Source of the DNA: Bradyrhizobium iriomotense
GTDB lineage: Bacteria > Pseudomonadota > Alphaproteobacteria > Rhizobiales > Xanthobacteraceae
Direction of reading: 5' to 3'
DNA length: 64,000 nt
Assembly: GCF_018130765.1 (NCBI RefSeq)
Contig: NZ_JAFCJZ010000005.1
Location: 310,001-374,000 of the forward strand
Shown in pieces: positions 1 to 64,000 of this stretch. The translations under genes and the position numbers were made by a program. How positions within the stretch are numbered: position 1 is the first letter of the stretch; each line of letters opens with the position of its first letter. The notes below the pieces were generated by a model. That model did not search any database. It was given only the letters and a program-made list of their open reading frames with translations, and was not told where the DNA came from.

Positions 1-2
1 CC

Positions 3-143
3 TCGACATCGACGGTCGGCCGCGTCGGGATTCCGCTTGGGTCCACCGAACTCGGCGGCGCCGGAATCAGTCCGTTCGTGCCGGTGCCCGGACCCACGTC
101 CATGGGCAGCACAGGGTCGATGGACGGCTCCGGTAATCCCTGA
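3..143 (+). CDS. C-terminal end of a low-complexity secreted-type protein (partial)
   Basis: An open frame enters from the left edge and ends in TGA at 141-143, giving 46 residues. The visible piece is rich in Gly, Ser, Pro and Thr with the stretch IPLGSTELGGAGISP, and has no catalytic motif. Its composition resembles the Pro/Ser/Thr/Ala-rich exported protein at 32341-33048, which also lies beside an RND efflux operon. The start is outside the window, so a signal peptide cannot be checked. It ends 20 bases before the RND adaptor gene, so co-transcription is likely. Function unknown. Confidence 0.55.
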   Translation, partial: STSTVGRVGIPLGSTELGGAGISPFVPVPGPTSMGSTGSMDGSGNP

Positions 144-163
144 GATCAACAAGGACCATCACC

Positions 164-1336
164 GTGAAACGGACTCTTACCATTGCACTCGTTGCTCTCG
201 TCGCGATCCTGATCGGCGGAGGCCTCTGGTTCTTCGGCCGCGACAAGAAGCCAGCCGTGGCGGCCGCTCCGGTGCCCACGGCCGTGCCGGTGGTCGCCGC
301 CACCGTCACGGGCAAGGACGTCCCGATCTACCTGCGCGGCATCGGCACAGTGATCGCCTACAACACCGACGTCGTGCGCAGCCAGATTCAGGGACAGATC
401 GTCAAGATCGCCTTCACCGAGGGACAGACGGTCAAGAGCGGCGACCTGCTCGCCCAGATCGATCCGCGCCCTTACGAGGCCCAGATCGAGCAGCTGACCG
501 CCAATCGCGACAGGGACCAGGCCCAGCTCGCGAACGCCGAGGCTAATCTCGCCCGCTACAATCAGCTTGGCGACAAGGGCTATGCGACCCCGCAACTGAT
601 CGAGACGCAAACGGCGCAGGTGGCGCAGCTCAAGGCCGCCGTAAAGGCGGACCAGGCCCAGATCGACGAGGCCAATGTCCAGCTCAGCTACACGCGCCTG
701 ACATCGGCGATTCCCGGCATCACCGGCGTGCGCCAGATCGACGTCGGCAACGTGATTCATCCGACCGATCCCAACGGGCTCGTTGTCGTCACGCAGATCG
801 AGCCGATCTCGCTGCTGTTCACCCTGCCGCAGACCGACCTGCCGGTGATCCAGCAGCACGCCGCAAAGGGAGAGCTGAAGGTCATCGCCTACAGCCAGGA
901 CAACAAGATGAAGCTCGACGAGGGCACGCTGCTGCTGGTCAACAACGAGATCGCGGGCACGACCGGCACCGTCCAGCTCAAGGCGGTGTTTCCGAACCAT
1001 GAGCATCGGCTGTGGCCAGGACAGCTGGTCAACGCGCGCCTGTTGCTCGAGGTTCAGAAGAACGCGCTCACTGTCGCCGGCTCGGCCGTGCAGCAGGGGC
1101 CGAACGGCAGCTATGTCTATGTCGTATCTCCCGACCAGACCGCGGCCTTGCGTCCCGTTCACGTCGCGCAGATCAGCGACGGGCAGGCCCTGATCGACCA
1201 AGGGCTGAAGTCGGGCGACGTCGTCGTGGTCGACGGCCAGTATCGGCTGACGGAAGGCAGCCGCGTCCGCGAGTTGCATGGCAAGGCGGCGCGCGAAGCC
1301 GACCTTCAGAGCTCCGTGCAGGACGCGCTTCCATGA
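164..1336 (+). CDS. RND efflux periplasmic adaptor subunit (MdtA/AcrA-like)
   Basis: A 390-residue membrane fusion protein that should link the inner-membrane RND pump encoded next to an outer-membrane channel. It opens with a short cytoplasmic start and a hydrophobic anchor or signal at residues 5-24. A lipoyl/barrel-sandwich half follows (GQTVKSGDLLAQIDP, residues 88-101), then an Ala/Gln-rich helical hairpin at about 103-175, then beta-barrel and membrane-proximal domains. The start is GTG at 164, preceded by AAGGA. Its stop overlaps the pump gene start as ATGA, showing translational coupling. No TolC-type channel gene is in the window, so a shared channel is assumed. Substrate unknown. 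Confidence 0.93.
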   Translation: MKRTLTIALVALVAILIGGGLWFFGRDKKPAVAAAPVPTAVPVVAATVTGKDVPIYLRGIGTVIAYNTDVVRSQIQGQIVKIAFTEGQTVKSGDLLAQIDPRPYEAQIEQLTANRDRDQAQLANAEANLARYNQLGDKGYATPQLIETQTAQVAQLKAAVKADQAQIDEANVQLSYTRLTSAIPGITGVRQIDVGNVIHPTDPNGLVVVTQIEPISLLFTLPQTDLPVIQQHAAKGELKVIAYSQDNKMKLDEGTLLLVNNEIAGTTGTVQLKAVFPNHEHRLWPGQLVNARLLLEVQKNALTVAGSAVQQGPNGSYVYVVSPDQTAALRPVHVAQISDGQALIDQGLKSGDVVVVDGQYRLTEGSRVRELHGKAAREADLQSSVQDALP

Positions 1337-4300
1337 ACCTCTCCGCGCCCTTCATCCTGCGACCGATTGCAACCGCGCTGCTGATGGCTGGCCTGCTGCT
1401 GCTCGGCCTTGCGGCCTATCCGCTGCTGCCGGTCGGAGCGCTGCCGAACGTCAATTACCCGACGATCCAGATCTCGGCGCAGCTGCCCGGCGCCGATCCC
1501 GGCACCATTGCCTCGTCGGTCGCCACGCCGCTCGAGCAGCAGCTCAGCCAGATCCCAGGCATCACGCAGCTTACCTCGTCCAGTGCGCTCGGCGTCGCCC
1601 AGCTCACGGTTCAATTCGAGCTGTCACGCACGGTGGACAGCGCGGCGGTGGACGTGCTCGCCGCGATCAATGCCGCAAGCCCTTTCCTGCCGCCGAACAT
1701 CCCCTACCCGCCGACGATCAGGAAGGTGAACCCGGCGGAGACGCCGATCATGCTGATCGCGCTGACGTCGGACTCGCTGCCGCTGACGACGGTGGACGCT
1801 TATGCCGAAAACATCCTGCTGCCGAAGATTTCGCAGGTTCCCGGCGTAGGCCTCGTCGGCATCGGCGGCCAGCAGAAGCCCGCGATCCGCGTCCGCGTCA
1901 ATCCGCAGGCGCTTGCCGCCCGCGGCATCGGCCTCGAAGACGTCCGCAGCGTGATCGCCGGCGCCAACGTCGATCTGCCGAAGGGCACGCTGAACAGCCC
2001 GCGCGTCACCTATACGCTGAACACCAACGACCAGTTGCTGAAGCCCTCCGCCTACGAAGACCTCATCATCGCCTATCGCAACGGCTCGCCAGTCCGGATA
2101 CGCGACGTCGGCAACGCGATCGAGGGGCCCGAAAACGACCTCCTGGCCGGCTGGTACGGCAAGGAGCCCGCCGTCATCCTCGCCGTCCAGCGCGTCCCTG
2201 GCGCCAACGTCATCGAGACGGTCGACCGCATCAAGAAGCTGCTGCCGCAGCTCCAGGCCTCCGTTCCGCCGGCGATCAAGGTGACGATCGCCGCCGATCG
2301 CACCGCCACCATCCGCGCCGCGGTCTCCGACGTGCAGTTCACGCTGATGCTGACGGTCGCCCTGGTGGTGATGGTCATATTCCTGTTCCTGCGGAATTTC
2401 TGGGCCACCGTCATCCCCGCGATCACGGTTCCGCTGGCACTGGTCGGGACATTCGCGGTGCTCTATGTGCTCGGCTACAGCCTCGACAACCTCTCGCTGA
2501 TGGCCTTGTCGATCGCGGTCGGCTTCGTGGTGGACGATGCCGTCGTCGTCATCGAGAACATCGTGCGCCATCTCGAGCAGGGCATGACGCCGATGGAGGC
2601 CGCGCTCAAGGGCTCCGCCGAAATCGGCTTCACGATCGTCTCCATCACCCTGTCGCTGATCGCGGTGTTCATCCCGCTGTTCCTGATGGGCGGCTATGTC
2701 GGCAAGCTGTTCCAGGAATTCGCCGTCACGATCACTGCCTCGCTGCTGCTGTCGCTGGTCATCTCGCTCACCCTGACGCCGATGATGTGCGCGCGGCTCC
2801 TGAAGGACGATTCACGGAGGAAGCACGGCAAGCTCTATCTCGTCTTCGAACGCGGCTTCGATGCGCTGCTCGCGCTCTACGCGCGAGGCCTGCGCGTCGT
2901 GCTGCGCCATCGCTTCGTGACACTGCTGGTGATGCTCTCGACCATCGCGCTGACCGGCTATCTCTACGTGATCATTCCGAAGGGCTTCTTCCCGCAGCAG
3001 GACACCGGACAGATCGTCGGCATCACCGAGGCCGCACAGGACATCTCCTTCCCCGCGATGTCCGAACGGCAGCAGGCGATTGTCAACATCCTATTGAAGG
3101 ATCCGGCAATTCAATCGGTGGCAAGCTATATCGGCCCCGGCGGCCCGACGGCAACGCTCAACCAGGGGCGCATCTTCATCGTCCTGAAGCCCAAGCCGGA
3201 GCGCACGGCGAGTGCCGACCAGATCATCAACCGCCTGGGCCCCCAGCTCGCCCACATCCAGGGCATCAGGCTCTACATGCAGGCCGCGCAGGACATCACC
3301 ATCGGCGCCCGCCTGTCGAAGACGCAGTATCAGTACACGCTGACGGATGCCGATTCCAACGAGCTCACGCACTGGTCGGCGATCTTCCTGGAGAAGCTCC
3401 GCGCGCTCGACGCCATCACCGACGTCGCGAGCGACCAAGCCAATGCCGGTCCGCGGCTGGAGGTCACCGTCGATCGCGAAGTCGCCTCCAGTTTCGGCAT
3501 CCTGCCCACGACGATCGACAACACGCTCGACGACGCCTTCGGCCAACGCATCGTCTCCACCATGTTCACCTCGCTGAACCAGTACCACGTCGTGATGGAG
3601 GTCGATCCGCGCTTCCAGTACGGGCCCGAAGCGCTCAAGGACATCTACCTGAACTCGGCCTCCGGCCAGCAAGTCCCGCTCAGCACGCTGGTTCACAGCG
3701 TCATCAAGCCCGCACCGATCCTGATCAATCACCAGAGCCTGTTTCCCTCGGTGACGATCTCGTTCAACCTGCGGCCGGGCGTGGCGCTGGGCGATGCGGT
3801 GACGGCGATCCAGAAGATCGAGAAGGACACCGGCAAGCCCGCCTCGCTATCGACCTCGTTCCAGGGCAACGCGCAGGCGTTCCAGTCCTCCCTGTCGGGC
3901 ACACCGCTGCTGATCGGGGCGGCGCTGATCGTGATCTACATCATCCTCGGCGTTCTCTATGAGAGCCTGATCCACCCCATTACGATCCTGTCGACGCTGC
4001 CGTCGGCTGGCATCGGCGCGTTGCTGCTGCTGCTGGCGGTCCACATGGATCTCAGCGTCATCGCGATCATCGGCATCATCCTCTTGATCGGCATTGTGAA
4101 GAAGAACGGCATCATGCTGGTCGACTTCGCCCTCGAGGTGGAGCGCCAGCATGGGCTCAGCCCGGAAGAGGCGATCTACCAGGCCTGCACGCTGCGCTTC
4201 CGCCCGATCCTGATGACGACGATGGCGGCGCTGCTCGGCGGCGTGCCGCTGATGATCGGTTCCGGCACCGGCGCGGAGCTGCGCCAGCCGCTCGGCTATA

Positions 4301-4473
4301 CGATCGTCGGCGGCTTGATGCTGTCGCAGATCCTGACGCTCTACACCACGCCCGTCGTCTATCTCTATCTCGACCGGCTCAGCAACTGGCTCACCGGACG
4401 CAAGCCGCGGGCCGGGACTTCCACCCCATCCAAGACCGAGGCGGAGACGGAATTGAGCCATGAATCCGCTTGA
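1333..4473 (+). CDS. RND multidrug efflux pump, MdtB/MdtC-like
   Basis: A 1046-residue inner-membrane proton-driven exporter, the normal length for the HAE1 RND family. TM1 lies at about residues 11-30, followed by a large periplasmic loop. TM4 carries the proton-relay Asp pair D401-D402 in VVDDAVVVIEN, equivalent to Asp407/408 of AcrB. The second half repeats the fold, with KKNGIMLVDFA in TM10 matching the conserved Lys region. The ATG at 1333 overlaps the adaptor stop. Sequence style (IPKGFFPQQDTG, NVNYPTIQ) is closer to MdtB/MdtC than AcrB. The next gene overlaps its last 14 bases, so three genes form one transcript. The exported compound cannot be told from sequence. Confidence 0.95.
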   Translation: MNLSAPFILRPIATALLMAGLLLLGLAAYPLLPVGALPNVNYPTIQISAQLPGADPGTIASSVATPLEQQLSQIPGITQLTSSSALGVAQLTVQFELSRTVDSAAVDVLAAINAASPFLPPNIPYPPTIRKVNPAETPIMLIALTSDSLPLTTVDAYAENILLPKISQVPGVGLVGIGGQQKPAIRVRVNPQALAARGIGLEDVRSVIAGANVDLPKGTLNSPRVTYTLNTNDQLLKPSAYEDLIIAYRNGSPVRIRDVGNAIEGPENDLLAGWYGKEPAVILAVQRVPGANVIETVDRIKKLLPQLQASVPPAIKVTIAADRTATIRAAVSDVQFTLMLTVALVVMVIFLFLRNFWATVIPAITVPLALVGTFAVLYVLGYSLDNLSLMALSIAVGFVVDDAVVVIENIVRHLEQGMTPMEAALKGSAEIGFTIVSITLSLIAVFIPLFLMGGYVGKLFQEFAVTITASLLLSLVISLTLTPMMCARLLKDDSRRKHGKLYLVFERGFDALLALYARGLRVVLRHRFVTLLVMLSTIALTGYLYVIIPKGFFPQQDTGQIVGITEAAQDISFPAMSERQQAIVNILLKDPAIQSVASYIGPGGPTATLNQGRIFIVLKPKPERTASADQIINRLGPQLAHIQGIRLYMQAAQDITIGARLSKTQYQYTLTDADSNELTHWSAIFLEKLRALDAITDVASDQANAGPRLEVTVDREVASSFGILPTTIDNTLDDAFGQRIVSTMFTSLNQYHVVMEVDPRFQYGPEALKDIYLNSASGQQVPLSTLVHSVIKPAPILINHQSLFPSVTISFNLRPGVALGDAVTAIQKIEKDTGKPASLSTSFQGNAQAFQSSLSGTPLLIGAALIVIYIILGVLYESLIHPITILSTLPSAGIGALLLLLAVHMDLSVIAIIGIILLIGIVKKNGIMLVDFALEVERQHGLSPEEAIYQACTLRFRPILMTTMAALLGGVPLMIGSGTGAELRQPLGYTIVGGLMLSQILTLYTTPVVYLYLDRLSNWLTGRKPRAGTSTPSKTEAETELSHESA

Positions 4474-4876
4474 GAAGGTGACGACCGGCATGACGGCGGA
4501 AAAGCTGGTGACCGTCACGAGCGAGATGACCGTCGGCCATGTGGTGCCGGGCATGCCGGAAGTCTACGGCACGCCGATGATGATCCTGCACATGGAAATG
4601 GCGGCCGGATCGGCGGTTCAGCCGTTCCTGCCGGCAGGCCATGTCAGCGTCGGAATGATGGTCAGCATCCGCCATCTGGCGGCAACGCCGGTCGGCCGTA
4701 CGGTGCGCGCGGTCGCGCGGGTCATCGCGATCGAGCCTAGAAGCGTCCTGTTCGAGGTCGAGGCCTGGGACGGCGACCGCAAGATCGGCGATGGCACGCA
4801 CCGACGCGGTGTCGTCGATCTCGCCGAGTTCGAGCGGCGGTTCGGAGTCACCAGATCCGTGGCCGAGATAGCCTAA
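4460..4876 (+). CDS. Hotdog-fold thioesterase (FlK-like)
   Basis: A 138-residue protein of the single-hotdog acyl-CoA thioesterase type related to fluoroacetyl-CoA thioesterase FlK. Visible traits are the AGSAVQPFLPAGHVSVG region around residues 51-68, with a Gly-His pair at the substrate pocket position, and the strand GDRKIGDGTHRRGVVDL near the C-terminus, typical of this family. It starts 14 bases inside the RND pump gene and is therefore translationally coupled to it. In the family, members hydrolyse small acyl-CoA esters; the actual substrate here is unknown. Linkage to an efflux pump suggests detoxification, but that is inference. Confidence 0.8.
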   Translation: MNPLEKVTTGMTAEKLVTVTSEMTVGHVVPGMPEVYGTPMMILHMEMAAGSAVQPFLPAGHVSVGMMVSIRHLAATPVGRTVRAVARVIAIEPRSVLFEVEAWDGDRKIGDGTHRRGVVDLAEFERRFGVTRSVAEIA

Positions 4877-4971
4877 AGTCGCACGTAGCTCGGCAGCGGC
4901 TTCGTGCGTTTTGACAAAGCGCATGCGAGAACGCAAAAGACCACTCTTCGGCGTCGCGGTAGACCTTCCGC

Positions 4972-6465
4972 ATGACGCTCGAACGCGTGGATGGCTCTAA
5001 CTCCGTACAGCCCCAGCGATGGTGGCGCCGTTTGCTGCCGATCCAGACAATACAGGATCGGATTCTGCTGTGGGCTTGGGGTAGCCTTGTTTTGACCCTG
5101 CTGTCCTTCGCCTGCTCACTGCTTGGCGACAATTTCACGGCGATCGCTTTCGCCGCTTTTCTGGCCGCTTCGCTGACGCTCGTCGGCGCGATCATGGATA
5201 TCACGGCCCTGAAGAAGGCCCATACCGAGCTGGAGCGGAGCGAGCTGCGCTACCGCCATTTGTTCAGCCGGATGCCGATCGCATTCCGGCAGCTCGACGC
5301 CAGCAGGCTGGTCGCACTGTTTCGAAAGTTGCGCGCCGAGGGCGTCAAGGATCTCGGCGCCTATTTCGACAGCCATCCCGAGTTTCTGCGGACCTGCATG
5401 GATGCACTCTCGTTTCAGGAGGCCAATGAACGAGCCATCCAGATGTTCGGAGGAGGCGTCGAGGGCTATGTCGGACGTTCCATGGCCGAGAGCTGGAAGG
5501 AGCGACCCGATACGTTCCGGCGGGCCATGGAATCCCGTTATCGCGGCGAGACCAATTTCGAGGAAGAGACCAGAATGGTCACGTGGGACGGCCGCGTCGT
5601 CGACGTTCTCTTCACGACCGCGCGCGTCGGCCCCATCAATGATCTCGAAGTCAGCCTGGTCGGCACCATCGACATCTCGCAGCGTATTCGCGCGCAGCAG
5701 AAGCTCCAGCAGGTGCAGGCCGAGTTCGCGCATGCCGCGCGGGTCTCGATGCTCGGCGAGCTCACCGCCTCGATCGCCCACGAAGTCAATCAGCCCCTGG
5801 CCGCCATTGCCACCAACGGCGCCGCCGGGCTGCGGTGGCTGAACAGGCCGACACCCGACATCGCCGAGATTCGCAAGACCATCGAACACATCGTCGTGGA
5901 CACCCAGCGCGCCGCGAACATCGTTGCGCGCGTTCACCGAATGGCCTCGCGGAAAGCCCCCGAGCAGGAATCCCTGTCGTTTGACGAGATCATTCGCGAA
6001 GCGCTTCTGTTCCTGCGGCACGAGATGGAATCCCGCAACGTAGCGATTCTTCATCGACCTGACCCGAGCGAGCCGCAGGTGTTCGGTGATCGCACCCAGC
6101 TGCAACAGGTGATCGTCAATCTCGCCATCAACGCAGTGCAGGCGATGACGCAAGCCGGATATGACGATCGCAGGATCGTCATCAGCACGGTCACGCAGGA
6201 CGCGGCCACGCTGTGCTGCTCCGTGGAGGACAACGGTCCCGGCATCGCTGCCGAACATGTCGGCCGGCTCTTCGAAAGCTTCTTCACGACCAAGGAGAGC
6301 GGCATGGGCATGGGGCTGCCCATCTGTCGGTCGATCGTCGAAGCACATGGAGGCCGGATCGGCGCGGAGGGCAGCGCCACGCATGGCGGCGCGCGCTTCT
6401 GGTTCACCCTGCCGATTTCCGCAGCGCCGGCTTCGCCGCGGTCCGATCTCCGTGCGGATGCCTGA
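4972..6465 (+). CDS. PAS-domain sensor histidine kinase (orphan)
   Basis: A 497-residue membrane kinase. Two hydrophobic segments at about 31-52 and 56-77 are joined by a very short loop, so there is no periplasmic sensor. A PAS-like region spans about 88-235 and ends in the PAC-type VGTIDISQRI. The dimerisation box has the phosphorylatable His270 in SIAHEVNQPL. The ATPase domain shows the N box NLAINAVQ (383-390), DNGPGI (420-425) and GMGMGL (444-449). The class resembles FixL/DctB-like HPK4 kinases. There is no response regulator beside it: the gene to the right is convergent, and the one to the left is the thioesterase 95 bases away. Signal unknown. Confidence 0.92.
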   Translation: MTLERVDGSNSVQPQRWWRRLLPIQTIQDRILLWAWGSLVLTLLSFACSLLGDNFTAIAFAAFLAASLTLVGAIMDITALKKAHTELERSELRYRHLFSRMPIAFRQLDASRLVALFRKLRAEGVKDLGAYFDSHPEFLRTCMDALSFQEANERAIQMFGGGVEGYVGRSMAESWKERPDTFRRAMESRYRGETNFEEETRMVTWDGRVVDVLFTTARVGPINDLEVSLVGTIDISQRIRAQQKLQQVQAEFAHAARVSMLGELTASIAHEVNQPLAAIATNGAAGLRWLNRPTPDIAEIRKTIEHIVVDTQRAANIVARVHRMASRKAPEQESLSFDEIIREALLFLRHEMESRNVAILHRPDPSEPQVFGDRTQLQQVIVNLAINAVQAMTQAGYDDRRIVISTVTQDAATLCCSVEDNGPGIAAEHVGRLFESFFTTKESGMGMGLPICRSIVEAHGGRIGAEGSATHGGARFWFTLPISAAPASPRSDLRADA

Positions 6466-6482
6466 CCGCGTCTTCTCCGCGG

Positions 6483-8780
6483 TTACCCCTGTTGCTCCGG
6501 GCCGGCCGAGCGCACCAGACGGATCGGGACACCCTTGTATGACGGCGTGAAGCTGAGGGGGTCGCGGGCATAAAGCGGCACCAGCGGATTGGTCTCCGGA
6601 TAATACGCCGCACAGCAGCCGGCCGGGAAGGAATAGGCGACGGTGCGGAAGTTGCGCACGATCCGCTCGGCGCCGTCGGTGGAGGCGGTGATCAGGTCGA
6701 CGCGGTCGCCGTCGGCCAATCCCCGCTTCTTCAGCTCGTATTCGTTGAGGAACACCACGTCGCGCTGGCCGAACACGCCGCGGTAACGGTCGGACATCGA
6801 GTAGAGCGTGGTGTTGTACTGGTCGTGGCTCCGTATGGTGGTGAGCCACAGGAAATCATCATCGCTCTGCGGCGGGTCCTCGCCGCAACCCGGGAAGACC
6901 AGGAAGTTCGCCTTGCCCGACGGTGTCGCCCAGATGCGTTCGCGCGCCGTCGAGGTGAGATGGAAGCCGCCGGGCACGCGGATGAGGGCATTGTAGCCCT
7001 GGAAGATCGGGAACACCGCCTCGATCGCATCGCGGATGCGGTCGTAGTCGGCAACGAAGCCGTCCCAGTCGACCACCGTGCGCTCGCCCAGCGTCGCCTT
7101 GGCGACGCCGGCGATGATCGCGACCTCGCTGAGCAGATGCTCCGATGCCGGCTTGTTGCGGCCGCCGGACGCATGCACCATCGACATCGAGTCCTCCACC
7201 GTGATCGACTGCGGCCCCGATGCCTGGATATCGATCTCGGTGCGTCCGAGACACGGCAGGATCAGGGCGGCGCGGCCGTGGATCAGGTGGCTGCGGTTGA
7301 GCTTGGTCGAGACGTGGACGGTGAGATCGAGCTTGCCGAGGGCTGCCTGGGTCGCCTGCCAGTCCGGAATGGCGGCGGCGAAATTGCCCCCCATCGCGAA
7401 GAAGGCCTTCACCTCGCCGCGGATCATGGCTTCCAGCGCGGTGACCACGTTGTGCCCCGGCGCGGACGGAGGCTTGAAGCCGAAGCGTTGCTCCAGTCGC
7501 TCGAGGAAGTCCGCCTTCGGGACTTCCGTGATCCCCACGGTGCGATCGCCCTGCACGTTGGAATGGCCGCGAACCGGGCAGACGCCGGCGCCCTCGCGCC
7601 CGACATTGCCGCGCAACAGCGCGAGGTTGGCGATCTGCTGGACGTTGTTCGCACCGCGCCAATGCTGGGTGATGCCCATGCCGTAGACGAGGATGGCGCG
7701 CTCCGCCTTCCTATAGGCGCCGGCTGCATATTCCATGTCCTCGCGCGTCAGGCCGGACTGGCGTTCGATGTCTGGCCACTGCGTGCGCTTGAGATCGTCG
7801 ATCAGCGCCTCGACGCCGACGGTGTGACCGCGGATGAAATCCCAGTCCAGGATCTCCGGCTGCTCGGCGGCGCGGGCGGCCTCGTCCGCCTCGACCAGGA
7901 CCTTCATGATCCCCTTGAGGACGGCGACGTCGCCGCCGACCCGGACCTGGAAGAGCTTCGAGCTGATCGTCGTCGACGACAGCGTGATCATCTCGACCGG
8001 GCTCTGCGGCGCCTGGAAACGCTCCAGCGCCCGCTCGCGGAACGGGTTGAAAGAGATGATGGAGGCGCCGCGGCGCGCCGCATTGCGCAGGCTGGTCATC
8101 ATCCGCGGGCTGTTGGTTCCCGGGTTTTGGCCGAAGATGAAGATGCAATCGGCCTTGTCGAAATCTTCCAGCAGCACGGTGCCCTTGCCGACGCCGAGCG
8201 AGTGCGGCAGGCCGACGCTGGTCGCCTCATGGCACATGTTCGAGCAGTCGGGGAAATTGTTGGTGCCGTATTCGCGCACGAAGAGCTGGTAGAGGAAGGC
8301 GGCTTCGTTCGAGGTCCGCCCGGAGGTGTAGAACTCCGCCATGTTCGGATCCGGCAACGCCTTCAGCTCACGCCCGATCATGTCGAACGCATCGCTCCAC
8401 TCGACCGGGAGATAGCGGTCGGATGCGGCATCGTAGGCCATCGGATGGGCGAGCCGACCGACCATTTCGAGATCGTAGTCGCTCCAGCCCGCAAGTTCCG
8501 TGACGGTATGCTCGGCGAAGAATTCGGGCGTGCAGCGCTTCGACGTCGCCTCCCAGGCGATCGCCTTGCCGCCATTCTCGCAGAATTCGAACGACGATGT
8601 GTGCTTCGGATCGGGCCAGGCGCAGCCGGGACAATCGAAGCCCTCCGGCTGGTTCATCCGGCGGAGCGTCGCCGCGCCCTTCAGCGGCACCCGCTGCACC
8701 AGCAGCGCCTCGCTGAGCGCCTTGAGTGCGCCCCAGCCGCCGGCAGGTTCACGGTAGGGACGAACCGATTTCGTGGTCAT
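6483..8780 (-). CDS. FdhF/YdeP-family molybdopterin oxidoreductase (formate dehydrogenase-like)
   Basis: A 765-residue cytoplasmic molybdopterin enzyme of the YdeP/FdhF group, normal length for the family. The N-terminus has Cys50-Pro-Gly-Cys53-Ala-Trp, a family hallmark. A likely molybdenum ligand is Cys183 in SNMCHEATS, where FdhF has selenocysteine. Cofactor-binding runs include FGQNPGTNSPRMM and the C-terminal molydopterin dinucleotide domain beginning near TTIRSHDQYNTTLYS. The start at 8780 (MTTKSVRPYREP) is chosen over an in-frame start 54 bases upstream because family similarity begins there. The physiological substrate of YdeP proteins is unsettled; formate is favoured here because an oxalate decarboxylase is divergent and fdhD lies in the same region. 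Confidence 0.88.
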   Translation of the reverse strand: MTTKSVRPYREPAGGWGALKALSEALLVQRVPLKGAATLRRMNQPEGFDCPGCAWPDPKHTSSFEFCENGGKAIAWEATSKRCTPEFFAEHTVTELAGWSDYDLEMVGRLAHPMAYDAASDRYLPVEWSDAFDMIGRELKALPDPNMAEFYTSGRTSNEAAFLYQLFVREYGTNNFPDCSNMCHEATSVGLPHSLGVGKGTVLLEDFDKADCIFIFGQNPGTNSPRMMTSLRNAARRGASIISFNPFRERALERFQAPQSPVEMITLSSTTISSKLFQVRVGGDVAVLKGIMKVLVEADEAARAAEQPEILDWDFIRGHTVGVEALIDDLKRTQWPDIERQSGLTREDMEYAAGAYRKAERAILVYGMGITQHWRGANNVQQIANLALLRGNVGREGAGVCPVRGHSNVQGDRTVGITEVPKADFLERLEQRFGFKPPSAPGHNVVTALEAMIRGEVKAFFAMGGNFAAAIPDWQATQAALGKLDLTVHVSTKLNRSHLIHGRAALILPCLGRTEIDIQASGPQSITVEDSMSMVHASGGRNKPASEHLLSEVAIIAGVAKATLGERTVVDWDGFVADYDRIRDAIEAVFPIFQGYNALIRVPGGFHLTSTARERIWATPSGKANFLVFPGCGEDPPQSDDDFLWLTTIRSHDQYNTTLYSMSDRYRGVFGQRDVVFLNEYELKKRGLADGDRVDLITASTDGAERIVRNFRTVAYSFPAGCCAAYYPETNPLVPLYARDPLSFTPSYKGVPIRLVRSAGPEQQG

Positions 8781-9026
8781 CTCGATGTCTCTCGATCTGG
8801 CAATTCTCCGGCGAGTTAAGGATTGGGCGGGCATGGCCGTCTTCTCAAAACGACGTGGAATTTCTCAATTGCACACGTTCGGTCCCAGCCGTCCTGCCAC
8901 AGCAGCCAGTGCGTTCCGGCAAAAAGAGCGCTGTTCCCGGAAGCTGAAACCACGGGCGGAAACTAGGCTTGGCGGTTGGAGCCCGTCGCCACGGAGGGCT
9001 TTCGACAATTTCAGGAGCGCCCCAAG
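8781..9026. promoter_or_regulatory. Divergent intergenic region between molybdoenzyme and oxdC genes
   Basis: These 246 bases must hold the promoters of both divergent genes. An AGGAGC ribosome-binding site sits at 9013-9018, deciding the oxdC start at 9027. No clear sigma-54, FNR-type or ECF general-stress motif was recognised by eye. Confidence 0.5.
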
Positions 9027-10274
9027 ATGTTTTCAAGACGTGATCTGCTGGCCATGTCTGCGGCAGGTGCCGCCATGGTCGGCTCCAGTGCGCAGGCCGC
9101 AACCTTCGGCAATCCCGATGAGCCGCCGCAAGGCGCCATCAACGCCAAGAGCCCCGGCAGCCTGACCGATCCCGGTCCGCAGAATCCCGCACTGGCCAAG
9201 CAGTTTCCCTCCGCGCAGACCCCGCCCGCGACCGACGTCGGCGGCCTGCCGATGGATTGGGCCTCGTTCAACAATGCGCCGAAGCGTATCCAGAATGGCG
9301 GCTGGGCCCGTCAAGTCACCGTCGAGGATTTTGCCATCTCCAAGGAGATCTCCGGCGTCAACATGCGCTTGTCTGCCGGCGGCATCCGCGAGCTGCATTG
9401 GCATCAGGCCGCCGAATGGGCGATCATGACCTACGGCAGCTGCCGCATCACCGTGCTCGACACGCAGGGGCGCCCCTATGTCGGCGACCTCAAGGCCGGC
9501 GACCTCTGGTACTTCCCGCCGGGCGCGCCGCATTCGCTGCAGGGCCTGGGTCCCGACGGCTGCGAGTTCGTGATCTGCTTCGACGACGGCCACGCTAACG
9601 AGTTCAACACGCTGCTGGTGACAGACTGGCTCGCCCATACGCCGCCCGAGGTGCTGGCCAAGAACTTTGGTGTGCCCGCGGACGCCTTCGCCAAAATACC
9701 GCTGCACAATCTCTGGATCTTCCAGGGGACGGTGCCCGGCGATCTCGCCGCCGATCGCGCCGCAATCGCCAAGCATGCGGAGGCACCGCCCTACCCCTTC
9801 ATCCATTCGCTCGGCAGCTCAGCCCCGGTCAAGGAGAGCTCCGCCGGCAGCATCCGCGTTGCCGACAGCAGCAACTTCAAGGTGGCCACCACCGTCGCTG
9901 CGGCGCTGGTGACGATGCCGCCGGGCGCGGTCCGGGAGATGCACTGGCACCCGAACGCCGACGAGTGGCAGTACTACATCAAGGGCAAGGCGCGGATGAC
10001 GGTGTTCGACACCGGCCCCAACGCGCTGACAACGGATTTCTCGGCCGGCGACATTGGCTATGTCCGGCGCAATCTCGGCCATTATGTCGAGAATATCGGC
10101 GACACAGAGCTGCAGTTCGTCGGCGTGTTCCGTGCGCCGCGCTACGAGGAGGTCTCGCTCTCCAACTGGCTGACCCACACACCGCCCAAGCTGGTGGCCC
10201 AGCACTTCAACATCGACGAGAAGCTGGTCGCGCAATGGCCGGACAACAGCCCCGGCGTCATGCCCAAATCCTGA
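9027..10274 (+). CDS. oxdC: Tat-exported bicupin oxalate decarboxylase
   Basis: A 415-residue two-cupin protein that should convert oxalate to formate and CO2 with manganese, outside the cytoplasm. The N-terminus SRRDLLAMSAAGAAM is a twin-arginine signal, cleaved near residue 25. Cupin 1 has metal ligands His124, His126, Glu130 and His169; cupin 2 has His306, His308, Glu313 and His352. The lid loop between the cupins reads DDGHANEFNT, in which Glu192 aligns with the catalytic lid Glu162 of Bacillus OxdC, supporting decarboxylase rather than oxidase activity. The loop is not a perfect SENS match, so activity should be tested. AGGAGC precedes ATG 9027. A terminator follows at 10297. Confidence 0.88.
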   Translation: MFSRRDLLAMSAAGAAMVGSSAQAATFGNPDEPPQGAINAKSPGSLTDPGPQNPALAKQFPSAQTPPATDVGGLPMDWASFNNAPKRIQNGGWARQVTVEDFAISKEISGVNMRLSAGGIRELHWHQAAEWAIMTYGSCRITVLDTQGRPYVGDLKAGDLWYFPPGAPHSLQGLGPDGCEFVICFDDGHANEFNTLLVTDWLAHTPPEVLAKNFGVPADAFAKIPLHNLWIFQGTVPGDLAADRAAIAKHAEAPPYPFIHSLGSSAPVKESSAGSIRVADSSNFKVATTVAAALVTMPPGAVREMHWHPNADEWQYYIKGKARMTVFDTGPNALTTDFSAGDIGYVRRNLGHYVENIGDTELQFVGVFRAPRYEEVSLSNWLTHTPPKLVAQHFNIDEKLVAQWPDNSPGVMPKS

Positions 10275-10296
10275 ACGACTTCGGGCCCTGAATGAG

Positions 10297-10326
10297 AAAG
10301 GCGCCGAATCCGGCGCCTTTCTTTTT
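10297..10326. terminator. Rho-independent terminator shared by oxdC and cydB
   Basis: AAAGGCGCCG at 10297-10306 pairs perfectly with CGGCGCCTTT at 10311-10320 around a 4-base loop, followed by CTTTTTATT on the + strand. It sits 22 bases after the oxdC stop. The complementary strand gives TTTC after the stem, so it may also stop the leftward cydB transcript, which ends at 10351. Confidence 0.85.
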
Positions 10327-10350
10327 ATTCGCAGTTTGAGCGTGTCCCCG

Positions 10351-11337
10351 TCAGTAGTGATCCACCGCCGCAGCCGTCTTGCCTCGGAAGACGCGATAAC
10401 CAACCGCGACATAGAGCAGCATCAGCGGAAAAACGAACAGGCCGGCGCCCCAGAACATGAAGGCGAGACTTGCATGCGGCGCCGCGGCCTCGTCGATCGT
10501 CACGACAAACGGAATCATATAGGGCCAGAACGACAGGGCGAGCGTGCCGAACGCCGCCGCGAAGATCAGTGAAACCATGTGGAATGGCCAGTAATCGTCG
10601 TGGCGCAGAATGCTCGTGGCGAGCACTGCGGCGGCACCCGCACCGATGAGGGGAAACAGGAAAAGATAAGGCCGCTCGATCCATCGGCGGAGAATCGGCA
10701 GATGCTCGATAAGGGCATGCGTGAAGACGACGACGAGGAAGGCCAGCACGGCAACCGCGAGCAACGGGATCTGGCGCCGCGTGGCTTCGCGGATCGGACC
10801 CTCGCACTTCCTCACCAGCCAACAGGCCCCGAGCAGCGCATAGCCGAAGCACAGGCCGACCCCGCACAAGACCGAAAAGGCTGTCAGCCAGCCGAAGGTG
10901 CCGCCGACATATTCGCCGTTGGAAAATTGCAGTCCCTCGACGAGCGCTCCGACCATCGCGCCCTGCATGAAGCTTGCGGCAAACGATCCCACGGTGAAGC
11001 TGATGTCCCACACCCGGCGCGAGCGCGAGGCCTTGCCGCGAAATTCGAACGCGACACCGCGCAGGATCAATCCGAGCAGCATGACCACGACCGGGATGTA
11101 GAAGGCCGGCATCAGCATGGCATAGACCACGGGGAACGCACCCCACATGATCACGCCGGTGACGACCAGCCAGGTCTCGTTGCCATCCCAGACCGGCGCG
11201 ATCGTGCGCAGCATCGCCTCACGCCTCGCCTCGCTGCCTGCAAGGCCAAACAGCATGCCGACGCCGAGGTCGAATCCGTCCAGAAGGAGATAGATCAGGA
11301 TGCTGATGGCAAGAAGCGCAACCCAGAACATCACCAT
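10351..11337 (-). CDS. cydB: Cytochrome bd-type quinol oxidase subunit II
   Basis: A 328-residue integral membrane protein with about eight or nine hydrophobic segments. It is the second subunit of a bd-type quinol oxidase that reduces O2 without pumping protons. Family traits are the DGFDLGVGML motif at residues 20-29 and the WDGNETWLV motif near residue 50. It starts at ATG 11337, two bases after the cydA stop, so the two are co-translated. A GTG-ATG pair just inside offers an alternative start two codons later. It is the last gene of a long leftward operon and ends at the shared terminator. No cydX-like small subunit or cydDC assembly exporter is visible. Confidence 0.93.
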   Translation of the reverse strand: MVMFWVALLAISILIYLLLDGFDLGVGMLFGLAGSEARREAMLRTIAPVWDGNETWLVVTGVIMWGAFPVVYAMLMPAFYIPVVVMLLGLILRGVAFEFRGKASRSRRVWDISFTVGSFAASFMQGAMVGALVEGLQFSNGEYVGGTFGWLTAFSVLCGVGLCFGYALLGACWLVRKCEGPIREATRRQIPLLAVAVLAFLVVVFTHALIEHLPILRRWIERPYLFLFPLIGAGAAAVLATSILRHDDYWPFHMVSLIFAAAFGTLALSFWPYMIPFVVTIDEAAAPHASLAFMFWGAGLFVFPLMLLYVAVGYRVFRGKTAAAVDHY

Positions 11338-11339
11338 GG

Positions 11340-12740
11340 CTATTCTCCCGCTTCGGCGATTGCCGGCATTTTGTCGGCGAGCGACATCGGCCGGTTGGGC
11401 ACCGGGACATGCAACGGCTTGCCGACGAGTCCCGCCGGACCGGCGCGCAGCAGCCGGTAGATGTAGTAGGTCCCGAACGAGAAGATGAAGGCATAGACCG
11501 CGACGAAGAGAATCAGCGAGGTCAGCGCGGCGGACGCCGTCAGGAACGGCGTCACGGCATCGGCGGTCCGCAACACGCCGTAGACCGTCCAGGGCTGGCG
11601 GCCGACTTCCGCGGTGTACCAGCCCGTGAGAATGGCGATCCACGGCAGCGGGAAGCTCAGGAAGATGCCCCACAGCAGCAGGCGGCTCCGATCGAGCCGG
11701 TGCTTGAGGCCGAGCCAGCTCCCGAGCCAGGCCAGCCCCAGCATCACGAAGCCGCAGCCGACCATGATGCGGAAGGCGAAGAACGGGATCGCCACCGGCG
11801 GCCGGTCCTGCGGCGCGAAGCTGGCCAGCCCGACCTCCTTCGACGTCAGACTCATGCTGCCGATGATGCTCCCGAGCACGGGGATCGATATCGCGTATTT
11901 GTTCGATTCGGTGTTCGAATCCGGAATGGCGATCAGCACCTCCGAGGCCGGCTGTTCATCATGCCAGCGCGCTTCGATCGCCGCGAACTTGGCCGGCTGG
12001 TAGTCGTGAACATAGTCGCCGACGAGATGCCCGATGAAGAGCTGGGCCGGAAGCAGCACCGCCGCAAGCGCAAGGCCCATCCGCAGCATGACATGCGCCT
12101 CGGCCCGATAGGTCCGCCGCAGCAGATACCACGCGCCGGTCGCCGCTACGCAGAAGGCGCCGGTGAGATATGAGGCAAGGAGCATGTGCGGGAAGCGCAC
12201 CCAGACCACGCGGTTGAAGATGATCTGCGCCCAATCATCAGGCACGAATTGGCCGTTCTCCAACACGTAGCCGGTCGGCACCTGCATCCAGCTGTTGTTG
12301 ACCATGATCCAGAACGCCGAAAGCGTCGTCCCGAGCGCGACCATCGCGGTCGAGAACAGGTAGAACCAGGGCGGCACCCGCGGCCGCCCGAAGATGAGGA
12401 TGCCGAAGAAGCCCGCCTCCAGCATGAAGGCGGTGAACGTCTCGTAGGACAGCAGCGGACCCTGGATCGGGCCCGACATCTTCGACAGCACGCTCCAGTT
12501 CGTGCCGAACTGAAACGCCATCACCACACCCGACACCACGCCCATGCCGAATGCCACGCCGAAGATCTTCAGCCAGAATTCGAACAGGGTCCGGTAGACG
12601 GGCTTGCCGCTGTACTGGTGCATCGCTTCGAGCACGGTGAGCCAGGCTGCAAGCCCGATCGTGAACGCCGGAAAGATGATGTGGAACGAGATGGTGAAGG
12701 CGAACTGCAGCCGCGACAGGAGGAGTGCCGTCGGATCCAT
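11340..12740 (-). CDS. cydA: Cytochrome bd-type (CIO-like) quinol oxidase subunit I
   Basis: A 466-residue membrane protein, the length of the short Q-loop or cyanide-insensitive oxidase (CioA) class rather than the roughly 520-residue E. coli CydA. His20 in FTISFHIIFP is the conserved N-terminal heme ligand. The GRQPW motif in TAEVGRQPWTVYG is the quinol oxidase signature near heme b558/b595. It oxidises quinol in the cytoplasmic membrane and transfers electrons to O2. It follows mqo by 15 bases and precedes cydB by two, suggesting that malate-derived quinol is used by this oxidase under low oxygen or cyanide/sulfide stress. Confidence 0.94.
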   Translation of the reverse strand: MDPTALLLSRLQFAFTISFHIIFPAFTIGLAAWLTVLEAMHQYSGKPVYRTLFEFWLKIFGVAFGMGVVSGVVMAFQFGTNWSVLSKMSGPIQGPLLSYETFTAFMLEAGFFGILIFGRPRVPPWFYLFSTAMVALGTTLSAFWIMVNNSWMQVPTGYVLENGQFVPDDWAQIIFNRVVWVRFPHMLLASYLTGAFCVAATGAWYLLRRTYRAEAHVMLRMGLALAAVLLPAQLFIGHLVGDYVHDYQPAKFAAIEARWHDEQPASEVLIAIPDSNTESNKYAISIPVLGSIIGSMSLTSKEVGLASFAPQDRPPVAIPFFAFRIMVGCGFVMLGLAWLGSWLGLKHRLDRSRLLLWGIFLSFPLPWIAILTGWYTAEVGRQPWTVYGVLRTADAVTPFLTASAALTSLILFVAVYAFIFSFGTYYIYRLLRAGPAGLVGKPLHVPVPNRPMSLADKMPAIAEAGE

Positions 12741-12755
12741 CGGACAACCTCCCGT

Positions 12756-14294
12756 TCAGGCCCGCTTGGCGACCGCCGGCGCGCGTGCGGCCGGCTGCGG
12801 AATGTTGTCGACCTTGAGGACCGCCGCCGTCGCGGCACGAATCTGACGGCAGAAATCCGCATCGTCGATCAGCGATACGCCGTAGGACGGGACAATCTGC
12901 TTCAGCTTCGGCAGCCAGGCGCTGGCCGTCAGCTCGCCGGCGAAGCACTTCTCCAGCACGCTGATGGCGATGAATGCCGCGGTGGAGGCGCCCGGCGAAG
13001 CGCCGAGAAGGGCGACCAGCGAATGATCGTCCGCGCCGACCAGCTCAGTTCCGAACTCGAGCAATCCGCCGCGCTTGACGTCAGGCTTGATGATCTGGAC
13101 GCGCTGGCCCGCGACCTGCAATCTCCAGTCCTTCGGGTCGGCCTTCGGGAAATATTCGTCGAGCGCCGCGAGCCGGTGGCCCTCGGATTGCAGCACCTGC
13201 CCGACCAGATATTCGGTGAGATCGAAATTATCGCGCGCCACCGACAGCAGCGGCTTGACGTTCGCGGGGCGAATGGACTCGAACAGGTCGAGCAGCGAAC
13301 CGTGCTTGAGGAACTTGCTCGAGAAGCCCGCATAGGGGCCGAACAGCAGCGAGCGCTGGCCGCCGATCACGCGCGTATCGAGATGCGGAACCGACATCGG
13401 CGGGGAGCCGACGGCGGCCTTGCCGTAGACCTTGGCATGATGACGCTTGTTGATCTCCGGATCGTCGCAGCGCAGCCAGATCCCGCTGACGGGGAAACCG
13501 CCATAGCCGCGCCCCTCCGGGATGCCGGATTTCTCCAGCAGCGGCAGCGCGCCGCCACCGGCACCGATGAAGACGAATTTTGCGCGGACCGAGCGCACTT
13601 CACCGCTGTCGGTGTCGCGCACCTCGACGCGCCACCGTCCGCCCTGCTCCCGACCAAGACCGGTGACGCAACTGTTGTAGTGGACCGCGCAGCCCGGCTG
13701 GCTGACGAGATGACTGACCAGCAAATGCGTCAACGAACCGTAGTCGACATCGGTGCCGGTGATGATCCGCGTTGCGGCAATCGGTTCGTCGCCGCTGCGA
13801 CCGTCCATCACCAGGGGCGCCCATTCTGCAATCTTTTTGGGATCCTCGGTATGCTCCATGCCCTCATAGCAATGATGCGCCGACATTGCCTTGAACCGCT
13901 TCCGCAAGAAGTCGACGTTCTCCGCGCCGTGCACGAAGCTCATATGCGGCACCGGATGGATGAAGGACCGCGGATCGGCGATAGCGCCCCGCCCGACGAG
14001 ATAAGACCAGAACTGCCGGGACAGATCGAACTCGACATTGACCTGGAGCGCCTTGGAGATGTCGATGCTGCCGTCGGGCCGCTGCGGCGTGTAGTTCATC
14101 TCGCAATTCGCCGCGTGGCCGGTCCCGGCATTGTTCCAGGCGTCGGAGCTTTCCTGCGCACAGTCTCCAAGACTCTCCAGCATCTGGATCGACAGCGAGG
14201 GCTCGAGCTCCTTGAGAAAGACGCCGAGGGTCGCGCTCATGATGCCGGCGCCGATGAGGACGACGTCGGTTTCGCGATCGGAAGCTGCTGACAT
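12756..14294 (-). CDS. mqo: Malate:quinone oxidoreductase
   Basis: A 512-residue peripheral membrane flavoprotein that oxidises L-malate to oxaloacetate and passes electrons to quinone. The FAD fold is at the N-terminus (VVLIGAGIMSATLG, residues 11-24). WNNAGTGHAANCEMNYTP is a family-specific block. A second nucleotide-binding region FVFIGAGGGALPLLEKSG is seen near residue 240, and LLGASPGASTAAF near the C-terminus completes the Mqo pattern. Length is normal. It lies between a small cupin gene and cydA, after fumC, so fumarate to malate to oxaloacetate with electrons to a bd oxidase is encoded in one run. Start ATG 14294. Confidence 0.95.
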   Translation of the reverse strand: MSAASDRETDVVLIGAGIMSATLGVFLKELEPSLSIQMLESLGDCAQESSDAWNNAGTGHAANCEMNYTPQRPDGSIDISKALQVNVEFDLSRQFWSYLVGRGAIADPRSFIHPVPHMSFVHGAENVDFLRKRFKAMSAHHCYEGMEHTEDPKKIAEWAPLVMDGRSGDEPIAATRIITGTDVDYGSLTHLLVSHLVSQPGCAVHYNSCVTGLGREQGGRWRVEVRDTDSGEVRSVRAKFVFIGAGGGALPLLEKSGIPEGRGYGGFPVSGIWLRCDDPEINKRHHAKVYGKAAVGSPPMSVPHLDTRVIGGQRSLLFGPYAGFSSKFLKHGSLLDLFESIRPANVKPLLSVARDNFDLTEYLVGQVLQSEGHRLAALDEYFPKADPKDWRLQVAGQRVQIIKPDVKRGGLLEFGTELVGADDHSLVALLGASPGASTAAFIAISVLEKCFAGELTASAWLPKLKQIVPSYGVSLIDDADFCRQIRAATAAVLKVDNIPQPAARAPAVAKRA

Positions 14295-14336
14295 GGTCTT
14301 TTCCTTCGTTGGGTGTTGCTGTTGCGAATGGCTCGA

Positions 14337-14741
14337 TCAGGCCCGTGCCGATTGCCGCGCCTTGGCGCGGAACGGCACCTCTGCTCCCGGCCGCAGGATC
14401 ACGTAGGCACGGCGCCAGGACGAATCGTCGGTCAGTTTCCAGCTGTGCCCGGAGCCGGCAGTGTCTTCAGCCAAGAGGACATTGCCGGGATGGATCAGGA
14501 AGTGGTGACCGTCACGCGTCTGGAAATCGAGCGTTCCGCTCAGCGTGAGCACGAGCTGCCGGACCGGCGCGGTGTGCCAGGCGAAAGCGCCGCCCGATTC
14601 CGTCTCCTGGAAGGAGACGCTGACGGCATCGATCTTGCCGGTCAGGAAGTCGCCGCGCTGGCCCGGCTCCAGTTCGAGGAAGCCCTCCTCGAAATGCGAG
14701 TTGTTGTCTTCTCCGGTCCATAGACGCACACAACGGATCAT
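14337..14741 (-). CDS. Small single-domain cupin protein
   Basis: A 134-residue protein with one cupin barrel and no signal peptide. Visible strands include FAWHTAPVRQLVLTLSGTL (about 53-71) and FLIHPGNVLLAEDTAGSGH (about 81-99), where His residues could bind a metal, but the full HxH...E...H set is not complete. It is 13 bases downstream of fumC and 42 bases upstream of mqo, so it belongs to the same transcript. Similar small cupins are annotated only generically. A role in sensing or handling a TCA-cycle acid is inference from position. ATG 14741 is used; an upstream in-frame start is not needed. Confidence 0.75.
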   Translation of the reverse strand: MIRCVRLWTGEDNNSHFEEGFLELEPGQRGDFLTGKIDAVSVSFQETESGGAFAWHTAPVRQLVLTLSGTLDFQTRDGHHFLIHPGNVLLAEDTAGSGHSWKLTDDSSWRRAYVILRPGAEVPFRAKARQSARA

Positions 14742-14754
14742 CGTCTTTCTCCCT

Positions 14755-16191
14755 TCAGCTGGCTTTCGCGCCGATGGCGAGCGGCACCTTGATCTCGGCA
14801 ACGTAGGGCCTGACCATCTTGGCGGGATCGACGATGCGGTCGAACTCCGGCTCGGTGACGAAGCCCAGCTTCAGCGCCGCCGACTTCAGCGTGAGGTCGT
14901 TGTCCATCGCGTAATGCGCGATCCGCGAAGCCTTGTCGTAGCCGATCACCGGTGCAAGCGCGGTCACGAGCATCAGCGACCGCTCGACATATTCCTGGAT
15001 CTTCTTGCGGTTCGGCTCGGTGCCCTCGACGAGGAAGGTGCGGAAATTGGTGCAGCCGTCGGCGAGGATGGTGATGGACTGTGCGATGTTGTGAATGATC
15101 AGCGGCTTATAGACGTTCATCTCGAGATAGCCGCCGGCGCCGCCGAATCCGACCGCGACATCGTTCGCCATCACCTGCACGGCGATCATCGTCAGCGCTT
15201 CCGCCTGCGTCGGATTGACCTTGCCCGGCATGATCGAAGAGCCCGGCTCGTTCTCGGGAATTTTCAGCTCGGCGAAGCCAGCGCGCGGACCGCAGGACAA
15301 AAGGCGGATATCGTTTGCGATCTTGTAGAGCGAGCCGGCGAGCGTGCGCAGCGTGCCGGAGAGCTGCACCAGCGCGTCGTGCGCGCCCTGCACGGCGAAC
15401 TTGTTCGGCGCACTGACGAAGGGCAGGCCGGTCAACCGCGCGATCTCGGCGGCAACGGCTTCCGCAAAGCCGGGTGCTGCGTTGATCCCGGTACCCACGG
15501 CCGTGCCACCCAGCGCCAGGCGGTAGACGCCCTTCAGCGCGTCGTCGATGCGCGCCAGATTGTCGGCAAGCACGACGGCGTAGCCAGACCATTCCTGACC
15601 GAGCGTCAGGGGCGTTGCATCCTGCATGTGAGTTCGGCCGATCTTGACGATGTCGTCCCACTGGCTCGACTTTGCCGCGATGCCGTCGTGCAGGGCTTCG
15701 ACCGCGGGGACTAGGCGCTCCGTCACATTCAGCGCGGCCGCGATGTACATTGCTGAAGGGAAGCTGTCATTCGACGATTGCGACATGTTGACGTGATCGT
15801 TCGGGTGAACCGGAAGCTTGCTGCCGAGCGCGGTGCCCGCGATCTGGCTGCAACGGTTCGAGATCACCTCGTTCACGTTCATGTTGAACTGCGTTCCACT
15901 GCCCGTCATCCAGACATGGAGGGGGAACATGTCGTGATGCTGGCCGGCGAGGATCTCGTCGCAGACGTGGACGATCAGCTTGTGGATCTTGCCGTCGAGA
16001 CGACCGCCTGCGTAATTGGCGTTCGCTGCTGCCTTCTTCAGGATCGCGTAGGACTGGATCATTTCGCGCGGCATCAGGTCCCTGCCGATGCTGAAATGCT
16101 CGAGCGAGCGCTGCGTCTGCGCACCCCAGAGCTTGTCCGCGGGAACGTTCACTTCACCCAGGCTGTCTGTCTCTTTGCGGAGGTCGTTCAT
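14755..16191 (-). CDS. fumC: Class II fumarate hydratase
   Basis: A 478-residue cytoplasmic iron-independent fumarase interconverting fumarate and L-malate. The family signature [11 protein letters not shown] is intact, with the flexible catalytic serine in it. Other blocks are [28 protein letters not shown] and [11 protein letters not shown], which supply substrate-binding Thr, Ser, Asn and His residues. The start ATG 16191 ([14 protein letters not shown]) was chosen because family similarity begins there; 38 upstream in-frame codons lack it. Class II enzymes resist oxidative damage, which fits the peroxidase, cytochrome and bd oxidase context. It is 13 bases before the small cupin gene. Confidence 0.95.
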
Positions 16192-16332
16192 CCCAGCCTC
16201 TCGTGGTAGTTGATGTCGGAAGCATCTTGTCGGCACTGACCGAAAGTGTACGGACCACCCGGCGCACACGCTTCCGCGAACGAACGTCCTTTTGCCGAAT
16301 GGCATGGCAGGCGCCCCGGCAGACGAGCAATG

Positions 16333-17001
16333 TCAGTGCGAATGGCCTGGGTGCCGGCAGAGCCAGAGAACGCATGCCGACGACGCGATCGGCAGAGCGA
16401 GGCTCCACGTACCGAGCCACCTCGTCACGCAGGCGCCGACCGCGGCGCCCGACAGGAACATCAGGCAGAGCACAAGCATGGCTCTCGCGCCGCGCGCCGC
16501 ATCGCCATCGGAACCTGCAACGAGCTGATCGATGGCGCGGAGCATGTTTCCGGTGACGGTGACCGAGAGATAATTCCAGCGGCCGACCAGCCTGAAGCTC
16601 GCCGATTGCAACGCGACGCCGAAGGAGATGACTGGGATCGCGACCTCGTCGGGAACACGATGAAGCATCAGCATCGCCGCGGCCAGGCACACGATCTCCC
16701 CGACGAGACAGCGCAGCGCCGCCCGGCTGCGAACCGCCACCAGCGATCCCAGGACGAAGGCCACGGGCGGAAGCAGGTGGTGAAGCGCACGCTGCCATTG
16801 CCCTGATAGCGCATAGATCCCGAGGAAGACGACATTGCCGGTCTGCGAACTCGCGAAGACGCCAAGCGACAGCCACGTGAAGGCGTCGAGGAAGCCTCCC
16901 GATATGCTGAGCACGGAAGCAACCAATAACGATCGTTCCGGAGCGAAGACCTCGACGCGCGTCTCGGCCAGGGGTTCCGGTGATGCGGCTTGCATCGCCA
17001 T
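16333..17001 (-). CDS. YoaK/DUF1275-family membrane protein
   Basis: A 222-residue protein with about six hydrophobic segments. The diagnostic opening is SGGFLDAFTWLSLGVFASSQTGNVVFLG, typical of DUF1275 (YoaK), and VTGNMLRAID is seen near residue 150. The molecular function of the family is not known. It follows fdhD by 18 bases in the leftward run and is separated from fumC by 141 bases, where another promoter could lie. The start could be ATG 17001 or the ATG two codons later. Confidence 0.8.
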   Translation of the reverse strand: MAMQAASPEPLAETRVEVFAPERSLLVASVLSISGGFLDAFTWLSLGVFASSQTGNVVFLGIYALSGQWQRALHHLLPPVAFVLGSLVAVRSRAALRCLVGEIVCLAAAMLMLHRVPDEVAIPVISFGVALQSASFRLVGRWNYLSVTVTGNMLRAIDQLVAGSDGDAARGARAMLVLCLMFLSGAAVGACVTRWLGTWSLALPIASSACVLWLCRHPGHSH

Positions 17002-17019
17002 GTCTGCAGACCCGCGCGT

Positions 17020-17856
17020 TCAGCAGCCGGCGCGCGAGGCGGCCTCTTCAGGCAGCAGGACGCGACGCGGATGCGTGAAGACGCCGTATCCGTCATCACG
17101 GGCGACGGCGAGCAGCGTGATACCCGCTTCGTTCGCGGTCTGGATGGCGAGCGCGGTCGGCGCGGAAACGGCGACGACGACCGGCGCACCCATCATCGCT
17201 GCCTTTTGCACCATTTCCACCGAAACGCGGCTCGTCAGCAGCACGGCGCCGTCGCGGGCCGAGCTGCCGTCGCGGACGATCGCACCGGCGAGCTTGTCAA
17301 GCGCGTTGTGTCGGCCGACATCCTCCCTGACCAAGGTTATGCCGGTACGGGGACGCCAGAACGCTGCTGCGTGAACGGATCGCGTCTGCTGGTTCAAGGT
17401 CTGGAGCGGAGACAACGCTTGCATGGCGCCCAGCAGGTCCCGGGCATGAAAGGCAATGCCGCGCCCCTCGACCCGCGACGGCGTACGACGCGCCTGTTCG
17501 AGGCTTTCGATGCCGCACAGCCCGCACCCGACCGGACCGCTGATGGCGCGGCGGCGCGCGGCCAGGTTCGCCGCGCGATCGCCATCGAGCCACATCCGCA
17601 CTTCCATGCCGAGCTCGTTCGAGATCAGCTCGATGCTCCGGATCTCGCTCGCACTATCGATGATGGCTTCGGTGAGGCTGAAGCCGACACCGAAATCCTC
17701 GAGATCAGCCGGCGTCCCCATCATCACGGCATGGGTCGATCCGTTGTAGGTGAGCGCGATGGCGCTCTCCTCGGCAACCAATCGCGACGTCGACGTCGTT
17801 CGGCCGCCGCGCCAGGCGATCTCGCGATGCCGCGTGAATGTCGAACCCGTCATCAT
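17020..17856 (-). CDS. fdhD: Formate dehydrogenase accessory sulfurtransferase FdhD
   Basis: A 278-residue cytoplasmic protein that carries sulfur from the cysteine desulfurase to the molybdenum cofactor of formate dehydrogenases. The sulfur-carrying Cys pair is Cys111 and Cys114 in GCGLCG. EDVGRHNALDKL near residue 180 is the second family block, and SRVSVEMVQKAAMMGAP completes it. Length is normal. It starts three bases after the HdeD gene stop. Its presence supports the 6483-8780 molybdoenzyme, or another formate dehydrogenase elsewhere, being active. Two adjacent ATG codons (17856, 17853) are possible starts. Confidence 0.94.
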   Translation of the reverse strand: MMTGSTFTRHREIAWRGGRTTSTSRLVAEESAIALTYNGSTHAVMMGTPADLEDFGVGFSLTEAIIDSASEIRSIELISNELGMEVRMWLDGDRAANLAARRRAISGPVGCGLCGIESLEQARRTPSRVEGRGIAFHARDLLGAMQALSPLQTLNQQTRSVHAAAFWRPRTGITLVREDVGRHNALDKLAGAIVRDGSSARDGAVLLTSRVSVEMVQKAAMMGAPVVVAVSAPTALAIQTANEAGITLLAVARDDGYGVFTHPRRVLLPEEAASRAGC

Positions 17857-17859
17857 GGC

Positions 17860-18459
17860 TCACGCCGTCGCCGGCTCGGCCGAACGCCGGGAAGCCCGGC
17901 TTCTGAGCGCGAGCCCGAATGCAATGAAGCCCCATCCCTGGAAGATCAGGTCGACGACCAGCATCGCACCGAGCAGCCACAGGCCGATGGAAGGCCAGGT
18001 CGCAACCAGCAATACGCCGACGCAGAACGTGACGACGCCCGCAGCGACGATCCAGCGCCAGCCCGCGGCCGGCCGCATGTGGAAGCCCGCCCAGATCCGC
18101 GTCACTCCGGCGACGACCAGGAAGGCGCATACCGCGAGCGACAGCGTCAACGAAGCCAGCAGCGGATCGTAGAGAATGACGGCGCCAGCGGCGCCATAGA
18201 CGATCCCGGCGAGCAGCCAGAACAGGAAGCCGCGCAGGCCCTGCACCGTAAAGGCATGCACGATCTGGAAGATCCCGGCGGCTGCCATGGTGGCCCCGAT
18301 GACGAGAACGGAGGCGAGACTCGCCGCCATCAGATTGGCTGACGCAATGCCGCCGAGGATCAGTTCACCGATCCCCAATGCAACGAACCAGCCCCACTTT
18401 CCAGAAATTGCGTGAATGGCCCTTCCGAGCGACGCTTTCGAGTTCGACACATCCGTCAT
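17860..18459 (-). CDS. HdeD family (DUF308) membrane protein
   Basis: A 199-residue protein with six hydrophobic segments arranged as two repeats of three, the DUF308/HdeD pattern. Typical pieces are WGWFVALGIGELILGGIA and ILYDPLLASLTLSL. HdeD in E. coli is linked to acid resistance at high cell density; the role in alphaproteobacteria is unclear. It lies three bases upstream of fdhD and 147 bases downstream of the cytochrome b561 gene. The C-terminus is Arg/Ser-rich and should be cytoplasmic. Confidence 0.82.
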   Translation of the reverse strand: MTDVSNSKASLGRAIHAISGKWGWFVALGIGELILGGIASANLMAASLASVLVIGATMAAAGIFQIVHAFTVQGLRGFLFWLLAGIVYGAAGAVILYDPLLASLTLSLAVCAFLVVAGVTRIWAGFHMRPAAGWRWIVAAGVVTFCVGVLLVATWPSIGLWLLGAMLVVDLIFQGWGFIAFGLALRSRASRRSAEPATA

Positions 18460-18606
18460 GGCTTGATCCCTGAACGTATGACCGGTCTGCCGGTCATGGA
18501 TGGGAGCAAGCGTACAGAGACTGGCTCGGGGTTATCTTTCGAGGATGCCGCGCTATTGTCTCATCCGCACGACGCGGGACGCACGTTTCGCCGGCGCGCG
18601 AAGCGT

Positions 18607-19170
18607 TCATTCTGCCGGCGTCGCCTTGTTCCGAAGCGGCAGGAGCGCGATCGTCGCGAAGACGCCGTCGCGGCGGAGCAATGCATGGAACAGCGCTGCC
18701 GCCAGATGCAGCAGCACAAGGGCAAAGAACGCGAAGCCGAGATAGAAGTGAGCATTCCACAGCAGCGTGTGCACACGGTCGCTCTGCGCCAGCAACGCCG
18801 GAATTCGGATCCCGCCGTACAGGACGACCGGATAGGCCGCAGCCCAGAGCATGCCGAGGCCCAACAGCGGCATGATGATCATGAAGCCATAGAGGGCCAG
18901 ATGCGACAATCGCGCTCCCAGCTTGATCGCCGGCGGAAGATCGTCCGGCAACGGCGGCGCGCCGTAATGGAGTCGCAGGGCCAGCCTGACCACGACGAGG
19001 ATCAGAAGAGTGACGCCGAGCGTCTTGTGGATCAGGATGAGCGGCAAATATTTGGGCGCCACGGTAGACACCATGCCGACGCCGATGAAGAGCATGGCGA
19101 TGATGCAGGCTGCCATCAGCCAGTGCAGAGACCGCTGGATCGGGGCGAAACGATGGGGCTCATTGCTCAT
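18607..19170 (-). CDS. Cytochrome b561
   Basis: A 187-residue four-helix di-heme cytochrome of the bacterial CybB type, which passes electrons between quinol and other carriers in the cytoplasmic membrane. Candidate heme ligands are His16 (IQRSLHWLMA), His48 (LILIHKTLG) and the His residues in the last two helices (NAHFYLGF, LLHLAAALFH). Its start overlaps the stop of the upstream peroxidase gene by four bases (ATGA), so the two are coupled. The pairing suggests that the cytochrome supplies electrons to the membrane-anchored peroxidase. Confidence 0.9.
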   Translation of the reverse strand: MSNEPHRFAPIQRSLHWLMAACIIAMLFIGVGMVSTVAPKYLPLILIHKTLGVTLLILVVVRLALRLHYGAPPLPDDLPPAIKLGARLSHLALYGFMIIMPLLGLGMLWAAAYPVVLYGGIRIPALLAQSDRVHTLLWNAHFYLGFAFFALVLLHLAAALFHALLRRDGVFATIALLPLRNKATPAE

Positions 19171-20219
19171 GGCTTGGCGGCCCCGGTTCGCGGATAGTCT
19201 CGGGCTTCGGCCGCACGCAGATCGTAGGACTTGCGATAGACCGACGAGCGCGCGGCCGGGAACGGATCGTCCGACGGCCGGATCCCAGGCGGCAGCACGG
19301 TCGGATCAAAGTTGACGTCGCGGCACGGTCCGTCCCGCTCCTGTTCGATCCGCTGCACGACGAGCGTTCCGACCTGCACCGTATGGCGGCTCTCCGGCCA
19401 GGCCTTGCTCGGGTCCGCGGTCGGATCACCGGGATCGGCGACCGTCGTGACCATGCTCCAGCGTTGCGGGCCGGATGCGCGGACGCGTTCCACGATCTCC
19501 TGCTCGAGAAAATCCGGACCGCGCTTGTCCAGCTCGGCTTGCGAAATTGGGGTGACCTGCGCCATCGGCAGCAGCGACCATCGCACCGCGTGCTCGCCGC
19601 CCTTCGCATCTGTGAAGATGAAACTGTTGAGCCCGTGATAGGGCTCCTCCGCATAGCTGGCGGTCCAGGGCGCCGTCTTGGCCCAGGTCGCGAAGGCGGC
19701 GAATTCCGGATTGGCCTGGATGAACGTCTTCATCGCCTCCGGATCCTTCTTGCCGGATGCAATCAGCAGGTCGTGAAATGCCTGCGGCGTGGAAACTGCA
19801 AAGAACGGCGGGTTGATCAGCGCCATCCGCCACTCTTCGCCGTCCGCCGCGATCTGCAATCCCAAACCGCGCACCCGCACGGTTGCATCCACGGCGTTCG
19901 GATCGGCGGTGCCGAGATTGAAGCGGCCCAGCGCCGGATGAGTGCCCCGTTCAAACACCCTGGCCCGCGAGAGCTCCAGGCCATTTCCGTTCGCTTCGAA
20001 GACGCCGGTGAAGCAGATTCCCTTGGCGTGATTTCGCCGGTGCCCGAGCGGCGCGCCGCTCGGAGGCGTCAGCGCCGCGATCATCCGCTCCGGCGTCAGG
20101 CGACCCGGCGAGAGCCAGCCCGCAGTATATGCGAACGCGGCAGCACCGCCTCCGAGGACGACCGCAATCAACACGAGCGAGCCGAGTCCCGAGCGCGGCA
20201 GGTTGCCTGACTGATTCAT
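19167..20219 (-). CDS. Membrane-anchored catalase-family peroxidase (SrpA-like)
   Basis: A 350-residue short heme peroxidase of the catalase superfamily. A signal anchor lies at about residues 13-33. The distal His is probably His64 in GHRRNHAKGICFTGVF, and the Tyr-rich C-terminal block SSVYRKSYDLR contains the likely proximal heme Tyr. It is much shorter than true catalases (about 480 or more residues), which fits the catalase-related peroxidases that reduce peroxides with an electron donor. ATG 20219 follows GAGAAG. The coupled cytochrome b561 gene is the natural donor candidate. First gene of the long leftward run. Confidence 0.9.
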   Translation of the reverse strand: MNQSGNLPRSGLGSLVLIAVVLGGGAAAFAYTAGWLSPGRLTPERMIAALTPPSGAPLGHRRNHAKGICFTGVFEANGNGLELSRARVFERGTHPALGRFNLGTADPNAVDATVRVRGLGLQIAADGEEWRMALINPPFFAVSTPQAFHDLLIASGKKDPEAMKTFIQANPEFAAFATWAKTAPWTASYAEEPYHGLNSFIFTDAKGGEHAVRWSLLPMAQVTPISQAELDKRGPDFLEQEIVERVRASGPQRWSMVTTVADPGDPTADPSKAWPESRHTVQVGTLVVQRIEQERDGPCRDVNFDPTVLPPGIRPSDDPFPAARSSVYRKSYDLRAAEARDYPRTGAAKP

Positions 20220-20577
20220 CTCTTCTCCTTGCAAGGCGCAAGCCGCCTCGCCGAACGGCCACACGGCCCATCTCATCGAGCGGCACAGACTCCTCATAGC
20301 CGGCACCCGCGCCCTGATCTTCTGAAACCCCCTGTCAATTTCGCGAAGGCACGTCCGGGCTTGTCCGGTCCGCGGCGGTTCATACGGAACCGGTTTCGGG
20401 CATTCTCGAAATTTTTCGTGCGATCTGAAAATCGCTCGCTCGGCTCGAAAGACCCCTCTTGCGCCAGGTCCTATTTCAGTTGCTCCTCGCGCAAGGCCGG
20501 CGCTCGATCGCCGAACGATGAACGTGTCGCGACGGCGCTGGCGGCTTTGCGGAAGCTGGAATGCGATCGGGAATCGA
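20220..20577. other. Divergent intergenic region, 358 bases
   Basis: Separates the leftward peroxidase operon from the rightward SDR gene and must hold both promoters. GAGAAG before the peroxidase start is the only clear signal. A GGAAC near 20387 was examined as a general-stress -35 but lacks CGTT at the correct spacing. No gene or repeat is seen. Confidence 0.4.
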
Positions 20578-21462
20578 ATGAGCAAAGTGATCATCGTCAC
20601 AGGAGCTGCAAACAGCATCGGGCGATGCACCTGCAGGAAACTGGCGCAAGCCGGCCACACGGTCTACGTCTCGATGCGGGAGACGGATGGCCATGATGAG
20701 CACGCCGTTGGGGAGGCCGGAACCGAAGGCGGCGTGGATCTCCGCACTTTGGAATTCGACGTTTCCTCGGAAGCCTCCGTGAACTCGGCCATCGACACCA
20801 TCGTCGCCGAGAACAGCCGCCTCGATGTGGTCGTGCACAATGCCCGGCAGGTCGTCTACGGACCGGCGGAAGCCTTTACGCCGGAACAGCTCGCCGAACT
20901 CTACGACACCAACGTGCTGAGCGCGCAACGGCTCAACCGGGCCGCATTGCCACAGTTGCGCAAGCAGGGCCAGGGCCTGCTGATATGGGTTTCGTCAAGC
21001 AGCGCGCGTGGCGGCTCGGTTCCGTTCCTCGGCGCATATGCCTCCTCCAAGGCCGCGCTGGACGCGCTCGCACTAAGCTATGCCGGCGAGCTCGCGCGCT
21101 GGGGTGTCGAGACGACCATCGTCGTCCCAAGCGCGCTTGGACCCGGCCACTACATTCGCTCCGGCCGGCCGCACGACACCGTCAGAGCCGAGGAATACGC
21201 AGATGGTCCGACGGCCGATTTGAGTGAGATCGCGCTGTCGGCACTCGCCCAACTCTCGGCGCAGGATCGAACTCCCCAAGACGTCGCAACCGCCATAGCC
21301 GATGTCGTCGACATGCCGTTCGGACAGCGGCCGCTACGGGTTCATTTCGGTCCGGACGACGACGGCGCCGCGGCTGTCGACGCCGTCGCCGAAAGCGTCC
21401 GCGCGGAACTGCTCCGCCGGATCGGACTGGAAGACATCCTCAAGCCCGCATTCATTGCATAG
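20578..21462 (+). CDS. Short-chain dehydrogenase/reductase
   Basis: A 294-residue Rossmann-fold oxidoreductase. The nucleotide motif at residues 8-15 is TGAANSIG, the variant with Asn-Ser in place of the common Ser-Gly before Ile-Gly. The catalytic Ser lies in ISVWSS-type VSSSSARGG, and the YxxxK pair in GAYASSKAAL. An acidic Asp in EFDVSSE follows the third strand. It is slightly longer than a classical SDR, with a roughly 40-residue C-terminal extension. It is divergent from the peroxidase gene and 155 bases before a regulator gene. Substrate unknown. Confidence 0.9.
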   Translation: MSKVIIVTGAANSIGRCTCRKLAQAGHTVYVSMRETDGHDEHAVGEAGTEGGVDLRTLEFDVSSEASVNSAIDTIVAENSRLDVVVHNARQVVYGPAEAFTPEQLAELYDTNVLSAQRLNRAALPQLRKQGQGLLIWVSSSSARGGSVPFLGAYASSKAALDALALSYAGELARWGVETTIVVPSALGPGHYIRSGRPHDTVRAEEYADGPTADLSEIALSALAQLSAQDRTPQDVATAIADVVDMPFGQRPLRVHFGPDDDGAAAVDAVAESVRAELLRRIGLEDILKPAFIA

Positions 21463-21617
21463 GACTCTCTTCGCCCCCCAGACGAAAGTGATAGGCCCCG
21501 ATCCTTTACCCCAAAACTGCCGGATGTTACTTTTCGCGGACCACTACGTTCACACGTCTTGGTGTGCCTCCAAGTCATAGAACGTGACGAGTCGTGCGCC
21601 GGGTTGATATCTCCCAC

Positions 21618-24518
21618 ATGGCCACCCGCTCGCAAAGCAACAACATGATCACCGCTGCTGGCTGCTCCGCCCAAGACGAAGCCGCCCGGGAGATCTTCGT
21701 CTTCGGGCCGTTTCGGCTCGATCCCTCGCAGAGGCGGATCGAGAGAGACGGGAATATGCTGCAACTGTCGGGTCGCGCATTCGACCTCCTGCTCGCACTG
21801 GTCCGGCAGGCCGGCAACGTCGTCAGCAAAACGGATCTGATCGCCAAGACATGGCCGGGCACTGAGGTCGAGGAAAACAACCTGCGTGTCCACATCGCCG
21901 CACTCCGCAGGGCACTCGGAGACGGCAACGATGGTGCCAGATATCTGAGCACTGTCTCCGGTCAGGGCTACTGCTTCGTCGGTGCGGTCTCGCGCCCGGA
22001 ACAGATGCAAGCGGCGCCGGCCGATCCGACTTACGCCCATAATTTGCCTGCACATCCCCGGCAGATGGTGGGGCGCGAGCAGGCCATTCAGGACATATCG
22101 GAACGACTGACAGCCCAACGATTCGTCACAATCGTCGGCCCGGGCGGCATCGGCAAGACCACAGTCGCCGTTTCCGCGGGCCACGCCCTGCTCGCCGACT
22201 TCGCCGGTCATGTCCATTTCGTCGGTCTCGGTGAGACCGGCAATGCCGCTCCGGTGCCGGCGATCGTCGCATCTTCGCTTGGGCTGCGGGCGCGGTCGAA
22301 TGACCCGACGAGCAGCCTCGCGACATTCCTGCGCGACAGGCGCATGCTGCTCATTCTGGATTGCTGCGAGCCTGTCATCGAAGCAGCAGCTGCTCTGGCC
22401 GAACGGCTCTACCAGGCCGCACCGGAGCTGCACATCCTGGCCACAAGCCGGGAATTGCTGCGCGTCGAAGGCGAGTTCACATACCGGCTCCCGCCGCTGC
22501 CGAGCCCGCCGGAGAAGGCCGCTCTAACGGCCGCGAACGCCCTTGCCTACCCTTCCGTAAGACTCTTCGTCGAGCGCGCGACTGCGGGGGGCGGCGAGTT
22601 CGCGCTGACGGATGCGAACGCCTCTGACGTCGGCAATCTCTGCCGCCGGCTCGACGGCATCCCGCTTGCCATCGAGCTCACCGCCGGTCATGCGAGCACA
22701 TATGGCGCGCGAGCAATGGTCCAGCTCCTCGACCAGCACCTCAACCTGCTGTGGGAGGGACGACGCACCGCACTGCCCCGGCACCGGACGCTGCGCGCAA
22801 CCATCGAATGGAGCTACAATCTCCTATCCGAGGCGGAACGCGTGATTCTCGGCCGACTGTCCGTGTTCGTCGGCAGCATGACCCTGGACGCCGCGCGGTC
22901 GATTGCCGCTGACACGGAGGATGACGACGCGATCCTGGCAATCATCGACAGCCTCGTCGCCAAGTCGATGCTCGCACTGAACACCGGCTCGCAACCGCCC
23001 CGCTACCGCCTTGCCGACTCGACCCGGGCCTACGCGCAAGAGAAGCTTGCCGCCAGCGGCGGCGCCGCCGCGATCGCGCGACGTCACGCCGGCTACTTTC
23101 TCGACCTCCTTGAAAAGGTCGGCGGCGAAGCAAGCCGAGACCTTGCGGCCGTTGCCGAGGAATTCGGAAACGTCCGCGCCGCGCTGACGTGGTGCTTCTC
23201 GGATCAGGGAGACCGCGGAGCCGGCGTGTCGCTCGCTGCAGCAGCGATACCGCTGTTCTTCAAGCTGTCGCTGCTGGCGGAATGCGAGCTTTGGGTCGCC
23301 CGCGCCATCGAAGCACTCGACGAGATCGATGGGAGCGTCAGGCAAGGCCTCGTCCTTCACACGGCGCTGGGAGCTGCCCGCATGCTCACGGGACAGCTGG
23401 ATGAGCTGGGCGCCAATCACCTCAAACGAGCGCTCGAGCTGACGGAAAGGATCGGCGACATCCCCGGGCAAATCCGTTTGATCGACCAGTTGCATTTGCT
23501 GCAATTGTTCGTCGGCAAGTATGATGAGGCATTGGGCACCGCCAAGCGCGGCGAAGCCGTCGCCCTTGCTGGCAACGATTCCATCGCGGTGGCGCGCATG
23601 CGCGTGTTGCTCAGCATCTCCTGCCAATATCTCGGCAAGTTCGCGGCCTCCCGCTCATACGTCGAGGCGGCATTGCTGCAGCCGGGCCTGGATGGAGAGG
23701 TCCTTGGCGGCCTCACGCTTGAATATCCCAAGCGCGCTCAAATCACCCTTGCGCGCGTCCTCTGGCTTCAGGGATATCCCGACCAGGCAGCGCAAATGGT
23801 GCGGCGAGCCATCTCGGACGTCATCGCAGCGAACCATCCGGTCATGTTCTGTCGAGCGCTTCCCTGGGCATTTGGCGTCTTCTTCTGGAATGGCGACACG
23901 GAGGATTGCGAAGACCATATCGACAGATTCATCGTGGAGGCGCGAAGGCACAATCTCGCCATCCTCCAGATGGTCGGCGAGGCCATGAAGGGTATCACGT
24001 TGCTGGCCAGGAATGAGACCAGTGCCGGGCTCGCCATGCTGAGAGGCTCGATCGAGAAGCTGCGGAGCCGGTCGTTCGGTGCCGTAGCGGGGCTTCGCAT
24101 GCCCCTCGCCGAAGCCTTGGCGGCGGCAGGTCACGGCGACGAGGCCCTGGACACCATCGATCAGGCGATCGCCCAGGCCCGGCATTGCAACTTCATGATG
24201 GACATGCCCGACATGTTGCGCGCCAAAGCGGAAGCGCTGATGCGCAAGAGCCATCCGGATCTTCCGCAAGCGGAGCAGAGCCTCGTGCAGGCGCTCGACG
24301 TCGCCCGCGGTCAGGGGGCGCCGGGCTATGAGCTTCGCGCGGCAATCGCGCTTGCGAAACTGTGGCAGCGATTCGGTCGCCGCCAGGAGGCGCGCGATAT
24401 GCTTGCGTCCGTCTATCAGCGATTTAACGAGGGATTCCAGACGCGCAGTCTCGCGACGGCAAGAGGCCTGCTTGTCGAGCTGAGTCCTCCGTACTCATCC
24501 TCGTTTGCGGCCAAATGA
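21618..24518 (+). CDS. Winged-helix/P-loop NTPase/TPR transcriptional regulator (copy A)
   Basis: A roughly 966-residue regulator. An OmpR/CadC-type winged helix spans about residues 26-118 (FVFGPFRLDPSQRRIERDG, WPGTEVEENNLRVHI). An NB-ARC-like ATPase follows with Walker A GPGGIGKT (174-181), Walker B LLILDCCEP, the sensor ATSRELLRVEGE and RLDGIPLAIEL. A long helical TPR-type C-terminus completes it. In this family, ligand or ATP binding is thought to control DNA binding. The Walker B run has CCEP where copies B and C have NCEH. Start is unsure: ATG 21618 is used; GTG 21594 and ATG 21645 are possible and none has a good ribosome site. It converges with copy B, with 221 empty bases between. 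Confidence 0.85.
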   Translation: MATRSQSNNMITAAGCSAQDEAAREIFVFGPFRLDPSQRRIERDGNMLQLSGRAFDLLLALVRQAGNVVSKTDLIAKTWPGTEVEENNLRVHIAALRRALGDGNDGARYLSTVSGQGYCFVGAVSRPEQMQAAPADPTYAHNLPAHPRQMVGREQAIQDISERLTAQRFVTIVGPGGIGKTTVAVSAGHALLADFAGHVHFVGLGETGNAAPVPAIVASSLGLRARSNDPTSSLATFLRDRRMLLILDCCEPVIEAAAALAERLYQAAPELHILATSRELLRVEGEFTYRLPPLPSPPEKAALTAANALAYPSVRLFVERATAGGGEFALTDANASDVGNLCRRLDGIPLAIELTAGHASTYGARAMVQLLDQHLNLLWEGRRTALPRHRTLRATIEWSYNLLSEAERVILGRLSVFVGSMTLDAARSIAADTEDDDAILAIIDSLVAKSMLALNTGSQPPRYRLADSTRAYAQEKLAASGGAAAIARRHAGYFLDLLEKVGGEASRDLAAVAEEFGNVRAALTWCFSDQGDRGAGVSLAAAAIPLFFKLSLLAECELWVARAIEALDEIDGSVRQGLVLHTALGAARMLTGQLDELGANHLKRALELTERIGDIPGQIRLIDQLHLLQLFVGKYDEALGTAKRGEAVALAGNDSIAVARMRVLLSISCQYLGKFAASRSYVEAALLQPGLDGEVLGGLTLEYPKRAQITLARVLWLQGYPDQAAQMVRRAISDVIAANHPVMFCRALPWAFGVFFWNGDTEDCEDHIDRFIVEARRHNLAILQMVGEAMKGITLLARNETSAGLAMLRGSIEKLRSRSFGAVAGLRMPLAEALAAAGHGDEALDTIDQAIAQARHCNFMMDMPDMLRAKAEALMRKSHPDLPQAEQSLVQALDVARGQGAPGYELRAAIALAKLWQRFGRRQEARDMLASVYQRFNEGFQTRSLATARGLLVELSPPYSSSFAAK

Positions 24519-24739
24519 CCGCCTCGGCCGTGCAATCGCGATAGAGGGGTGCAGTCTCGAACGACACGTGCGGGCTGCCGGCCCATGCTGCGCTTGCAAT
24601 GAGACGTCGGCGCCGGCAGTCGCCATGGCGGCGTCATGGGTGAATTGCGGAACGTTCCAGAGCACGGGGAATGCGGCGCTCGCCGAGGCCGCACCGGCAT
24701 CCGATCAGTTGAATCGGATGCCGCTCCCCGGGGCATCGC

Positions 24740-27619
24740 CTACGATCCCAGCTTCGCCATCATTGCACGCGCGTCGCGGAAATCCGCGATCTCGAAACCC
24801 TCAGTGAACTTGCCGCACACGGCAGCGAGCACATGGCGAGCATCGGCCGGATGCCCCTCACGTATCCGCAATCGTGCCACACTGATCGCCGTCCTCAGCT
24901 CCCAGAACATTGCGCCCTGGCTCCGCGCCACTTCGAACGCCCTGTCGAAGGCCTGCGCAGCTCCGGCCGGCGAGCGGCGCTCGCCGGGAAGCAGCAGCAA
25001 CTCGCCCTTGATGCGCCAGAGCTCGGCGACATACCACCCCTCGTCCCTCGCCTCGCAGCGCGCGAGCGCCTCGTCGGCGGTCGCAAGCCCTTGCGACACC
25101 TCGCCGGCCTCTCCGAGACATGCCGCGAGCTCGCCGAGAGGAAGCAGAAAGCGAGGCAGGAAACGCGCCTCGCCCGCGAGCTCGAGTGCCTTGCGCAGCA
25201 GCGGCAATCCGGTCGAGAGATCACCCCGGCGCGAGATCAGCATGCCCCTGAAGGCGCGCGCCCACACGTTCCACAGGCGGATCGGGTGGCGCTCGGTGTG
25301 TTCGAGCAGCATCGTACAATAGCGCTCGGCCGCGTCGAGATCGCCGGCGAGGAAGGCGATCGGGCAGGCACTCTGGCCGAGGACGCTGCAGTACGTCAGA
25401 GCGTGACCGCTGGTCCGGCCTTCCTCGACGTTACGGTCGACGACGCCCAAGGCCTGGTCCGCGAGACCGAGCAGCCACAGGATCCGCGCCTGGAAGTAGC
25501 GCGCCGAGACCCGCAGGTCGAAGCGGAAACGAATAACCTGCGGCTTTGCCGCAAGGTCCGAAAGGCGAGACAGGGTTCGCCCGATATGATGATAGGCCAG
25601 CCGCTGGTCGCCGCGATAATGCAGCGTGGTCGCAAGAAGCCGGTCGGCCATCATACGATCGACGGGACTGCTGGAGTCGGCCACGACTTCCGCAAAACGA
25701 TTGGCAAATTCGAGCGCCCTGCGGAATTCACCGTTGTTGAACTGGTCGATGCAGAGACCCCAAAGCGCGCGCAACAGGTAGTCCCTGTCACCGAGTTGCT
25801 CGGCAAGCTGAAGCGTCGCTACCCAGGCGGGACCGGCCTCCCTGGCCCTTCCGACACCGTACATCAGCGACCAGCCGCGCGCGGCCGACAGCTGCATGCG
25901 AAGCCGCGCCGCGTTCGCGGCAGCCGGATCGAGGCGCGCCAGCGCAAGTTCGGTCCGCTCGCGGCATTCGGCCAGAAGCGACAATTGCACCCAGAGCGGG
26001 ACCGCGGCCGCCGTCAACGCCGCGCCCACTTGCGGGTCTCCACTGGACGAGAAGGCCCAATCGAGGCTCGTTCGCACGTTGTCGATGTGACGGCCATAGA
26101 TGGCGAGCCACTCCGCCTGCGGCCTCACCTCGCTGTCGACTTCGGCGCCGGCAAGAAATCCCGAATAGTACTTCGCCTGGCGGCGGGCGGCGTCGGGATA
26201 TTCTCCGCCGGCATGCAGCTTCTCCAATGTGTAGGCACGCGTCGTATCGAGCAGGCGGTAGTGCGGGCTCTCGCCGCGAATATCCGCGAGGACGAGGGAC
26301 TTTGCCACCAGCCTCGCAAGCTGGCCGGTGACGTCGCCGCACCCCTCGCCGGCAACCGCAATCACTGCATCGAGCTGGAATTCGCCGGCGAATATGCCGA
26401 GCTGCCTGAGCAGCCACGCCTCGTCGTCCGGCAACAGGTCATAGCTCCAGTCGAGCGTTGCACGCAGCGTTTGCTGCCTCGGCAACGCCGTGCGCCGGCC
26501 GGTCGTCAGGAACTTGAACCTGTCATCGAGCAGCGCCGCGATCTTCGGCGGGCTGAGCATGACGGCGCGCGCCGCCGCAAACTCGATCGCAAGCGGAATG
26601 CCGTCCAGCCGCCGGCAAATGGCTGCGATGGCGCCGATGTTCTCCTCGTCAGACACGAAGCTCGAACCCAGCGCCTTCGCTCTGCTCGTGAACAATTCGA
26701 CTGCGCTGTACGCGGATGCGCCGGCGGGCTCGTGCCATGTTTCGGGCGGCACGCCCAGAGGAGGCACGCGGTAGACATGCTCTCCCTCGATCCGCAGCGC
26801 CTCCCGGCTCGTCGCAACAATGATCGTGCCTGCACAATGGCTGAGCACCAACTCGGCCACCTGTGCGACGGCATCGATGACATGTTCGCAATTGTCGAGA
26901 ATGAGCAGCAACGGCCGGGAGCCGATCGCCCGCGCGATGGAATCAGGCGAGATCTCCTCGCCCTCGAGCTTGGTGCCAAGCACGCTGGCGATGGCCGAGC
27001 AGACGAGCCTGGGATCGGACAGCGAGGCCAGTTCGACCAGCAGTCTGTCCGCCTCGAAACCGGGCGGCGGCGTTCTGGCGGCTTCGAGCGCCAGCGCCGT
27101 CTTTCCGATGCCGCCAGGCCCGATCAGGCTCACCACGCGATAGGCCGACAGCAGCCGCCACAAATGCGCGATCGCCGTGGTCCGGCCGATCAGATCGAAT
27201 GACGCGCTGGGAATGTTGACTGACGGCGGCAATTCGGTTGCGGCATATTGCAGCGGGGGGTCCATATGGCGGATCCCCCACGCGCCGAGCAAACGATAGC
27301 CGCGGCCGATAGTGGTTGACAGCATGTCGCGGTCAGCACCGAGAACCTTTCGGATCGCCGCGATATGCACGCGAAGCGCGCTCTCCTCGACAAAGACGCC
27401 TCGCCAGACCCGCTCCGTCAGGTCGTTCTTGGTAACGAGCTGACCCTGCGCCTGAACCAATTCCGCAAGAATCTCAAAGGCGCGCCCACCCAAAGGAACG
27501 AGCTCTCCGCTCAGGCGCAATTCGCGTCTGGCCAGATCGATTTCCCATTCCGCGCAGGTGTAGACGGGACGCTGGCCTGGCTCAGCCATCATTGGGACAG
27601 CCCCAAGCGGTCTAGTCAT
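24740..27619 (-). CDS. Winged-helix/P-loop NTPase/TPR transcriptional regulator (copy B)
   Basis: A 959-residue paralogue of the regulators at 21618 and 29414. The winged helix lies at about residues 19-112 (CAEWEIDLARRELRLSGE, FVEESALRVHIAAIRKVLG). Walker A GPGGIGKT is at 167-174, Walker B is LLLILDNCEHVID, the sensor is ATSREALRIEGEHVY, and a TPR-like C-terminus of about 450 residues follows. The Ala-rich ATPase core is closer to copy C than to copy A (both have NCEHV and FAAARA). It is convergent with copy A and divergent from the small-protein cluster at 28 kb. Target genes are unknown. Confidence 0.86.
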   Translation of the reverse strand: MTRPLGAVPMMAEPGQRPVYTCAEWEIDLARRELRLSGELVPLGGRAFEILAELVQAQGQLVTKNDLTERVWRGVFVEESALRVHIAAIRKVLGADRDMLSTTIGRGYRLLGAWGIRHMDPPLQYAATELPPSVNIPSASFDLIGRTTAIAHLWRLLSAYRVVSLIGPGGIGKTALALEAARTPPPGFEADRLLVELASLSDPRLVCSAIASVLGTKLEGEEISPDSIARAIGSRPLLLILDNCEHVIDAVAQVAELVLSHCAGTIIVATSREALRIEGEHVYRVPPLGVPPETWHEPAGASAYSAVELFTSRAKALGSSFVSDEENIGAIAAICRRLDGIPLAIEFAAARAVMLSPPKIAALLDDRFKFLTTGRRTALPRQQTLRATLDWSYDLLPDDEAWLLRQLGIFAGEFQLDAVIAVAGEGCGDVTGQLARLVAKSLVLADIRGESPHYRLLDTTRAYTLEKLHAGGEYPDAARRQAKYYSGFLAGAEVDSEVRPQAEWLAIYGRHIDNVRTSLDWAFSSSGDPQVGAALTAAAVPLWVQLSLLAECRERTELALARLDPAAANAARLRMQLSAARGWSLMYGVGRAREAGPAWVATLQLAEQLGDRDYLLRALWGLCIDQFNNGEFRRALEFANRFAEVVADSSSPVDRMMADRLLATTLHYRGDQRLAYHHIGRTLSRLSDLAAKPQVIRFRFDLRVSARYFQARILWLLGLADQALGVVDRNVEEGRTSGHALTYCSVLGQSACPIAFLAGDLDAAERYCTMLLEHTERHPIRLWNVWARAFRGMLISRRGDLSTGLPLLRKALELAGEARFLPRFLLPLGELAACLGEAGEVSQGLATADEALARCEARDEGWYVAELWRIKGELLLLPGERRSPAGAAQAFDRAFEVARSQGAMFWELRTAISVARLRIREGHPADARHVLAAVCGKFTEGFEIADFRDARAMMAKLGS

Positions 27620-27708
27620 TTTCTCCCCAGCCTACCACCAACCCTTTCGAAAGACACAGGTGGCCGGACGGGCGCAGCCGTCCGCCCCCGTCTCGTCACG
27701 CGCACTCT

Positions 27709-27990
27709 TCAGCAACCGCGGCAGATCGATCCTTCCAGCATCTTCTCAAGCCGCGCATCATCCTTGTCGATGGTCGGGTCTGTGCCGAGCAACGGGCCCT
27801 TTATCGCATGACCACCACCGTCCGATCCCGGCAGCGCAGTGCCCAGCGAGTTCGTTCCGGGCGCGGCGGCACTCGTACCGAGCGCGCCGCCGCTCTCCAT
27901 CGACATATGCGATCCCATGCCGCCGCGGGCGGACGCAGCGCCCGAGAGTGCGACGCAGGCGACGACGCAAATAGCGGAAAACAATCTCAT
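27709..27990 (-). CDS. Small secreted Gly/Ser-rich protein
   Basis: A 93-residue protein with a clear Sec signal peptide (MRLFSAICVVACVALSGAASA, cut near residue 21). The mature part is Gly/Met/Ser-rich, with LEKMLEGSICRGC at the end. GGAGTG stands in front of ATG 27990. No known domain was recognised. Two Cys residues near the C-terminus could form a disulfide. It is transcribed leftward toward copy B, whose start is 89 bases further on. Function unknown. Confidence 0.6.
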   Translation of the reverse strand: MRLFSAICVVACVALSGAASARGGMGSHMSMESGGALGTSAAAPGTNSLGTALPGSDGGGHAIKGPLLGTDPTIDKDDARLEKMLEGSICRGC

Positions 27991-28242
27991 TGCTCACACT
28001 CCACATGTTCAAACAACCTGCTCCCCACAAACGGGTACCGGACGCGTTTGACCACGCACATTCGCGCGAGAATTCTGACAACGCTGACAGACTCTTCCCG
28101 CAAGAGTGATGCAGATCCGCCGGGATTTTCCGAGCGGCCGACCTACATGACTCTCATCAAAACAATTTTCGGAAACGCCACCAGCCGAGCAGCGATCATC
28201 GCCAAGCGACTCTCCGCACAGATCAAGCAATGGAGAATCGCT

Positions 28243-28485
28243 ATGAATACATTCAAGATCCTGATTGCCGCGGCGCTGATCTCAACGGCAACGATTTCGT
28301 CCGCATCCGCAGCCTGGTCCTTCGCCGATCAGGAGCCGGCGGCCTTCGCATCGATGTACCCCGATCGCGACGTGCTGAATGGCGGCGCGCTGACGCCCGC
28401 CGGGCGAATGGGCCTCGAGCGGCCGGGTGGTGCCGCGCCCGTATTCGCCGCGGGCCACCTGAACAGCCACCACGAGCGGCGATGA
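28243..28485 (+). CDS. Small secreted protein
   Basis: An 80-residue protein with a Sec signal peptide (MNTFKILIAAALISTATISS, cut after ASA near residue 23). The mature part, of about 57 residues, is Pro/Gly/Ala-rich and ends in a His/Arg cluster (HLNSHHERR). TGGAGAA lies before ATG 28243. No domain recognised. Divergent from the secreted protein at 27990, with a 252-base gap that must hold both promoters. Confidence 0.6.
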   Translation: MNTFKILIAAALISTATISSASAAWSFADQEPAAFASMYPDRDVLNGGALTPAGRMGLERPGGAAPVFAAGHLNSHHERR

Positions 28486-28715
28486 CGAACCCCGCAATCG
28501 GGGAGCCCGCCGCACCACGCGGCGCGCCCCCGCGGGCCTCGAAACAAGGTCGATCACATCGATCCGAAAGCAATGTTGTAGTCAACGCACAGCGACGACT
28601 TCGTGCAAAGACGAAAATGTTCGTTCGATCAACACTGCGGACTCCGCACAGGCATGCACATGTCTCGCGTGCGGGCCGAAACGTTCCCGGCGTCGCTTTC
28701 TCAAGGAGATGTTCA

Positions 28716-28943
28716 ATGACGACACTGAAGCTCTTGTCGGCCGGATTCGTGGTCGCAGCCATGATTGCCTCCCCGGCGATGGCCCGCGAAGGCAGCGCGA
28801 AGCGCACAAATGTCGACGCCTATGCGTCGGCCCAGCGCGTTCCGGTCTCTTCCAAGCGCGGCTGCGCCCGTGCTCCCGACGTCGGCGCGTACGCAACCGC
28901 TCCATGGCGCCGGCCGCCCTGCGAGCCGACGTCGGGCTACTGA
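28716..28943 (+). CDS. Small secreted protein, paralogue of the one at 41174
   Basis: A 75-residue protein with a strong AAGGAG site 8 bases before ATG 28716 and a signal peptide ending in SPAMA near residue 23. The mature part ends in a block with CARAPDVGAYATAPW and PCEP. The protein at 41174-41422 has the same plan: MTT.KLLS signal, AREx junction, C.PAPRVGAFATAPW, then PCEP. The two Cys residues are conserved between copies, suggesting a disulfide. A perfect hairpin follows at 29028. Family function unknown. Confidence 0.68.
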   Translation: MTTLKLLSAGFVVAAMIASPAMAREGSAKRTNVDAYASAQRVPVSSKRGCARAPDVGAYATAPWRRPPCEPTSGY

Positions 28944-29413
28944 GCTCGCGAACCGGAGCAAGTCCGGTTGACGCCGACTGGAAGTTGATCGTCTCAACGT
29001 TCCGGATTTCGACCTCTCGGCGGAAGGAAGAACGGCGGCTCACGATCAGGCCGCCGTTCTTGCGACTACCATATGTCTCTCTGAAGCAATTGTGCTCTGG
29101 CGTTCTTGCGCTGACGCTTCTCCGCTATGTGAGTAAATGATGCTTCCATTGATGGCATCAGGCTCCATTCGATCGTCTCTCATTGTGACACACTCCATAC
29201 GGCCGTCACGAATTCGTGTATCGAACACGAGCGCGTCGGGTGCCAGCATCGACGGTGAACGAAGCGCCGGCGACTGAGCGGGCGTTCTTGATACGCCGAC
29301 GACCTCCCCTATACGACACCTCAAGCGCCTTCTACGCTTTCCAAATTCTTGCCAAGGGTCGGTGATCTCAAGGGCGGTCTGGTAATTTCCCCCGGATCAC
29401 AGCAGCAAAGTTG
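28944..29413. other. Intergenic region, 470 bases
   Basis: Apart from the hairpin at 29028-29061 and the upstream region of regulator C, nothing gene-like is supported. A leftward open frame at 29046-29324 has no ribosome site and no recognisable protein features. Confidence 0.4.
29028..29061 (+). terminator. Perfect 12-bp hairpin, probable terminator
   Basis: AAGAACGGCGGC at 29028-29039 pairs with GCCGCCGTTCTT at 29050-29061 across a 10-base loop, 84 bases after the small secreted gene. It has only two T residues at its foot, so it may be a weak or Rho-assisted terminator or an RNA-stabilising element. Confidence 0.55.
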
Positions 29414-32320
29414 ATGCACGGACCCTCTATGTCATCGCCGGTTGATCGCACCTACTCTTTTGGACATTGGCTGATCGATTGCCAACGGAGAGAGCTGAGA
29501 TACGACAACGTCGCGATACCGATCGGAAGCCGCGCGTTCGAAATTCTCGAGAAGCTAGTCAGCTCGGCGGGTCTCCTCGTCACCAAGGACGATTTGATCG
29601 GAAGCGTCTGGCCGGGCCTGACCGTCGAGGACAACACTCTCCAGGTTCATATTTCGGCTGTCCGCAAGGCGCTCGGTGAGGACCGCAATCTGCTCAAGAC
29701 GGTTTCGGGCCGCGGATATACCCTCGGCGGGACCTGGCGAAGCGGGCATTTGGATCACCCGGCAGCTGCACCCGTCACGGTGCCTGCCGATGCGTCTTTT
29801 TCCAGCAACCTGCCGAGCATCCGCGCGCCTCTCATCGGTCGCGAGGATTATCTGAGCGAATTGGCTGATGTGTTGTCCGCATATCGGGCCGTGACTCTCG
29901 TCGGCCCCGGCGGCATCGGAAAGACGAAGCTGGCCATCGAGCTCGCGCGCCGCGTGGCGTCCTCCTTCAACGATTCCGTGGCGCTGGTCGAGCTCGCGAC
30001 CCTGCAAGATGCGGTGGGCGCCGCATCTGCGACTGCCCGTGCACTCAAGCTCGCCTCGAATGACAAGGAAGTGTCACCCGCAAGCATTGCTCGAGCCATT
30101 GGGACGTGCCGCTTGCTTCTGGTCCTGGACAATTGCGAGCATGTGATCGAAGCCGCCGCACAAATCGCCAGTGCCGTGCTTCGCTATTGTCCAAACGTCA
30201 CCCTTCTTGCGACCAGCCGCGAAAGCCTCCGCATCGACGGCGAATACGTTGCGGCCATTCCGCCACTGTCGGTCCCTGGTCCCGATACCCGCGATCCCGA
30301 TCTGCTGCTCCGGGAAAGCGCCGTGCAGCTGTTCGTCGCGAGAACGCGAGCGTTGCGCACAAGCTTCGTTGCGGGCGCAGCCGAGCTTCAGAAGATAGCC
30401 GCCATCTGTCGTCGGCTCGACGGAATTCCGCTCGCATTGGAGTTTGCCGCAGCCCGGGCCGCCAATCTCGGGGTGGACACCGTGCTGCTTCGCCTGGACA
30501 AGCGCTTCGAGCTCCTGAGCGGCGGCCGCCGCGACCAGTTGCCGCGACACCAGACGCTGCGGGCGACATTGGACTGGAGCTACGACCTCCTGCCGCCGGC
30601 AGAACAGAACCTGCTTTGCCGGCTCGCGATGTTCCCCGCCGGCTTCACGCTCAATGCGGCCATCGCGATGATGGATGACACCTTGTCGCGGTCGGATGTT
30701 ATCGAAACCCTGTTCAATCTGGTTGGAAAATCGCTCGTCTCATTGGACCCCTCATTCGAGGGACGATGGCGCCTGCTGGAGAGCACGCGTGCTTATGCGC
30801 TGGAGAAGCTGACAGATGCAGGTCTCGTCGAGCAGGTCGCCAGACGGCAGGCTGGCTTTCTCAGGCAGATCATTGCGCCACTCGGCGACAACTCGCCCGC
30901 TCCCGACGACATCTCCCGTTTCGCGCAGGAGATCGGAAACGTGCATGCGGCGATCGATTGGGCGTTCTCGCCCGGTGGCGATACTGCGCTTGGCATCGAG
31001 CTGACGGCCGGCTTCGTTCCGGTCTGGATGCAGCTATTGTCCTTCGTGGAATGCTCGACGCGGATCGAGTACGCGCTTGCGCATTTCAGCCCCGAGTTCA
31101 CCTGTGTTCCAAAACTCAAGGCGCAGCTCTATGTCGCGCTGGGATTCGCACTGCTCAACACCACGGGGTCGGCGGATCGCATGAAGGCGGCCCTGAGCAT
31201 CGGTCTCGCGCTCGCCGAAGAATTGTCCGATCTCGAGCTTCAGCTCAAGGCGGTCTGGACGTTGTGGAGCTACAACCTCAACTCCGGCCAATACGCCGAG
31301 GCCAAGGAGGTCGGCGAGCGCTACCTCGAGATCGCGCTGCGCACCGGAAATCCCGCCAACGAGACGGTAGGCCGTCGCCTGATCGGCGCCGCCACCCATT
31401 TCTTCGGCGCGCAAGAGGATGCACGGCGCGAACTGACCCTGTCGCTGGACCATGCGGCTCATGGATTGGACGGCGGCGCGAACCAGATGTGGTTTCTGCT
31501 CAACCAGAGCGTCCTCGCCAAGGCGATGCTGGCCCGCGTGCTGCTGTTGCAGGGAAAGATCGGCCAGAGCAGATCCCTTGCCGCCGAGTGTCTCCAGGAG
31601 GCGCAGCGCGAGAAGGACAAGCTTGCAATCGCCTACGCACTTCGAAACGCGGTCTGTCCGATCGCGCTGATGACGCATGATCTTGCCGCCGCCGATCAGG
31701 CGATAGCGTCGCTTCTCGAGCTCGTCACACGCGAGGGAATTGCTTTCTGGACCAGCTGGACGTCATGCCTGAGGGGGCAATTGCTGATTCTGCAAGGCAA
31801 GCACGACGACGGAATTGCGCTGCTGCGCAGCGGCCTGAGCGCTCGGAGCGAGAACGGATGGCTGATGCGCAATCCGGAATTTCTCGGATCGCTCGCCGAA
31901 GGCCTGCTCGCGAGCGGCGAGGCAGCACAGGCGCTGGCCGCGGTGGAAGAGGCCCTGACCATATCGCGGCAAGGGTGGCAATTATGGTGCCTTGCCGATC
32001 TCTTGCGGATCAAGGCCGAGATTCTCCTGGCCAATGCCCCATCCGATTTGTCGCGGGCCGAGGTGCTGTTCGCCGAGGGATTGTCCATCGCCAGAGACCA
32101 GCAATGCCGCTTCTACGAGCTGAAGGTTGCGGCAGCGTGGGCAGGGATCATGGCGAGATCGAACCGTCAGCAGACGGCGCTTGACCTCGTCGGTCCGGTC
32201 AGCGCCCTGTTCGACCAGGAGATCGATCTTCCCGCACTTGCCTTTGCCCGCGCTCTCGCTGAAATACCGGGCATCTCGACACGCAACGGCGACAGTCCTG
32301 CGTCTTGCACCTGCCACTAA
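29414..32320 (+). CDS. Winged-helix/P-loop NTPase/TPR transcriptional regulator (copy C)
   Basis: A 968-residue paralogue of copies A and B. The winged helix lies at about residues 14-108 (FGHWLIDCQRRELRYDN, WPGLTVEDNTLQVHI). Walker A GPGGIGKT is at 164-171, Walker B is LLLVLDNCEHVIE, the sensor is ATSRESLRIDGEY and the GxP block is RLDGIPLALEFAAARA. A helical TPR-type C-terminus ends in a Cys pair (SCTCH). ATG 29414 is used; TTG 29411 and ATG 29429 are alternatives. It ends 20 bases from the convergent gene at 32341. The neighbouring small secreted genes are possible targets, which is inference. Confidence 0.85.
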   Translation: MHGPSMSSPVDRTYSFGHWLIDCQRRELRYDNVAIPIGSRAFEILEKLVSSAGLLVTKDDLIGSVWPGLTVEDNTLQVHISAVRKALGEDRNLLKTVSGRGYTLGGTWRSGHLDHPAAAPVTVPADASFSSNLPSIRAPLIGREDYLSELADVLSAYRAVTLVGPGGIGKTKLAIELARRVASSFNDSVALVELATLQDAVGAASATARALKLASNDKEVSPASIARAIGTCRLLLVLDNCEHVIEAAAQIASAVLRYCPNVTLLATSRESLRIDGEYVAAIPPLSVPGPDTRDPDLLLRESAVQLFVARTRALRTSFVAGAAELQKIAAICRRLDGIPLALEFAAARAANLGVDTVLLRLDKRFELLSGGRRDQLPRHQTLRATLDWSYDLLPPAEQNLLCRLAMFPAGFTLNAAIAMMDDTLSRSDVIETLFNLVGKSLVSLDPSFEGRWRLLESTRAYALEKLTDAGLVEQVARRQAGFLRQIIAPLGDNSPAPDDISRFAQEIGNVHAAIDWAFSPGGDTALGIELTAGFVPVWMQLLSFVECSTRIEYALAHFSPEFTCVPKLKAQLYVALGFALLNTTGSADRMKAALSIGLALAEELSDLELQLKAVWTLWSYNLNSGQYAEAKEVGERYLEIALRTGNPANETVGRRLIGAATHFFGAQEDARRELTLSLDHAAHGLDGGANQMWFLLNQSVLAKAMLARVLLLQGKIGQSRSLAAECLQEAQREKDKLAIAYALRNAVCPIALMTHDLAAADQAIASLLELVTREGIAFWTSWTSCLRGQLLILQGKHDDGIALLRSGLSARSENGWLMRNPEFLGSLAEGLLASGEAAQALAAVEEALTISRQGWQLWCLADLLRIKAEILLANAPSDLSRAEVLFAEGLSIARDQQCRFYELKVAAAWAGIMARSNRQQTALDLVGPVSALFDQEIDLPALAFARALAEIPGISTRNGDSPASCTCH

Positions 32321-32340
32321 GGTTCGAACCGCTATCCACC

Positions 32341-33048
32341 TCAGCATCCCGGCGGCAGGATCGGCGACACGCCCGGCGTTGGCGCCGCGCCTGAGGCGTT
32401 GGCGGGCAACACAGTTGCAGGCTCCGCCAGATTCATCGAGACCCCTTCCGCGCAAGCCGAACTATTCGGGCTGGGTACGACGGCGGCGCTCGGGTCGATG
32501 CCCGTGCCGCCGGCGCCGCTGGCGTCTGCCTGAATCGTGCCAGGCGCGGGGCTCGCGGCCACTTGCGGGATCGACAACGGCAGAGATGCAGCGCTCGTGA
32601 CCTCTCCTCCCGGCGTCGAGCTGCATGCGACCGTCGCACCTGTTCCTGCGGGCGCAGCTGAGGAAATCGTTCCGATGGCGCTGCTGTTCTGTCCCATGAT
32701 CGGCAACAACGGAGCCGCGATGCCCGGTGGTGAAAGGCCCGTGGACGATACGGTCGGAGTCGCCGGCACCGGCGTTTGTGATGACGACGGTGGAGCGCAG
32801 ACCACCACCGTCCCCGGCGTCGTCGGATCCGAGGCGAGCGGAACGGGCGCCAGGGTCGTATCCGGAGCACCTGACACCGTCGTTGCGGAAAACGGCCCGG
32901 GACTGTTGAGCGGTGAGATCACGATCGCGCCCGGCACCGTCGGCAGATCCATTGCCGTGCTACCGGTCGTTGCGACCTGTGCCTGAACCGGGGAGTAGCC
33001 CAGCAGCAGAGCCAACATCGTCGCGAGCGCGATCCGCTTCATCGCCAT
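32341..33048 (-). CDS. Secreted Pro/Ser/Thr/Ala-rich low-complexity protein
   Basis: A 235-residue protein with a Sec signal peptide (MAMKRIALATMLALLLG, cut after VQA near residue 23). The rest is low complexity, rich in Pro, Ser, Thr, Ala and Gly, with a few Cys residues (VVVCAPP, VACSST, SACAEG, PPGC) that might pair. No domain recognised. It starts four bases after the RND adaptor stop, so it is the last gene of that operon. The partial protein at 3-143 has similar composition and is also next to an RND adaptor. Start may be 33048 or the ATG at 33042. Function unknown. Confidence 0.65.
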   Translation of the reverse strand: MAMKRIALATMLALLLGYSPVQAQVATTGSTAMDLPTVPGAIVISPLNSPGPFSATTVSGAPDTTLAPVPLASDPTTPGTVVVCAPPSSSQTPVPATPTVSSTGLSPPGIAAPLLPIMGQNSSAIGTISSAAPAGTGATVACSSTPGGEVTSAASLPLSIPQVAASPAPGTIQADASGAGGTGIDPSAAVVPSPNSSACAEGVSMNLAEPATVLPANASGAAPTPGVSPILPPGC

Positions 33049-33052
33049 GGTC

Positions 33053-34324
33053 CTAGCTCGTCTCGGTCTTGCGAACGGTGACCTTGCTGCCCTCCGCCAG
33101 ATTGACCGCAGGATTGAGCACGACCTGGTCGCCGGGCTGCACGCCGTCGCGCACTTCCACCGTGGTGCCGAAATCCCGGGAGATCGAGACCTGCTGAAAA
33201 TGAACCGTGCCGTTGCGCACGACCACGACATGGAGACCGTTCTGATCGAACACGAGCGCGTCGGACGGGATCGTCATCGATGCCGTCCTGCGCGGGATCA
33301 ATAATTCGACCGTGCAATAGATGCCCGGACTGAGCAGGCCGTCGGGATTGGGAACGTCGATCTCGGTCAGCAGCGTCCGGCTCCCCGGCTGCAGCGCGGT
33401 TGCGATCCGCGTGACCTTGCCCGCAAATGTCCGCCCCGGAATCTCGGGGACGCGGATGTCCGCTTCAACGCCCGGAGCAACGCCGAAAGCCTCATCCTGA
33501 GGCACGAACACCTGGGTTCGGATCACATCGGAATGCATCATCGTGAACATGAAGGTTGACCCGGCCTGCACCAAGCTGCCATTGTCGACGTTGCGCTGCG
33601 TGACCACGCCGTCGAACGGCGCCACCACGCGCTGGTAGGACTTCTCCTGCTGGAGCACGCGGATCTGCGCCTCCTGCGCAACGATGTTCGACTGGGCGAC
33701 ACCCACCGCGCCCTGCTGCGCGCGCAGGGTGAGACGATCGTTGTCGCCCTGTTGCGCCGTCAACCAGCCCTGCTTGACGAGGTTGCTGTCGCGCGAATTG
33801 GTGACGTCGGCGAGCTCCCGGCTTGCCTGCGCCTGCTGAAGCGCGGCCTGGTCCTGGGCGAGCGTTGCCTGCGCCTGCGCGATCTGCTGATCCAGCTCCG
33901 GCGCGGTGATCTGCACGAGGAGATCGCCCTTCTTGACCCGATCGCCGATATCGACGTAGCGCTTCTCGATATAGCCGCTGGTCCGCGCAAAGATGTTGGC
34001 CGCCTCGAACGCGGTCGTCGTCGCCGGCAGGCTCACCTTCATGACGTCGCCGCTGGGCTTGACCGTCGCGATCCGAACCTCGGGAATGTTGGTTCGAGCC
34101 TGCTCTGCCACTGCAGCGACGTCACGCGCGGCCTCGTAGTGCCGCCAGCCGCCGATGCCGAGACCGCCCGCAAGCAGCAGGAGCACGCCGCCCCCGAGCA
34201 GCGCACCGCCGAAACGGCGTCCGGATCGTGCGCCCTTGCCCGGCAGCTCCACGATCCGGAGGCTTTCCGCCCCGGGGCGGTCACTTGCCTCGTCGTCACT
34301 GCTCCTTGCGCGAACGTCACTCAT
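33053..34324 (-). CDS. RND efflux periplasmic adaptor subunit
   Basis: A 423-residue membrane fusion protein. It has an unusually long, charged N-terminal cytoplasmic tail of about 37 residues, then an inner-membrane anchor at about 38-59 (GGALLGGGVLLLLAGGLGIGG). The lipoyl half (GDRVKKGDLLVQITAPELD) is followed by an Ala/Gln-rich coiled-coil hairpin at about 140-205, then the second half (VVAPFDGVVTQRNVDNGSLV) and the barrel. Its start overlaps the pump stop by four bases (ATGA). The presence of only one adaptor and no outer-membrane channel suggests use of a shared TolC. Confidence 0.92.
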   Translation of the reverse strand: MSDVRARSSDDEASDRPGAESLRIVELPGKGARSGRRFGGALLGGGVLLLLAGGLGIGGWRHYEAARDVAAVAEQARTNIPEVRIATVKPSGDVMKVSLPATTTAFEAANIFARTSGYIEKRYVDIGDRVKKGDLLVQITAPELDQQIAQAQATLAQDQAALQQAQASRELADVTNSRDSNLVKQGWLTAQQGDNDRLTLRAQQGAVGVAQSNIVAQEAQIRVLQQEKSYQRVVAPFDGVVTQRNVDNGSLVQAGSTFMFTMMHSDVIRTQVFVPQDEAFGVAPGVEADIRVPEIPGRTFAGKVTRIATALQPGSRTLLTEIDVPNPDGLLSPGIYCTVELLIPRRTASMTIPSDALVFDQNGLHVVVVRNGTVHFQQVSISRDFGTTVEVRDGVQPGDQVVLNPAVNLAEGSKVTVRKTETS

Positions 34325-37300
34325 TCCGGTTGCTCCTCGAATACGCCGTGGCGAGGCTTGCCGTCGTTGCCCTTGCGCAGCATCGCGAAGAGATAAGGCA
34401 CGATCAGCAAGGTGGTCGGGGTTGCGAACAGCAGGCCGCCGATGACCGCCCGCGCGAGCGCTGCATTCTGCTCCTCGCCGGGCCCGCCGATCGCCATCGG
34501 GATCATGCCCACGATCATCGCCGCCGCAGTCATCAGCACGGGGCGGATTCGTGTCCGCCCCGCGCTCAGCGCCGCCTGGAAGGCCGAATGTCCCTTCAAC
34601 TGCTCGTCACGCGCGAAAGTCACGAGCAGGATGGAATTTGCGGAGGCAACGCCGATCGCCATGATGGCGCCCATCAGCGACGGCACGTTCAGTGTCGTCC
34701 CAGTGATGGACAGCATCGTCACGATGCCGCAGAATGTCGCCGGCAGCGCCAGGATGACGACGAAGGGATCGCCGAAGTTCTGGTAGTTCACGACCATCAG
34801 CAGGTAGACGAGGATCGCCGCGAACAGCAGTCCTAACCCGAGATCGCGGAACGACTGATGCATGCTCTGGATCTGTCCCAGAACCTGAATCGAATTGCCC
34901 GGCTGGAGCTGCTTCTGCAGGGTGGACGTCACCTTCTCGATGTCGGCCGCGACGCTGCCGAGATCACGGCCCTGCACGCTCGCATAGACGTCGTACACGG
35001 GCTGGACATTGGCCTGGTTCGAATTGGTCGGAACAGTGCCCCGTTTGAAGGTCGCGACATTGCTGAGCAGGCCGGGCACCGTCTGCCCGCTTGCGGCAAG
35101 CGAGGCCGACACCGGCGTGTTGCCCAGGGCGTTCAGCGAGTTGGCCCTGTACTCCGGCGTCTGCACGGCCAGGTAATAGGGAATGCCTGACGCCGGATCC
35201 GTCCAGAAATTCGGCGAGACCTGCGCGGACGATGAGAGGCTGACATTGATGTTGGTCGCGACCGTGCTCGCATTGAGGCCGAGTTGCGCGGCTCGGGTGC
35301 GGTCGATGTCCGCGTAGAATGCGGGAGCATCGACCTCCTGCTGCAGATGCGCGTCGACCACGCCGGGAATCGCGGCAAGGCTCTTCTGCAGCTCCTTGGC
35401 GACCACCAGATTGTTGTTGCCGTAACCGACCGTGCGGACATCGATCTGCGCCGGGAGACCGAAGTTCAGGATCTGCGTGACGATATCGGCCGCCTGGAAA
35501 TAGAAGGTGTCCTCCGGGAACGACGTTGGCAGCACCTGTCGCAGCTTCCTGATGTAATCTGCGGTCGGCTTGTGCCCTTCCTTCAGCGACACGAGGATGG
35601 TGCCGTCGTTCACCCCGATCGTTGAGCCGTCCGTGAAAGCAAGGTTATAGGGCCGCGCCGGCAGGCCGATATTGTCGACGATCAGCGCCCGGTCGCGCTC
35701 CGGAATGACGTCGCGGATCTTGTCCTCGACCGCCTGGAAGATCGCTTCCGTCCGCTCGATCCGCGTGCCCGCGGGGGCGCGAACATGGAGCTGGATCTGG
35801 CCGCCGTCGATCAGGGGATAGAAGTCCCGGCCGACATAGGCGAACAAGGTGGCTCCGAGCGCCAGCACCAGCACGGCGACGACGGGGATGATCACGCGGT
35901 GCCGCAGCAATTTCAGCAGGAGATCGGAATAGCCATCGCGCATTCGCTCGAAGCCGCGCTCGAACGCCGCAGAGGCGCGCGCGAAGATGTTTGACGGGCG
36001 CTCGCCCTCGCCATGACGCCGTTCGCTCTTCAGCAGCAGGCCAATGGTGATCGGCGTCAGTGTCCGCGACAGCCCGTAGGACGCCAGCATCGCGAACACC
36101 ACGGCGAGGCCAAGAGGTGTGAACAGGTACTTGGCCGGGCCCTCCAGGAATACGACCGAGGTGAACACGCAGCTGATCGCGAGTGTCGAGACCAGCGTCG
36201 GAATGGCGATTTCGGCGGCCCCGTGCAGGGTCGCGTCCGGCAGCGGCATGCCCTCCTCGGTCCAGAGCCGGTGCGTATTCTCGATCGTCACGGTCGAATC
36301 GTCGACGAGAATACCGACCGCAAGGGCAAGGCCGCCGAGCGTCATCGTGTTGAGGGTCTCGCCGAGGAAATACAGGACGATCAGCGAGGACAGCATCGCC
36401 AGCGGGATCGAGATCAGGACGACCAGCGTCGATCGCCACGATCCCAGGAACACCAGGATCATCAGCGCCGTCAGGCCGGCCGCGATCGCGCCTTCGCGCA
36501 GCACGCCATCGACCGAGTGGGTGACGAAGACCGACTGGTCGAACAGCTCGTTGATCTTTAGCCCCGCCGGAGCAGAAGCGCGGATTGATGCCAACGCGTG
36601 CTTCACGCCGTTGACGACGGCGAGCGTGGAGGCATTGCCGTTCTTGATGACGCTGAGCAGGACGGCGCGGTGGCCGTCCTCGCGCACGATGTTCTGCTGG
36701 ACCTGGGCGCCGTCGCGGACCTGGGCGACGTCCTTCAGGAAGATCGTGGCCCCGTTCGCGAACTTGACCGGGATCATGTTGAGATCCTGGATCGTCGCCG
36801 GCGTCGCGTTGGTGCGAACGGTGTACTGGGTGTCCCCGATCTTGGTCGTGCCGGTCGGCAGCGTCAGGTTCTGGGTGTTCACCGCGTTGACGATGTCGAG
36901 CGGCGTCAATCCGCGCGACAGCAGCTTGTTCGGATCGATGTCGACCATGATCTGGCGGTATTTGCCGCCGGCAGGCGTGGGCAAGGTCACGCCCGGAACG
37001 GGAGCCAGCTGCTGGCGGACCCGGTAGATGCCGAAATCGTAGAGCTGCTGCTCATTCAGGCTGTTCGATTCGAGGCTGAGCTGGAGCACCGGCACGCTCG
37101 ATGCATTGAACTGCACGATGATCGGCGGCTGGATGCCCGGTGGCATCAGGGCACGGATGGCATTGGTCGCCGAGACGATCTGCGAGATCGCGAGATCGAG
37201 ATTGACGTCCGGCTGGAAGTAGATCTTCTGAACCGACAGGCCGTTGAGGGTCTGCGCCTCGATATTCTTGATGCCGCTGACATTGGCGCTGATCGAATAC

Positions 37301-37503
37301 TGGCTGTAGGTGCTGACGCGCTGCTCCATCTCCGGCGTCGAGAGGCCGGTGTAGCTCCAGATGACCGTGACGACGGGGATCTGGATCTCCGGGAAAATGT
37401 CCGTCGGCATCGAGCGGATCGCGATGCCGCCGAGGAACAGGATCAGCGCCGCAAGCACATAGAATGTATGCGGAAGCCGCAGCGCGAAGCGAACAATTCC
37501 CAT
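34321..37503 (-). CDS. RND efflux pump, second system
   Basis: A 1060-residue inner-membrane RND transporter. TM1 lies at about 10-30 (PHTFYVLAALILFLGGIAI). The TM4 proton-relay pair is Asp401-Asp402 in GILVDDSTVTIEN. The TM7 to TM12 half includes IMAIGVASANSILLV, where the usual charged Lys/Asn pattern is altered (ASANS rather than KNA/KNG). The Glu/Asp-Lys relay in TM10 therefore differs from the first pump at 1333-4473. This altered motif is common in the soil-bacterial branch related to CusA/NolG-like and MdtB-like pumps. Coupled with the downstream adaptor; 80 bases after the sigma factor gene. Substrate unknown. Confidence 0.92.
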   Translation of the reverse strand: MGIVRFALRLPHTFYVLAALILFLGGIAIRSMPTDIFPEIQIPVVTVIWSYTGLSTPEMEQRVSTYSQYSISANVSGIKNIEAQTLNGLSVQKIYFQPDVNLDLAISQIVSATNAIRALMPPGIQPPIIVQFNASSVPVLQLSLESNSLNEQQLYDFGIYRVRQQLAPVPGVTLPTPAGGKYRQIMVDIDPNKLLSRGLTPLDIVNAVNTQNLTLPTGTTKIGDTQYTVRTNATPATIQDLNMIPVKFANGATIFLKDVAQVRDGAQVQQNIVREDGHRAVLLSVIKNGNASTLAVVNGVKHALASIRASAPAGLKINELFDQSVFVTHSVDGVLREGAIAAGLTALMILVFLGSWRSTLVVLISIPLAMLSSLIVLYFLGETLNTMTLGGLALAVGILVDDSTVTIENTHRLWTEEGMPLPDATLHGAAEIAIPTLVSTLAISCVFTSVVFLEGPAKYLFTPLGLAVVFAMLASYGLSRTLTPITIGLLLKSERRHGEGERPSNIFARASAAFERGFERMRDGYSDLLLKLLRHRVIIPVVAVLVLALGATLFAYVGRDFYPLIDGGQIQLHVRAPAGTRIERTEAIFQAVEDKIRDVIPERDRALIVDNIGLPARPYNLAFTDGSTIGVNDGTILVSLKEGHKPTADYIRKLRQVLPTSFPEDTFYFQAADIVTQILNFGLPAQIDVRTVGYGNNNLVVAKELQKSLAAIPGVVDAHLQQEVDAPAFYADIDRTRAAQLGLNASTVATNINVSLSSSAQVSPNFWTDPASGIPYYLAVQTPEYRANSLNALGNTPVSASLAASGQTVPGLLSNVATFKRGTVPTNSNQANVQPVYDVYASVQGRDLGSVAADIEKVTSTLQKQLQPGNSIQVLGQIQSMHQSFRDLGLGLLFAAILVYLLMVVNYQNFGDPFVVILALPATFCGIVTMLSITGTTLNVPSLMGAIMAIGVASANSILLVTFARDEQLKGHSAFQAALSAGRTRIRPVLMTAAAMIVGMIPMAIGGPGEEQNAALARAVIGGLLFATPTTLLIVPYLFAMLRKGNDGKPRHGVFEEQPE

Positions 37504-37583
37504 GATGGTCTGCCTGGAGCAAAATTACGCGAGATCGTCGGACAGGTGAGGACGGCCGGGCCTCCGTTCAAATGAAAACGAAT

Positions 37584-38507
37584 TCAGACGCTGCACGCGG
37601 CGGCGCGTGGTGCATCCTGTGCGGCGAGCATGACGGCCCGCTTGACCTTGGCGAAGGTGCGGATCTCGATCTGCCGAACCCGCTCACTGGATATGGAGAG
37701 CTCCCTGGCGAGCTGATCGAGCGTAACGGGACATTCCGTCAGCCGCCTTGCTTCGAAGATACGACGATCCCGTGCCGCAAGCCCGTCCAGCGCAACACGC
37801 AGGGCCTTGCTGCGCTGCTCCGTCTGGTCGTGGTCGGCCAGCATCGTCTCGGCGTCGGCCGCCCCATCGACCAGCAGGGCTTCCAGCTCGGTTCCACTGT
37901 CCTCGTCACCGACGCGCGCGTTCAGCGACATGTCACCATTGAGTCGCGCGTCCATCTCGATCACCTCGCGCGCCGTCACCTCGAGCTTGCCGGCGATCAA
38001 TTCGGCGACGTCGGGCGTGAGTCCTGCCGTCACGCTGCCGGTGGCTTTCCTGATCTCGCCGCGGAGCCTGAAAAACAACTTCTTCTGCGCAGCCGTCGTC
38101 CCAATCTTGACCAGGGACCAGGACCGCAGGATGTATTCGTGAATGGTGGCCTTGATCCACCAGATCGCATAGCTGGAGAATCGCGCGCCGCGGCCGGGTT
38201 CGAAGCGCGACGCCGCGATCACGAGGCCGAGATTCGCTTCCGCGATCAGATCGACCAGTGGCAGGCCGTATCCCCTGTAACCTCGCGCCAGCTTGGCGGC
38301 GAGCCGAAGATGGCTGGTGACGAGCGCATCCGCGGCGCGCCGGTCCCGCGTTTCCTGCCAGCGACGCGCCAGCTGCTGCTCCTGACCTGACTCAAGCAGC
38401 TCGTAGCGCCGGATGGCGGCGGAATACGCGGTGAGGAACGGCGTCGACACCGCTGCGACCGGCACGGCAACAGGATCGCGCCTCACGACTTCATGGCTCG
38501 TCTGCAT
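37584..38507 (-). CDS. rpoH: RpoH-type (sigma-32 family) sigma factor
   Basis: A 307-residue group 3 sigma factor. Region 2 is intact (HLRLAAKLARGYRGYGLPLVDLIAEAN, then FSSYAIWWIKATIHEYIL at about 110-127). The RpoH box is QKKLFFRLR at 141-149. Region 4 has a helix-turn-helix (LDQLARELSISSERVRQIEIR) near residue 270. In the family it directs heat-shock or oxidative-stress promoters. Rhizobia usually carry several copies, and this one's linkage to a two-component system and RND pump is unusual. It is 60 bases downstream of the kinase gene. Start ATG 38507; the N-terminal 25 residues are not conserved. Confidence 0.9.
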   Translation of the reverse strand: MQTSHEVVRRDPVAVPVAAVSTPFLTAYSAAIRRYELLESGQEQQLARRWQETRDRRAADALVTSHLRLAAKLARGYRGYGLPLVDLIAEANLGLVIAASRFEPGRGARFSSYAIWWIKATIHEYILRSWSLVKIGTTAAQKKLFFRLRGEIRKATGSVTAGLTPDVAELIAGKLEVTAREVIEMDARLNGDMSLNARVGDEDSGTELEALLVDGAADAETMLADHDQTEQRSKALRVALDGLAARDRRIFEARRLTECPVTLDQLARELSISSERVRQIEIRTFAKVKRAVMLAAQDAPRAAACSV

Positions 38508-38567
38508 GTGTCACTCCTCTAGTCCAGGCCGGCTGATTGATCTCGAAAGCATCGCGCGTCATGTGGC

Positions 38568-39992
38568 TCATCCCATCTGGCCCGCGTCTGCGTGCAGCAA
38601 TGCGCGCGACCGGCGCGTGATGGGCCTGCCCGCCCTCCCGGTCCAGGCAAGGATCTCGATCCGGCCACCGGGCGCGGGGCCAATGATCAGCCGGAAACCG
38701 TGCAGCTTGACGATCGCGGCCACCAGGCTCAGTCCAAGCCCGACGCCCGGCGTGTTGCGCATCTTGTCGGAGCGGTAGAACCGCCGCAGCACCGCCTCGC
38801 GCTCCTGCTCGCTGATGCCGGGCCCGGTATCGCTCACGCGCACCAGCGCGGTGTCGTCCTCCGCTTCCAGGGCGAGCTCCACGCGTCCGCCTGACGGCGT
38901 GAACTTGATGGCGTTGTCGACGAGGTTGGCGACCGCCTCGAACAGCAGGTCCCGGTCGCCCCACACCTGCACATTGCGCCCGGTGACGACACCGAGCCCG
39001 ACATGCTTGTCCTCGGCGATCGGCTCGTAGACGTCGCACACCTCCCGCAGTATCTCGTCGAGCGGGACGTCGCCAAAGCCTGCCATGCGGCGGTTGTTCT
39101 CGATCTCGGTCAAGCGCAGCAGGGCTGTGACGATCGCCAGCGACTGGTCGATGCCGGCGATGGCCTTGTCCGTAATGTCCTGGAGCTCTTCCAGCGTTGC
39201 CGCATGCGTCCGCCCGCGCTCCAGCGCCAGGCGGACTCGCGTGAGCGGCGTCCTGAGATCATGAGCGATGTCGTTGCCGACGCCGGCGAGCGCATTGATC
39301 ATCATCTCCATCTCGTCGAGCATGCCGTTGACGATCCTGGCCAACCGCGCAAACGGGTCGTCCGTCCCACCCTCCGGAAGCCGCTCGCGCAGCTCGCCGG
39401 CCACGATGCGCTGGACCCGCTGGTTGACCTCCTCCACGCGTCTCTGGGCACGCAAGCTCAGCCAGGCACCGGCGAGCAGGCAGAGGCTGAAGGCCGGCAG
39501 CAAGCCCAGGGCCAGGGCCTGGCCGACCACGCTCGATATCTCGCGCGTCTCGTCGACGTTCCGTCCCATCACCAGGACGTCGCCGCCCTCGAGACGCTGG
39601 CCGACTGCCCTGACGACGGGACCGTGGGCCGCCGGCTTCTCCAGCAGATCGAGTTGCACACCCTGCACCGCTCCATCGAGTCCCAGCTCGCGCGGCACAC
39701 GGTCGATGTTGCCGGCCAGCCTTTTGCCGGCGGCATCGAACAGTCCCGCGTATTGGACGCCTCTGGAATCCTGCGCGAGGTGATCCGCGATAGCGCTGAC
39801 GCGGCGGACCGGGGGCAGATCTGCGACGAAGTGGATCTGCGTAGTGATCATGCGATCGGATCGCGCGACCAGATAGGCATCGAGCTTCCAGTAGATGAAT
39901 CCGAACAAGGCGACGACGAACAGCGCGAAGGCGGCCGCCACGGCCAGGGCCCAAAGGAACGTGCTGGAGCGGATCAACTGGATCTGCTGCAT
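38568..39992 (-). CDS. Sensor histidine kinase (HAMP, EnvZ-like class)
   Basis: A 474-residue membrane kinase. TM1 lies at about 12-33 and TM2 at about 157-180, with a roughly 120-residue periplasmic sensor between. A HAMP linker spans about 181-233. The phosphorylation site is His244 in NDIAHDLRTPL. ATPase motifs are NLVDNAIKFTP, DTGPGI and GVGLGLSLV. It starts nine bases after the stop of the response regulator gene and forms its pair. The downstream rpoH and RND genes are the likely output. Signal unknown. Confidence 0.93.
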   Translation of the reverse strand: MQQIQLIRSSTFLWALAVAAAFALFVVALFGFIYWKLDAYLVARSDRMITTQIHFVADLPPVRRVSAIADHLAQDSRGVQYAGLFDAAGKRLAGNIDRVPRELGLDGAVQGVQLDLLEKPAAHGPVVRAVGQRLEGGDVLVMGRNVDETREISSVVGQALALGLLPAFSLCLLAGAWLSLRAQRRVEEVNQRVQRIVAGELRERLPEGGTDDPFARLARIVNGMLDEMEMMINALAGVGNDIAHDLRTPLTRVRLALERGRTHAATLEELQDITDKAIAGIDQSLAIVTALLRLTEIENNRRMAGFGDVPLDEILREVCDVYEPIAEDKHVGLGVVTGRNVQVWGDRDLLFEAVANLVDNAIKFTPSGGRVELALEAEDDTALVRVSDTGPGISEQEREAVLRRFYRSDKMRNTPGVGLGLSLVAAIVKLHGFRLIIGPAPGGRIEILAWTGRAGRPITRRSRALLHADAGQMG

Positions 39993-40001
39993 CGCCCGCC
40001 C

Positions 40002-40682
40002 CTATTGCCGCGAGCGCAGGACGAAGCCGGAGCCTCGAACGTTGTGGATCAGCTGCACCTCTCCAGGACCGTCCACCTTGTGGCGAAGCCGGCCCATATG
40101 CACGTCGATCAGATTGGTGGTCGCCGGAACGAACTTGTAGTTCCAGACCTCCTCGAGCAGCATCGCGCGCGTCAAGAGCTGATCGTTCCGGCGCATCATG
40201 TATTCGAGCAGGCGGAATTCGCGCGGCAGCAGGTCGAGCTCGCGCCCGCCGCGTCGCGCGGCCCGCTCGATCAGATCGAGCTCCAGCGGCCCGACATGCA
40301 GGATGGTTTCACGGCTGTCGATTGGCCGGCGCAGCAGCGCCTCGATTCGCGCGACCAGCTCGATGAGCGCGAACGGCTTTGTGAGATAATCATCCCCGCC
40401 CATGCGCAACCCGCGCACCCGGTCATCCACGGCGCCAAGCGCACTCAACACCAGCACGGGCGTCCGGACCTGATCCTTGCGCAGCGCCTCGATGACGGTC
40501 AGCCCGTCCATTCCCGGCAGCATGCGATCGACGATCATGGCATCGGGGCTCGACGTACGCGCCTGATCGAGACCGTCGACGCCGTCGCCGGCCCATTGCA
40601 CCTCGAAGCCGCGATCGGCGAGCTCGGCGACGATCGCCTCGGCGGTCTCGGTATCGTCCTCGATCAGGAGAATCCGGTTCAT
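40002..40682 (-). CDS. OmpR/PhoB-family response regulator
   Basis: A 226-residue regulator. Receiver domain residues 1-115 carry the acidic pocket Asp9-Asp10, phospho-acceptor Asp52 (MIVDRMLPGMDG) and Lys in YLTKPFA. The winged helix is at about 130-226, with LDLLPREFRLLEYM and VHMGRLRHKVDGPG. Start ATG 40682 is preferred because the receiver begins there; 25 upstream in-frame codons are not family-like. It heads a leftward run: regulator, kinase, rpoH, RND pump, adaptor, secreted protein. Confidence 0.94.
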   Translation of the reverse strand: MNRILLIEDDTETAEAIVAELADRGFEVQWAGDGVDGLDQARTSSPDAMIVDRMLPGMDGLTVIEALRKDQVRTPVLVLSALGAVDDRVRGLRMGGDDYLTKPFALIELVARIEALLRRPIDSRETILHVGPLELDLIERAARRGGRELDLLPREFRLLEYMMRRNDQLLTRAMLLEEVWNYKFVPATTNLIDVHMGRLRHKVDGPGEVQLIHNVRGSGFVLRSRQ

Positions 40683-40753
40683 GATTGTCGTCCCACGTTC
40701 CGCACGGCGCTTTGGCGCGCGGCGGGGAAGCTCGGGCTCGGCGGTGCACGGTG

Positions 40754-40939
40754 TCATGCCGGACGCCCGCCCGTTTCGAACGCGCGGCGACGATGCCGCC
40801 CGATGCCGGCCACCCGCTGTTTGACGAGGTAGTGCCGCGGCCGCAGGGGCACCATTAAATTGCAGTTCATGATGTCTGCTGCGCGCCTCACGAGCAGCGC
40901 CAATGCAAGGATGATGCGTGTTGCCAATACCGTGATCAT
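40754..40939 (-). CDS. Possible small basic membrane-associated protein
   Basis: A 61-residue open frame with an N-terminal hydrophobic run (MITVLATRIILALALLVRRA) and an Arg-rich tail. GGAG lies about 10 bases before ATG 40939. No relatives recognised, and it lies in the roughly 490-base gap between the response regulator and the secreted-protein gene at 41174. It could be chance. The rest of this gap shows no gene. Confidence 0.25.
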   Translation of the reverse strand: MITVLATRIILALALLVRRAADIMNCNLMVPLRPRHYLVKQRVAGIGRHRRRAFETGGRPA

Positions 40940-41173
40940 CTTCCGGGCTCCGCTGCCAACTGCGCTGGATCGAACATATGCCGTCAACGCACGTGCTGTA
41001 GTTTCAGGGGCCACGGATGTTATGCATTCGCACGATCGTGGTTGTGATGCTGCATCGGCTCACAGGCGGTTGAACTGCGGTGAGCAAATCGTGCGTTTGA
41101 ATCGCGGCCGATCGTTCACACCTCGATGACGAGCCGGCTTGGTTCGGCCTGATGTCAGCAATGGAGAGAGTGA

Positions 41174-41422
41174 ATGACCACGTCCAAACTGTTGTCGCTG
41201 GGATTGATCGCGGCCGCCATGCTCGGCGGCCCCGTCATGGCGCGCGAGCATCATCGCGTCGTGCAGCAGCCCGCGGTGGAAGCCGATACGGTCGCAACGA
41301 ACGCGCCGTTCTATTATCCGGGCGAACGCGCCTGCATTCCGGCACCGCGCGTCGGCGCCTTTGCCACCGCGCCGTGGACCGGCAACAACGTGCCGTGCGA
41401 GCCGGGCACGGGCAGCTTCTGA
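41174..41422 (+). CDS. Small secreted protein, paralogue of the one at 28716
   Basis: An 82-residue protein with GGAGAG before ATG 41174 and a signal peptide ending in GGPVMA near residue 23. The mature part has two Cys in the block ERACIPAPRVGAFATAPW and VPCEPG, shared in order and spacing style with the protein at 28716-28943. It stands alone, upstream of a hairpin at 41478. Family function unknown; export and a single disulfide are predicted. Confidence 0.7.
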   Translation: MTTSKLLSLGLIAAAMLGGPVMAREHHRVVQQPAVEADTVATNAPFYYPGERACIPAPRVGAFATAPWTGNNVPCEPGTGSF

Positions 41423-41477
41423 TCGCACCAACGGAGCCGGCCGGATCACGCTGCCGGACGCTGCACATGGAATGAGA

Positions 41478-41508
41478 GGGAGCGGGCTGCTCTGTTCAGC
41501 CCGCTCCC
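41478..41508 (+). terminator. Perfect 12-bp hairpin, probable terminator
   Basis: GGGAGCGGGCTG at 41478-41489 pairs with CAGCCCGCTCCC at 41497-41508 across a 7-base loop. It is 55 bases after the small secreted gene and lacks a T-tract. The paralogue at 28716 also has a perfect 12-bp hairpin downstream. Confidence 0.6.
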
Positions 41509-41686
41509 CTGCACGCCTCGCGGCCATGCGCGGCGAGATCACCTTCGCGGGCGGCGCAGCTCATCTATGACTGCGAATTCAGTTGGATTGCCGCGCACCG
41601 CGCCTACCTCTCTTTCATCACTGGCCCGGTCATCAGAAGCCTCGCGCGCAGCATGGCCGGGCAGCTCAACACGAGAGGAGTTTCCC

Positions 41687-42064
41687 ATGAAGCGCACGAT
41701 CATGATTCTGGCGACGGCAGCACTCGCCTCGACGCTCGCCATCGGTGCGGCCAATGCGCATGGCGGCGGTGGTGGCGGTGGCGGCCACGGCGGCTTTGGC
41801 GGTGGCGGCTTTGGCGGTGGACATGCGGGCTTCGGCGGCGGCGCGCATTTCGGAGGCATGGGCCATGAGGGAGGTTTTGGCGGCAGTGCCCGGTTCGGCG
41901 GCGAGCATCTCGGCTTCGATGGTCATGCCGGCGGTCTCCGCCAGCACGCGTTTCACCACTTCGGCCGTGTCCGGCCCGGCTATGGATTCTACGGCGCCTA
42001 TCCGGATTGCTATGACTGGTACGAGCTGCATCCCGACCAGCCGCTACCGCTGAGCTGCAGCTAA
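41687..42064 (+). CDS. Secreted Gly/His-rich repeat protein
   Basis: A 125-residue protein with AGAGGAG before ATG 41687 and a signal peptide (MKRTIMILATAALASTLAIG, cut near ANA, residue 24). The mature part starts with a poly-Gly and GGxG repeat stretch of about 50 residues interspersed with His, Phe and Ala, then a Tyr-rich tail (RPGYGFYGAYPDCYDWYELHP) with two Cys. Gly/His repeats could bind metal or be structural. No known domain. Common in style among rhizobial exported proteins, but function unknown. Confidence 0.72.
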   Translation: MKRTIMILATAALASTLAIGAANAHGGGGGGGGHGGFGGGGFGGGHAGFGGGAHFGGMGHEGGFGGSARFGGEHLGFDGHAGGLRQHAFHHFGRVRPGYGFYGAYPDCYDWYELHPDQPLPLSCS

Positions 42065-42384
42065 CCCCGCAAGGCGCAGCGACCATTGGTCCGGACTAGC
42101 TAAAGCGCATTGCCGTCGGTGTCGATGATAAAGGCGATGAAACGCGTCGAAGCCCCCAGTCCTGCTCAGGAGAGTGGCGCTCGAAGGTTTGATTCGAGCG
42201 CCGCTACGCCAGCGCATCGCCCCTTCTTTTCAGGAGTTTCGAGCTGCGGGCCAGGACGCCGCTGCTATCGCGGTGCCTTCGTGCATTTCTGCAATGAGAA
42301 TGGCTAACGGAAATACGAGCCGCGAACGATCCGATATTCGAACTCAAGGCGAAATTGCAATGTCGCCGCAGAAGGAAGGCTCGC
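42065..42384. other. Intergenic region, 320 bases
   Basis: No supported gene, repeat or hairpin apart from the AGGAAGG ribosome site of the next gene near 42373. Open frames here lack ribosome sites and protein-like composition. Confidence 0.4.
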
Positions 42385-42849
42385 ATGAAGAAGGTTGCAA
42401 TAGCGCTTCTCATCATGGCGGCAGTGGCGTCAGGCGGACGTGTACTCGCGCAGCCGAGTGAGGACAGCGTGCGGGACTTCTTCTCGCAGTTCGTGGCAGC
42501 GCAGAATGCGCACGACGCGACAAAAGTAAAATCGATGCTGTGGAGCTCACCTCAAGTTCTGTTCTTTTCGCGAGGTCTGGAAATCAGAGGAACGGAGGCG
42601 GTGGCAGCCCGCTTCAGCGAATATTACCAAGGGACCTGGCAGGTCGAGCCCGACATGTCGAAATTCCACGTCGCGCTGATCTCGGATCACGTCGCCCAAA
42701 TACTGGTCCCCATCGTGTTCACGCGAGGCTTGCCAGGGGCAGAACCGCAGAGCAGCAGCTTTCTCATCAGCCAGACCCTGGTTCGAGATTCGGATGGTTG
42801 GAAACTCGCGTCGATCATGCCGATTGCAAATACCCAGTTCAAACAGTAG
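42385..42849 (+). CDS. Exported SnoaL/NTF2-like (DUF4440-type) protein
   Basis: A 154-residue protein. A signal peptide (MKKVAIALLIMAAVASGG) ends near residue 22. The mature part has the cone-fold layout: an opening helix FFSQFVAAQNAHDATKVKSML, GLEIRGTEAVAARFSEYY, and closing strands DGWKLASIMP. Members of the SnoaL-like superfamily are binders or enzymes of many kinds, so no reaction can be given. AGGAAGG precedes ATG 42385. It stands alone; 167 bases separate it from the convergent tctA. Confidence 0.75.
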   Translation: MKKVAIALLIMAAVASGGRVLAQPSEDSVRDFFSQFVAAQNAHDATKVKSMLWSSPQVLFFSRGLEIRGTEAVAARFSEYYQGTWQVEPDMSKFHVALISDHVAQILVPIVFTRGLPGAEPQSSSFLISQTLVRDSDGWKLASIMPIANTQFKQ

Positions 42850-43016
42850 CGACTGACCCAGGGTCCGACTTCTAACCAACTGAAACTGTTGAGTTCTCGA
42901 TCCAATCCATGATTAGACAAGCTGCAGCGCCGCTCGCGGGATCGCCATCCGCTGAAGGCCAGTCAGGCCTCAGCGCATCAGGGTGCACGGAAATGCACGG
43001 CCCCACTCGCGATCGC

Positions 43017-44531
43017 TCAGTGCATGGCTCGCGCTGGGCGAGGTGACGGCGGGACGCGCAGGTAGCTGTAGAACTGGAGCAGCACCAGCGCCAAACAGAG
43101 GACGATGAACGTGGCGCTGATCGGACGCTCAAGGTAGATCATCAAGTCGCCGCGCGAAAGCACCATCGCCCTGCGAAAATTCTCCTCCAGCATGGGTCCC
43201 AACACAAACCCGAGTACGACGGGAGCCACCGGAAATTCCAGCAGCAGAAAGATCGCGCCGACGCAGCCGAACACCGCGACGAGAAGGATGTCGAACACGT
43301 TGTTGTGCGTGCTGTAGACGCCGATTGCGATAAAGAACAACGCGGACGGGAACAGGAAGCGGTAGGGAATACGAAGTAGCCTGACCCAGATCCCGATGAG
43401 CGGCACATTCAATACGATCAACAACAGGTTGCCGATCCAGAAGCTGGCGACCAGCCCCCAGAAGACGTCTGGATGCTCGGTGATCAGTTGCGGCCCGGTG
43501 TTGACGCCTTTGATAATCAGCGCGCCGAGCAGCAGGGCCATGACGGGATCGCCGGGGATACCGAGCGACATTGTCGGGATGAAGTCGATCTGGGTCTTCG
43601 AATGTGCGGCCGCCTCCGGCGCCGTCACCCCCTCGATTGCCCCCTTACCGAATCGATCCGGCGACTTCGATATCTTCCGCTCCAACGCATAGGCAACGAA
43701 GGTCGTGATCGTAGGCCCGGTGCCGGGCATCGCGCCAAAGATGGCGCCGACGCCGGTGCCGCGCAGCATCGGCAGGATGGATCTTTTCAGTTCAGCGCGC
43801 GTAGGCATCATCTGCCGCATGGTGATGCGCGTTGTCGTGGTCGAGACCTCCCGCCGATCGACGGTGAGCAGGAAATCGGCGATACCGAACAGCCCAAGAG
43901 AAAGCGCCGCGAGATCGACGCCATCGGCGAGATCCGGCAGGCCAAACGTGTAGCGTTGAATGCCGCTGCTGACGTCGGTGCCGACCGAGCCGAGGAAGAG
44001 ACCGAACAGCGTCATGGCAATGCCCTTGAGCGGCGAGCCGCGCGCCATCGTCGACCCCGCCAGCAACCCGAGCAGCATCACCGCGCTGATCTCGGTCGGA
44101 CCGAACTTGAAGGCAACGGCCTCCAGCAGCGGCGAGACGAAGACCATCAGCATGATGCCGACGGATGCGGCGAAGAATGAGGCCATCATCGTGACGCCAA
44201 GCGCAGCGCCGCCGCGTCCGTTCAGGGTCATCGGATAACCGTCGATGCAGGTGACCGCGTGCGGGGGATGGCTCGGCAGATTGAGGAGAATTGCACAAAT
44301 GGCGCCGCCATACATGGAGCCATAGAAGATTCCGGCGAGCATAAGGATGGCCGGGACCGCCGGGATTACATAGGTCAGCGGCAGCAGCATGGAAATTGTG
44401 GTCATCGCGCCCAATCCGGGAAGGACGCCGATCAGATTTCCCAGCACCACGCCAATGACGACCCACATCAGATTCGCAGGCTGCAGCGCGACGCCGAAGC
44501 CATACAACAGATCAGCCAACGCCTGTTCCAT
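43017..44531 (-). CDS. tctA: Tripartite tricarboxylate transporter large membrane subunit (TctA family)
   Basis: A 504-residue integral membrane protein with about eleven to twelve hydrophobic segments. Family blocks are GVLPGLGAMTTISMLLPLTY near residue 40, the paired GAMPGTGPTITTFVAYALER near residue 260, and TMSLGIPGDPVMALLLGAL. It is the ion-coupled channel part of a TTT system that takes up a carboxylate caught by TctC. ATG 44531 is used, 28 bases after tctB. It is the last gene of the operon. Confidence 0.94.
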   Translation of the reverse strand: MEQALADLLYGFGVALQPANLMWVVIGVVLGNLIGVLPGLGAMTTISMLLPLTYVIPAVPAILMLAGIFYGSMYGGAICAILLNLPSHPPHAVTCIDGYPMTLNGRGGAALGVTMMASFFAASVGIMLMVFVSPLLEAVAFKFGPTEISAVMLLGLLAGSTMARGSPLKGIAMTLFGLFLGSVGTDVSSGIQRYTFGLPDLADGVDLAALSLGLFGIADFLLTVDRREVSTTTTRITMRQMMPTRAELKRSILPMLRGTGVGAIFGAMPGTGPTITTFVAYALERKISKSPDRFGKGAIEGVTAPEAAAHSKTQIDFIPTMSLGIPGDPVMALLLGALIIKGVNTGPQLITEHPDVFWGLVASFWIGNLLLIVLNVPLIGIWVRLLRIPYRFLFPSALFFIAIGVYSTHNNVFDILLVAVFGCVGAIFLLLEFPVAPVVLGFVLGPMLEENFRRAMVLSRGDLMIYLERPISATFIVLCLALVLLQFYSYLRVPPSPRPARAMH

Positions 44532-44559
44532 CGCTATTCCCCCCAAATCCCTCGAGCAC

Positions 44560-45051
44560 TCACCCCCAGGCGAACAGCGCGAACTGCAGCTTCAAACCGT
44601 AACTGAAGATGAGAACAGCCGCGATGACGAGGCCTGTTGCCAACAGCGCCGCAGTCCGTGCCGAATTGGCGGCACTGCCCATCGCGGCGAGGAACACCGC
44701 GATGAAGGTTGCCGGCACCAGGCCGCCATACACCCCGATGATCGCGAAAGCGATCAGGGCACCGAGGATGCACAGCCAACCCCGCCAGTTGACAGCCGCG
44801 ACGCCACGGTCCCCTTCCCTCACGCCTCTTGCGGCCACGCCGATCGCAAGGCCGACTAGCACCATGAGCACGCCGTAGAAGAAGGGCATATAGCCCGGTC
44901 CCATGCGGGTAGCCGTGCCCATCCGGTAGGTGAGCGCGAGCGTGGCAATACTCGCGCCCATCACCACCAGCAGCGCAGCGCCGATCCTGTCCTTGCCGAG
45001 ACGATCGGCCAAGGTGGCAGGTCGGCGCCCGTCAGCGCTACGATCCGTCAT
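44560..45051 (-). CDS. tctB: Tripartite tricarboxylate transporter small membrane subunit (TctB family)
   Basis: A 163-residue membrane protein with four hydrophobic segments. MGPGYMPFFYGVLMVLVGLAI near residue 50 matches the TctB pattern (GPGxxP). ATG 45051 has GGGAC before it; a GTG at 45066 would overlap the previous stop by four bases and is an alternative start. Sits between the ThDP enzyme gene and tctA, as the second membrane subunit of the same TTT transporter. Confidence 0.9.
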   Translation of the reverse strand: MTDRSADGRRPATLADRLGKDRIGAALLVVMGASIATLALTYRMGTATRMGPGYMPFFYGVLMVLVGLAIGVAARGVREGDRGVAAVNWRGWLCILGALIAFAIIGVYGGLVPATFIAVFLAAMGSAANSARTAALLATGLVIAAVLIFSYGLKLQFALFAWG

Positions 45052-45062
45052 GTCCCGCACTC

Positions 45063-46829
45063 TCACGCAACCCGGTCGCCCTTCTTGATCTGCACGGTGC
45101 GACTGTCGACGCCAGGCAGCATCTTGGCAGGATCGCGCGTCACCACGACGTCGATCACCGTGGGACCCGCGCGTCGCGCGAGCGCCTCATGAAACGCGGG
45201 CGCCAACTGCTCGGGGCGCTCGACGCGAATGCCGTGACAGCCCATCGCCACGGCGACGTTCGCATAGTTGGTTTCGTTGAGATCCGAGGCATGATAGGCG
45301 CCCGCGCCGTACATCAGATGCTGTAACGCTTTGACGTAGCCCGACGCAGCGTTATTGACCACGATGACGGTGAACGCGAGTCCCATGCGGCGCGCCGTCT
45401 CCAGTTCGCCGATCATCATGTTGAAGCCGCCGTCGCCGGTGAGCGCGAAGACCGGGTGTCCCGGAGCAGCCGCTGCTGCGCCGATCGCGCCGGGCAGGCC
45501 ATAGCCGATCGAGGCCGAGCCGCGATCTGGCACGAAAGCGCGGCCGGCGCGCTTGGTATCGAACAGCAGCCCGCCCCAGTGCGCAGCGAAACCACCATCA
45601 GCCACCAGGTAACCATCGGCCGGCAGCGCCGCATTGATTTCCGTCAGCAGACGGGCAATGTCGACGGGATGCTCGTCCGAATGGAGACGCGCACCGACCT
45701 TGCGGCGCCAATTCGCCATTCGCTCCGCGATATCCGCCGGCCGGCTCGCCCAGCGGACCTGCAACTGCTCCCACTGCGGCGCAAGCGCAGCAGCAAGATC
45801 GGTAAGGCCGAGCAACACGTCGCCCCACAATCGCAAGGTTGCGGGCACGGTACGATCGAATTCCTCGGCGACGCAGTCGAGATGGATCATCGGCTTGCCT
45901 CGGCCCGGCACCGTGTAGCGCTTGGTTGCGATCTCGCCGAGCTTGCAGCCCACCACCAGCAGCAGATCGGATTCCTCAATCAACTCGTTGGCAAAGCGAT
46001 CGTAGCGGCCAAATAGGCCGGCATTGAGCGCGTCGCTGCACGGAATCGCGCCCTTTCCGGTCAGCGTGTGCGCGACCGGCAGCTTGAAGCTGCGGGCAAA
46101 GTCAGTGAGCCGCTCGGCCGCGCCGGAGAGATGCACGCCGCCGCCAGCGAGAATGACGGGCGCGCGGGCGGCCGCGATCAACTCGGCGGCCCTGGAAATA
46201 CTCGATGCATCCGGACGCGTGCGCAGCGACGGCGCTCCGCGATAGATCGCATCGCCATAAAAGTCCGCCGTGCTGAAAGCGTGCACGGCATGGGAGACGT
46301 CCTCGGGAACGTCCACCACCACCGGGCCGGGCCGACCCGAGGTCGCCACCGCGAAGGCCCGGCGCATCAGCTCGGGAATGCGGCCGACCGACTCGATGCG
46401 GATCAGCTCCTTGCATACGGGCCGCAAGACATCCGTCTGTCGGCATTCCTGGGTCATGTTCTTCCAGGAGTGCTCGCGATGGGTATCGCCCACAAGGACC
46501 ACCAGCGGCGTGCCCGCATTGAGCGCCTCCATCAACCCGGTCACGAGATTGGTCGCGCCGGGACCAAGCGTGGCGTCGGCCAGACCGACCCGGCCCGACA
46601 CCTTCGCATAGGCATCGGCCGCGAAGATTCCTGCGCGCTCGTCGTTGACGAGGTGGTGTGGAAGCCCGAAGCGCCTCGCCGCATCATAGAACGGCAAGAG
46701 CTGAAACCCGCCCATGCCGAACATCACGCCACCATCGAAGACCTGGATCATCCGGGCGATGGCTTCGCCACCGGAGATCGACAGGATATCGGTTCCGCCG
46801 TCGGCGTTCACTTCAACGTGCTGATTCAT
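45063..46829 (-). CDS. Thiamine diphosphate-dependent enzyme (acetolactate synthase-like)
   Basis: A 588-residue cytoplasmic enzyme of the ThDP decarboxylase/synthase superfamily. The catalytic Glu is Glu64 in VNDERAGIFAADAYA. The ThDP/Mg motif begins with GDG at 465-467 (TGDGGFNMMIGE) and ends in VVNN. A middle FAD/nucleotide-like domain is present (VILAGGGVHLSGAAERL). It lacks clear residues assigning it to acetolactate synthase, oxalyl-CoA decarboxylase or sulfoacetaldehyde acetyltransferase, so the substrate is open. Being inside the TTT operon suggests it acts on the imported 2-oxo or carboxylic acid. ATG 46829 is used; an ATG four codons upstream sits directly after AGAGGA. Confidence 0.85.
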   Translation of the reverse strand: MNQHVEVNADGGTDILSISGGEAIARMIQVFDGGVMFGMGGFQLLPFYDAARRFGLPHHLVNDERAGIFAADAYAKVSGRVGLADATLGPGATNLVTGLMEALNAGTPLVVLVGDTHREHSWKNMTQECRQTDVLRPVCKELIRIESVGRIPELMRRAFAVATSGRPGPVVVDVPEDVSHAVHAFSTADFYGDAIYRGAPSLRTRPDASSISRAAELIAAARAPVILAGGGVHLSGAAERLTDFARSFKLPVAHTLTGKGAIPCSDALNAGLFGRYDRFANELIEESDLLLVVGCKLGEIATKRYTVPGRGKPMIHLDCVAEEFDRTVPATLRLWGDVLLGLTDLAAALAPQWEQLQVRWASRPADIAERMANWRRKVGARLHSDEHPVDIARLLTEINAALPADGYLVADGGFAAHWGGLLFDTKRAGRAFVPDRGSASIGYGLPGAIGAAAAAPGHPVFALTGDGGFNMMIGELETARRMGLAFTVIVVNNAASGYVKALQHLMYGAGAYHASDLNETNYANVAVAMGCHGIRVERPEQLAPAFHEALARRAGPTVIDVVVTRDPAKMLPGVDSRTVQIKKGDRVA

Positions 46830-46881
46830 TGTCTCGATCATTCCTCTTGAAAACGTGCTGTGACACTTTGCTGTTCGAACG

Positions 46882-47856
46882 TCATTCGATGCTGGCCCCC
46901 GAGGCCTTGATGACCCCGGCCCATTTCTTCGTTTCGGATGCAATCAATTCGGCCAGCTCTTCCGGCGTACTCGGCGCGGCATCGGCACCGAGCTCCGCGA
47001 GGCGGGCCTTGACGCGGGGTTCGGCCAGAATCCTGCCAAGCTCCGCGTTGAGACGCGCGACGATTGCCTGCGGCGTCTTCGCCGGCGCCACCAGCGCAAA
47101 CCAGGACGTCACCTCGCAGCCAGGCAGGCCGGCTTCCGCCATGGTCGGAATGTCCGGTGCCGCCGCCGAGCGATGCGCGCTCGTCACCGCAAGCGCGCGC
47201 AGCTTGCCGGCCTTGATGTAGGGCAAGGACGAGGAGAGATTGTCGAACATCGATTGGACCTGGCCGCTGATCAGATCCACGACTGCCGGCGCGCTACCCT
47301 TGTACGGCACATGCACGAGCTGCACCTGCGCGACCATGTTGAACAGTTCGCCGCTCAAGTGAATCGATGACCCGGCCCCCGAGGACGCGAAGTTGATCTG
47401 ACCTGGCTTGCTCTTCGCAAGCGCAATGAACTCCTTCAGGTTCGCAGCAGGAACCTGTGGATTGACCACCAGCACGTTCGGCACCGTCGCGACCAGGCTG
47501 ATCGGCGCAAGATCCGTGGCGAAGTCGAAAGGCAGCTTCGGATAGAGGCTGGTGTTGATGGTGTTGGCGATCGTGCTCATGAAGATCGTGTGGCCGTCGG
47601 GTGCGGACCGCGCCACCTGAGCCGATGCAATGCTTCCGCCCGCGCCCGGCCGGTTTTCGATCACCACGGGTTGACCGAGGACCTCGGACAATTGCTGCCC
47701 CACGATGCGCGCGACGACGTCGGTCGAACCGCCAGCCGCATACCCCACCACGAGGTGAATTGGCTTCGACGGAAAAGGATCGGCTTGAACCATGGCTGCG
47801 GAGCCGCCCCACACCAGAACCAATAAGACCAACCTCCCCAACCAGCACCGGCTCAT
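46882..47856 (-). CDS. tctC: TTT substrate-binding protein (TctC/Bug family)
   Basis: A 324-residue periplasmic binding protein. A Sec signal peptide covers residues 1-25 (ending MVQA). Family blocks are the opening PIHLVVGYAAGGSTDVVAR, QPVVIENRPGAGGS, and VHVPYKGSAPAVVDLISGQV in the middle. Bug proteins bind organic acids through two beta-strand water bridges; the ligand cannot be read from sequence. GGAGG precedes ATG 47856. First gene of the leftward operon tctC, ThDP enzyme, tctB, tctA, divergent from the IclR gene. Confidence 0.94.
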   Translation of the reverse strand: MSRCWLGRLVLLVLVWGGSAAMVQADPFPSKPIHLVVGYAAGGSTDVVARIVGQQLSEVLGQPVVIENRPGAGGSIASAQVARSAPDGHTIFMSTIANTINTSLYPKLPFDFATDLAPISLVATVPNVLVVNPQVPAANLKEFIALAKSKPGQINFASSGAGSSIHLSGELFNMVAQVQLVHVPYKGSAPAVVDLISGQVQSMFDNLSSSLPYIKAGKLRALAVTSAHRSAAAPDIPTMAEAGLPGCEVTSWFALVAPAKTPQAIVARLNAELGRILAEPRVKARLAELGADAAPSTPEELAELIASETKKWAGVIKASGASIE

Positions 47857-47882
47857 CGCTCATTTCCTCCGTCGCTTGACAT

Positions 47883-47897
47883 GTCCATATTATGGAC
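47883..47897. promoter_or_regulatory. Candidate IclR operator 1
   Basis: GTCCATATTATGGAC is a perfect 7-1-7 palindrome, 26 bases before the tctC start on the opposite strand. Its core TCCA-N5-TGGA recurs at 48014-48028 in the same intergenic region. It overlaps an A/T-rich TATAAAT on the tctC side, a position suited to repression. Divergent IclR regulators usually bind such sites. Confidence 0.6.
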
Positions 47898-48013
47898 TAT
47901 TTATATTCGCGGTGTGAGGCGCGTTCTGGAACCGAATGACCGACCGAGTCAAGAGATTCTATAGATAAAGGTATCCCTCATTTCTCGCGCCGCCTCGTCG
48001 CATCGCAATTATG

Positions 48014-48028
48014 TTCCACATATTGGAC
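48014..48028. promoter_or_regulatory. Candidate IclR operator 2
   Basis: TTCCACATATTGGAC shares the TCCA-N5-TGGA core and terminal GAC with operator 1. It ends five bases before the iclR start, fitting autoregulation. Confidence 0.5.
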
Positions 48029-48033
48029 TAACA

Positions 48034-48810
48034 ATGAAGAATGAGGCCATCAAGCCAACCGGCACGCAGAGCATCGGCCGCGCGGCCGCAGTGCTCCGTG
48101 CGCTCGCGATCCGCAGCCAGTCGGGCGCGCGCATGGCCGACATCGCCCGCGAGACTGGGCTCGAGCGTCCGACGGCCCATCGCATCCTCCAGGGCTTGAT
48201 CGCCGAAGGCATGGCCAGTCAGAACGAAGCCACGCGCCGCTATTATCTCGGCCCGTTCATCTATGAGCTCGGCCTGCTCGCGGAGCCGCGGTTTCATCTG
48301 CGCGAAATCGCGCGTCAGGCGATCGAGTTTCTCGCGGAGCAAACAGGCGATACCGTGTTTCTTGCCGTGCGTGGCGGTAACGACGCGCTTTGCATCGAAC
48401 GCAAGGCCGGTAGCTTTCCGATCAAGGCGTTCACCGTCGAAGTCGGAAGCAGGATGCCCCTCGGGGTCGGCTGCGGCGGCATCGCGATGCTCGCCGCACT
48501 CCCAGAAGAGGAGGCCGAGAGCATTCTCAAGTTCAACGCACCGCGCCTTGTGGAGTACGGCGACATGACGGCGGGACAACTTGCAGAACTCGTGGCGGCC
48601 GCGCGCCGCCGCGGTTATGCGATCAATCCCCATCGCGCTCCCGGCATCGCGGCGATCGGCATGGCTGTGCGTCATGCCGATGGCGGTCTTGCCGGCTCGA
48701 TCAGCATCGCGGCCATCGAGAGTCGGCTATCGCCAGATCGCATCGAGAAGATTGCGCCTACGCTGCGCACTGAGATCAGGAAGATCGAGAGGATGCTCCG
48801 TTCGTCCTGA
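48034..48810 (+). CDS. IclR-family transcriptional regulator
   Basis: A 258-residue regulator. The N-terminal winged helix lies at about residues 12-72 (MADIARETGLERPTAHRILQGLIAEG). The C-terminal effector domain contains LGVGCGGIAMLA (about 145-157), the ligand-pocket block of this family. It is divergent from tctC and should control the TTT operon in response to its substrate or product. Two palindromes in the 177-base gap are probable binding sites. It is the last chromosomal gene before the island. Confidence 0.93.
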   Translation: MKNEAIKPTGTQSIGRAAAVLRALAIRSQSGARMADIARETGLERPTAHRILQGLIAEGMASQNEATRRYYLGPFIYELGLLAEPRFHLREIARQAIEFLAEQTGDTVFLAVRGGNDALCIERKAGSFPIKAFTVEVGSRMPLGVGCGGIAMLAALPEEEAESILKFNAPRLVEYGDMTAGQLAELVAAARRRGYAINPHRAPGIAAIGMAVRHADGGLAGSISIAAIESRLSPDRIEKIAPTLRTEIRKIERMLRSS

Positions 48811-49034
48811 AGTGGCACCGCACAATCGATGCGACTGACATTGAAAGAATGACCGCATCGAGCCTGATCCGGCCAGGCACCAATGGGCTAGGACCTCTTT
48901 CGCCTCCCGAGGAGCTGTGCCGCGCAGCGGGATGGGCTCGGTACAGGACCAAGCCACACAGCAATCTGGCCGTGCAACGACGTACGACCACCAAAGCGTC
49001 GCACGGGACGCATTTTGTTCTGGAGCGGGATACG

Positions 49035-49056
49035 AAAAAACCCTGCCGCGGCAGGG
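49035..49056 (-). terminator. Displaced terminator of tRNA-Lys
   Basis: CCCTGCCGCGGCAGGG at 49041-49056 is a perfect palindrome, followed on the minus strand by TTTTTT (49040-49035). It lies eight bases beyond the tRNA 3' fragment at 49064. In the uninterrupted chromosome it would directly follow the leftward tRNA-Lys, and it is now 11 kb away from the intact gene. Confidence 0.8.
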
Positions 49057-49063
49057 CTTTGAA

Positions 49064-49109
49064 ATGGTGGGCGCACCAGGGCTCGAACCTGGGACCCGCT
49101 GATTAAGAG
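49064..49109 (-). repeat. Direct repeat: tRNA-Lys 3' fragment (left attachment site)
   Basis: These 46 bases are identical to 60128-60173. They cover the CCA end, acceptor 3' strand, T arm, variable loop and the 3' part of the anticodon stem-loop of tRNA-Lys, then diverge. The rest of the tRNA is missing, so this is an attachment-site remnant and not a second tRNA gene. Confidence 0.92.
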
Positions 49110-49398
49110 ACAGGCTGCGAGCGTTGATTCTTCAAGGAAAATTCTCCAACTGTACAAAAATCCATCCATTGCGGATCAATAGCTTACAGTGAGAAATCCA
49201 ACCGGCCATTCGCCATAGCCCGCGACAAAGCGGTGCTTCCAAGCGCTGGCTTCCAAATGAACCATCGACGTCCACTACAAGATTTCGATTTCGGCACGAA
49301 CGTCTTTCTTGAGCAAACTCCGAACGGCCCGTCGCGAAGGATCTACAAGAATCCAGATCGGCGACTTCCCGGGCTTCCAAGGCCTGCCGAGCACGCGG

Positions 49399-49602
49399 CT
49401 ACGGTATACACCCGGAATTGTTGCTCTTCGGAGTCACCACCTGGCCACACAGCGAACCCTGGGTTGCCCATACCGCCACGCCATAGCCGCCGACAGAGAT
49501 TTCGATGCCGACATAACCCTTCTCGGCAACCACCGTGAGCTTACCGCCGACAACCTGGTCCAGTTCATTGGAACTCAGTTCCTGGATAGCCATGTCGCTC
49601 AT
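49399..49602 (-). CDS. Double-glycine leader peptide precursor A
   Basis: A 67-residue precursor. The leader of 20 residues ends in SSNELDQVVGG, the hydrophobic/acidic pattern plus Gly-Gly cut by C39 peptidases. The predicted product has 47 residues, rich in Val, Gly and Ser with a hydrophobic VGIEISVGGYGVAVWATQG stretch and two Cys (SLCGQ, SGCIP) that may form a disulfide. GGAGAG precedes ATG 49602; other upstream in-frame codons are not needed. The exporter at 53360 is the likely processor. Not similar in its core to the other precursors here. Confidence 0.78.
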   Translation of the reverse strand: MSDMAIQELSSNELDQVVGGKLTVVAEKGYVGIEISVGGYGVAVWATQGSLCGQVVTPKSNNSGCIP

Positions 49603-49982
49603 TGCTCTCTCCTGTGATTGGCACTTTGGAGTGCGGGTGTTGAATGAGGGCATTTTGGACGCAGTGGACGGGAGCGTCCGTGATGCGCCTCACCCAATGC
49701 TGCCGCTGGACCTGTCGCGCCGGCGAAACTCGATTCCTCGACGTCGCGCCAAAAAGCTTAAGGCCTCCCGCAGGAGGCCTGTAGCCGTCAGCGTTTCACC
49801 GCATATGGAGGCTGGTCCTAGACTACGATGTGACGGGCTTGTGGACAGGGTCGATTAAACGTTGGCCCCGCACCGGCAACGGCCAAATCGCAGCAGGCGC
49901 CTCAATTCGTGGATGTGATGGAGGAGATTTTGACGTCCATTCGCTCTCGACTTTGAGATTTGCCGACGCTGGCAACTCAGCA
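49603..49982. other. Gap between precursors A and B, 380 bases
   Basis: Contains the leftward terminator at 49751-49780 and must hold the promoter for precursor A. No further peptide gene was found on either strand. Confidence 0.4.
49751..49780 (-). terminator. Rho-independent terminator of precursors C-B
   Basis: AGGCCTCC (49761-49768) and GGAGGCCT (49773-49780) pair around CGCA. On the minus strand the stem is followed by TAAGCTTTTT. It ends the leftward C-B transcript, so precursor A is transcribed separately. Confidence 0.75.
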
Positions 49983-50168
49983 CTACGTCTTGACCGGGGC
50001 AATGCTGCTGCAGTGCCCATTCTGATCGTAAGTGAGCCGTACCCCGTAGATCACCATCGAGCCACCCCGTGCATCGACGACATCTGGGTTTCTGACTCCC
50101 GTGTCAGCTTTCATGCCGCCGCTGACATCGCGAATTTCGTGATCCGTGAGTTCTCTGGCCGAACGCAT
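49983..50168 (-). CDS. Double-glycine leader peptide precursor B
   Basis: A 61-residue precursor with an 18-residue leader, MRSARELTDHEIRDVSGG, very close to the colicin V-type consensus (ELxxxEIxxVSGG). The 43-residue core is polar with one Cys (NGHCSS). AAGGAG lies before ATG 50168. It starts 11 bases after the stop of precursor C, so both share one transcript. No immunity gene is directly attached. Confidence 0.8.
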   Translation of the reverse strand: MRSARELTDHEIRDVSGGMKADTGVRNPDVVDARGGSMVIYGVRLTYDQNGHCSSIAPVKT

Positions 50169-50179
50169 CGGAGGCTCCT

Positions 50180-50365
50180 TCAGATTTTTCCATAGGTCGG
50201 GCCGAGGCAACCCTGGCTTCGGGCCAGTTCGAGCGTTGCCGCGGCCTGTCCCGCCTCCACTGTCTCGTGGAAGGCGTTGAGAAAGGCTCTTACGCGGGCA
50301 TCGTCACTGTTGCGCGCTCCGCCGCACACGGTCTCCAGCTCACGCAGGTTCAGTTCGCTGTTCAT
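50180..50365 (-). CDS. Double-glycine leader peptide precursor C
   Basis: A 61-residue precursor with a 16-residue leader ending in LRELETVCGG. The 45-residue core is helical, Ala/Glu/Arg-rich (FLNAFHETVEAGQAAATLEL), with one Cys near the end (QGCLG). GAGGAG precedes ATG 50365. The helical amphipathic core differs from the Gly-rich precursor D and could be a helper or partner peptide. Confidence 0.75.
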   Translation of the reverse strand: MNSELNLRELETVCGGARNSDDARVRAFLNAFHETVEAGQAAATLELARSQGCLGPTYGKI

Positions 50366-50682
50366 CTGGATGCTCCTCAAGTTTTCTGGAACGGATCTGA
50401 ACAGATCCTGCTCCGGCACACCGTGACACCCATCACGTCCCTCCCCCGGGGGCACCCAATTCGCATCGGGGCCTGGAGTCTGCGAAGACGTGCACAGTCT
50501 CTCAATTCAAGTGCGCTTGGGCAACATTCCGCACCTGCTTAGCTTCCGGACGACTGGAGCAACTCATCGGCAATCCAACCGACAGGTCTGGCGTCAGATG
50601 CGGACGGAGCTTTAGATCCAAGCGGAAGAGGCCGCCGAACGTGGCGACCTCCAATTCGCGAGCAACTCAGGAAAAAACCAGC
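50366..50682. other. Gap between precursors C and D, 317 bases
   Basis: Holds the ribosome site of precursor C and the terminator/inverted-repeat end at 50628-50651. No extra open frame with a ribosome site and Gly-Gly leader was seen. Confidence 0.35.
50628..50651 (-). terminator. Terminator hairpin after precursor D
   Basis: GAGGCCGCC (50628-50636) pairs with GGCGACCTC (50643-50651), allowing one wobble, around a 6-base loop. It lies just downstream of precursor D on the minus strand and has an equivalent copy at 59165-59190. Confidence 0.55.
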
Positions 50683-50910
50683 TCAGAGAGGCGGCTGCCC
50701 CGGCCCCGAGCCCGGGCCAAACGGGCCGCGCAGATTGCCGGGGCCCTGCAGGCCGCCAAAGATCAAGCCGCCGACCCACTGAACGGCGCCCTTGATGGCG
50801 CCGCCGATGGCGCGGAAGGCGTCGCCGAGCCAGTTACCACCGACGACCGCATCGAGTTCCGCATCGTTCAGTTCGATGATTTCAGGTTTTGCATGTTCCA
50901 GGTTCAGCAT
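50683..50910 (-). CDS. Double-glycine leader peptide precursor D1
   Basis: A 75-residue precursor. A 25-residue leader ends in IIELNDAELDAVVGG. The 50-residue core has a Gly-rich amphipathic helix with small-xxx-small spacing (AFRAIGGAIKGAVQWVGG), as in pore-forming class IIb bacteriocins, then a Gly/Pro-rich tail (GPFGPGSGPGQPPL). GAGGAG precedes ATG 50910. Its twin D2 at 58914 differs at a few core positions (KGAVQW/KDAVLW, GLIFGG/GFIAGG, last residue L/F). Located 54 bases after precursor E. Confidence 0.82.
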   Translation of the reverse strand: MLNLEHAKPEIIELNDAELDAVVGGNWLGDAFRAIGGAIKGAVQWVGGLIFGGLQGPGNLRGPFGPGSGPGQPPL

Positions 50911-50964
50911 TTTGGTCGCTCCTCTTCAGATGATGTGTTGATGAAACGTTTGAACGTGTGGTTC

Positions 50965-51144
50965 TCAGCGGTGGAAGATGCCACCAGGCAACCAGGGGTT
51001 CGGCCCGGCCGGCTGATGGGTCGTGATCTTTCCATCCACAATCCAGGGACCAATGCAGCCTCCATCGTTGATGAAGCCACCGCACACGGACTCCAATTCA
51101 CGGTCGTCCAGCTCTTTGCAGTCGCGATTGCTGCGCTCAATCAT
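50965..51144 (-). CDS. Double-glycine leader peptide precursor E1
   Basis: A 59-residue precursor with a 23-residue leader ending in LDDRELESVCGG. The 36-residue core is FINDGGCIGPWIVDGKITTH onward, with one Cys, two Trp and several Pro/Gly residues. ATG 51144 follows GGGAGA. Its twin E2 at 58680 has an identical core and differs only in the leader (DCK versus DRR). E and D are always adjacent in the same order, suggesting a two-peptide product. Confidence 0.8.
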   Translation of the reverse strand: MIERSNRDCKELDDRELESVCGGFINDGGCIGPWIVDGKITTHQPAGPNPWLPGGIFHR

Positions 51145-51334
51145 TTCTGTCTCCCGCTTGCCAACGAGGGGCCATCCCCTCTCATCTGGTGGTCGCAGGA
51201 GTACCGCGGGCAGCTTGCTCAGACTGTGATTCGAATCACAGGAACCACGGCGGGGACGGGCGGCGCGTTGGCGCGGCCGTCGGTTCGAATAGGCATCCAC
51301 TTCCGGAAGAGAACGCGGTCAACGCGCAGACGCC

Positions 51335-52006
51335 TCAAAGCCGGGAACGAATTGAACTCAGGATCCCGGTCGTCGCGTCGATGACCTGTATTGCTTGCTG
51401 GGCCTTTACCAACCCTAGAGCTGACCTCGCGCACTGATCGGGAAGTTGCGCGATCTTTCTGCGCTGGCTGGTCAGAATATTGGTCGACTGCTCTATGGCA
51501 AATTTCACCACATCGCGGGTTGGGTCGTTGTCGCCAACGCTCGTCAATTCCTTCTCGATCGTAATCAGATATTCGAAACTGGACAGCTCTTGAGAAATCT
51601 CCGCGAGATCTTGGACCGTGGCCTTAACGCAATCCGCGTCCGCAGCGGGTATATCGGTCCGTTTGGAAGTTTGGACGAGGTCCGCCATCAAGCCTGCAAA
51701 CATTGGCCTGAGATCTTCGACTCGCTTCAGGTCTGCGGGACTGAGGACGCCGGCCAAGCACATCTTCGTCGCGAGCAGCAACCCCAGGCATTGCAACGCC
51801 AGTCGATTTGCAACCACACGAGCTGCCGCGGCAGGTGTCACGCTATCCGGTTGCGATATCATTTGACGCGCTCGAAGGCTCGGCCGGCAGTCCAGTCCCA
51901 TCATTGGCGATAGCTTAGCGCCGCACAAGAGATCGCTCAATCGTATTTCCGCCAGCGCCCGCCTCAGACGCCAGGATTGATCGCGACCCGTTGTAGGACA
52001 ATTCAC
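51335..52006 (-). CDS. Unknown helical protein, possible immunity protein
   Basis: An open frame of up to 223 residues. It has one hydrophobic stretch (LALQCLGLLLATKMCLAGVL) that may be a signal or anchor, then an all-helical, charged region ending in IDATTGILSSIRSRL. No family was recognised. It is upstream of precursors E1 and D1 on the same strand and divergent from the exporter operon by 95 bases, a place where bacteriocin clusters often hold immunity genes. Start is unsure: GTG 52006 overlaps its AGGAG, and ATG 51904 or 51862 are alternatives. Confidence 0.5.
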   Translation of the reverse strand: MNCPTTGRDQSWRLRRALAEIRLSDLLCGAKLSPMMGLDCRPSLRARQMISQPDSVTPAAAARVVANRLALQCLGLLLATKMCLAGVLSPADLKRVEDLRPMFAGLMADLVQTSKRTDIPAADADCVKATVQDLAEISQELSSFEYLITIEKELTSVGDNDPTRDVVKFAIEQSTNILTSQRRKIAQLPDQCARSALGLVKAQQAIQVIDATTGILSSIRSRL

Positions 52007-52101
52007 TCCTATGTATCATCGGAGCCTACTCCGGAAGTTCCAAGTTATTTTTTGACGAACAGAAAGTGGTTGTGCCGGGATCATTTGCGGAGACTTGAAG
52101 C

Positions 52102-53367
52102 GTGACCGACGGCCCCGAACATATCTTTCGTGCAAGCGCGTTGCAGCGCGCGGCGTCTCCAGACGAACTCGACCATCTTGTCGCGATCACCAAGCCCGCC
52201 GACTGGATCCTGGCCGCCGTTGTCACGGTCGCACTGGTTGCGGCGCTGATCTGGGGGATCTACGGCCGGATTCCCTCCCGCGTGTCGGGACAGGGAATTC
52301 TGGTCGGCAGCGGACGCGTCATCGATGCAGTCTCTGCCGCGGAAGGACGGCTCGCTTCGCTCAGCATTTCCGTCGGCGATCATGTCGAACGCGGGCAGTT
52401 GATTGCCCAGATCTCGCAGACCGACATCGAGCAGAAGTACGCAAATGCGGTGGAGACCTATAAGGAGCGTCAGCGCGAGCATGACGACATGGCCGCTAAC
52501 GTGAGGTCGGAGCTCGCGGCCAAGGCCTCCAATTTCGAAAAGCTCGAGGCCGCCTTCAACAAGGTCATCGAAGCGACCGGGCAGCGCGTTCAGTCGCTGG
52601 ATATCGACGTGAAGAATCTCGAGCAGCTCATGGCCAAGGGGCTGACCACGCGGAAGACGCTGGATGATCGCCGTCTCGAGTTGACCGAGGCGCAGCAGCG
52701 TCGGATGGACTCGCAAAACGAGATCCTCAAGCTGCACGCACAGAAATCCGATCTCCAAACCCAGCGGGAGCATGAATTGCAGCAGGCCGAGTTCGCGGCC
52801 AATAATGCTCGCCGCGAGATGCAGGCACTCGCCGGCACCCTGGGGCGCAATTCGCAGATTCTCAGTCCGATCGCGGGGCGCGTGCTCGAGATCAAGATAT
52901 CGACCGGTTCGGTGCTCGCCGTCGGCACGCCGGTGGTTCTGATTGAAGACGAGGGCTCGAAGGTCGAGGCGGTGGTTTATATCCCCGCCGAGCAGGGCAA
53001 GAGCGTCAAGCCGGGCTCGCAGGTGCGCATCGCGCCCAGCACTGTCAAGCGCGAGGAGTTCGGCACGATGATCGGGACCGTCTCCAGCGTGTCGGAGTTT
53101 CCCGTCACGCCGCAGGGCATGACCGCGGTGCTCCATAACGACCAGCTGGTTAAGGTGTTCTCCCATGACGGCGCGCCCTATGCCGTGGCCGTATCCCTGG
53201 AGCGGGACGAGACGACGCCGAGCGGCTATCGATGGGCCGTCGGCAAGGGACCACAGGTTCATCTGACCAGCGGCACGCTCGTTCAGGCCGAAATTACCAC
53301 CCGAAACCGGCGTCCGCTGGATCTCGTTGTTCCTCTCATCAGGAAGCTGACCGGGATCGATGGATAG
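52102..53367 (+). CDS. HlyD-family adaptor of an NHLM-type peptide secretion system
   Basis: A 421-residue type I secretion adaptor. It has a cytoplasmic N-terminus, TM at about 35-54, a lipoyl half (VISVGDHVERGQLIAQISQTD region, about 75-105), and a long coiled-coil at about 108-240 with many Glu/Gln/Lys residues. The second lipoyl half (ILSPIAGRVLEIKISTGSVL) and a beta-barrel follow. It should bridge the ABC exporters to an outer-membrane channel. GTG 52102 follows GGAGA. It overlaps the peptidase-exporter gene by eight bases, and three genes form one operon. The order and pairing with two ABC proteins match NHLM (nitrile hydratase leader microcin) systems, although the leaders here are the short Gly-Gly type. 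Confidence 0.88.
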   Translation: MTDGPEHIFRASALQRAASPDELDHLVAITKPADWILAAVVTVALVAALIWGIYGRIPSRVSGQGILVGSGRVIDAVSAAEGRLASLSISVGDHVERGQLIAQISQTDIEQKYANAVETYKERQREHDDMAANVRSELAAKASNFEKLEAAFNKVIEATGQRVQSLDIDVKNLEQLMAKGLTTRKTLDDRRLELTEAQQRRMDSQNEILKLHAQKSDLQTQREHELQQAEFAANNARREMQALAGTLGRNSQILSPIAGRVLEIKISTGSVLAVGTPVVLIEDEGSKVEAVVYIPAEQGKSVKPGSQVRIAPSTVKREEFGTMIGTVSSVSEFPVTPQGMTAVLHNDQLVKVFSHDGAPYAVAVSLERDETTPSGYRWAVGKGPQVHLTSGTLVQAEITTRNRRPLDLVVPLIRKLTGIDG

Positions 53368-55525
53368 TCCTGCCAAGCCTTCTCCGGGGGTCAAGAAGAC
53401 ACCCACCGTCCTGCAGATGGAAGCGGCGGAATGCGGCGCGGCCTGTCTCGCCATGGTGCTGGCGCATTATGGCCGCTGGGTGCCGCTCGAGCAGTTGCGC
53501 GTCGAATGCGGCGTATCGCGCGATGGCAGCAAGGCGAGCAACGTCGTCAGGGCGGCGCGCCGCTTCGGCCTGTCCGCCAAGGGCTTTCGGCAGGAGGTCA
53601 CGACGCTGCGCACGACGCCCACGCCCTGCATCATCCACTGGAATCTCAATCATTTCGTCGTTCTCGAGGGGCTCGACGGAAAGTTCGCGTACATCAACGA
53701 CCCGGCCTTTGGGCGAAGGCGAATCGGTCTCGACGAGCTCGACAGGAGCTTCACCGGCGTCGTACTCGTTTTTGAGCCGACCGCCGGGTTCATTGCGCAA
53801 GGAAGCAAGCCTGGCGGACTGCGCCTGCTGGTCCGAGAACTGCGTGGATCGAAGGCAGCTGTCGGGCTGCTTCTCCTGCTCAGCTTCGTCATGGTTCTTC
53901 CGGGTCTCGTGGCCGCGAGCTTTTCGAAGATTTTCGTCGATGACATCCTGATCCAGCATCTGGATGGATGGTTGCGTCCGCTCCTGGTCGGCATGGCCGC
54001 CACCGCACTGATCCGCACTATTCTGGTGTTGCTCCAGCAATCACTGTTGCTGCGGCTGCAGACGAAGCTCTCGGTGGTGATGATCAGCCGCTTCCTCTGG
54101 CGGGTGATGGCATTGCCGATGGAATTCTTCACCCAGCGCCACGCCGGCGATATCGCGACGCGCGTTGCGGCCAACGAGCAGATTGCCCGACTGCTTGCAG
54201 GCGGCATTGCCGCGAATGCGCTCAACCTCACCTCCGTCGTGTTCTTCGCGCTGGCCATGGCGGTCTACGATCTCTGGCTTGCGGCGATCTGTATTGCCTT
54301 GTCTCTGCTCAACGTGCTGCTCTTGCGCCTGTCGCATCAACGACGGGAAGATCTCAGCCGCGGGCTCTCGCAAGAACGCGGAAAGTTGCTGGGAGCGGTG
54401 GTCAGCATCGTCAGGAGCATTGAGACGATCAAGGCAAGTGGCCTCGAGGACGAGGCGTTCGGGCAGTGGTCTGGCATTCAGGCCAAGCTTCTCAATGCAG
54501 AGCGCGACCTCGCCTCGTCGTCGATCATGCTCGACATGATCCCGACGCTGATCTCCGGATTGACCATGACGGCGATCCTCGGCTTCGGAGGTTTGCGGGT
54601 GATTGAAGGCTCGCTGACGCTCGGCAGCCTCGTCGCGTTCCAGGCGCTGATGGCAAGCTTCTCGGAGCCTGTTTCGGCGCTGGTCAATCAGGCCAGCGGC
54701 TTTCAGTTGATCCGGGGCGCGCTCGACCGCCTCGAAGACGTCTACAACTATCCGCTCGGCGACAAGCCGAAGGAAGGCGGATCCGAAAAGCGTTTCCCAG
54801 CTAAGCTCGCCGGACGCGTCGAACTGAGGAATGTACAATTCGGCTATTCGCTGCTCGAGCCTCCGCTGATCTCCGATCTTTCGATTGCCATCAGCCCGGG
54901 ATCGCGGGTGGCGATTGTCGGCGCGTCCGGAAGCGGCAAATCGACGCTTGGTCGCCTGATTTGCGGCCTCAACAGGCCGTGGTCCGGGGAGATCCTGATC
55001 GACGGGGCCCCGCTTGGGGACGTGCCGCCCGAGATCCTCGCCAACTCCGTAGCCTATGTGGACCAGGATATCTTCCTGTTCGAGGGCACGGTGCGAGACA
55101 ATCTCACGCTCTGGGACCGGACGACGCCGGACGTCGATCTGACCAGGGCGCTGCAAGACGGGCAGATCCAGGGTGAGATCGCCATCAGGGCCGGCAATTA
55201 CGATACTTACGTCAGCGAGGGTGGAACGAATTTCAGCGGCGGGCAGCGCCAGCGCATCGAGATCGCGCGTGCTCTTGTCGGCCGCCCTTCCGTCATCGTT
55301 CTCGATGAAGCCACGGCAGCGCTCGATCCGGTCACAGAGAAGGCGATCGACGATAATTTGCGCCGTTCCGGCTGCACCTGCATCATCATCGCGCATCGTC
55401 TGAGCACGATCAGGGATTGCGACGAGATCATCGTGTTACGGCAAGGCAAGGTTGTCGAGCGAGGGACGCACGAGAGCCTCCTCGCCCTCGCCGGCGAATA
55501 CGCAAGGCTGGTGTCCCAGGAATGA
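53360..55525 (+). CDS. C39-peptidase ABC exporter (peptidase/permease/ATPase)
   Basis: A 721-residue exporter that should cut the Gly-Gly leader and export the peptide. The C39 domain at residues 14-140 has Gln19, catalytic Cys25 (EAAECGAACLAM), His98 (NLNHFVVLEG) and Asp114 (YINDPAFG), all intact. The membrane domain spans about 160-430. The ATPase has Walker A GASGSGKST (521-529), signature FSGGQRQR (625 on) and Walker B VIVLDEAT, all intact. Length is normal for PCAT exporters. Its stop overlaps the second exporter gene as ATGA. It is the natural processor for precursors A to E. Confidence 0.93.
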   Translation: MDSPAKPSPGVKKTPTVLQMEAAECGAACLAMVLAHYGRWVPLEQLRVECGVSRDGSKASNVVRAARRFGLSAKGFRQEVTTLRTTPTPCIIHWNLNHFVVLEGLDGKFAYINDPAFGRRRIGLDELDRSFTGVVLVFEPTAGFIAQGSKPGGLRLLVRELRGSKAAVGLLLLLSFVMVLPGLVAASFSKIFVDDILIQHLDGWLRPLLVGMAATALIRTILVLLQQSLLLRLQTKLSVVMISRFLWRVMALPMEFFTQRHAGDIATRVAANEQIARLLAGGIAANALNLTSVVFFALAMAVYDLWLAAICIALSLLNVLLLRLSHQRREDLSRGLSQERGKLLGAVVSIVRSIETIKASGLEDEAFGQWSGIQAKLLNAERDLASSSIMLDMIPTLISGLTMTAILGFGGLRVIEGSLTLGSLVAFQALMASFSEPVSALVNQASGFQLIRGALDRLEDVYNYPLGDKPKEGGSEKRFPAKLAGRVELRNVQFGYSLLEPPLISDLSIAISPGSRVAIVGASGSGKSTLGRLICGLNRPWSGEILIDGAPLGDVPPEILANSVAYVDQDIFLFEGTVRDNLTLWDRTTPDVDLTRALQDGQIQGEIAIRAGNYDTYVSEGGTNFSGGQRQRIEIARALVGRPSVIVLDEATAALDPVTEKAIDDNLRRSGCTCIIIAHRLSTIRDCDEIIVLRQGKVVERGTHESLLALAGEYARLVSQE

Positions 55526-58407
55526 CCCGTTCGGCTGAAAACATCGTGTCGGGCGCGAGCCTCCTCTCGACGGAGCTTCCGGTCGATATGGCGCTCGATG
55601 GTCGCAGGCCCGTCCTCCTCAATCACCGCGGCCATGTACTGGAGGTCATCGCCGGTCATCTCGACATCTTTGCTGTCGATGTCGACGATGGCGAATACGG
55701 AAGCAGACACCATCTGTTTCGAATCGAAAGCGGCGATGTTATCCCCGATCTCCAGGCGCTCGCGACATCCGCAGCACACAGCGTCAGCTTCATCGCAGTC
55801 GGCACCGACGGAACGCGCGCGTCAGCGCGATCCAGGTCGGATCTCTCGGCAGCTCAGGCCACGCGCTGGATCGAACGGTTGGCGCGCTTCGTCGCAGGCC
55901 CTGCGCCGCACTGGCAGATGGCCGAGTTGCCGGAGGGCGAAGCCCGATTGTCCCCGAACGAATGCGGCCGGGGACCCATGCGTGGACTACTTTGGCTGAC
56001 GGTGGAGCGCGGCGACCTCAATCTGATGGGCGTCGCCGTTTCTTATGGGGCCGGAAGCCGGCCGCTGCCGCTGACCTCGGGCTTATGGGTCGAGGCGGGC
56101 CCGGAAGGCTGCAGCGTGACCGCAACAGGCGTTGCGCCCGCCTCGATCTGGCCGGCAATCGATCAGCTCCACCAGAGCTTCGTCACCTGCGTCCAGCGCA
56201 TTCTGGAGCATGAAAGGCTCGCCGAGAGTGAGCGTTTGGCGAGCCGGAATGCTCTTGCGGCGTCGCAGTCGATGGAAGCCTTCGACCGCCTGTCAGGCAT
56301 CATCGGGCGGCGCTTTGATCATGACTCGGTCGATGCATCGTATTCCGACCGGCTGGCCGGCGCCTGCCAACTTGTCGGAAGCGCTATGCGCACGCCTATC
56401 GCGGTCCCCGGTCGAATCGATGGCAGCCGGCAGGAATTCGCTGACCTGACGCAAATCGCGCTCGATGCCCGTCTTCGGCTGCGGCAAGTCCTGCTGCGGT
56501 CGCGCTGGTGGCGAACCGACGCCGGCCCACTGGTCGGCTGGTTTGGCGAGAAGCGCGATCCGGTCGCCCTGGTCTACGAGCCGCGCCGCGGCTACATCAT
56601 GATCGATCCGCTGACGAAAGCGCGTCGGCCGGTCAATCGCGCCGTCGCGGCGCAGATCGCTTCGGACGCGGCGATGTTCTATCCGCCGCTGCCGTCACGC
56701 TCCCTGAATTTCAGGGATCTTCTTCAATTTGCCCTACGCTATGCGCGTGGCAGCGGTCTGCGCATCGCATTGGCGGTCGTGATGATCGGGCTTCTGTCGC
56801 TGGCGACTCCCTTTGTCACCAACCTGCTGATCAGCTCAATCATCCCGAGATCGGAGCTCGACCAGCTCGTGTTCTGCGCTCTCGCGCTTGGCCTGACGGC
56901 ACTGGCGGTAGCCAGCGTCCAAGTCATGCAGGGGCTTGTCATGCTCCGCATGGAAGCGACGATCGACTGGCGATTGCAGTCGGCGTTGATCGATCGTCTG
57001 CTCAGGTTGCCCACCGCGGTCTTCCGGGAATTCACGGCGGGCGAGCTGGTGGACCGCGCGATGGGCATCGACGCCGCGCGGCGTGCGCTGACAGGCCACG
57101 CGTTGCGCGGCATGATCGCAGGCCTATTCTGCATCTTCAGCCTCGGCTTGATGGTCTACTACAGCCCGAAGCTGGCCTTGCTCGCGATTGGGCTGACATT
57201 CGTCAGGGCGGCCGCCATCATTTTCACTAACCTGCTGCGGCTCTATTACGAGAACAAGCACTTCAATCAGCAGGGCAAGGTCAGCGGATTCGTCCTCCAG
57301 TTGCTGATGGGTGTCGGCAAGTTGCGCGTGTCGGGAGCGACCGGGCGCGCGCTCGGAATTTGGTCGAAGCAGTTCGCGACCCAAAAGCAATATTTTGTCT
57401 CCTCGCAAGTTGCTGGCAACGGCCTCGGCGCATTCGAGACGGCCTTTCCAACCCTCGCGACGCTGATCATATTTGCCTACGCATCCTATTCGAACAGCAA
57501 CCTGCTCACGGATCTCGGCACGTTCTTCGCGTTCTTTTCCGCCTTCGGGCAATCGATGGGGGCCGTCGGCTCCTGGGCGAGCGGCGTGAGTGAGGCGCTG
57601 ATCGCAATACCACCGATGCTCCGGTTGCGGCCTCTGATCGCGAGCCCGACGGAGATTTCAGATGAGCGCAAGGCGCCGGGAGAACTGTCCGGTTCGATCG
57701 AGCTTGCGCGCGTGTCGTTCCGGTATCTGTCGAGCGGCCCTCTGGTGCTCGACAACGTCACATTAAAGATCGCGCCGGGCGAATACGTCGCGCTCGTAGG
57801 TCCATCCGGAAGTGGCAAATCCTCCCTGTTCCGGCTGCTGCTGGGGTTCGAGCGACCGGAATCGGGCGCAGTGTTCTACGACGGAAAATCAATCGAGACG
57901 CTGGATGCAAGCGGCTTACGGCGACAGCTTGGTGTCGTCTTGCAGAGCGCCAGGTTGGCTAACGGGAGCATCTACGAGAATATCTGTGGCGGACTTCGAC
58001 TGCCGCTCGATCAGGCCTGGGAAGCCGCCCGGCTCGCCGGCATTGAAGAGGACATCAAGGCCATGCCGATGGGCATGCTGACCCAGATGGCCGAAGGCGT
58101 CAGTACGCTTTCAGGAGGACAACGTCAGCGCATCATGATCGCGCGCGCCATCGCGCGACGCCCACGCGTCCTGCTGTTCGACGAGGCGACGAGCTCCCTC
58201 GACAATCGATCCCAAGCCATCGTTAGCGATGCCCTGGAAAATTTGAATGTCACTCGGATCGTCATCGCTCACCGGCTGAGCACCGTGAAGAGAGCGGATC
58301 GGATCATCGTGCTGGTCGACGGCAAGATCGTCGAAAGCGGCACGTTCGAGGAGTTGACCGCCGCCGCCGGTGCTTTTTCGGCGTTTGCACAGCGGCAGAT
58401 GCTTTAA
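55522..58407 (+). CDS. Second NHLM-type ABC exporter with long non-peptidase N-terminus
   Basis: A 961-residue ABC protein. The first roughly 400 residues have no Cys/His/Asp C39 triad and no recognised fold. A region near 300-400 (WWRTDAGPLVGWFG, PVALVYEPRRGYIMIDP) resembles the degenerate substrate-facing part of such exporters. The membrane domain is about 415-720 with about six segments. The ATPase has Walker A GPSGSGKSS (760-768), signature LSGGQRQR (863 on) and Walker B VLLFDEATSSLD. In NHLM systems a partner ABC of this type sits beside the peptidase-exporter, forming a heterodimer or second step. Coupled by ATGA. It ends 272 bases before precursor E2. Confidence 0.88.
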   Translation: MTRSAENIVSGASLLSTELPVDMALDGRRPVLLNHRGHVLEVIAGHLDIFAVDVDDGEYGSRHHLFRIESGDVIPDLQALATSAAHSVSFIAVGTDGTRASARSRSDLSAAQATRWIERLARFVAGPAPHWQMAELPEGEARLSPNECGRGPMRGLLWLTVERGDLNLMGVAVSYGAGSRPLPLTSGLWVEAGPEGCSVTATGVAPASIWPAIDQLHQSFVTCVQRILEHERLAESERLASRNALAASQSMEAFDRLSGIIGRRFDHDSVDASYSDRLAGACQLVGSAMRTPIAVPGRIDGSRQEFADLTQIALDARLRLRQVLLRSRWWRTDAGPLVGWFGEKRDPVALVYEPRRGYIMIDPLTKARRPVNRAVAAQIASDAAMFYPPLPSRSLNFRDLLQFALRYARGSGLRIALAVVMIGLLSLATPFVTNLLISSIIPRSELDQLVFCALALGLTALAVASVQVMQGLVMLRMEATIDWRLQSALIDRLLRLPTAVFREFTAGELVDRAMGIDAARRALTGHALRGMIAGLFCIFSLGLMVYYSPKLALLAIGLTFVRAAAIIFTNLLRLYYENKHFNQQGKVSGFVLQLLMGVGKLRVSGATGRALGIWSKQFATQKQYFVSSQVAGNGLGAFETAFPTLATLIIFAYASYSNSNLLTDLGTFFAFFSAFGQSMGAVGSWASGVSEALIAIPPMLRLRPLIASPTEISDERKAPGELSGSIELARVSFRYLSSGPLVLDNVTLKIAPGEYVALVGPSGSGKSSLFRLLLGFERPESGAVFYDGKSIETLDASGLRRQLGVVLQSARLANGSIYENICGGLRLPLDQAWEAARLAGIEEDIKAMPMGMLTQMAEGVSTLSGGQRQRIMIARAIARRPRVLLFDEATSSLDNRSQAIVSDALENLNVTRIVIAHRLSTVKRADRIIVLVDGKIVESGTFEELTAAAGAFSAFAQRQML

Positions 58408-58679
58408 TCGCGGTACCCCCGATCCATTCGCGCCGAGAAACAGCTCAAGCCCGGTTAGGCGTCGGAGGCTAGCCCAAATCGTGCGTTCTTCCGCACCCTC
58501 GGTCGATATCTACAGGCTCTGGAACCGCAGTGCAGTTGCGAAACCGGTTCTCATTTCGCGGAAGAAAAGCAGCCGCTTGCCTCTGTGATGGATATCACAG
58601 CCTAAACAAACCGCCCGCGCTACTCCTGCGACCACCGGATGAGAGGGGATGGCCCCTCGTTGGCAAGCGGGAGACAGAA

Positions 58680-58859
58680 ATGATTGAGCGCAGCAATCGA
58701 GACCGTAGAGAGCTGGACGACCGTGAATTGGAGTCCGTGTGCGGTGGCTTCATCAACGATGGAGGCTGCATTGGTCCCTGGATTGTGGATGGAAAGATCA
58801 CGACCCATCAGCCGGCCGGGCCGAACCCCTGGTTGCCTGGTGGCATCTTCCACCGCTGA
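58680..58859 (+). CDS. Double-glycine leader peptide precursor E2
   Basis: A 59-residue twin of E1, with a leader ending in LDDRELESVCGG and a mature part identical to E1. The only protein differences are two leader residues (RR in place of CK), which removes a leader Cys. GGGAGA precedes ATG 58680. It may be expressed with the exporter operon or from its own promoter in the 272-base gap, whereas E1 is expressed on the other strand. Confidence 0.82.
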   Translation: MIERSNRDRRELDDRELESVCGGFINDGGCIGPWIVDGKITTHQPAGPNPWLPGGIFHR

Positions 58860-58913
58860 GAACCACACGTTCAAACGTTTCATCAACACATCATCTGAAG
58901 AGGAGCGACCAAA

Positions 58914-59141
58914 ATGCTGAACCTGGAACATGCAAAACCGGAAATCATCGAACTGAACGATGCGGAACTTGAAGCGGTCGTCGGCGGCAACTGGCTCGGC
59001 GACGCCTTCCGCGCCATCGGCGGCGCCATCAAGGACGCCGTCCTGTGGGTCGGCGGCTTCATCGCTGGCGGTTTGCAGGGCCCGGGTAACCTGCGCGGCC
59101 CGTTTGGCCCGGGCTCGGGGCCGGGGCAGCCGCCGTTCTGA
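58914..59141 (+). CDS. Double-glycine leader peptide precursor D2
   Basis: A 75-residue twin of D1. The leader ends in LNDAELEAVVGG. The core keeps the NWLGDAFRAIGGAIK start and the GPFGPGSGPGQPP tail but changes the middle (DAVLWVGGFIAGG). The extra Asp in place of Gly and loss of Ile-Phe would alter charge and hydrophobicity of the membrane-active helix. GAGGAG precedes ATG 58914; 54 bases separate it from E2. A terminator hairpin follows. Confidence 0.83.
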   Translation: MLNLEHAKPEIIELNDAELEAVVGGNWLGDAFRAIGGAIKDAVLWVGGFIAGGLQGPGNLRGPFGPGSGPGQPPF

Positions 59142-59164
59142 GCTAGTTCTTCCAAGCTGCAATT

Positions 59165-59199
59165 GGAGGTCGCCTCGTTCGGCGGCCTCCTTCATTTTC
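59165..59199 (+). terminator. Terminator after precursor D2
   Basis: GGAGGTCGCC (59165-59174) pairs with GGCGGCCTCC (59181-59190) with one G-T wobble around TCGTTC, followed by TTCATTTTC. It is 24 bases after the D2 stop and marks the end of the inverted-repeat arm. Confidence 0.7.
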
Positions 59200-59266
59200 G
59201 GCTGCGCGCAAGCCGTGCCGGAAAGATGCATTGATTGCGGTTGAAGCAGCGGCGTATAGTATTCTG

Positions 59267-59743
59267 ATGGCTGTCAGCTCGCCCGATCTGAAAGCGTTCT
59301 TGCTCGCGACACCTTTTTTCGGTGGCCTTTCAGATACGAGTCTCGACTTGTTGCTCTCCATGTTGGTCGAGCGCAGGGTTCAGGCAGGCCAGATCGTTGT
59401 CGCTGAAGGCGATCCCGGACGTTCGATGTTTGTCGTCCATTCAGGAGAGCTTGAGGTACGCAGGCAAGGACATTCAGGCGAGCTCATTCACACGGCTGAT
59501 CTCGGGCCAGGGGATTTCTTTGGCGAGATGACCCTGATCCAAATGCAAAATCGATCGGCCACGGTCACGGCAACGACGCCAGCCGTGCTCTACGAGCTGA
59601 CAGCCAAGAACCTGTACGCCTATTATAAGGCTGACATGCCCGCCTATATCATAGTGCTTCAAAATGTTAACCGCGAGCTCTGTCGCCGCCTGCGTCGCGC
59701 AGATGAACGTGTTGCGGAGCTGCTGCACCAGCTACGTCAATGA
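59267..59743 (+). CDS. Stand-alone cyclic nucleotide-binding domain protein
   Basis: A 158-residue protein consisting almost entirely of one CRP-type cNMP-binding domain. It has the beta-roll start AFLLATPFFGGLSDTSLDLL and the phosphate-binding cassette GDFFGEMTLIQ...NRSATV (about 88-108), with Glu and Arg in the cAMP-contact positions. A helical tail (NRELCRRLRRADERVAELLH) follows in place of a DNA-binding domain. No helix-turn-helix is present, so it is not a direct transcription factor. cNMP domains occur fused to C39 exporters in other bacteria; here it may regulate the exporters as a separate subunit. That link is inference. ATG 59267 is used. Confidence 0.85.
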   Translation: MAVSSPDLKAFLLATPFFGGLSDTSLDLLLSMLVERRVQAGQIVVAEGDPGRSMFVVHSGELEVRRQGHSGELIHTADLGPGDFFGEMTLIQMQNRSATVTATTPAVLYELTAKNLYAYYKADMPAYIIVLQNVNRELCRRLRRADERVAELLHQLRQ

Positions 59744-60127
59744 ACGCGCGCCGATCGCGGGGCTTGCAACCGGATCGGGCACGACGGCCACCGGTGGAAC
59801 TAGCCTCTCGATGCGAACTCGCGTCACTCGAAGCTGACACAAGAGCGCGTCGGGGCGCTCGTTTACACGCGGAAGTTCGCCTCTTGGCCCGTCGCTTCCG
59901 TCGGTGCGAATCATCGGTTGTTCGCAATTTACGGATCCAGCGTGCCGCTTTCGAATTCGAAGAGCTGACGTGGGTCATCAGCAGGCTATTGTCACCGCTC
60001 CATGAAGCGCCCAACTGATCGCAACAAATCGTAGACTAGCCTGCGAAATCGCAAGCAATCGTAGCGAGATTTCCCAACTAAAAAGGTCCGTTCCGATGTG
60101 CAATCGCTTTAAGCAATTGATCTCGCT
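59744..60127. other. Gene-free right end of the island, 384 bases
   Basis: Between the cNMP-domain gene and the tRNA repeat. Arg-rich open frames here have no ribosome sites and no recognisable protein, and no integrase remnant was identified, although integrases normally lie at this position. Confidence 0.45.
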
Positions 60128-60204
<77 letters not shown>

Positions 60205-60305
60205 GAAGGCCGGTCAAAGCCTTGCGAGGCCGGTCGTTTAGCAAAGCGATCCGGGTCTGGCAAGCGATGTAGCGCATGTTTTCCAAGGTTCTTCCACAGC
60301 CCCGA

Positions 60306-60337
60306 AAAAGCGAAAAGCCGCTGGATTCCAGCGGCTT
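60306..60337 (-). terminator. Terminator of the Spy-like gene
   Basis: AAGCCGCTGGA (60315-60325) and TCCAGCGGCTT (60327-60337) form a long stem. On the minus strand it is followed by TTCGCTTTTTC. It lies 36 bases after the stop of the gene at 60373-60978. Confidence 0.75.
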
Positions 60338-60372
60338 CGCCAAGGCTAATCCCCGGGAAATCCCGGACTCGC

Positions 60373-60978
60373 TCAGAGCCGGCCCTCGCGGTCCCGGTCC
60401 GGGCCGCCGTCGCGGTCGAAACGGTCACGGTGGAAGTGCTCCATGCCCCTCTCCATCATCCGGTCCATGCCCCGTTCCATGAAGTGGCGGGGCGGGCCGT
60501 CCTCGCCGCCGCCGAACGGGCCGCGGTGGCGGGTCAGCACGGCGAGGCGCCGCTTCTGACCCTCGTCGAGGGTCTTGTAGAGCGGATCGGCGGCATCGGC
60601 GATCTTCTTCAGGGCGGCGGAGCTGGCGCCCATGTCCTCGGCGCGCTGGCGCAGGCGGGCAATCGGATCGTCCGGCTTATCGGCGCTCCCGGCATCACCC
60701 GGGCCGGCATTCATGCGCGCATTGGCGCGATCGATGCGCAGCTTGGCGAAGTCGCGCACGGCGGCCTCGACCGGCGGCCACAGCTTTTCCTGATCGGCGT
60801 TGAGCTTCAGCCCGGCATGGACGGCGGCGATCCGCGCGTCGACGAAGGCGGCGCGGTCTTCCGGGTTCATGCGGATGTGGCGGAAGTGCTCCATCCACGG
60901 GCGATGATATTGGGCATAGACCGCGCCCGAGCCGGCAATGCTGAGCACGGCGATGGCGGCGATGGTGAACTTCCTCAT
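60373..60978 (-). CDS. Spy/CpxP-family (LTXXQ) periplasmic protein
   Basis: A 201-residue exported protein. A signal peptide ends near residue 22 (GAVYAQ). The helical mature part has two LTxxQ-like motifs, LNADQEKLW near residue 58 and LDEGQKRRL near residue 141, the family mark. The tail is rich in Gly, Arg, Asp, Met and His (MERGMDRMMERGMEHFHRD), which may bind metal. Relatives are envelope-stress chaperones. GGAGG precedes ATG 60978. It stands alone with its own terminator. Confidence 0.85.
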   Translation of the reverse strand: MRKFTIAAIAVLSIAGSGAVYAQYHRPWMEHFRHIRMNPEDRAAFVDARIAAVHAGLKLNADQEKLWPPVEAAVRDFAKLRIDRANARMNAGPGDAGSADKPDDPIARLRQRAEDMGASSAALKKIADAADPLYKTLDEGQKRRLAVLTRHRGPFGGGEDGPPRHFMERGMDRMMERGMEHFHRDRFDRDGGPDRDREGRL

Positions 60979-61120
60979 GACGTACCTCCTCTGGAAGGAT
61001 GCGCGTGAGGATGAGCGCGAGAAGGCTGACGCGCAACTTACAACTTGGACAGGAAGCCGTTCTTACAGAGATGTAACTACCGTGAATGCCTGTTCAGATG
61101 CAGGCTGAAACGATTTGCAA

Positions 61121-61157
61121 CAAAAGGGGCTTCCGTGCCGGCACGGAAGCCTTTTGT
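61121..61157 (-). terminator. Terminator of the TRAP binding protein gene
   Basis: GGCTTCCGTGCC (61128-61139) and GGCACGGAAGCC (61140-61151) form a perfect 12-bp palindrome, flanked by AAAA on the left and TTTT on the right, so it can work on both strands. It is 32 bases beyond the stop at 61189. Confidence 0.8.
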
Positions 61158-61188
61158 TCATGCATTATATGTCCACGCGTCGCGCGAG

Positions 61189-62190
61189 TCAGTTCGTCGT
61201 GCTCTTGGCTTCCTTCAGAAATTCGTCGATCAGCGGCTGGCCAACGCGGCTCGCGGCATCCTTGTAGACCGGCTCCATGGCCTTGCGCATCGCCTCGTCC
61301 TGCTCGCCCGTAAGCTTGAGGATCTCGCTCTTGCCGCTCTTCCTGATCTCGGCGAGCGCGTCGTCGTTCTCCTTCTGCGATTGCGCGTTGTTGTAATCGG
61401 TCGCTTCCTTCATCGCCTTCGACAGCTGGTCGCGGATGTCGGCCGGCAGGTCGTCCCAGAACTTCTTGTTCACGATCACGACGTAGCCGATGTAACCGTG
61501 ATTGCTCTCGGTGATGTACTTCTGCACCTCGTGCATCTTCTGGGTATAGATGTTCGACCAGGTGTTCTCCTGGCCGTCGACCACGCCGGTCTGCAATGCC
61601 TGGTAGACCTCGCCGAAAGCCATCACCTGCGGCAGCGAGCCGAGCGCCTTGAACTGGGCCTGCAGCACGCGCGAGGACTGGATGCGGAACTTGACGCCCT
61701 GATAGTCGGCGGGTGCGATCAGCTTCTTGTTCGCGCTCATCTGCTTGAAGCCGTTGTCCCAGTAGGCAAGGCCGGTGATGCCCTTGGTGTCGAGCAGCTT
61801 GAGCAGCCGCGCACCGAGCGGGCCTTCCGTCACCTTCCGCAGCGTTTTCAGGTCGGGAAGGATGTAGGGCAGATCGAACACCTCGAACTCGCGGATGCCG
61901 AGCGGGCCGAACTTGGAGTTGGACGGCGCCAGCATCTGCACGCTGCCGAGCTGGAGCGCCTCGAGCTCTTCCTTGTCCTTGTAGAGCGTCGAGTTCGGGT
62001 AGACCTCGACCTTGACCTTGCCGCCGGTGTACTTCTCGGCGAGCTCCTTGAACTTCTCCGACGCCTTGCCCTTCGGCGTGTCGGTGGCGACGACGTGGCT
62101 GAACTTGATGATGATCGGCGATTGCGCCGATGCCGGCCCGGTCAGCGCCAAAGCCGCAATCGATGCCGCAGCCCAAATGAGTTTCCGCAT
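61189..62190 (-). CDS. dctP: TRAP transporter substrate-binding protein (DctP family)
   Basis: A 333-residue periplasmic binding protein. A signal peptide ends near residue 22 (GPASAQ). Family blocks are IIIKFSHVVATDTPKGKA at the start, the substrate-binding Arg in KFRIQSSRVLQ (about 165-175), and YQALQTGVVDGQENTWSNI near residue 205. It is of the C4-dicarboxylate/2-oxoacid DctP type. The dctQ and dctM membrane genes are not next to it within this window: leuA lies upstream on the same strand and the Spy-like gene downstream. Its membrane partners must be elsewhere. GGAGGAAG precedes ATG 62190. Confidence 0.93.
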   Translation of the reverse strand: MRKLIWAAASIAALALTGPASAQSPIIIKFSHVVATDTPKGKASEKFKELAEKYTGGKVKVEVYPNSTLYKDKEELEALQLGSVQMLAPSNSKFGPLGIREFEVFDLPYILPDLKTLRKVTEGPLGARLLKLLDTKGITGLAYWDNGFKQMSANKKLIAPADYQGVKFRIQSSRVLQAQFKALGSLPQVMAFGEVYQALQTGVVDGQENTWSNIYTQKMHEVQKYITESNHGYIGYVVIVNKKFWDDLPADIRDQLSKAMKEATDYNNAQSQKENDDALAEIRKSGKSEILKLTGEQDEAMRKAMEPVYKDAASRVGQPLIDEFLKEAKSTTN

Positions 62191-62356
62191 GCTTCCTCCA
62201 GTACGTTTTTGTGGGGCGCGGACCGCCGGCCCCAAACCTTAAATTCTTGGGAGCCAGATTTATAGGGAAGCAGGCTGAGGCGCCATTGCCCCTTAGCAGG
62301 GGTCTCCTTGCAAAAATGCGGTATCCGAGCAGAAACGCCGGCGTGGGCGATCAACG

Positions 62357-62386
62357 AAAAACGCGGTGCCGAGGGCACCGCGTTTC
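62357..62386 (-). terminator. Terminator of leuA
   Basis: AAACGCGGTGCC (62359-62370) pairs with GGCACCGCGTTT (62374-62385) around GAG. On the minus strand the stem is followed by TTCGTTG. It is 27 bases after the leuA stop. Confidence 0.8.
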
Positions 62387-62412
62387 CGCCGTTTCATCCG
62401 GAACGTGAGCGT

Positions 62413-63975
62413 TCAGCTCGCCGCCGCCGTTGTCACCGTGTCGCGCTGGCGCTTCATGACGATCTTGTTGAGCGCGCCGAGATAGGCCTTGGCCGAGGCC
62501 ACCAGCGTATCCGGGTCCGCCGCACGCGCCGTCATCGAGCGGCCGTCCTGCGACAGCCGCACCGAGACTTCCGCCTGCGCGTCGGTGCCTTCGGTGACCG
62601 CGTGGACCTGGTACAGTTCGAGCTTGGCCTCGTGCGGCACCAGGCGCTTGATGCAGTTGAACACGGCATCGACCGGACCGTTGCCCTCGGCCTCCTCGAT
62701 CTTGATCTGGCCGTCAACGTCGAGCTTCATGGTCGCACGCTGCGGGCCATGGGTGCCGGCGATCACGGTCAGCGAGGTCAGCTTGATGCGGTCGTGCGAG
62801 GCCGCCATCTCCTCGTCGACCAGTGCCTCGATGTCCTCGTCGTAGATGTCCTTCTTGCGGTCGGCCAGCGCCTTCATCCGCGTGAACGCATCTTCCAGCT
62901 GGTTCGGGCCGAGCTTGTAGCCCATCTCCTCCAGCTTGTGCACGAAGGCGTGGCGGCCGGAATGCTTGCCCAGCACCAGAGAGGACTGCTTCAGGCCGAC
63001 CATCTCGGGCCGCATGATCTCGTAGGTGGAGGCGTCCTTCAGCACGCCGTCCTGATGGATGCCGCTCTCATGCGCGAAGGCGTTCCGGCCGACGATCGCC
63101 TTGTTGTACTGGACGGGGAACGAGGTCGCCGCCGACACCACCTTCGAGGCGCGGGTCAGCTGCGTGGTGTCGATCTTGTTCCAGTAGGGGAATTTGTCGT
63201 TGCGGACGTTGATCGCCATCACGATCTCTTCGAGCGCAGCGTTGCCGGCACGCTCGCCGATGCCGTTGATGGTGCACTCGACCTGACGCGCGCCGCCGAC
63301 GATGCCGGCCAGCGAGTTCGCCACGGCCATGCCGAGGTCGTTATGGCAATGCACGGAGAAGATCGCCTTGTCCGAGTTCGGCACGCGCTCGATCAGCGTC
63401 TTCATGAAGTGGGTGTATTCCTCCGGCACCGTATAGCCGACGGTGTCGGGGATGTTCACGGTCGTCGCACCGGCCTTGATGACGGCCTCGACAATGCGGC
63501 ACAAAAAGTCCATCTCGCTGCGGGTGCCGTCCTCGGCCGACCATTCGACGTCGTCGATCTGGTTGCGGGCGCGCGCGACCATGGCGACCGAGGTCTCGAG
63601 CACTTCTTCCGGCGTCTTGTTCAACTTCACCCGCATATGCAACGGCGAGGTCGCGATCACGGTGTGGACGCGGCCGCGCTTGGCGAACTTCACGGCCTCG
63701 GCACAGCGGTCGATGTCGGCTGGATGCGCGCGCGACAGACCGGCGATCACCGAGTTCTTGGAGCGGCGGGCGATCTCGCTCACCGCTTCGAAGTCACCCT
63801 GCGAGGTAATGGGGAAGCCGGCCTCGATGACGTCCACGCCCATATCATCCAGCAGCTCGGCGACCTCGAGCTTCTCCTCGAAGGTCATGGTAGCGCCGGG
63901 GCACTGCTCGCCGTCGCGCAGCGTGGTGTCGAAAATGATGACGCGGTCCTTCTCGGACTTGTTCACGGTGGCCAT
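62413..63975 (-). CDS. leuA: 2-isopropylmalate synthase
   Basis: A 520-residue cytoplasmic enzyme that joins acetyl-CoA and 2-oxoisovalerate in the first step of leucine synthesis. The barrel opens with FDTTLRDGEQCPGATM (about 15-30), with the metal-binding Asp and Arg. The HxH metal motif is in FSVHCHNDLGMA near residue 205, and the second signature NGIGERAGNAALEE follows near residue 238. The C-terminal roughly 130 residues are the leucine-binding regulatory domain. Length is normal for LeuA type 1. AAGGAA precedes ATG 63975, and only 25 bases lie beyond to the window edge. Confidence 0.96.
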   Translation of the reverse strand: MATVNKSEKDRVIIFDTTLRDGEQCPGATMTFEEKLEVAELLDDMGVDVIEAGFPITSQGDFEAVSEIARRSKNSVIAGLSRAHPADIDRCAEAVKFAKRGRVHTVIATSPLHMRVKLNKTPEEVLETSVAMVARARNQIDDVEWSAEDGTRSEMDFLCRIVEAVIKAGATTVNIPDTVGYTVPEEYTHFMKTLIERVPNSDKAIFSVHCHNDLGMAVANSLAGIVGGARQVECTINGIGERAGNAALEEIVMAINVRNDKFPYWNKIDTTQLTRASKVVSAATSFPVQYNKAIVGRNAFAHESGIHQDGVLKDASTYEIMRPEMVGLKQSSLVLGKHSGRHAFVHKLEEMGYKLGPNQLEDAFTRMKALADRKKDIYDEDIEALVDEEMAASHDRIKLTSLTVIAGTHGPQRATMKLDVDGQIKIEEAEGNGPVDAVFNCIKRLVPHEAKLELYQVHAVTEGTDAQAEVSVRLSQDGRSMTARAADPDTLVASAKAYLGALNKIVMKRQRDTVTTAAAS

Positions 63976-64000
63976 TTCAAATTCCTTTTGAGCTTTTGCG

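Follow-up and report, generated by a model that had tools for sequence, protein, structure and literature searches.

Whether formate links an oxalate decarboxylase, a YdeP-type molybdoenzyme and a bd-type quinol oxidase encoded within a few kilobases of each other in Bradyrhizobium iriomotense, a bacterium of soil and root nodules, is the question raised by this locus, which was studied within a window of 64,000 nucleotides (the whole stretch of DNA analysed). Gene families, active-site residues and recurrent linkage point to an aerobic oxalate disposal module with formate as intermediate, a reading that we consider likely. The molybdoenzyme gene and oxdC form a divergent pair (Table 1), as the sequence-only reading had described them. 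The same reading placed fdhD, mqo and cydAB in a convergent operon. The run 10351-18459 (-) is indeed co-directional and holds these genes, and we infer that it is a single operon. A strong hairpin with T's after it lies where the convergent oxdC and cydB meet, so oxdC, ydeP and the fdhD-cydAB run probably make up at least three transcription units. Mqo, which had been counted as part of the layout, is not needed: fdhD and cydA are both present at nine Bradyrhizobium loci (L020, L021, L022, L030, L031, L037, L040, L046 and L050) where the flanking DNA examined gave no match to mqo or fumC. The Mqo link was hence dropped, and mqo and fumC are probably passengers.

Table 1 Features of the oxdC/ydeP locus, in window coordinates
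Feature	Coordinates	Strand	Basis
FdhF/YdeP-family molybdoenzyme (ydeP-type)	6483..8780	-	TIGR01701; probable cytoplasmic formate dehydrogenase
Bicupin oxalate decarboxylase OxdC, Tat-type	9027..10274	+	TIGR03404, metal ligands, lid Glu
Terminator-like hairpin between convergent oxdC and cydB	10290..10335		-25.7 kcal/mol, z -5.7, 0/200 shuffles as low
cydB, bd-type quinol oxidase subunit II	10351..11337	-	TIGR00203 144 bits, cut-off 117
cydA, bd-type quinol oxidase subunit I	11340..12740	-	PF01654 509 bits, cut-off 26.2
Malate:quinone oxidoreductase (mqo)	12756..14294	-	TIGR01320 717 bits, cut-off 550
Small cupin protein	14337..14741	-	Cupin_2 weak match, E 6e-4, below cut-off
Class II fumarate hydratase (fumC)	14755..16191	-	TIGR00979 692 bits, cut-off 665
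DUF1275 membrane protein	16333..17001	-	PF06912 116 bits
FdhD sulfurtransferase	17020..17856	-	TIGR00129 194 bits, cut-off 141
HdeD-like (DUF308) membrane protein	17860..18459	-	PF03729 55 bits
Cytochrome b561, paired with catalase-like gene	18607..19170	-	PF01292 85 bits
Catalase-like protein, N-terminal hydrophobic segment	19167..20219	-	PF00199 69 bits

Co-occurrence of oxdC and ydeP across genomes had been named as a check on their connection, and it was found. In the phylum sample a YdeP-type gene was present in 6/7 genomes with OxdC versus 43/241 without (Fisher p 2.7e-4), and in the class sample in 2/4 versus 16/332 (p 0.015), counts that exclude the window's own genome and tests that ignore kinship and genome size. 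The two samples overlap (at least G004, G012, G024, G028 and G247 are common to both), and in the class sample the OxdC of one genome (G476) scored under the curated cut-off. Most YdeP genomes (43/50) lack OxdC. In the phylum sample, fdhD lay within 6 kb of 24 of the 61 YdeP matches, with about 0.2 expected, and cydA lay near ydeP in 3 of 49 genomes (0.20 expected, P 0.0012).

The genes ydeP, oxdC, FNT (formate/nitrite transporter family), fdhD and cydAB recur jointly in rearranged order. In Bradyrhizobium, oxdC stands opposite ydeP at less than 500 bp in 37/39 loci, and a plasmid of this genus carries a compact ydeP/oxdC/cydB-cydA-fdhD arrangement. Phyllobacterium zundukense has oxdC-FNT-ydeP on one strand with gaps of 87 and 37 bp, two Neoroseomonas have oxdC-dps-ydeP-cydA-cydB, also on one strand, and Agrobacterium has FNT-oxdC with moaA, fdhD and ydeP inside 20 kb. 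Bosea, Ancylobacter and Paraburkholderia show a nearly gapless ydeP-cydA-cydB; outside Bradyrhizobium, 16 of 38 loci have cydA less than 100 bp downstream of ydeP, as do Bosea and genome G091. The linkage has its exceptions. OxdC and YdeP are not immediate neighbours in G107, G143, G151, G118, G178, G505 and G558 (the nearest, in G107, are 12 kb apart), no YdeP-type gene was in reach in 10 of the 16 OxdC plasmid regions examined, and the Bradyrhizobium genome G200 has OxdC and lacks YdeP. The ydeP-linked CydA proteins are spread over several CydA lineages, the starred branches forcing at least four label changes; this was a quick tree of 37 of the 75 rows that carried a long-branch warning, and the number of ydeP-cydAB pairings is therefore provisional. 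Linkage labels on the YdeP tree depend on the length of flanking DNA per gene, and loci L185-L191 and L201 were chosen for known or expected linkage and are thus uninformative on frequencies. Repeated clustering of oxdC, ydeP and cydAB was not found in print in the open-access literature searched.

Clustering of this kind could also arise if OxdC and YdeP were stress genes of a shared acid and oxidative stress island, co-selected with no handover of formate. Nearby genes encode HdeD-like (37 bits against the HdeD model, below its cut-off of 189), catalase-like and cytochrome b561 proteins, the latter pair recurring, at 70% identity, beside ydeP-cydAB in Ancylobacter. Dps is present in 18/157 loci, 17 of these 18 with OxdC and mostly in Bradyrhizobium, and RND efflux genes occur in several ydeP/oxdC neighbourhoods. 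An acid-resistance role of YdeP is also known, its overproduction being able to give E. coli resistance at pH 2.5 (PMC4283999, in the part available). Yet FNT, FdhD and classical fdhF recur beside oxdC or ydeP as well and point to formate itself, so that we regard a mere stress island as unlikely.

In the proposed module the molybdoenzyme acts on formate. Its protein is a member of the FdhF/YdeP family (TIGR01701, 1008 bits, cut-off 582) and is 56% identical to E. coli YdeP over 754 columns; because it scored 1013 bits against the YdeP equivalog PRK09939, under the cut-off of 1473, it is called a family member and not YdeP itself. The gene starts at an ATG at 8780 or 8834, and residues are counted here from 8834. 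Cys201-His202 and Arg422 align with the active sites of formate dehydrogenases (6tg9, 7qv7, 9t1s and 7vw6 chains), and this Cys-His and Arg are invariant in 147/147 YdeP rows. The formate dehydrogenase motif RGQNN reads RGHSN in all 147 rows, the active-site Gln being replaced by His (His424). A CxxCx13C pattern is invariant and a further Cys is found in 78/147 rows; Mo/W formate dehydrogenases have an N-terminal [4Fe-4S] site with four Cys spaced CxxCxxxC...C, and members with Cys rather than Sec exist. The closest fold in a fold search was FDH-H (1fdi, TMq 0.70), with periplasmic nitrate reductases almost level (0.69). Both this near tie and the exchange of Gln for His would suit a reductase of oxyanions or oxides (chlorate, chlorite, nitrate or N/S-oxides) in place of a formate dehydrogenase, as would metagenomes in which YdeP occurs with chlorite dismutase genes (PMC9751292) and the abundance of YdeP in chlorate-reducing milk samples, which was not significant and was confounded with temperature (PMC13094775). 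The invariant Cys-His and Arg, the linkage to fdhD, FNT and OxdC, and the formate phenotypes in the available part of the P. putida study (PMC10308882) speak against such a function, which appears improbable here.

The oxdC product matched the bicupin oxalate decarboxylase model TIGR03404 at 565 bits (cut-off 254). Its N-terminus, MFSRRDLLAMSAAGAAMVGSSAQA, is taken by us to be a Tat-type leader from its SRRxFLK-like pattern. None of the eight metal ligands is missing (H124, H126, E130 and H169; H306, H308, E313 and H352), and R121, R303 and the lid residue Glu (E192) are also in place, so that the Tat-type decarboxylase with intact ligands and lid described from the sequence holds up. Oxidase activity is known to arise when the OxdC lid is replaced; the lid Glu is kept in 59/59 OxdC rows, which argues for a decarboxylase. 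That OxdC is instead an oxalate oxidase making H2O2, with which Dps, catalase and the bd oxidase would cope, would fit the Dps and catalase-like neighbours and Gly366 at the position of B. subtilis Glu333, but is very improbable in view of the conserved lid and of the FNT and formate dehydrogenase linkage, which fits a formate product. B. subtilis OxdC has a minor oxidase side reaction, and such a reaction could still explain the Dps neighbours. The Glu333 position holds Glu in 11/59 rows, and this C-domain residue is variable outside Terrabacteria (PMC10192776, from which residue roles were also partly taken; numbering is from the Met at 9027).

In the oxalate disposal module, exported OxdC would convert oxalate to formate and CO2 in the periplasm with consumption of one proton. 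No export signal was found by eye in the YdeP-type protein, which is therefore probably cytoplasmic, and formate would have to cross the membrane, either by diffusion of formic acid or through a carrier such as the FNT-family transporter encoded in some related clusters. The cytoplasmic YdeP/Fdh4A-type enzyme, with FdhD from the same locus sulfurating its cofactor, would then oxidize formate to CO2, and the electrons may pass to the quinone pool and via the neighbouring CydAB to oxygen, giving as a putative net reaction oxalate(2-) + 2 H+ + 1/2 O2 -> 2 CO2 + H2O. The sequence-only reading had proposed oxidation of externally formed formate by a formate dehydrogenase with the help of FdhD; recurrent clusters lend this strong comparative support, with the amendments that oxidation is probably cytoplasmic and that the window holds no FNT gene near oxdC or ydeP. 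Nor does the window have a gene for an electron-transfer subunit next to ydeP, and quinone reduction by a soluble protein is unusual. The presumable benefit is removal of oxalate and formate with relief of acid stress, and possibly an energy yield.

Elsewhere in this genome, two further FdhD genes (three in all) have other formate dehydrogenase-like matches at distances of 0.2 and 11 kb, and the window's cydA is the only PF01654 match at E 1e-20. Oxalyl-CoA decarboxylase and other formate dehydrogenase-like genes are also present, so that formate has other routes. The single FNT-family match (C16), on another contig, was not assigned to the module; about 7.5 kb away from it is a molybdoenzyme match that falls short of the TIGR01701 cut-off and at a guess is a nitrate reductase.

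That YdeP-type enzymes have no settled substrate, as had been stated, overlooks published work, cited here from the available parts of PMC10308882, PMC3720670, PMC4283999 and PMC4222967. Genetic evidence for formate exists for Methylobacterium Fdh4A and for PP_0256 and PP_4596 of P. putida (PMC10308882), and two papers proposed E. coli YdeP as a remover of oxalate-derived formate (PMC3720670, PMC4283999). Formate-grown P. putida induces PP_0256, PP_4596, fdhD and cioAB, the last of which the authors linked to pH, and an fdhD mutant cited there showed near-normal 14CO2 release from formate (PMC10308882). A gene-context analysis did not arrive at a specificity for the YdeP branch (PMC4257093), and YdeP was held unlikely to be a classic formate dehydrogenase since it has Cys, not Sec (PMC4283999). 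In E. coli, YdeO activates appCBA (PMC4222967). According to the accessible text of PMC4283999, no explanation of the acid-resistance role of YdeP had been proposed. The repeated oxdC/ydeP/cydAB clustering suggests a coupling of YdeP-type formate oxidation to a bd quinol oxidase with consumption of protons, which could explain this role. More tentatively, the YdeP clade of the window might be a dedicated cytochrome bd partner, a soluble molybdoenzyme that hands over electrons from formate at the bd oxidase or into it, and effectively a formate:oxygen oxidoreductase; together with OxdC it would support proton-consuming respiration of extracytoplasmic oxalate, and with other formate sources it would supply the missing mechanism of enterobacterial YdeP-dependent acid resistance. 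Clusters in which YdeP-type genes accompany oxdC as formate source, an FNT gene for a formate carrier, fdhD and bd oxidase genes offer a concrete, testable reaction for YdeP, and they suggest that plant-associated bacteria have an aerobic, respiratory branch of oxalate use.

Among known systems, Fdh4A of Methylobacterium extorquens and PP_0256/PP_4596 of P. putida belong to the same family, the likeness resting on name and TIGR01701. PP_0256-0257 shares the fdhD linkage of the ydeP-type genes described here (PMC10308882, available part), whereas the window gene is divergent from oxdC and has cydAB close by. E. coli YdeP is regulated with oxc/frc under EvgA (PMC4283999, available part); E. coli uses the cytoplasmic Oxc/Frc where the window has OxdC, and its ydeP adjoins safA-ydeO and fimbrial genes and no cyd genes. 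The OxdC of B. subtilis is a bicupin that shares its ligands and lid Glu with the window OxdC, which, unlike it, has a Tat-type leader. In B. subtilis, external acid induces oxdC, and acid and benzoate induce formate dehydrogenases, fdhD and an FNT homologue; the available part of that study does not describe these genes as one cluster, and the formate dehydrogenases are of another family (PMC2788229). Type V oxalotrophy likewise proceeds from OxdC to formate in a single step (PMC10192776), from which the present locus differs in that oxdC clusters with a putative formate-oxidizing enzyme, FdhD and a terminal oxidase.

The window carries a gene for a bicupin oxalate decarboxylase (oxdC) with a Tat-type leader, divergent from one for an FdhF/YdeP-family molybdoenzyme (ydeP). 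This arrangement, proposed in the sequence-only reading, was borne out by matches to TIGR03404 and TIGR01701 and by a residue alignment in which the eight metal ligands, the two active-site Arg and the lid Glu of OxdC are all conserved. Profile matches likewise confirmed fdhD, mqo and cydAB in the run convergent with oxdC. The position of Glu333 in Bacillus subtilis OxdC is Gly here; passages of PMC10192776 describe it as variable outside Terrabacteria. The window's Bradyrhizobium genome (8.38 Mb, 56 contigs) encodes a YdeP-type protein 97% identical to those of the nearest named loci and 56% identical to Escherichia coli YdeP.

The most likely function of this gene set, which we regard as probable, is the respiration of oxalate-derived formate: OxdC would convert oxalate to formate outside, the YdeP-type enzyme would oxidize formate to CO2 inside, and the electrons would pass through quinone and CydAB to oxygen. 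Enzyme families, ligands and linkage are read from the sequence; the activities, re-entry of formate, the electron route and relief from acid are proposed steps. The main reservations are a Gln to His change in the molybdoenzyme, the lack of an electron-transfer partner and the large number of genomes that have YdeP but no OxdC.

Features of the window and of related loci (L-numbers, loci around ydeP or oxdC genes; G035, a sampled genome)
Feature	Location	Strand	Remarks
FdhF/YdeP-family molybdoenzyme	window 6483-8780	-	TIGR01701, 1008 bits
Bicupin OxdC, Tat-type leader	window 9027-10274	+	TIGR03404, 565 bits
cydB-cydA-mqo-cupin-fumC-DUF1275-fdhD-HdeD-like run			Order from far end; convergent with oxdC, strong hairpin between
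Cytochrome b561 and catalase-like protein genes	window 18607-20219; L049:8113-9683; L073:8118-9682		In the window, beyond the HdeD-like gene
Histidine kinase/response regulator genes by ydeP	window 4972-6465; L191:14820-17729; L186:8437-11191; L188:22065-24730		
Dps-type gene	L084:9503-9934; L048:9407-9916; L186:11312-11881; L022:3732-4163		L022, Bradyrhizobium example
RND efflux pump genes	window 1012-4473; L185:14407-17520; L186:3134-6304; L199:6762-9878		
Three large proteins	window 21594-24518; 24740-27619; 29411-32320		Encoded close together
oxdC in two overlapping pieces	G035:C1:2690354-2691459 (L125)		Another Bradyrhizobium; adjacent ydeP intact

The 77 named loci (39 Bradyrhizobium, 38 others) were gathered by similarity to the window's YdeP-type protein and hence are not a random sample. 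An opposite-strand OxdC match lay within 500 bp of ydeP in 37 of the 39 Bradyrhizobium loci and at 647 bp in one; L076, with a partial ydeP match, had no OxdC match beside it. Outside the genus OxdC occurred in three of 38 loci (L047 and two Neoroseomonas), the Neoroseomonas order being oxdC-dps-ydeP-cydA-cydB on one strand. A same-strand cydA followed ydeP by less than 100 bp in 16 of these 38 (10 Paraburkholderia, 2 Neoroseomonas, 2 Ancylobacter, 1 Caballeronia, 1 Methylobacterium) and lay 1.6 kb upstream in two Paraburkholderia; the other 20 stretches, some of which end close to ydeP, contained no cydA.

On plasmids, at least nine of the 40 OxdC matches listed (77 records matched) lay within 20 kb of a YdeP gene on the same record, a lower bound since 60 YdeP matches were listed (418 records matched). 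The clearest arrangements were oxdC-FNT-ydeP in Phyllobacterium zundukense (FNT, formate/nitrite transporter), ydeP/oxdC/cydB-cydA-fdhD in Bradyrhizobium sp. 184, ydeP and oxdC about 1.8 kb apart in Pantoea soli, and FNT-oxdC with moaA, fdhD and ydeP inside 20 kb in Agrobacterium. Phyllobacterium T1293 carries FNT-ydeP, and in Bosea the genes of ydeP-cydA-cydB are separated by 2 and 3 bp. In Sinorhizobium B11 oxdC lies about 7.5 kb from FNT, and in Granulicella, of a different phylum, a classical fdhF and fdhD lie near oxdC. Of 16 OxdC plasmid regions, six had a YdeP-type gene in reach, and these six were picked with this already known; the remaining ten had none.

Several other genes recur. 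Of 157 loci, 60 had an OxdC match and 18 a Dps-type gene, the two together in 17. The Dps-type gene lies between oxdC and ydeP in Neoroseomonas and overlaps oxdC by 4 bp in P. zundukense. The catalase-like/b561 pair immediately precedes ydeP-cydAB in two Ancylobacter; in Bradyrhizobium it is found close to the cluster. Many ydeP genes have histidine kinase and response regulator genes as neighbours. The window's kinase gene converges on ydeP, and 31 of 148 YdeP matches had a relative of the Bosea response regulator within 6 kb; shared regulation is possible. RND pump genes lie near several clusters. The three large proteins of the window each match an N-terminal Trans_reg_C DNA-binding domain and an ATPase-type domain.

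Across genomes, OxdC and YdeP co-occurred more often than expected, by statistics that ignore kinship and genome size. Of the 249 genomes in the phylum sample, 50 had a TIGR01701 match, eight had OxdC and seven had both; the class sample gave 19, five and three of 337. With the window's genome left out, YdeP was present in 6/7 OxdC genomes versus 43/241 others (p 2.7e-4) and in 2/4 versus 16/332 (p 0.015), respectively. Most YdeP genomes in both samples lacked OxdC, and where both occurred the genes were mostly distant (12 kb in genome G107, otherwise on separate contigs or hundreds of kb apart), so OxdC would be one formate source among others. In the phylum sample fdhD lay within 6 kb of 24 of 61 YdeP matches (60 stretches; about 0.2 expected). 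Besides the window's own, three of 49 genomes (G035, G091, G166) had cydA near ydeP (0.20 expected, P 0.0012), G035 being a Bradyrhizobium that shares the arrangement by descent. The local scan omitted two YdeP matches (G186, G234), whose genomes were included in the CydA and FdhD searches. The split oxdC of G035 reflects either a frameshift or a sequencing error.

In a quick YdeP tree (95 of 147 rows after thinning at 90% identity), the window's clade of 23 rows (SH-aLRT 100) had cydA within 6 kb in 15. A second clade of six Rhizobiaceae/Phyllobacteriaceae rows had OxdC or FNT near in all six, five being deliberately chosen plasmid loci. The fewest label changes were 6 for OxdC, 5 for cydA, 17 for fdhD and 3 for FNT. 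In a quick CydA tree (37 of 75 rows, with long-branch warnings), ydeP-linked CydA was spread over several lineages, with at least four changes forced by starred branches. The YdeP-type enzyme therefore seems to have been combined with more than one kind of bd oxidase, as functional coupling would predict.

The Cys-His pair and Arg lining the active site of solved formate dehydrogenases (FDHs) align with the YdeP-type protein and do not vary among the 147 rows examined, many from close relatives; the FDH motif RGQNN is RGHSN throughout. The three Cys of CxxCx13C are invariant and a fourth Cys occurs in 78 of 147 rows; they may make up an iron-sulfur site of unusual spacing. CxxCx13C and RGHSN (positions 68, 71, 85 and 424 of the window protein) are invariant hallmarks separating the family from classical FDHs. 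The predicted structure (pTM 0.87) came closest to 1fdi, the FDH-H of E. coli (TMq 0.70), but periplasmic nitrate reductases scored 0.69, so the modelled fold does not settle the substrate. Passages of PMC9751292 and PMC13094775 raise chlorate or chlorite readings, and PMC4257093, in part, reports that genome context gave no specificity for the YdeP branch.

Searches of mostly open-access literature listed no paper on oxdC with ydeP or an FDH in one bacterial cluster, or on ydeP with cydAB. In Pseudomonas putida, according to parts of PMC10308882, formate raised PP_0256, PP_4596, fdhD and cioAB and lowered complex I genes, and deletion of PP_0256-0257 reduced formate tolerance and was complemented. 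The same source ties cioAB induction to pH and cites near-normal 14CO2 release from formate in an fdhD mutant and an involvement of Methylobacterium Fdh4A in formate oxidation. In B. subtilis, external acid induces oxdC, and acid and benzoate induce FDHs and fdhD, along with the formate transporter homologue yrhG (PMC2788229, in part). In E. coli, YdeO, encoded close to ydeP, activates appCBA (bd-II), with appC binding not seen in vitro in the relevant passages of PMC4222967. Passages of PMC4283999 doubt YdeP as a classic FDH and report that EvgS-driven acid resistance is obtainable from YdeP overproduction alone; there and in parts of PMC3720670, E. coli YdeP is proposed to remove oxalate-derived formate.
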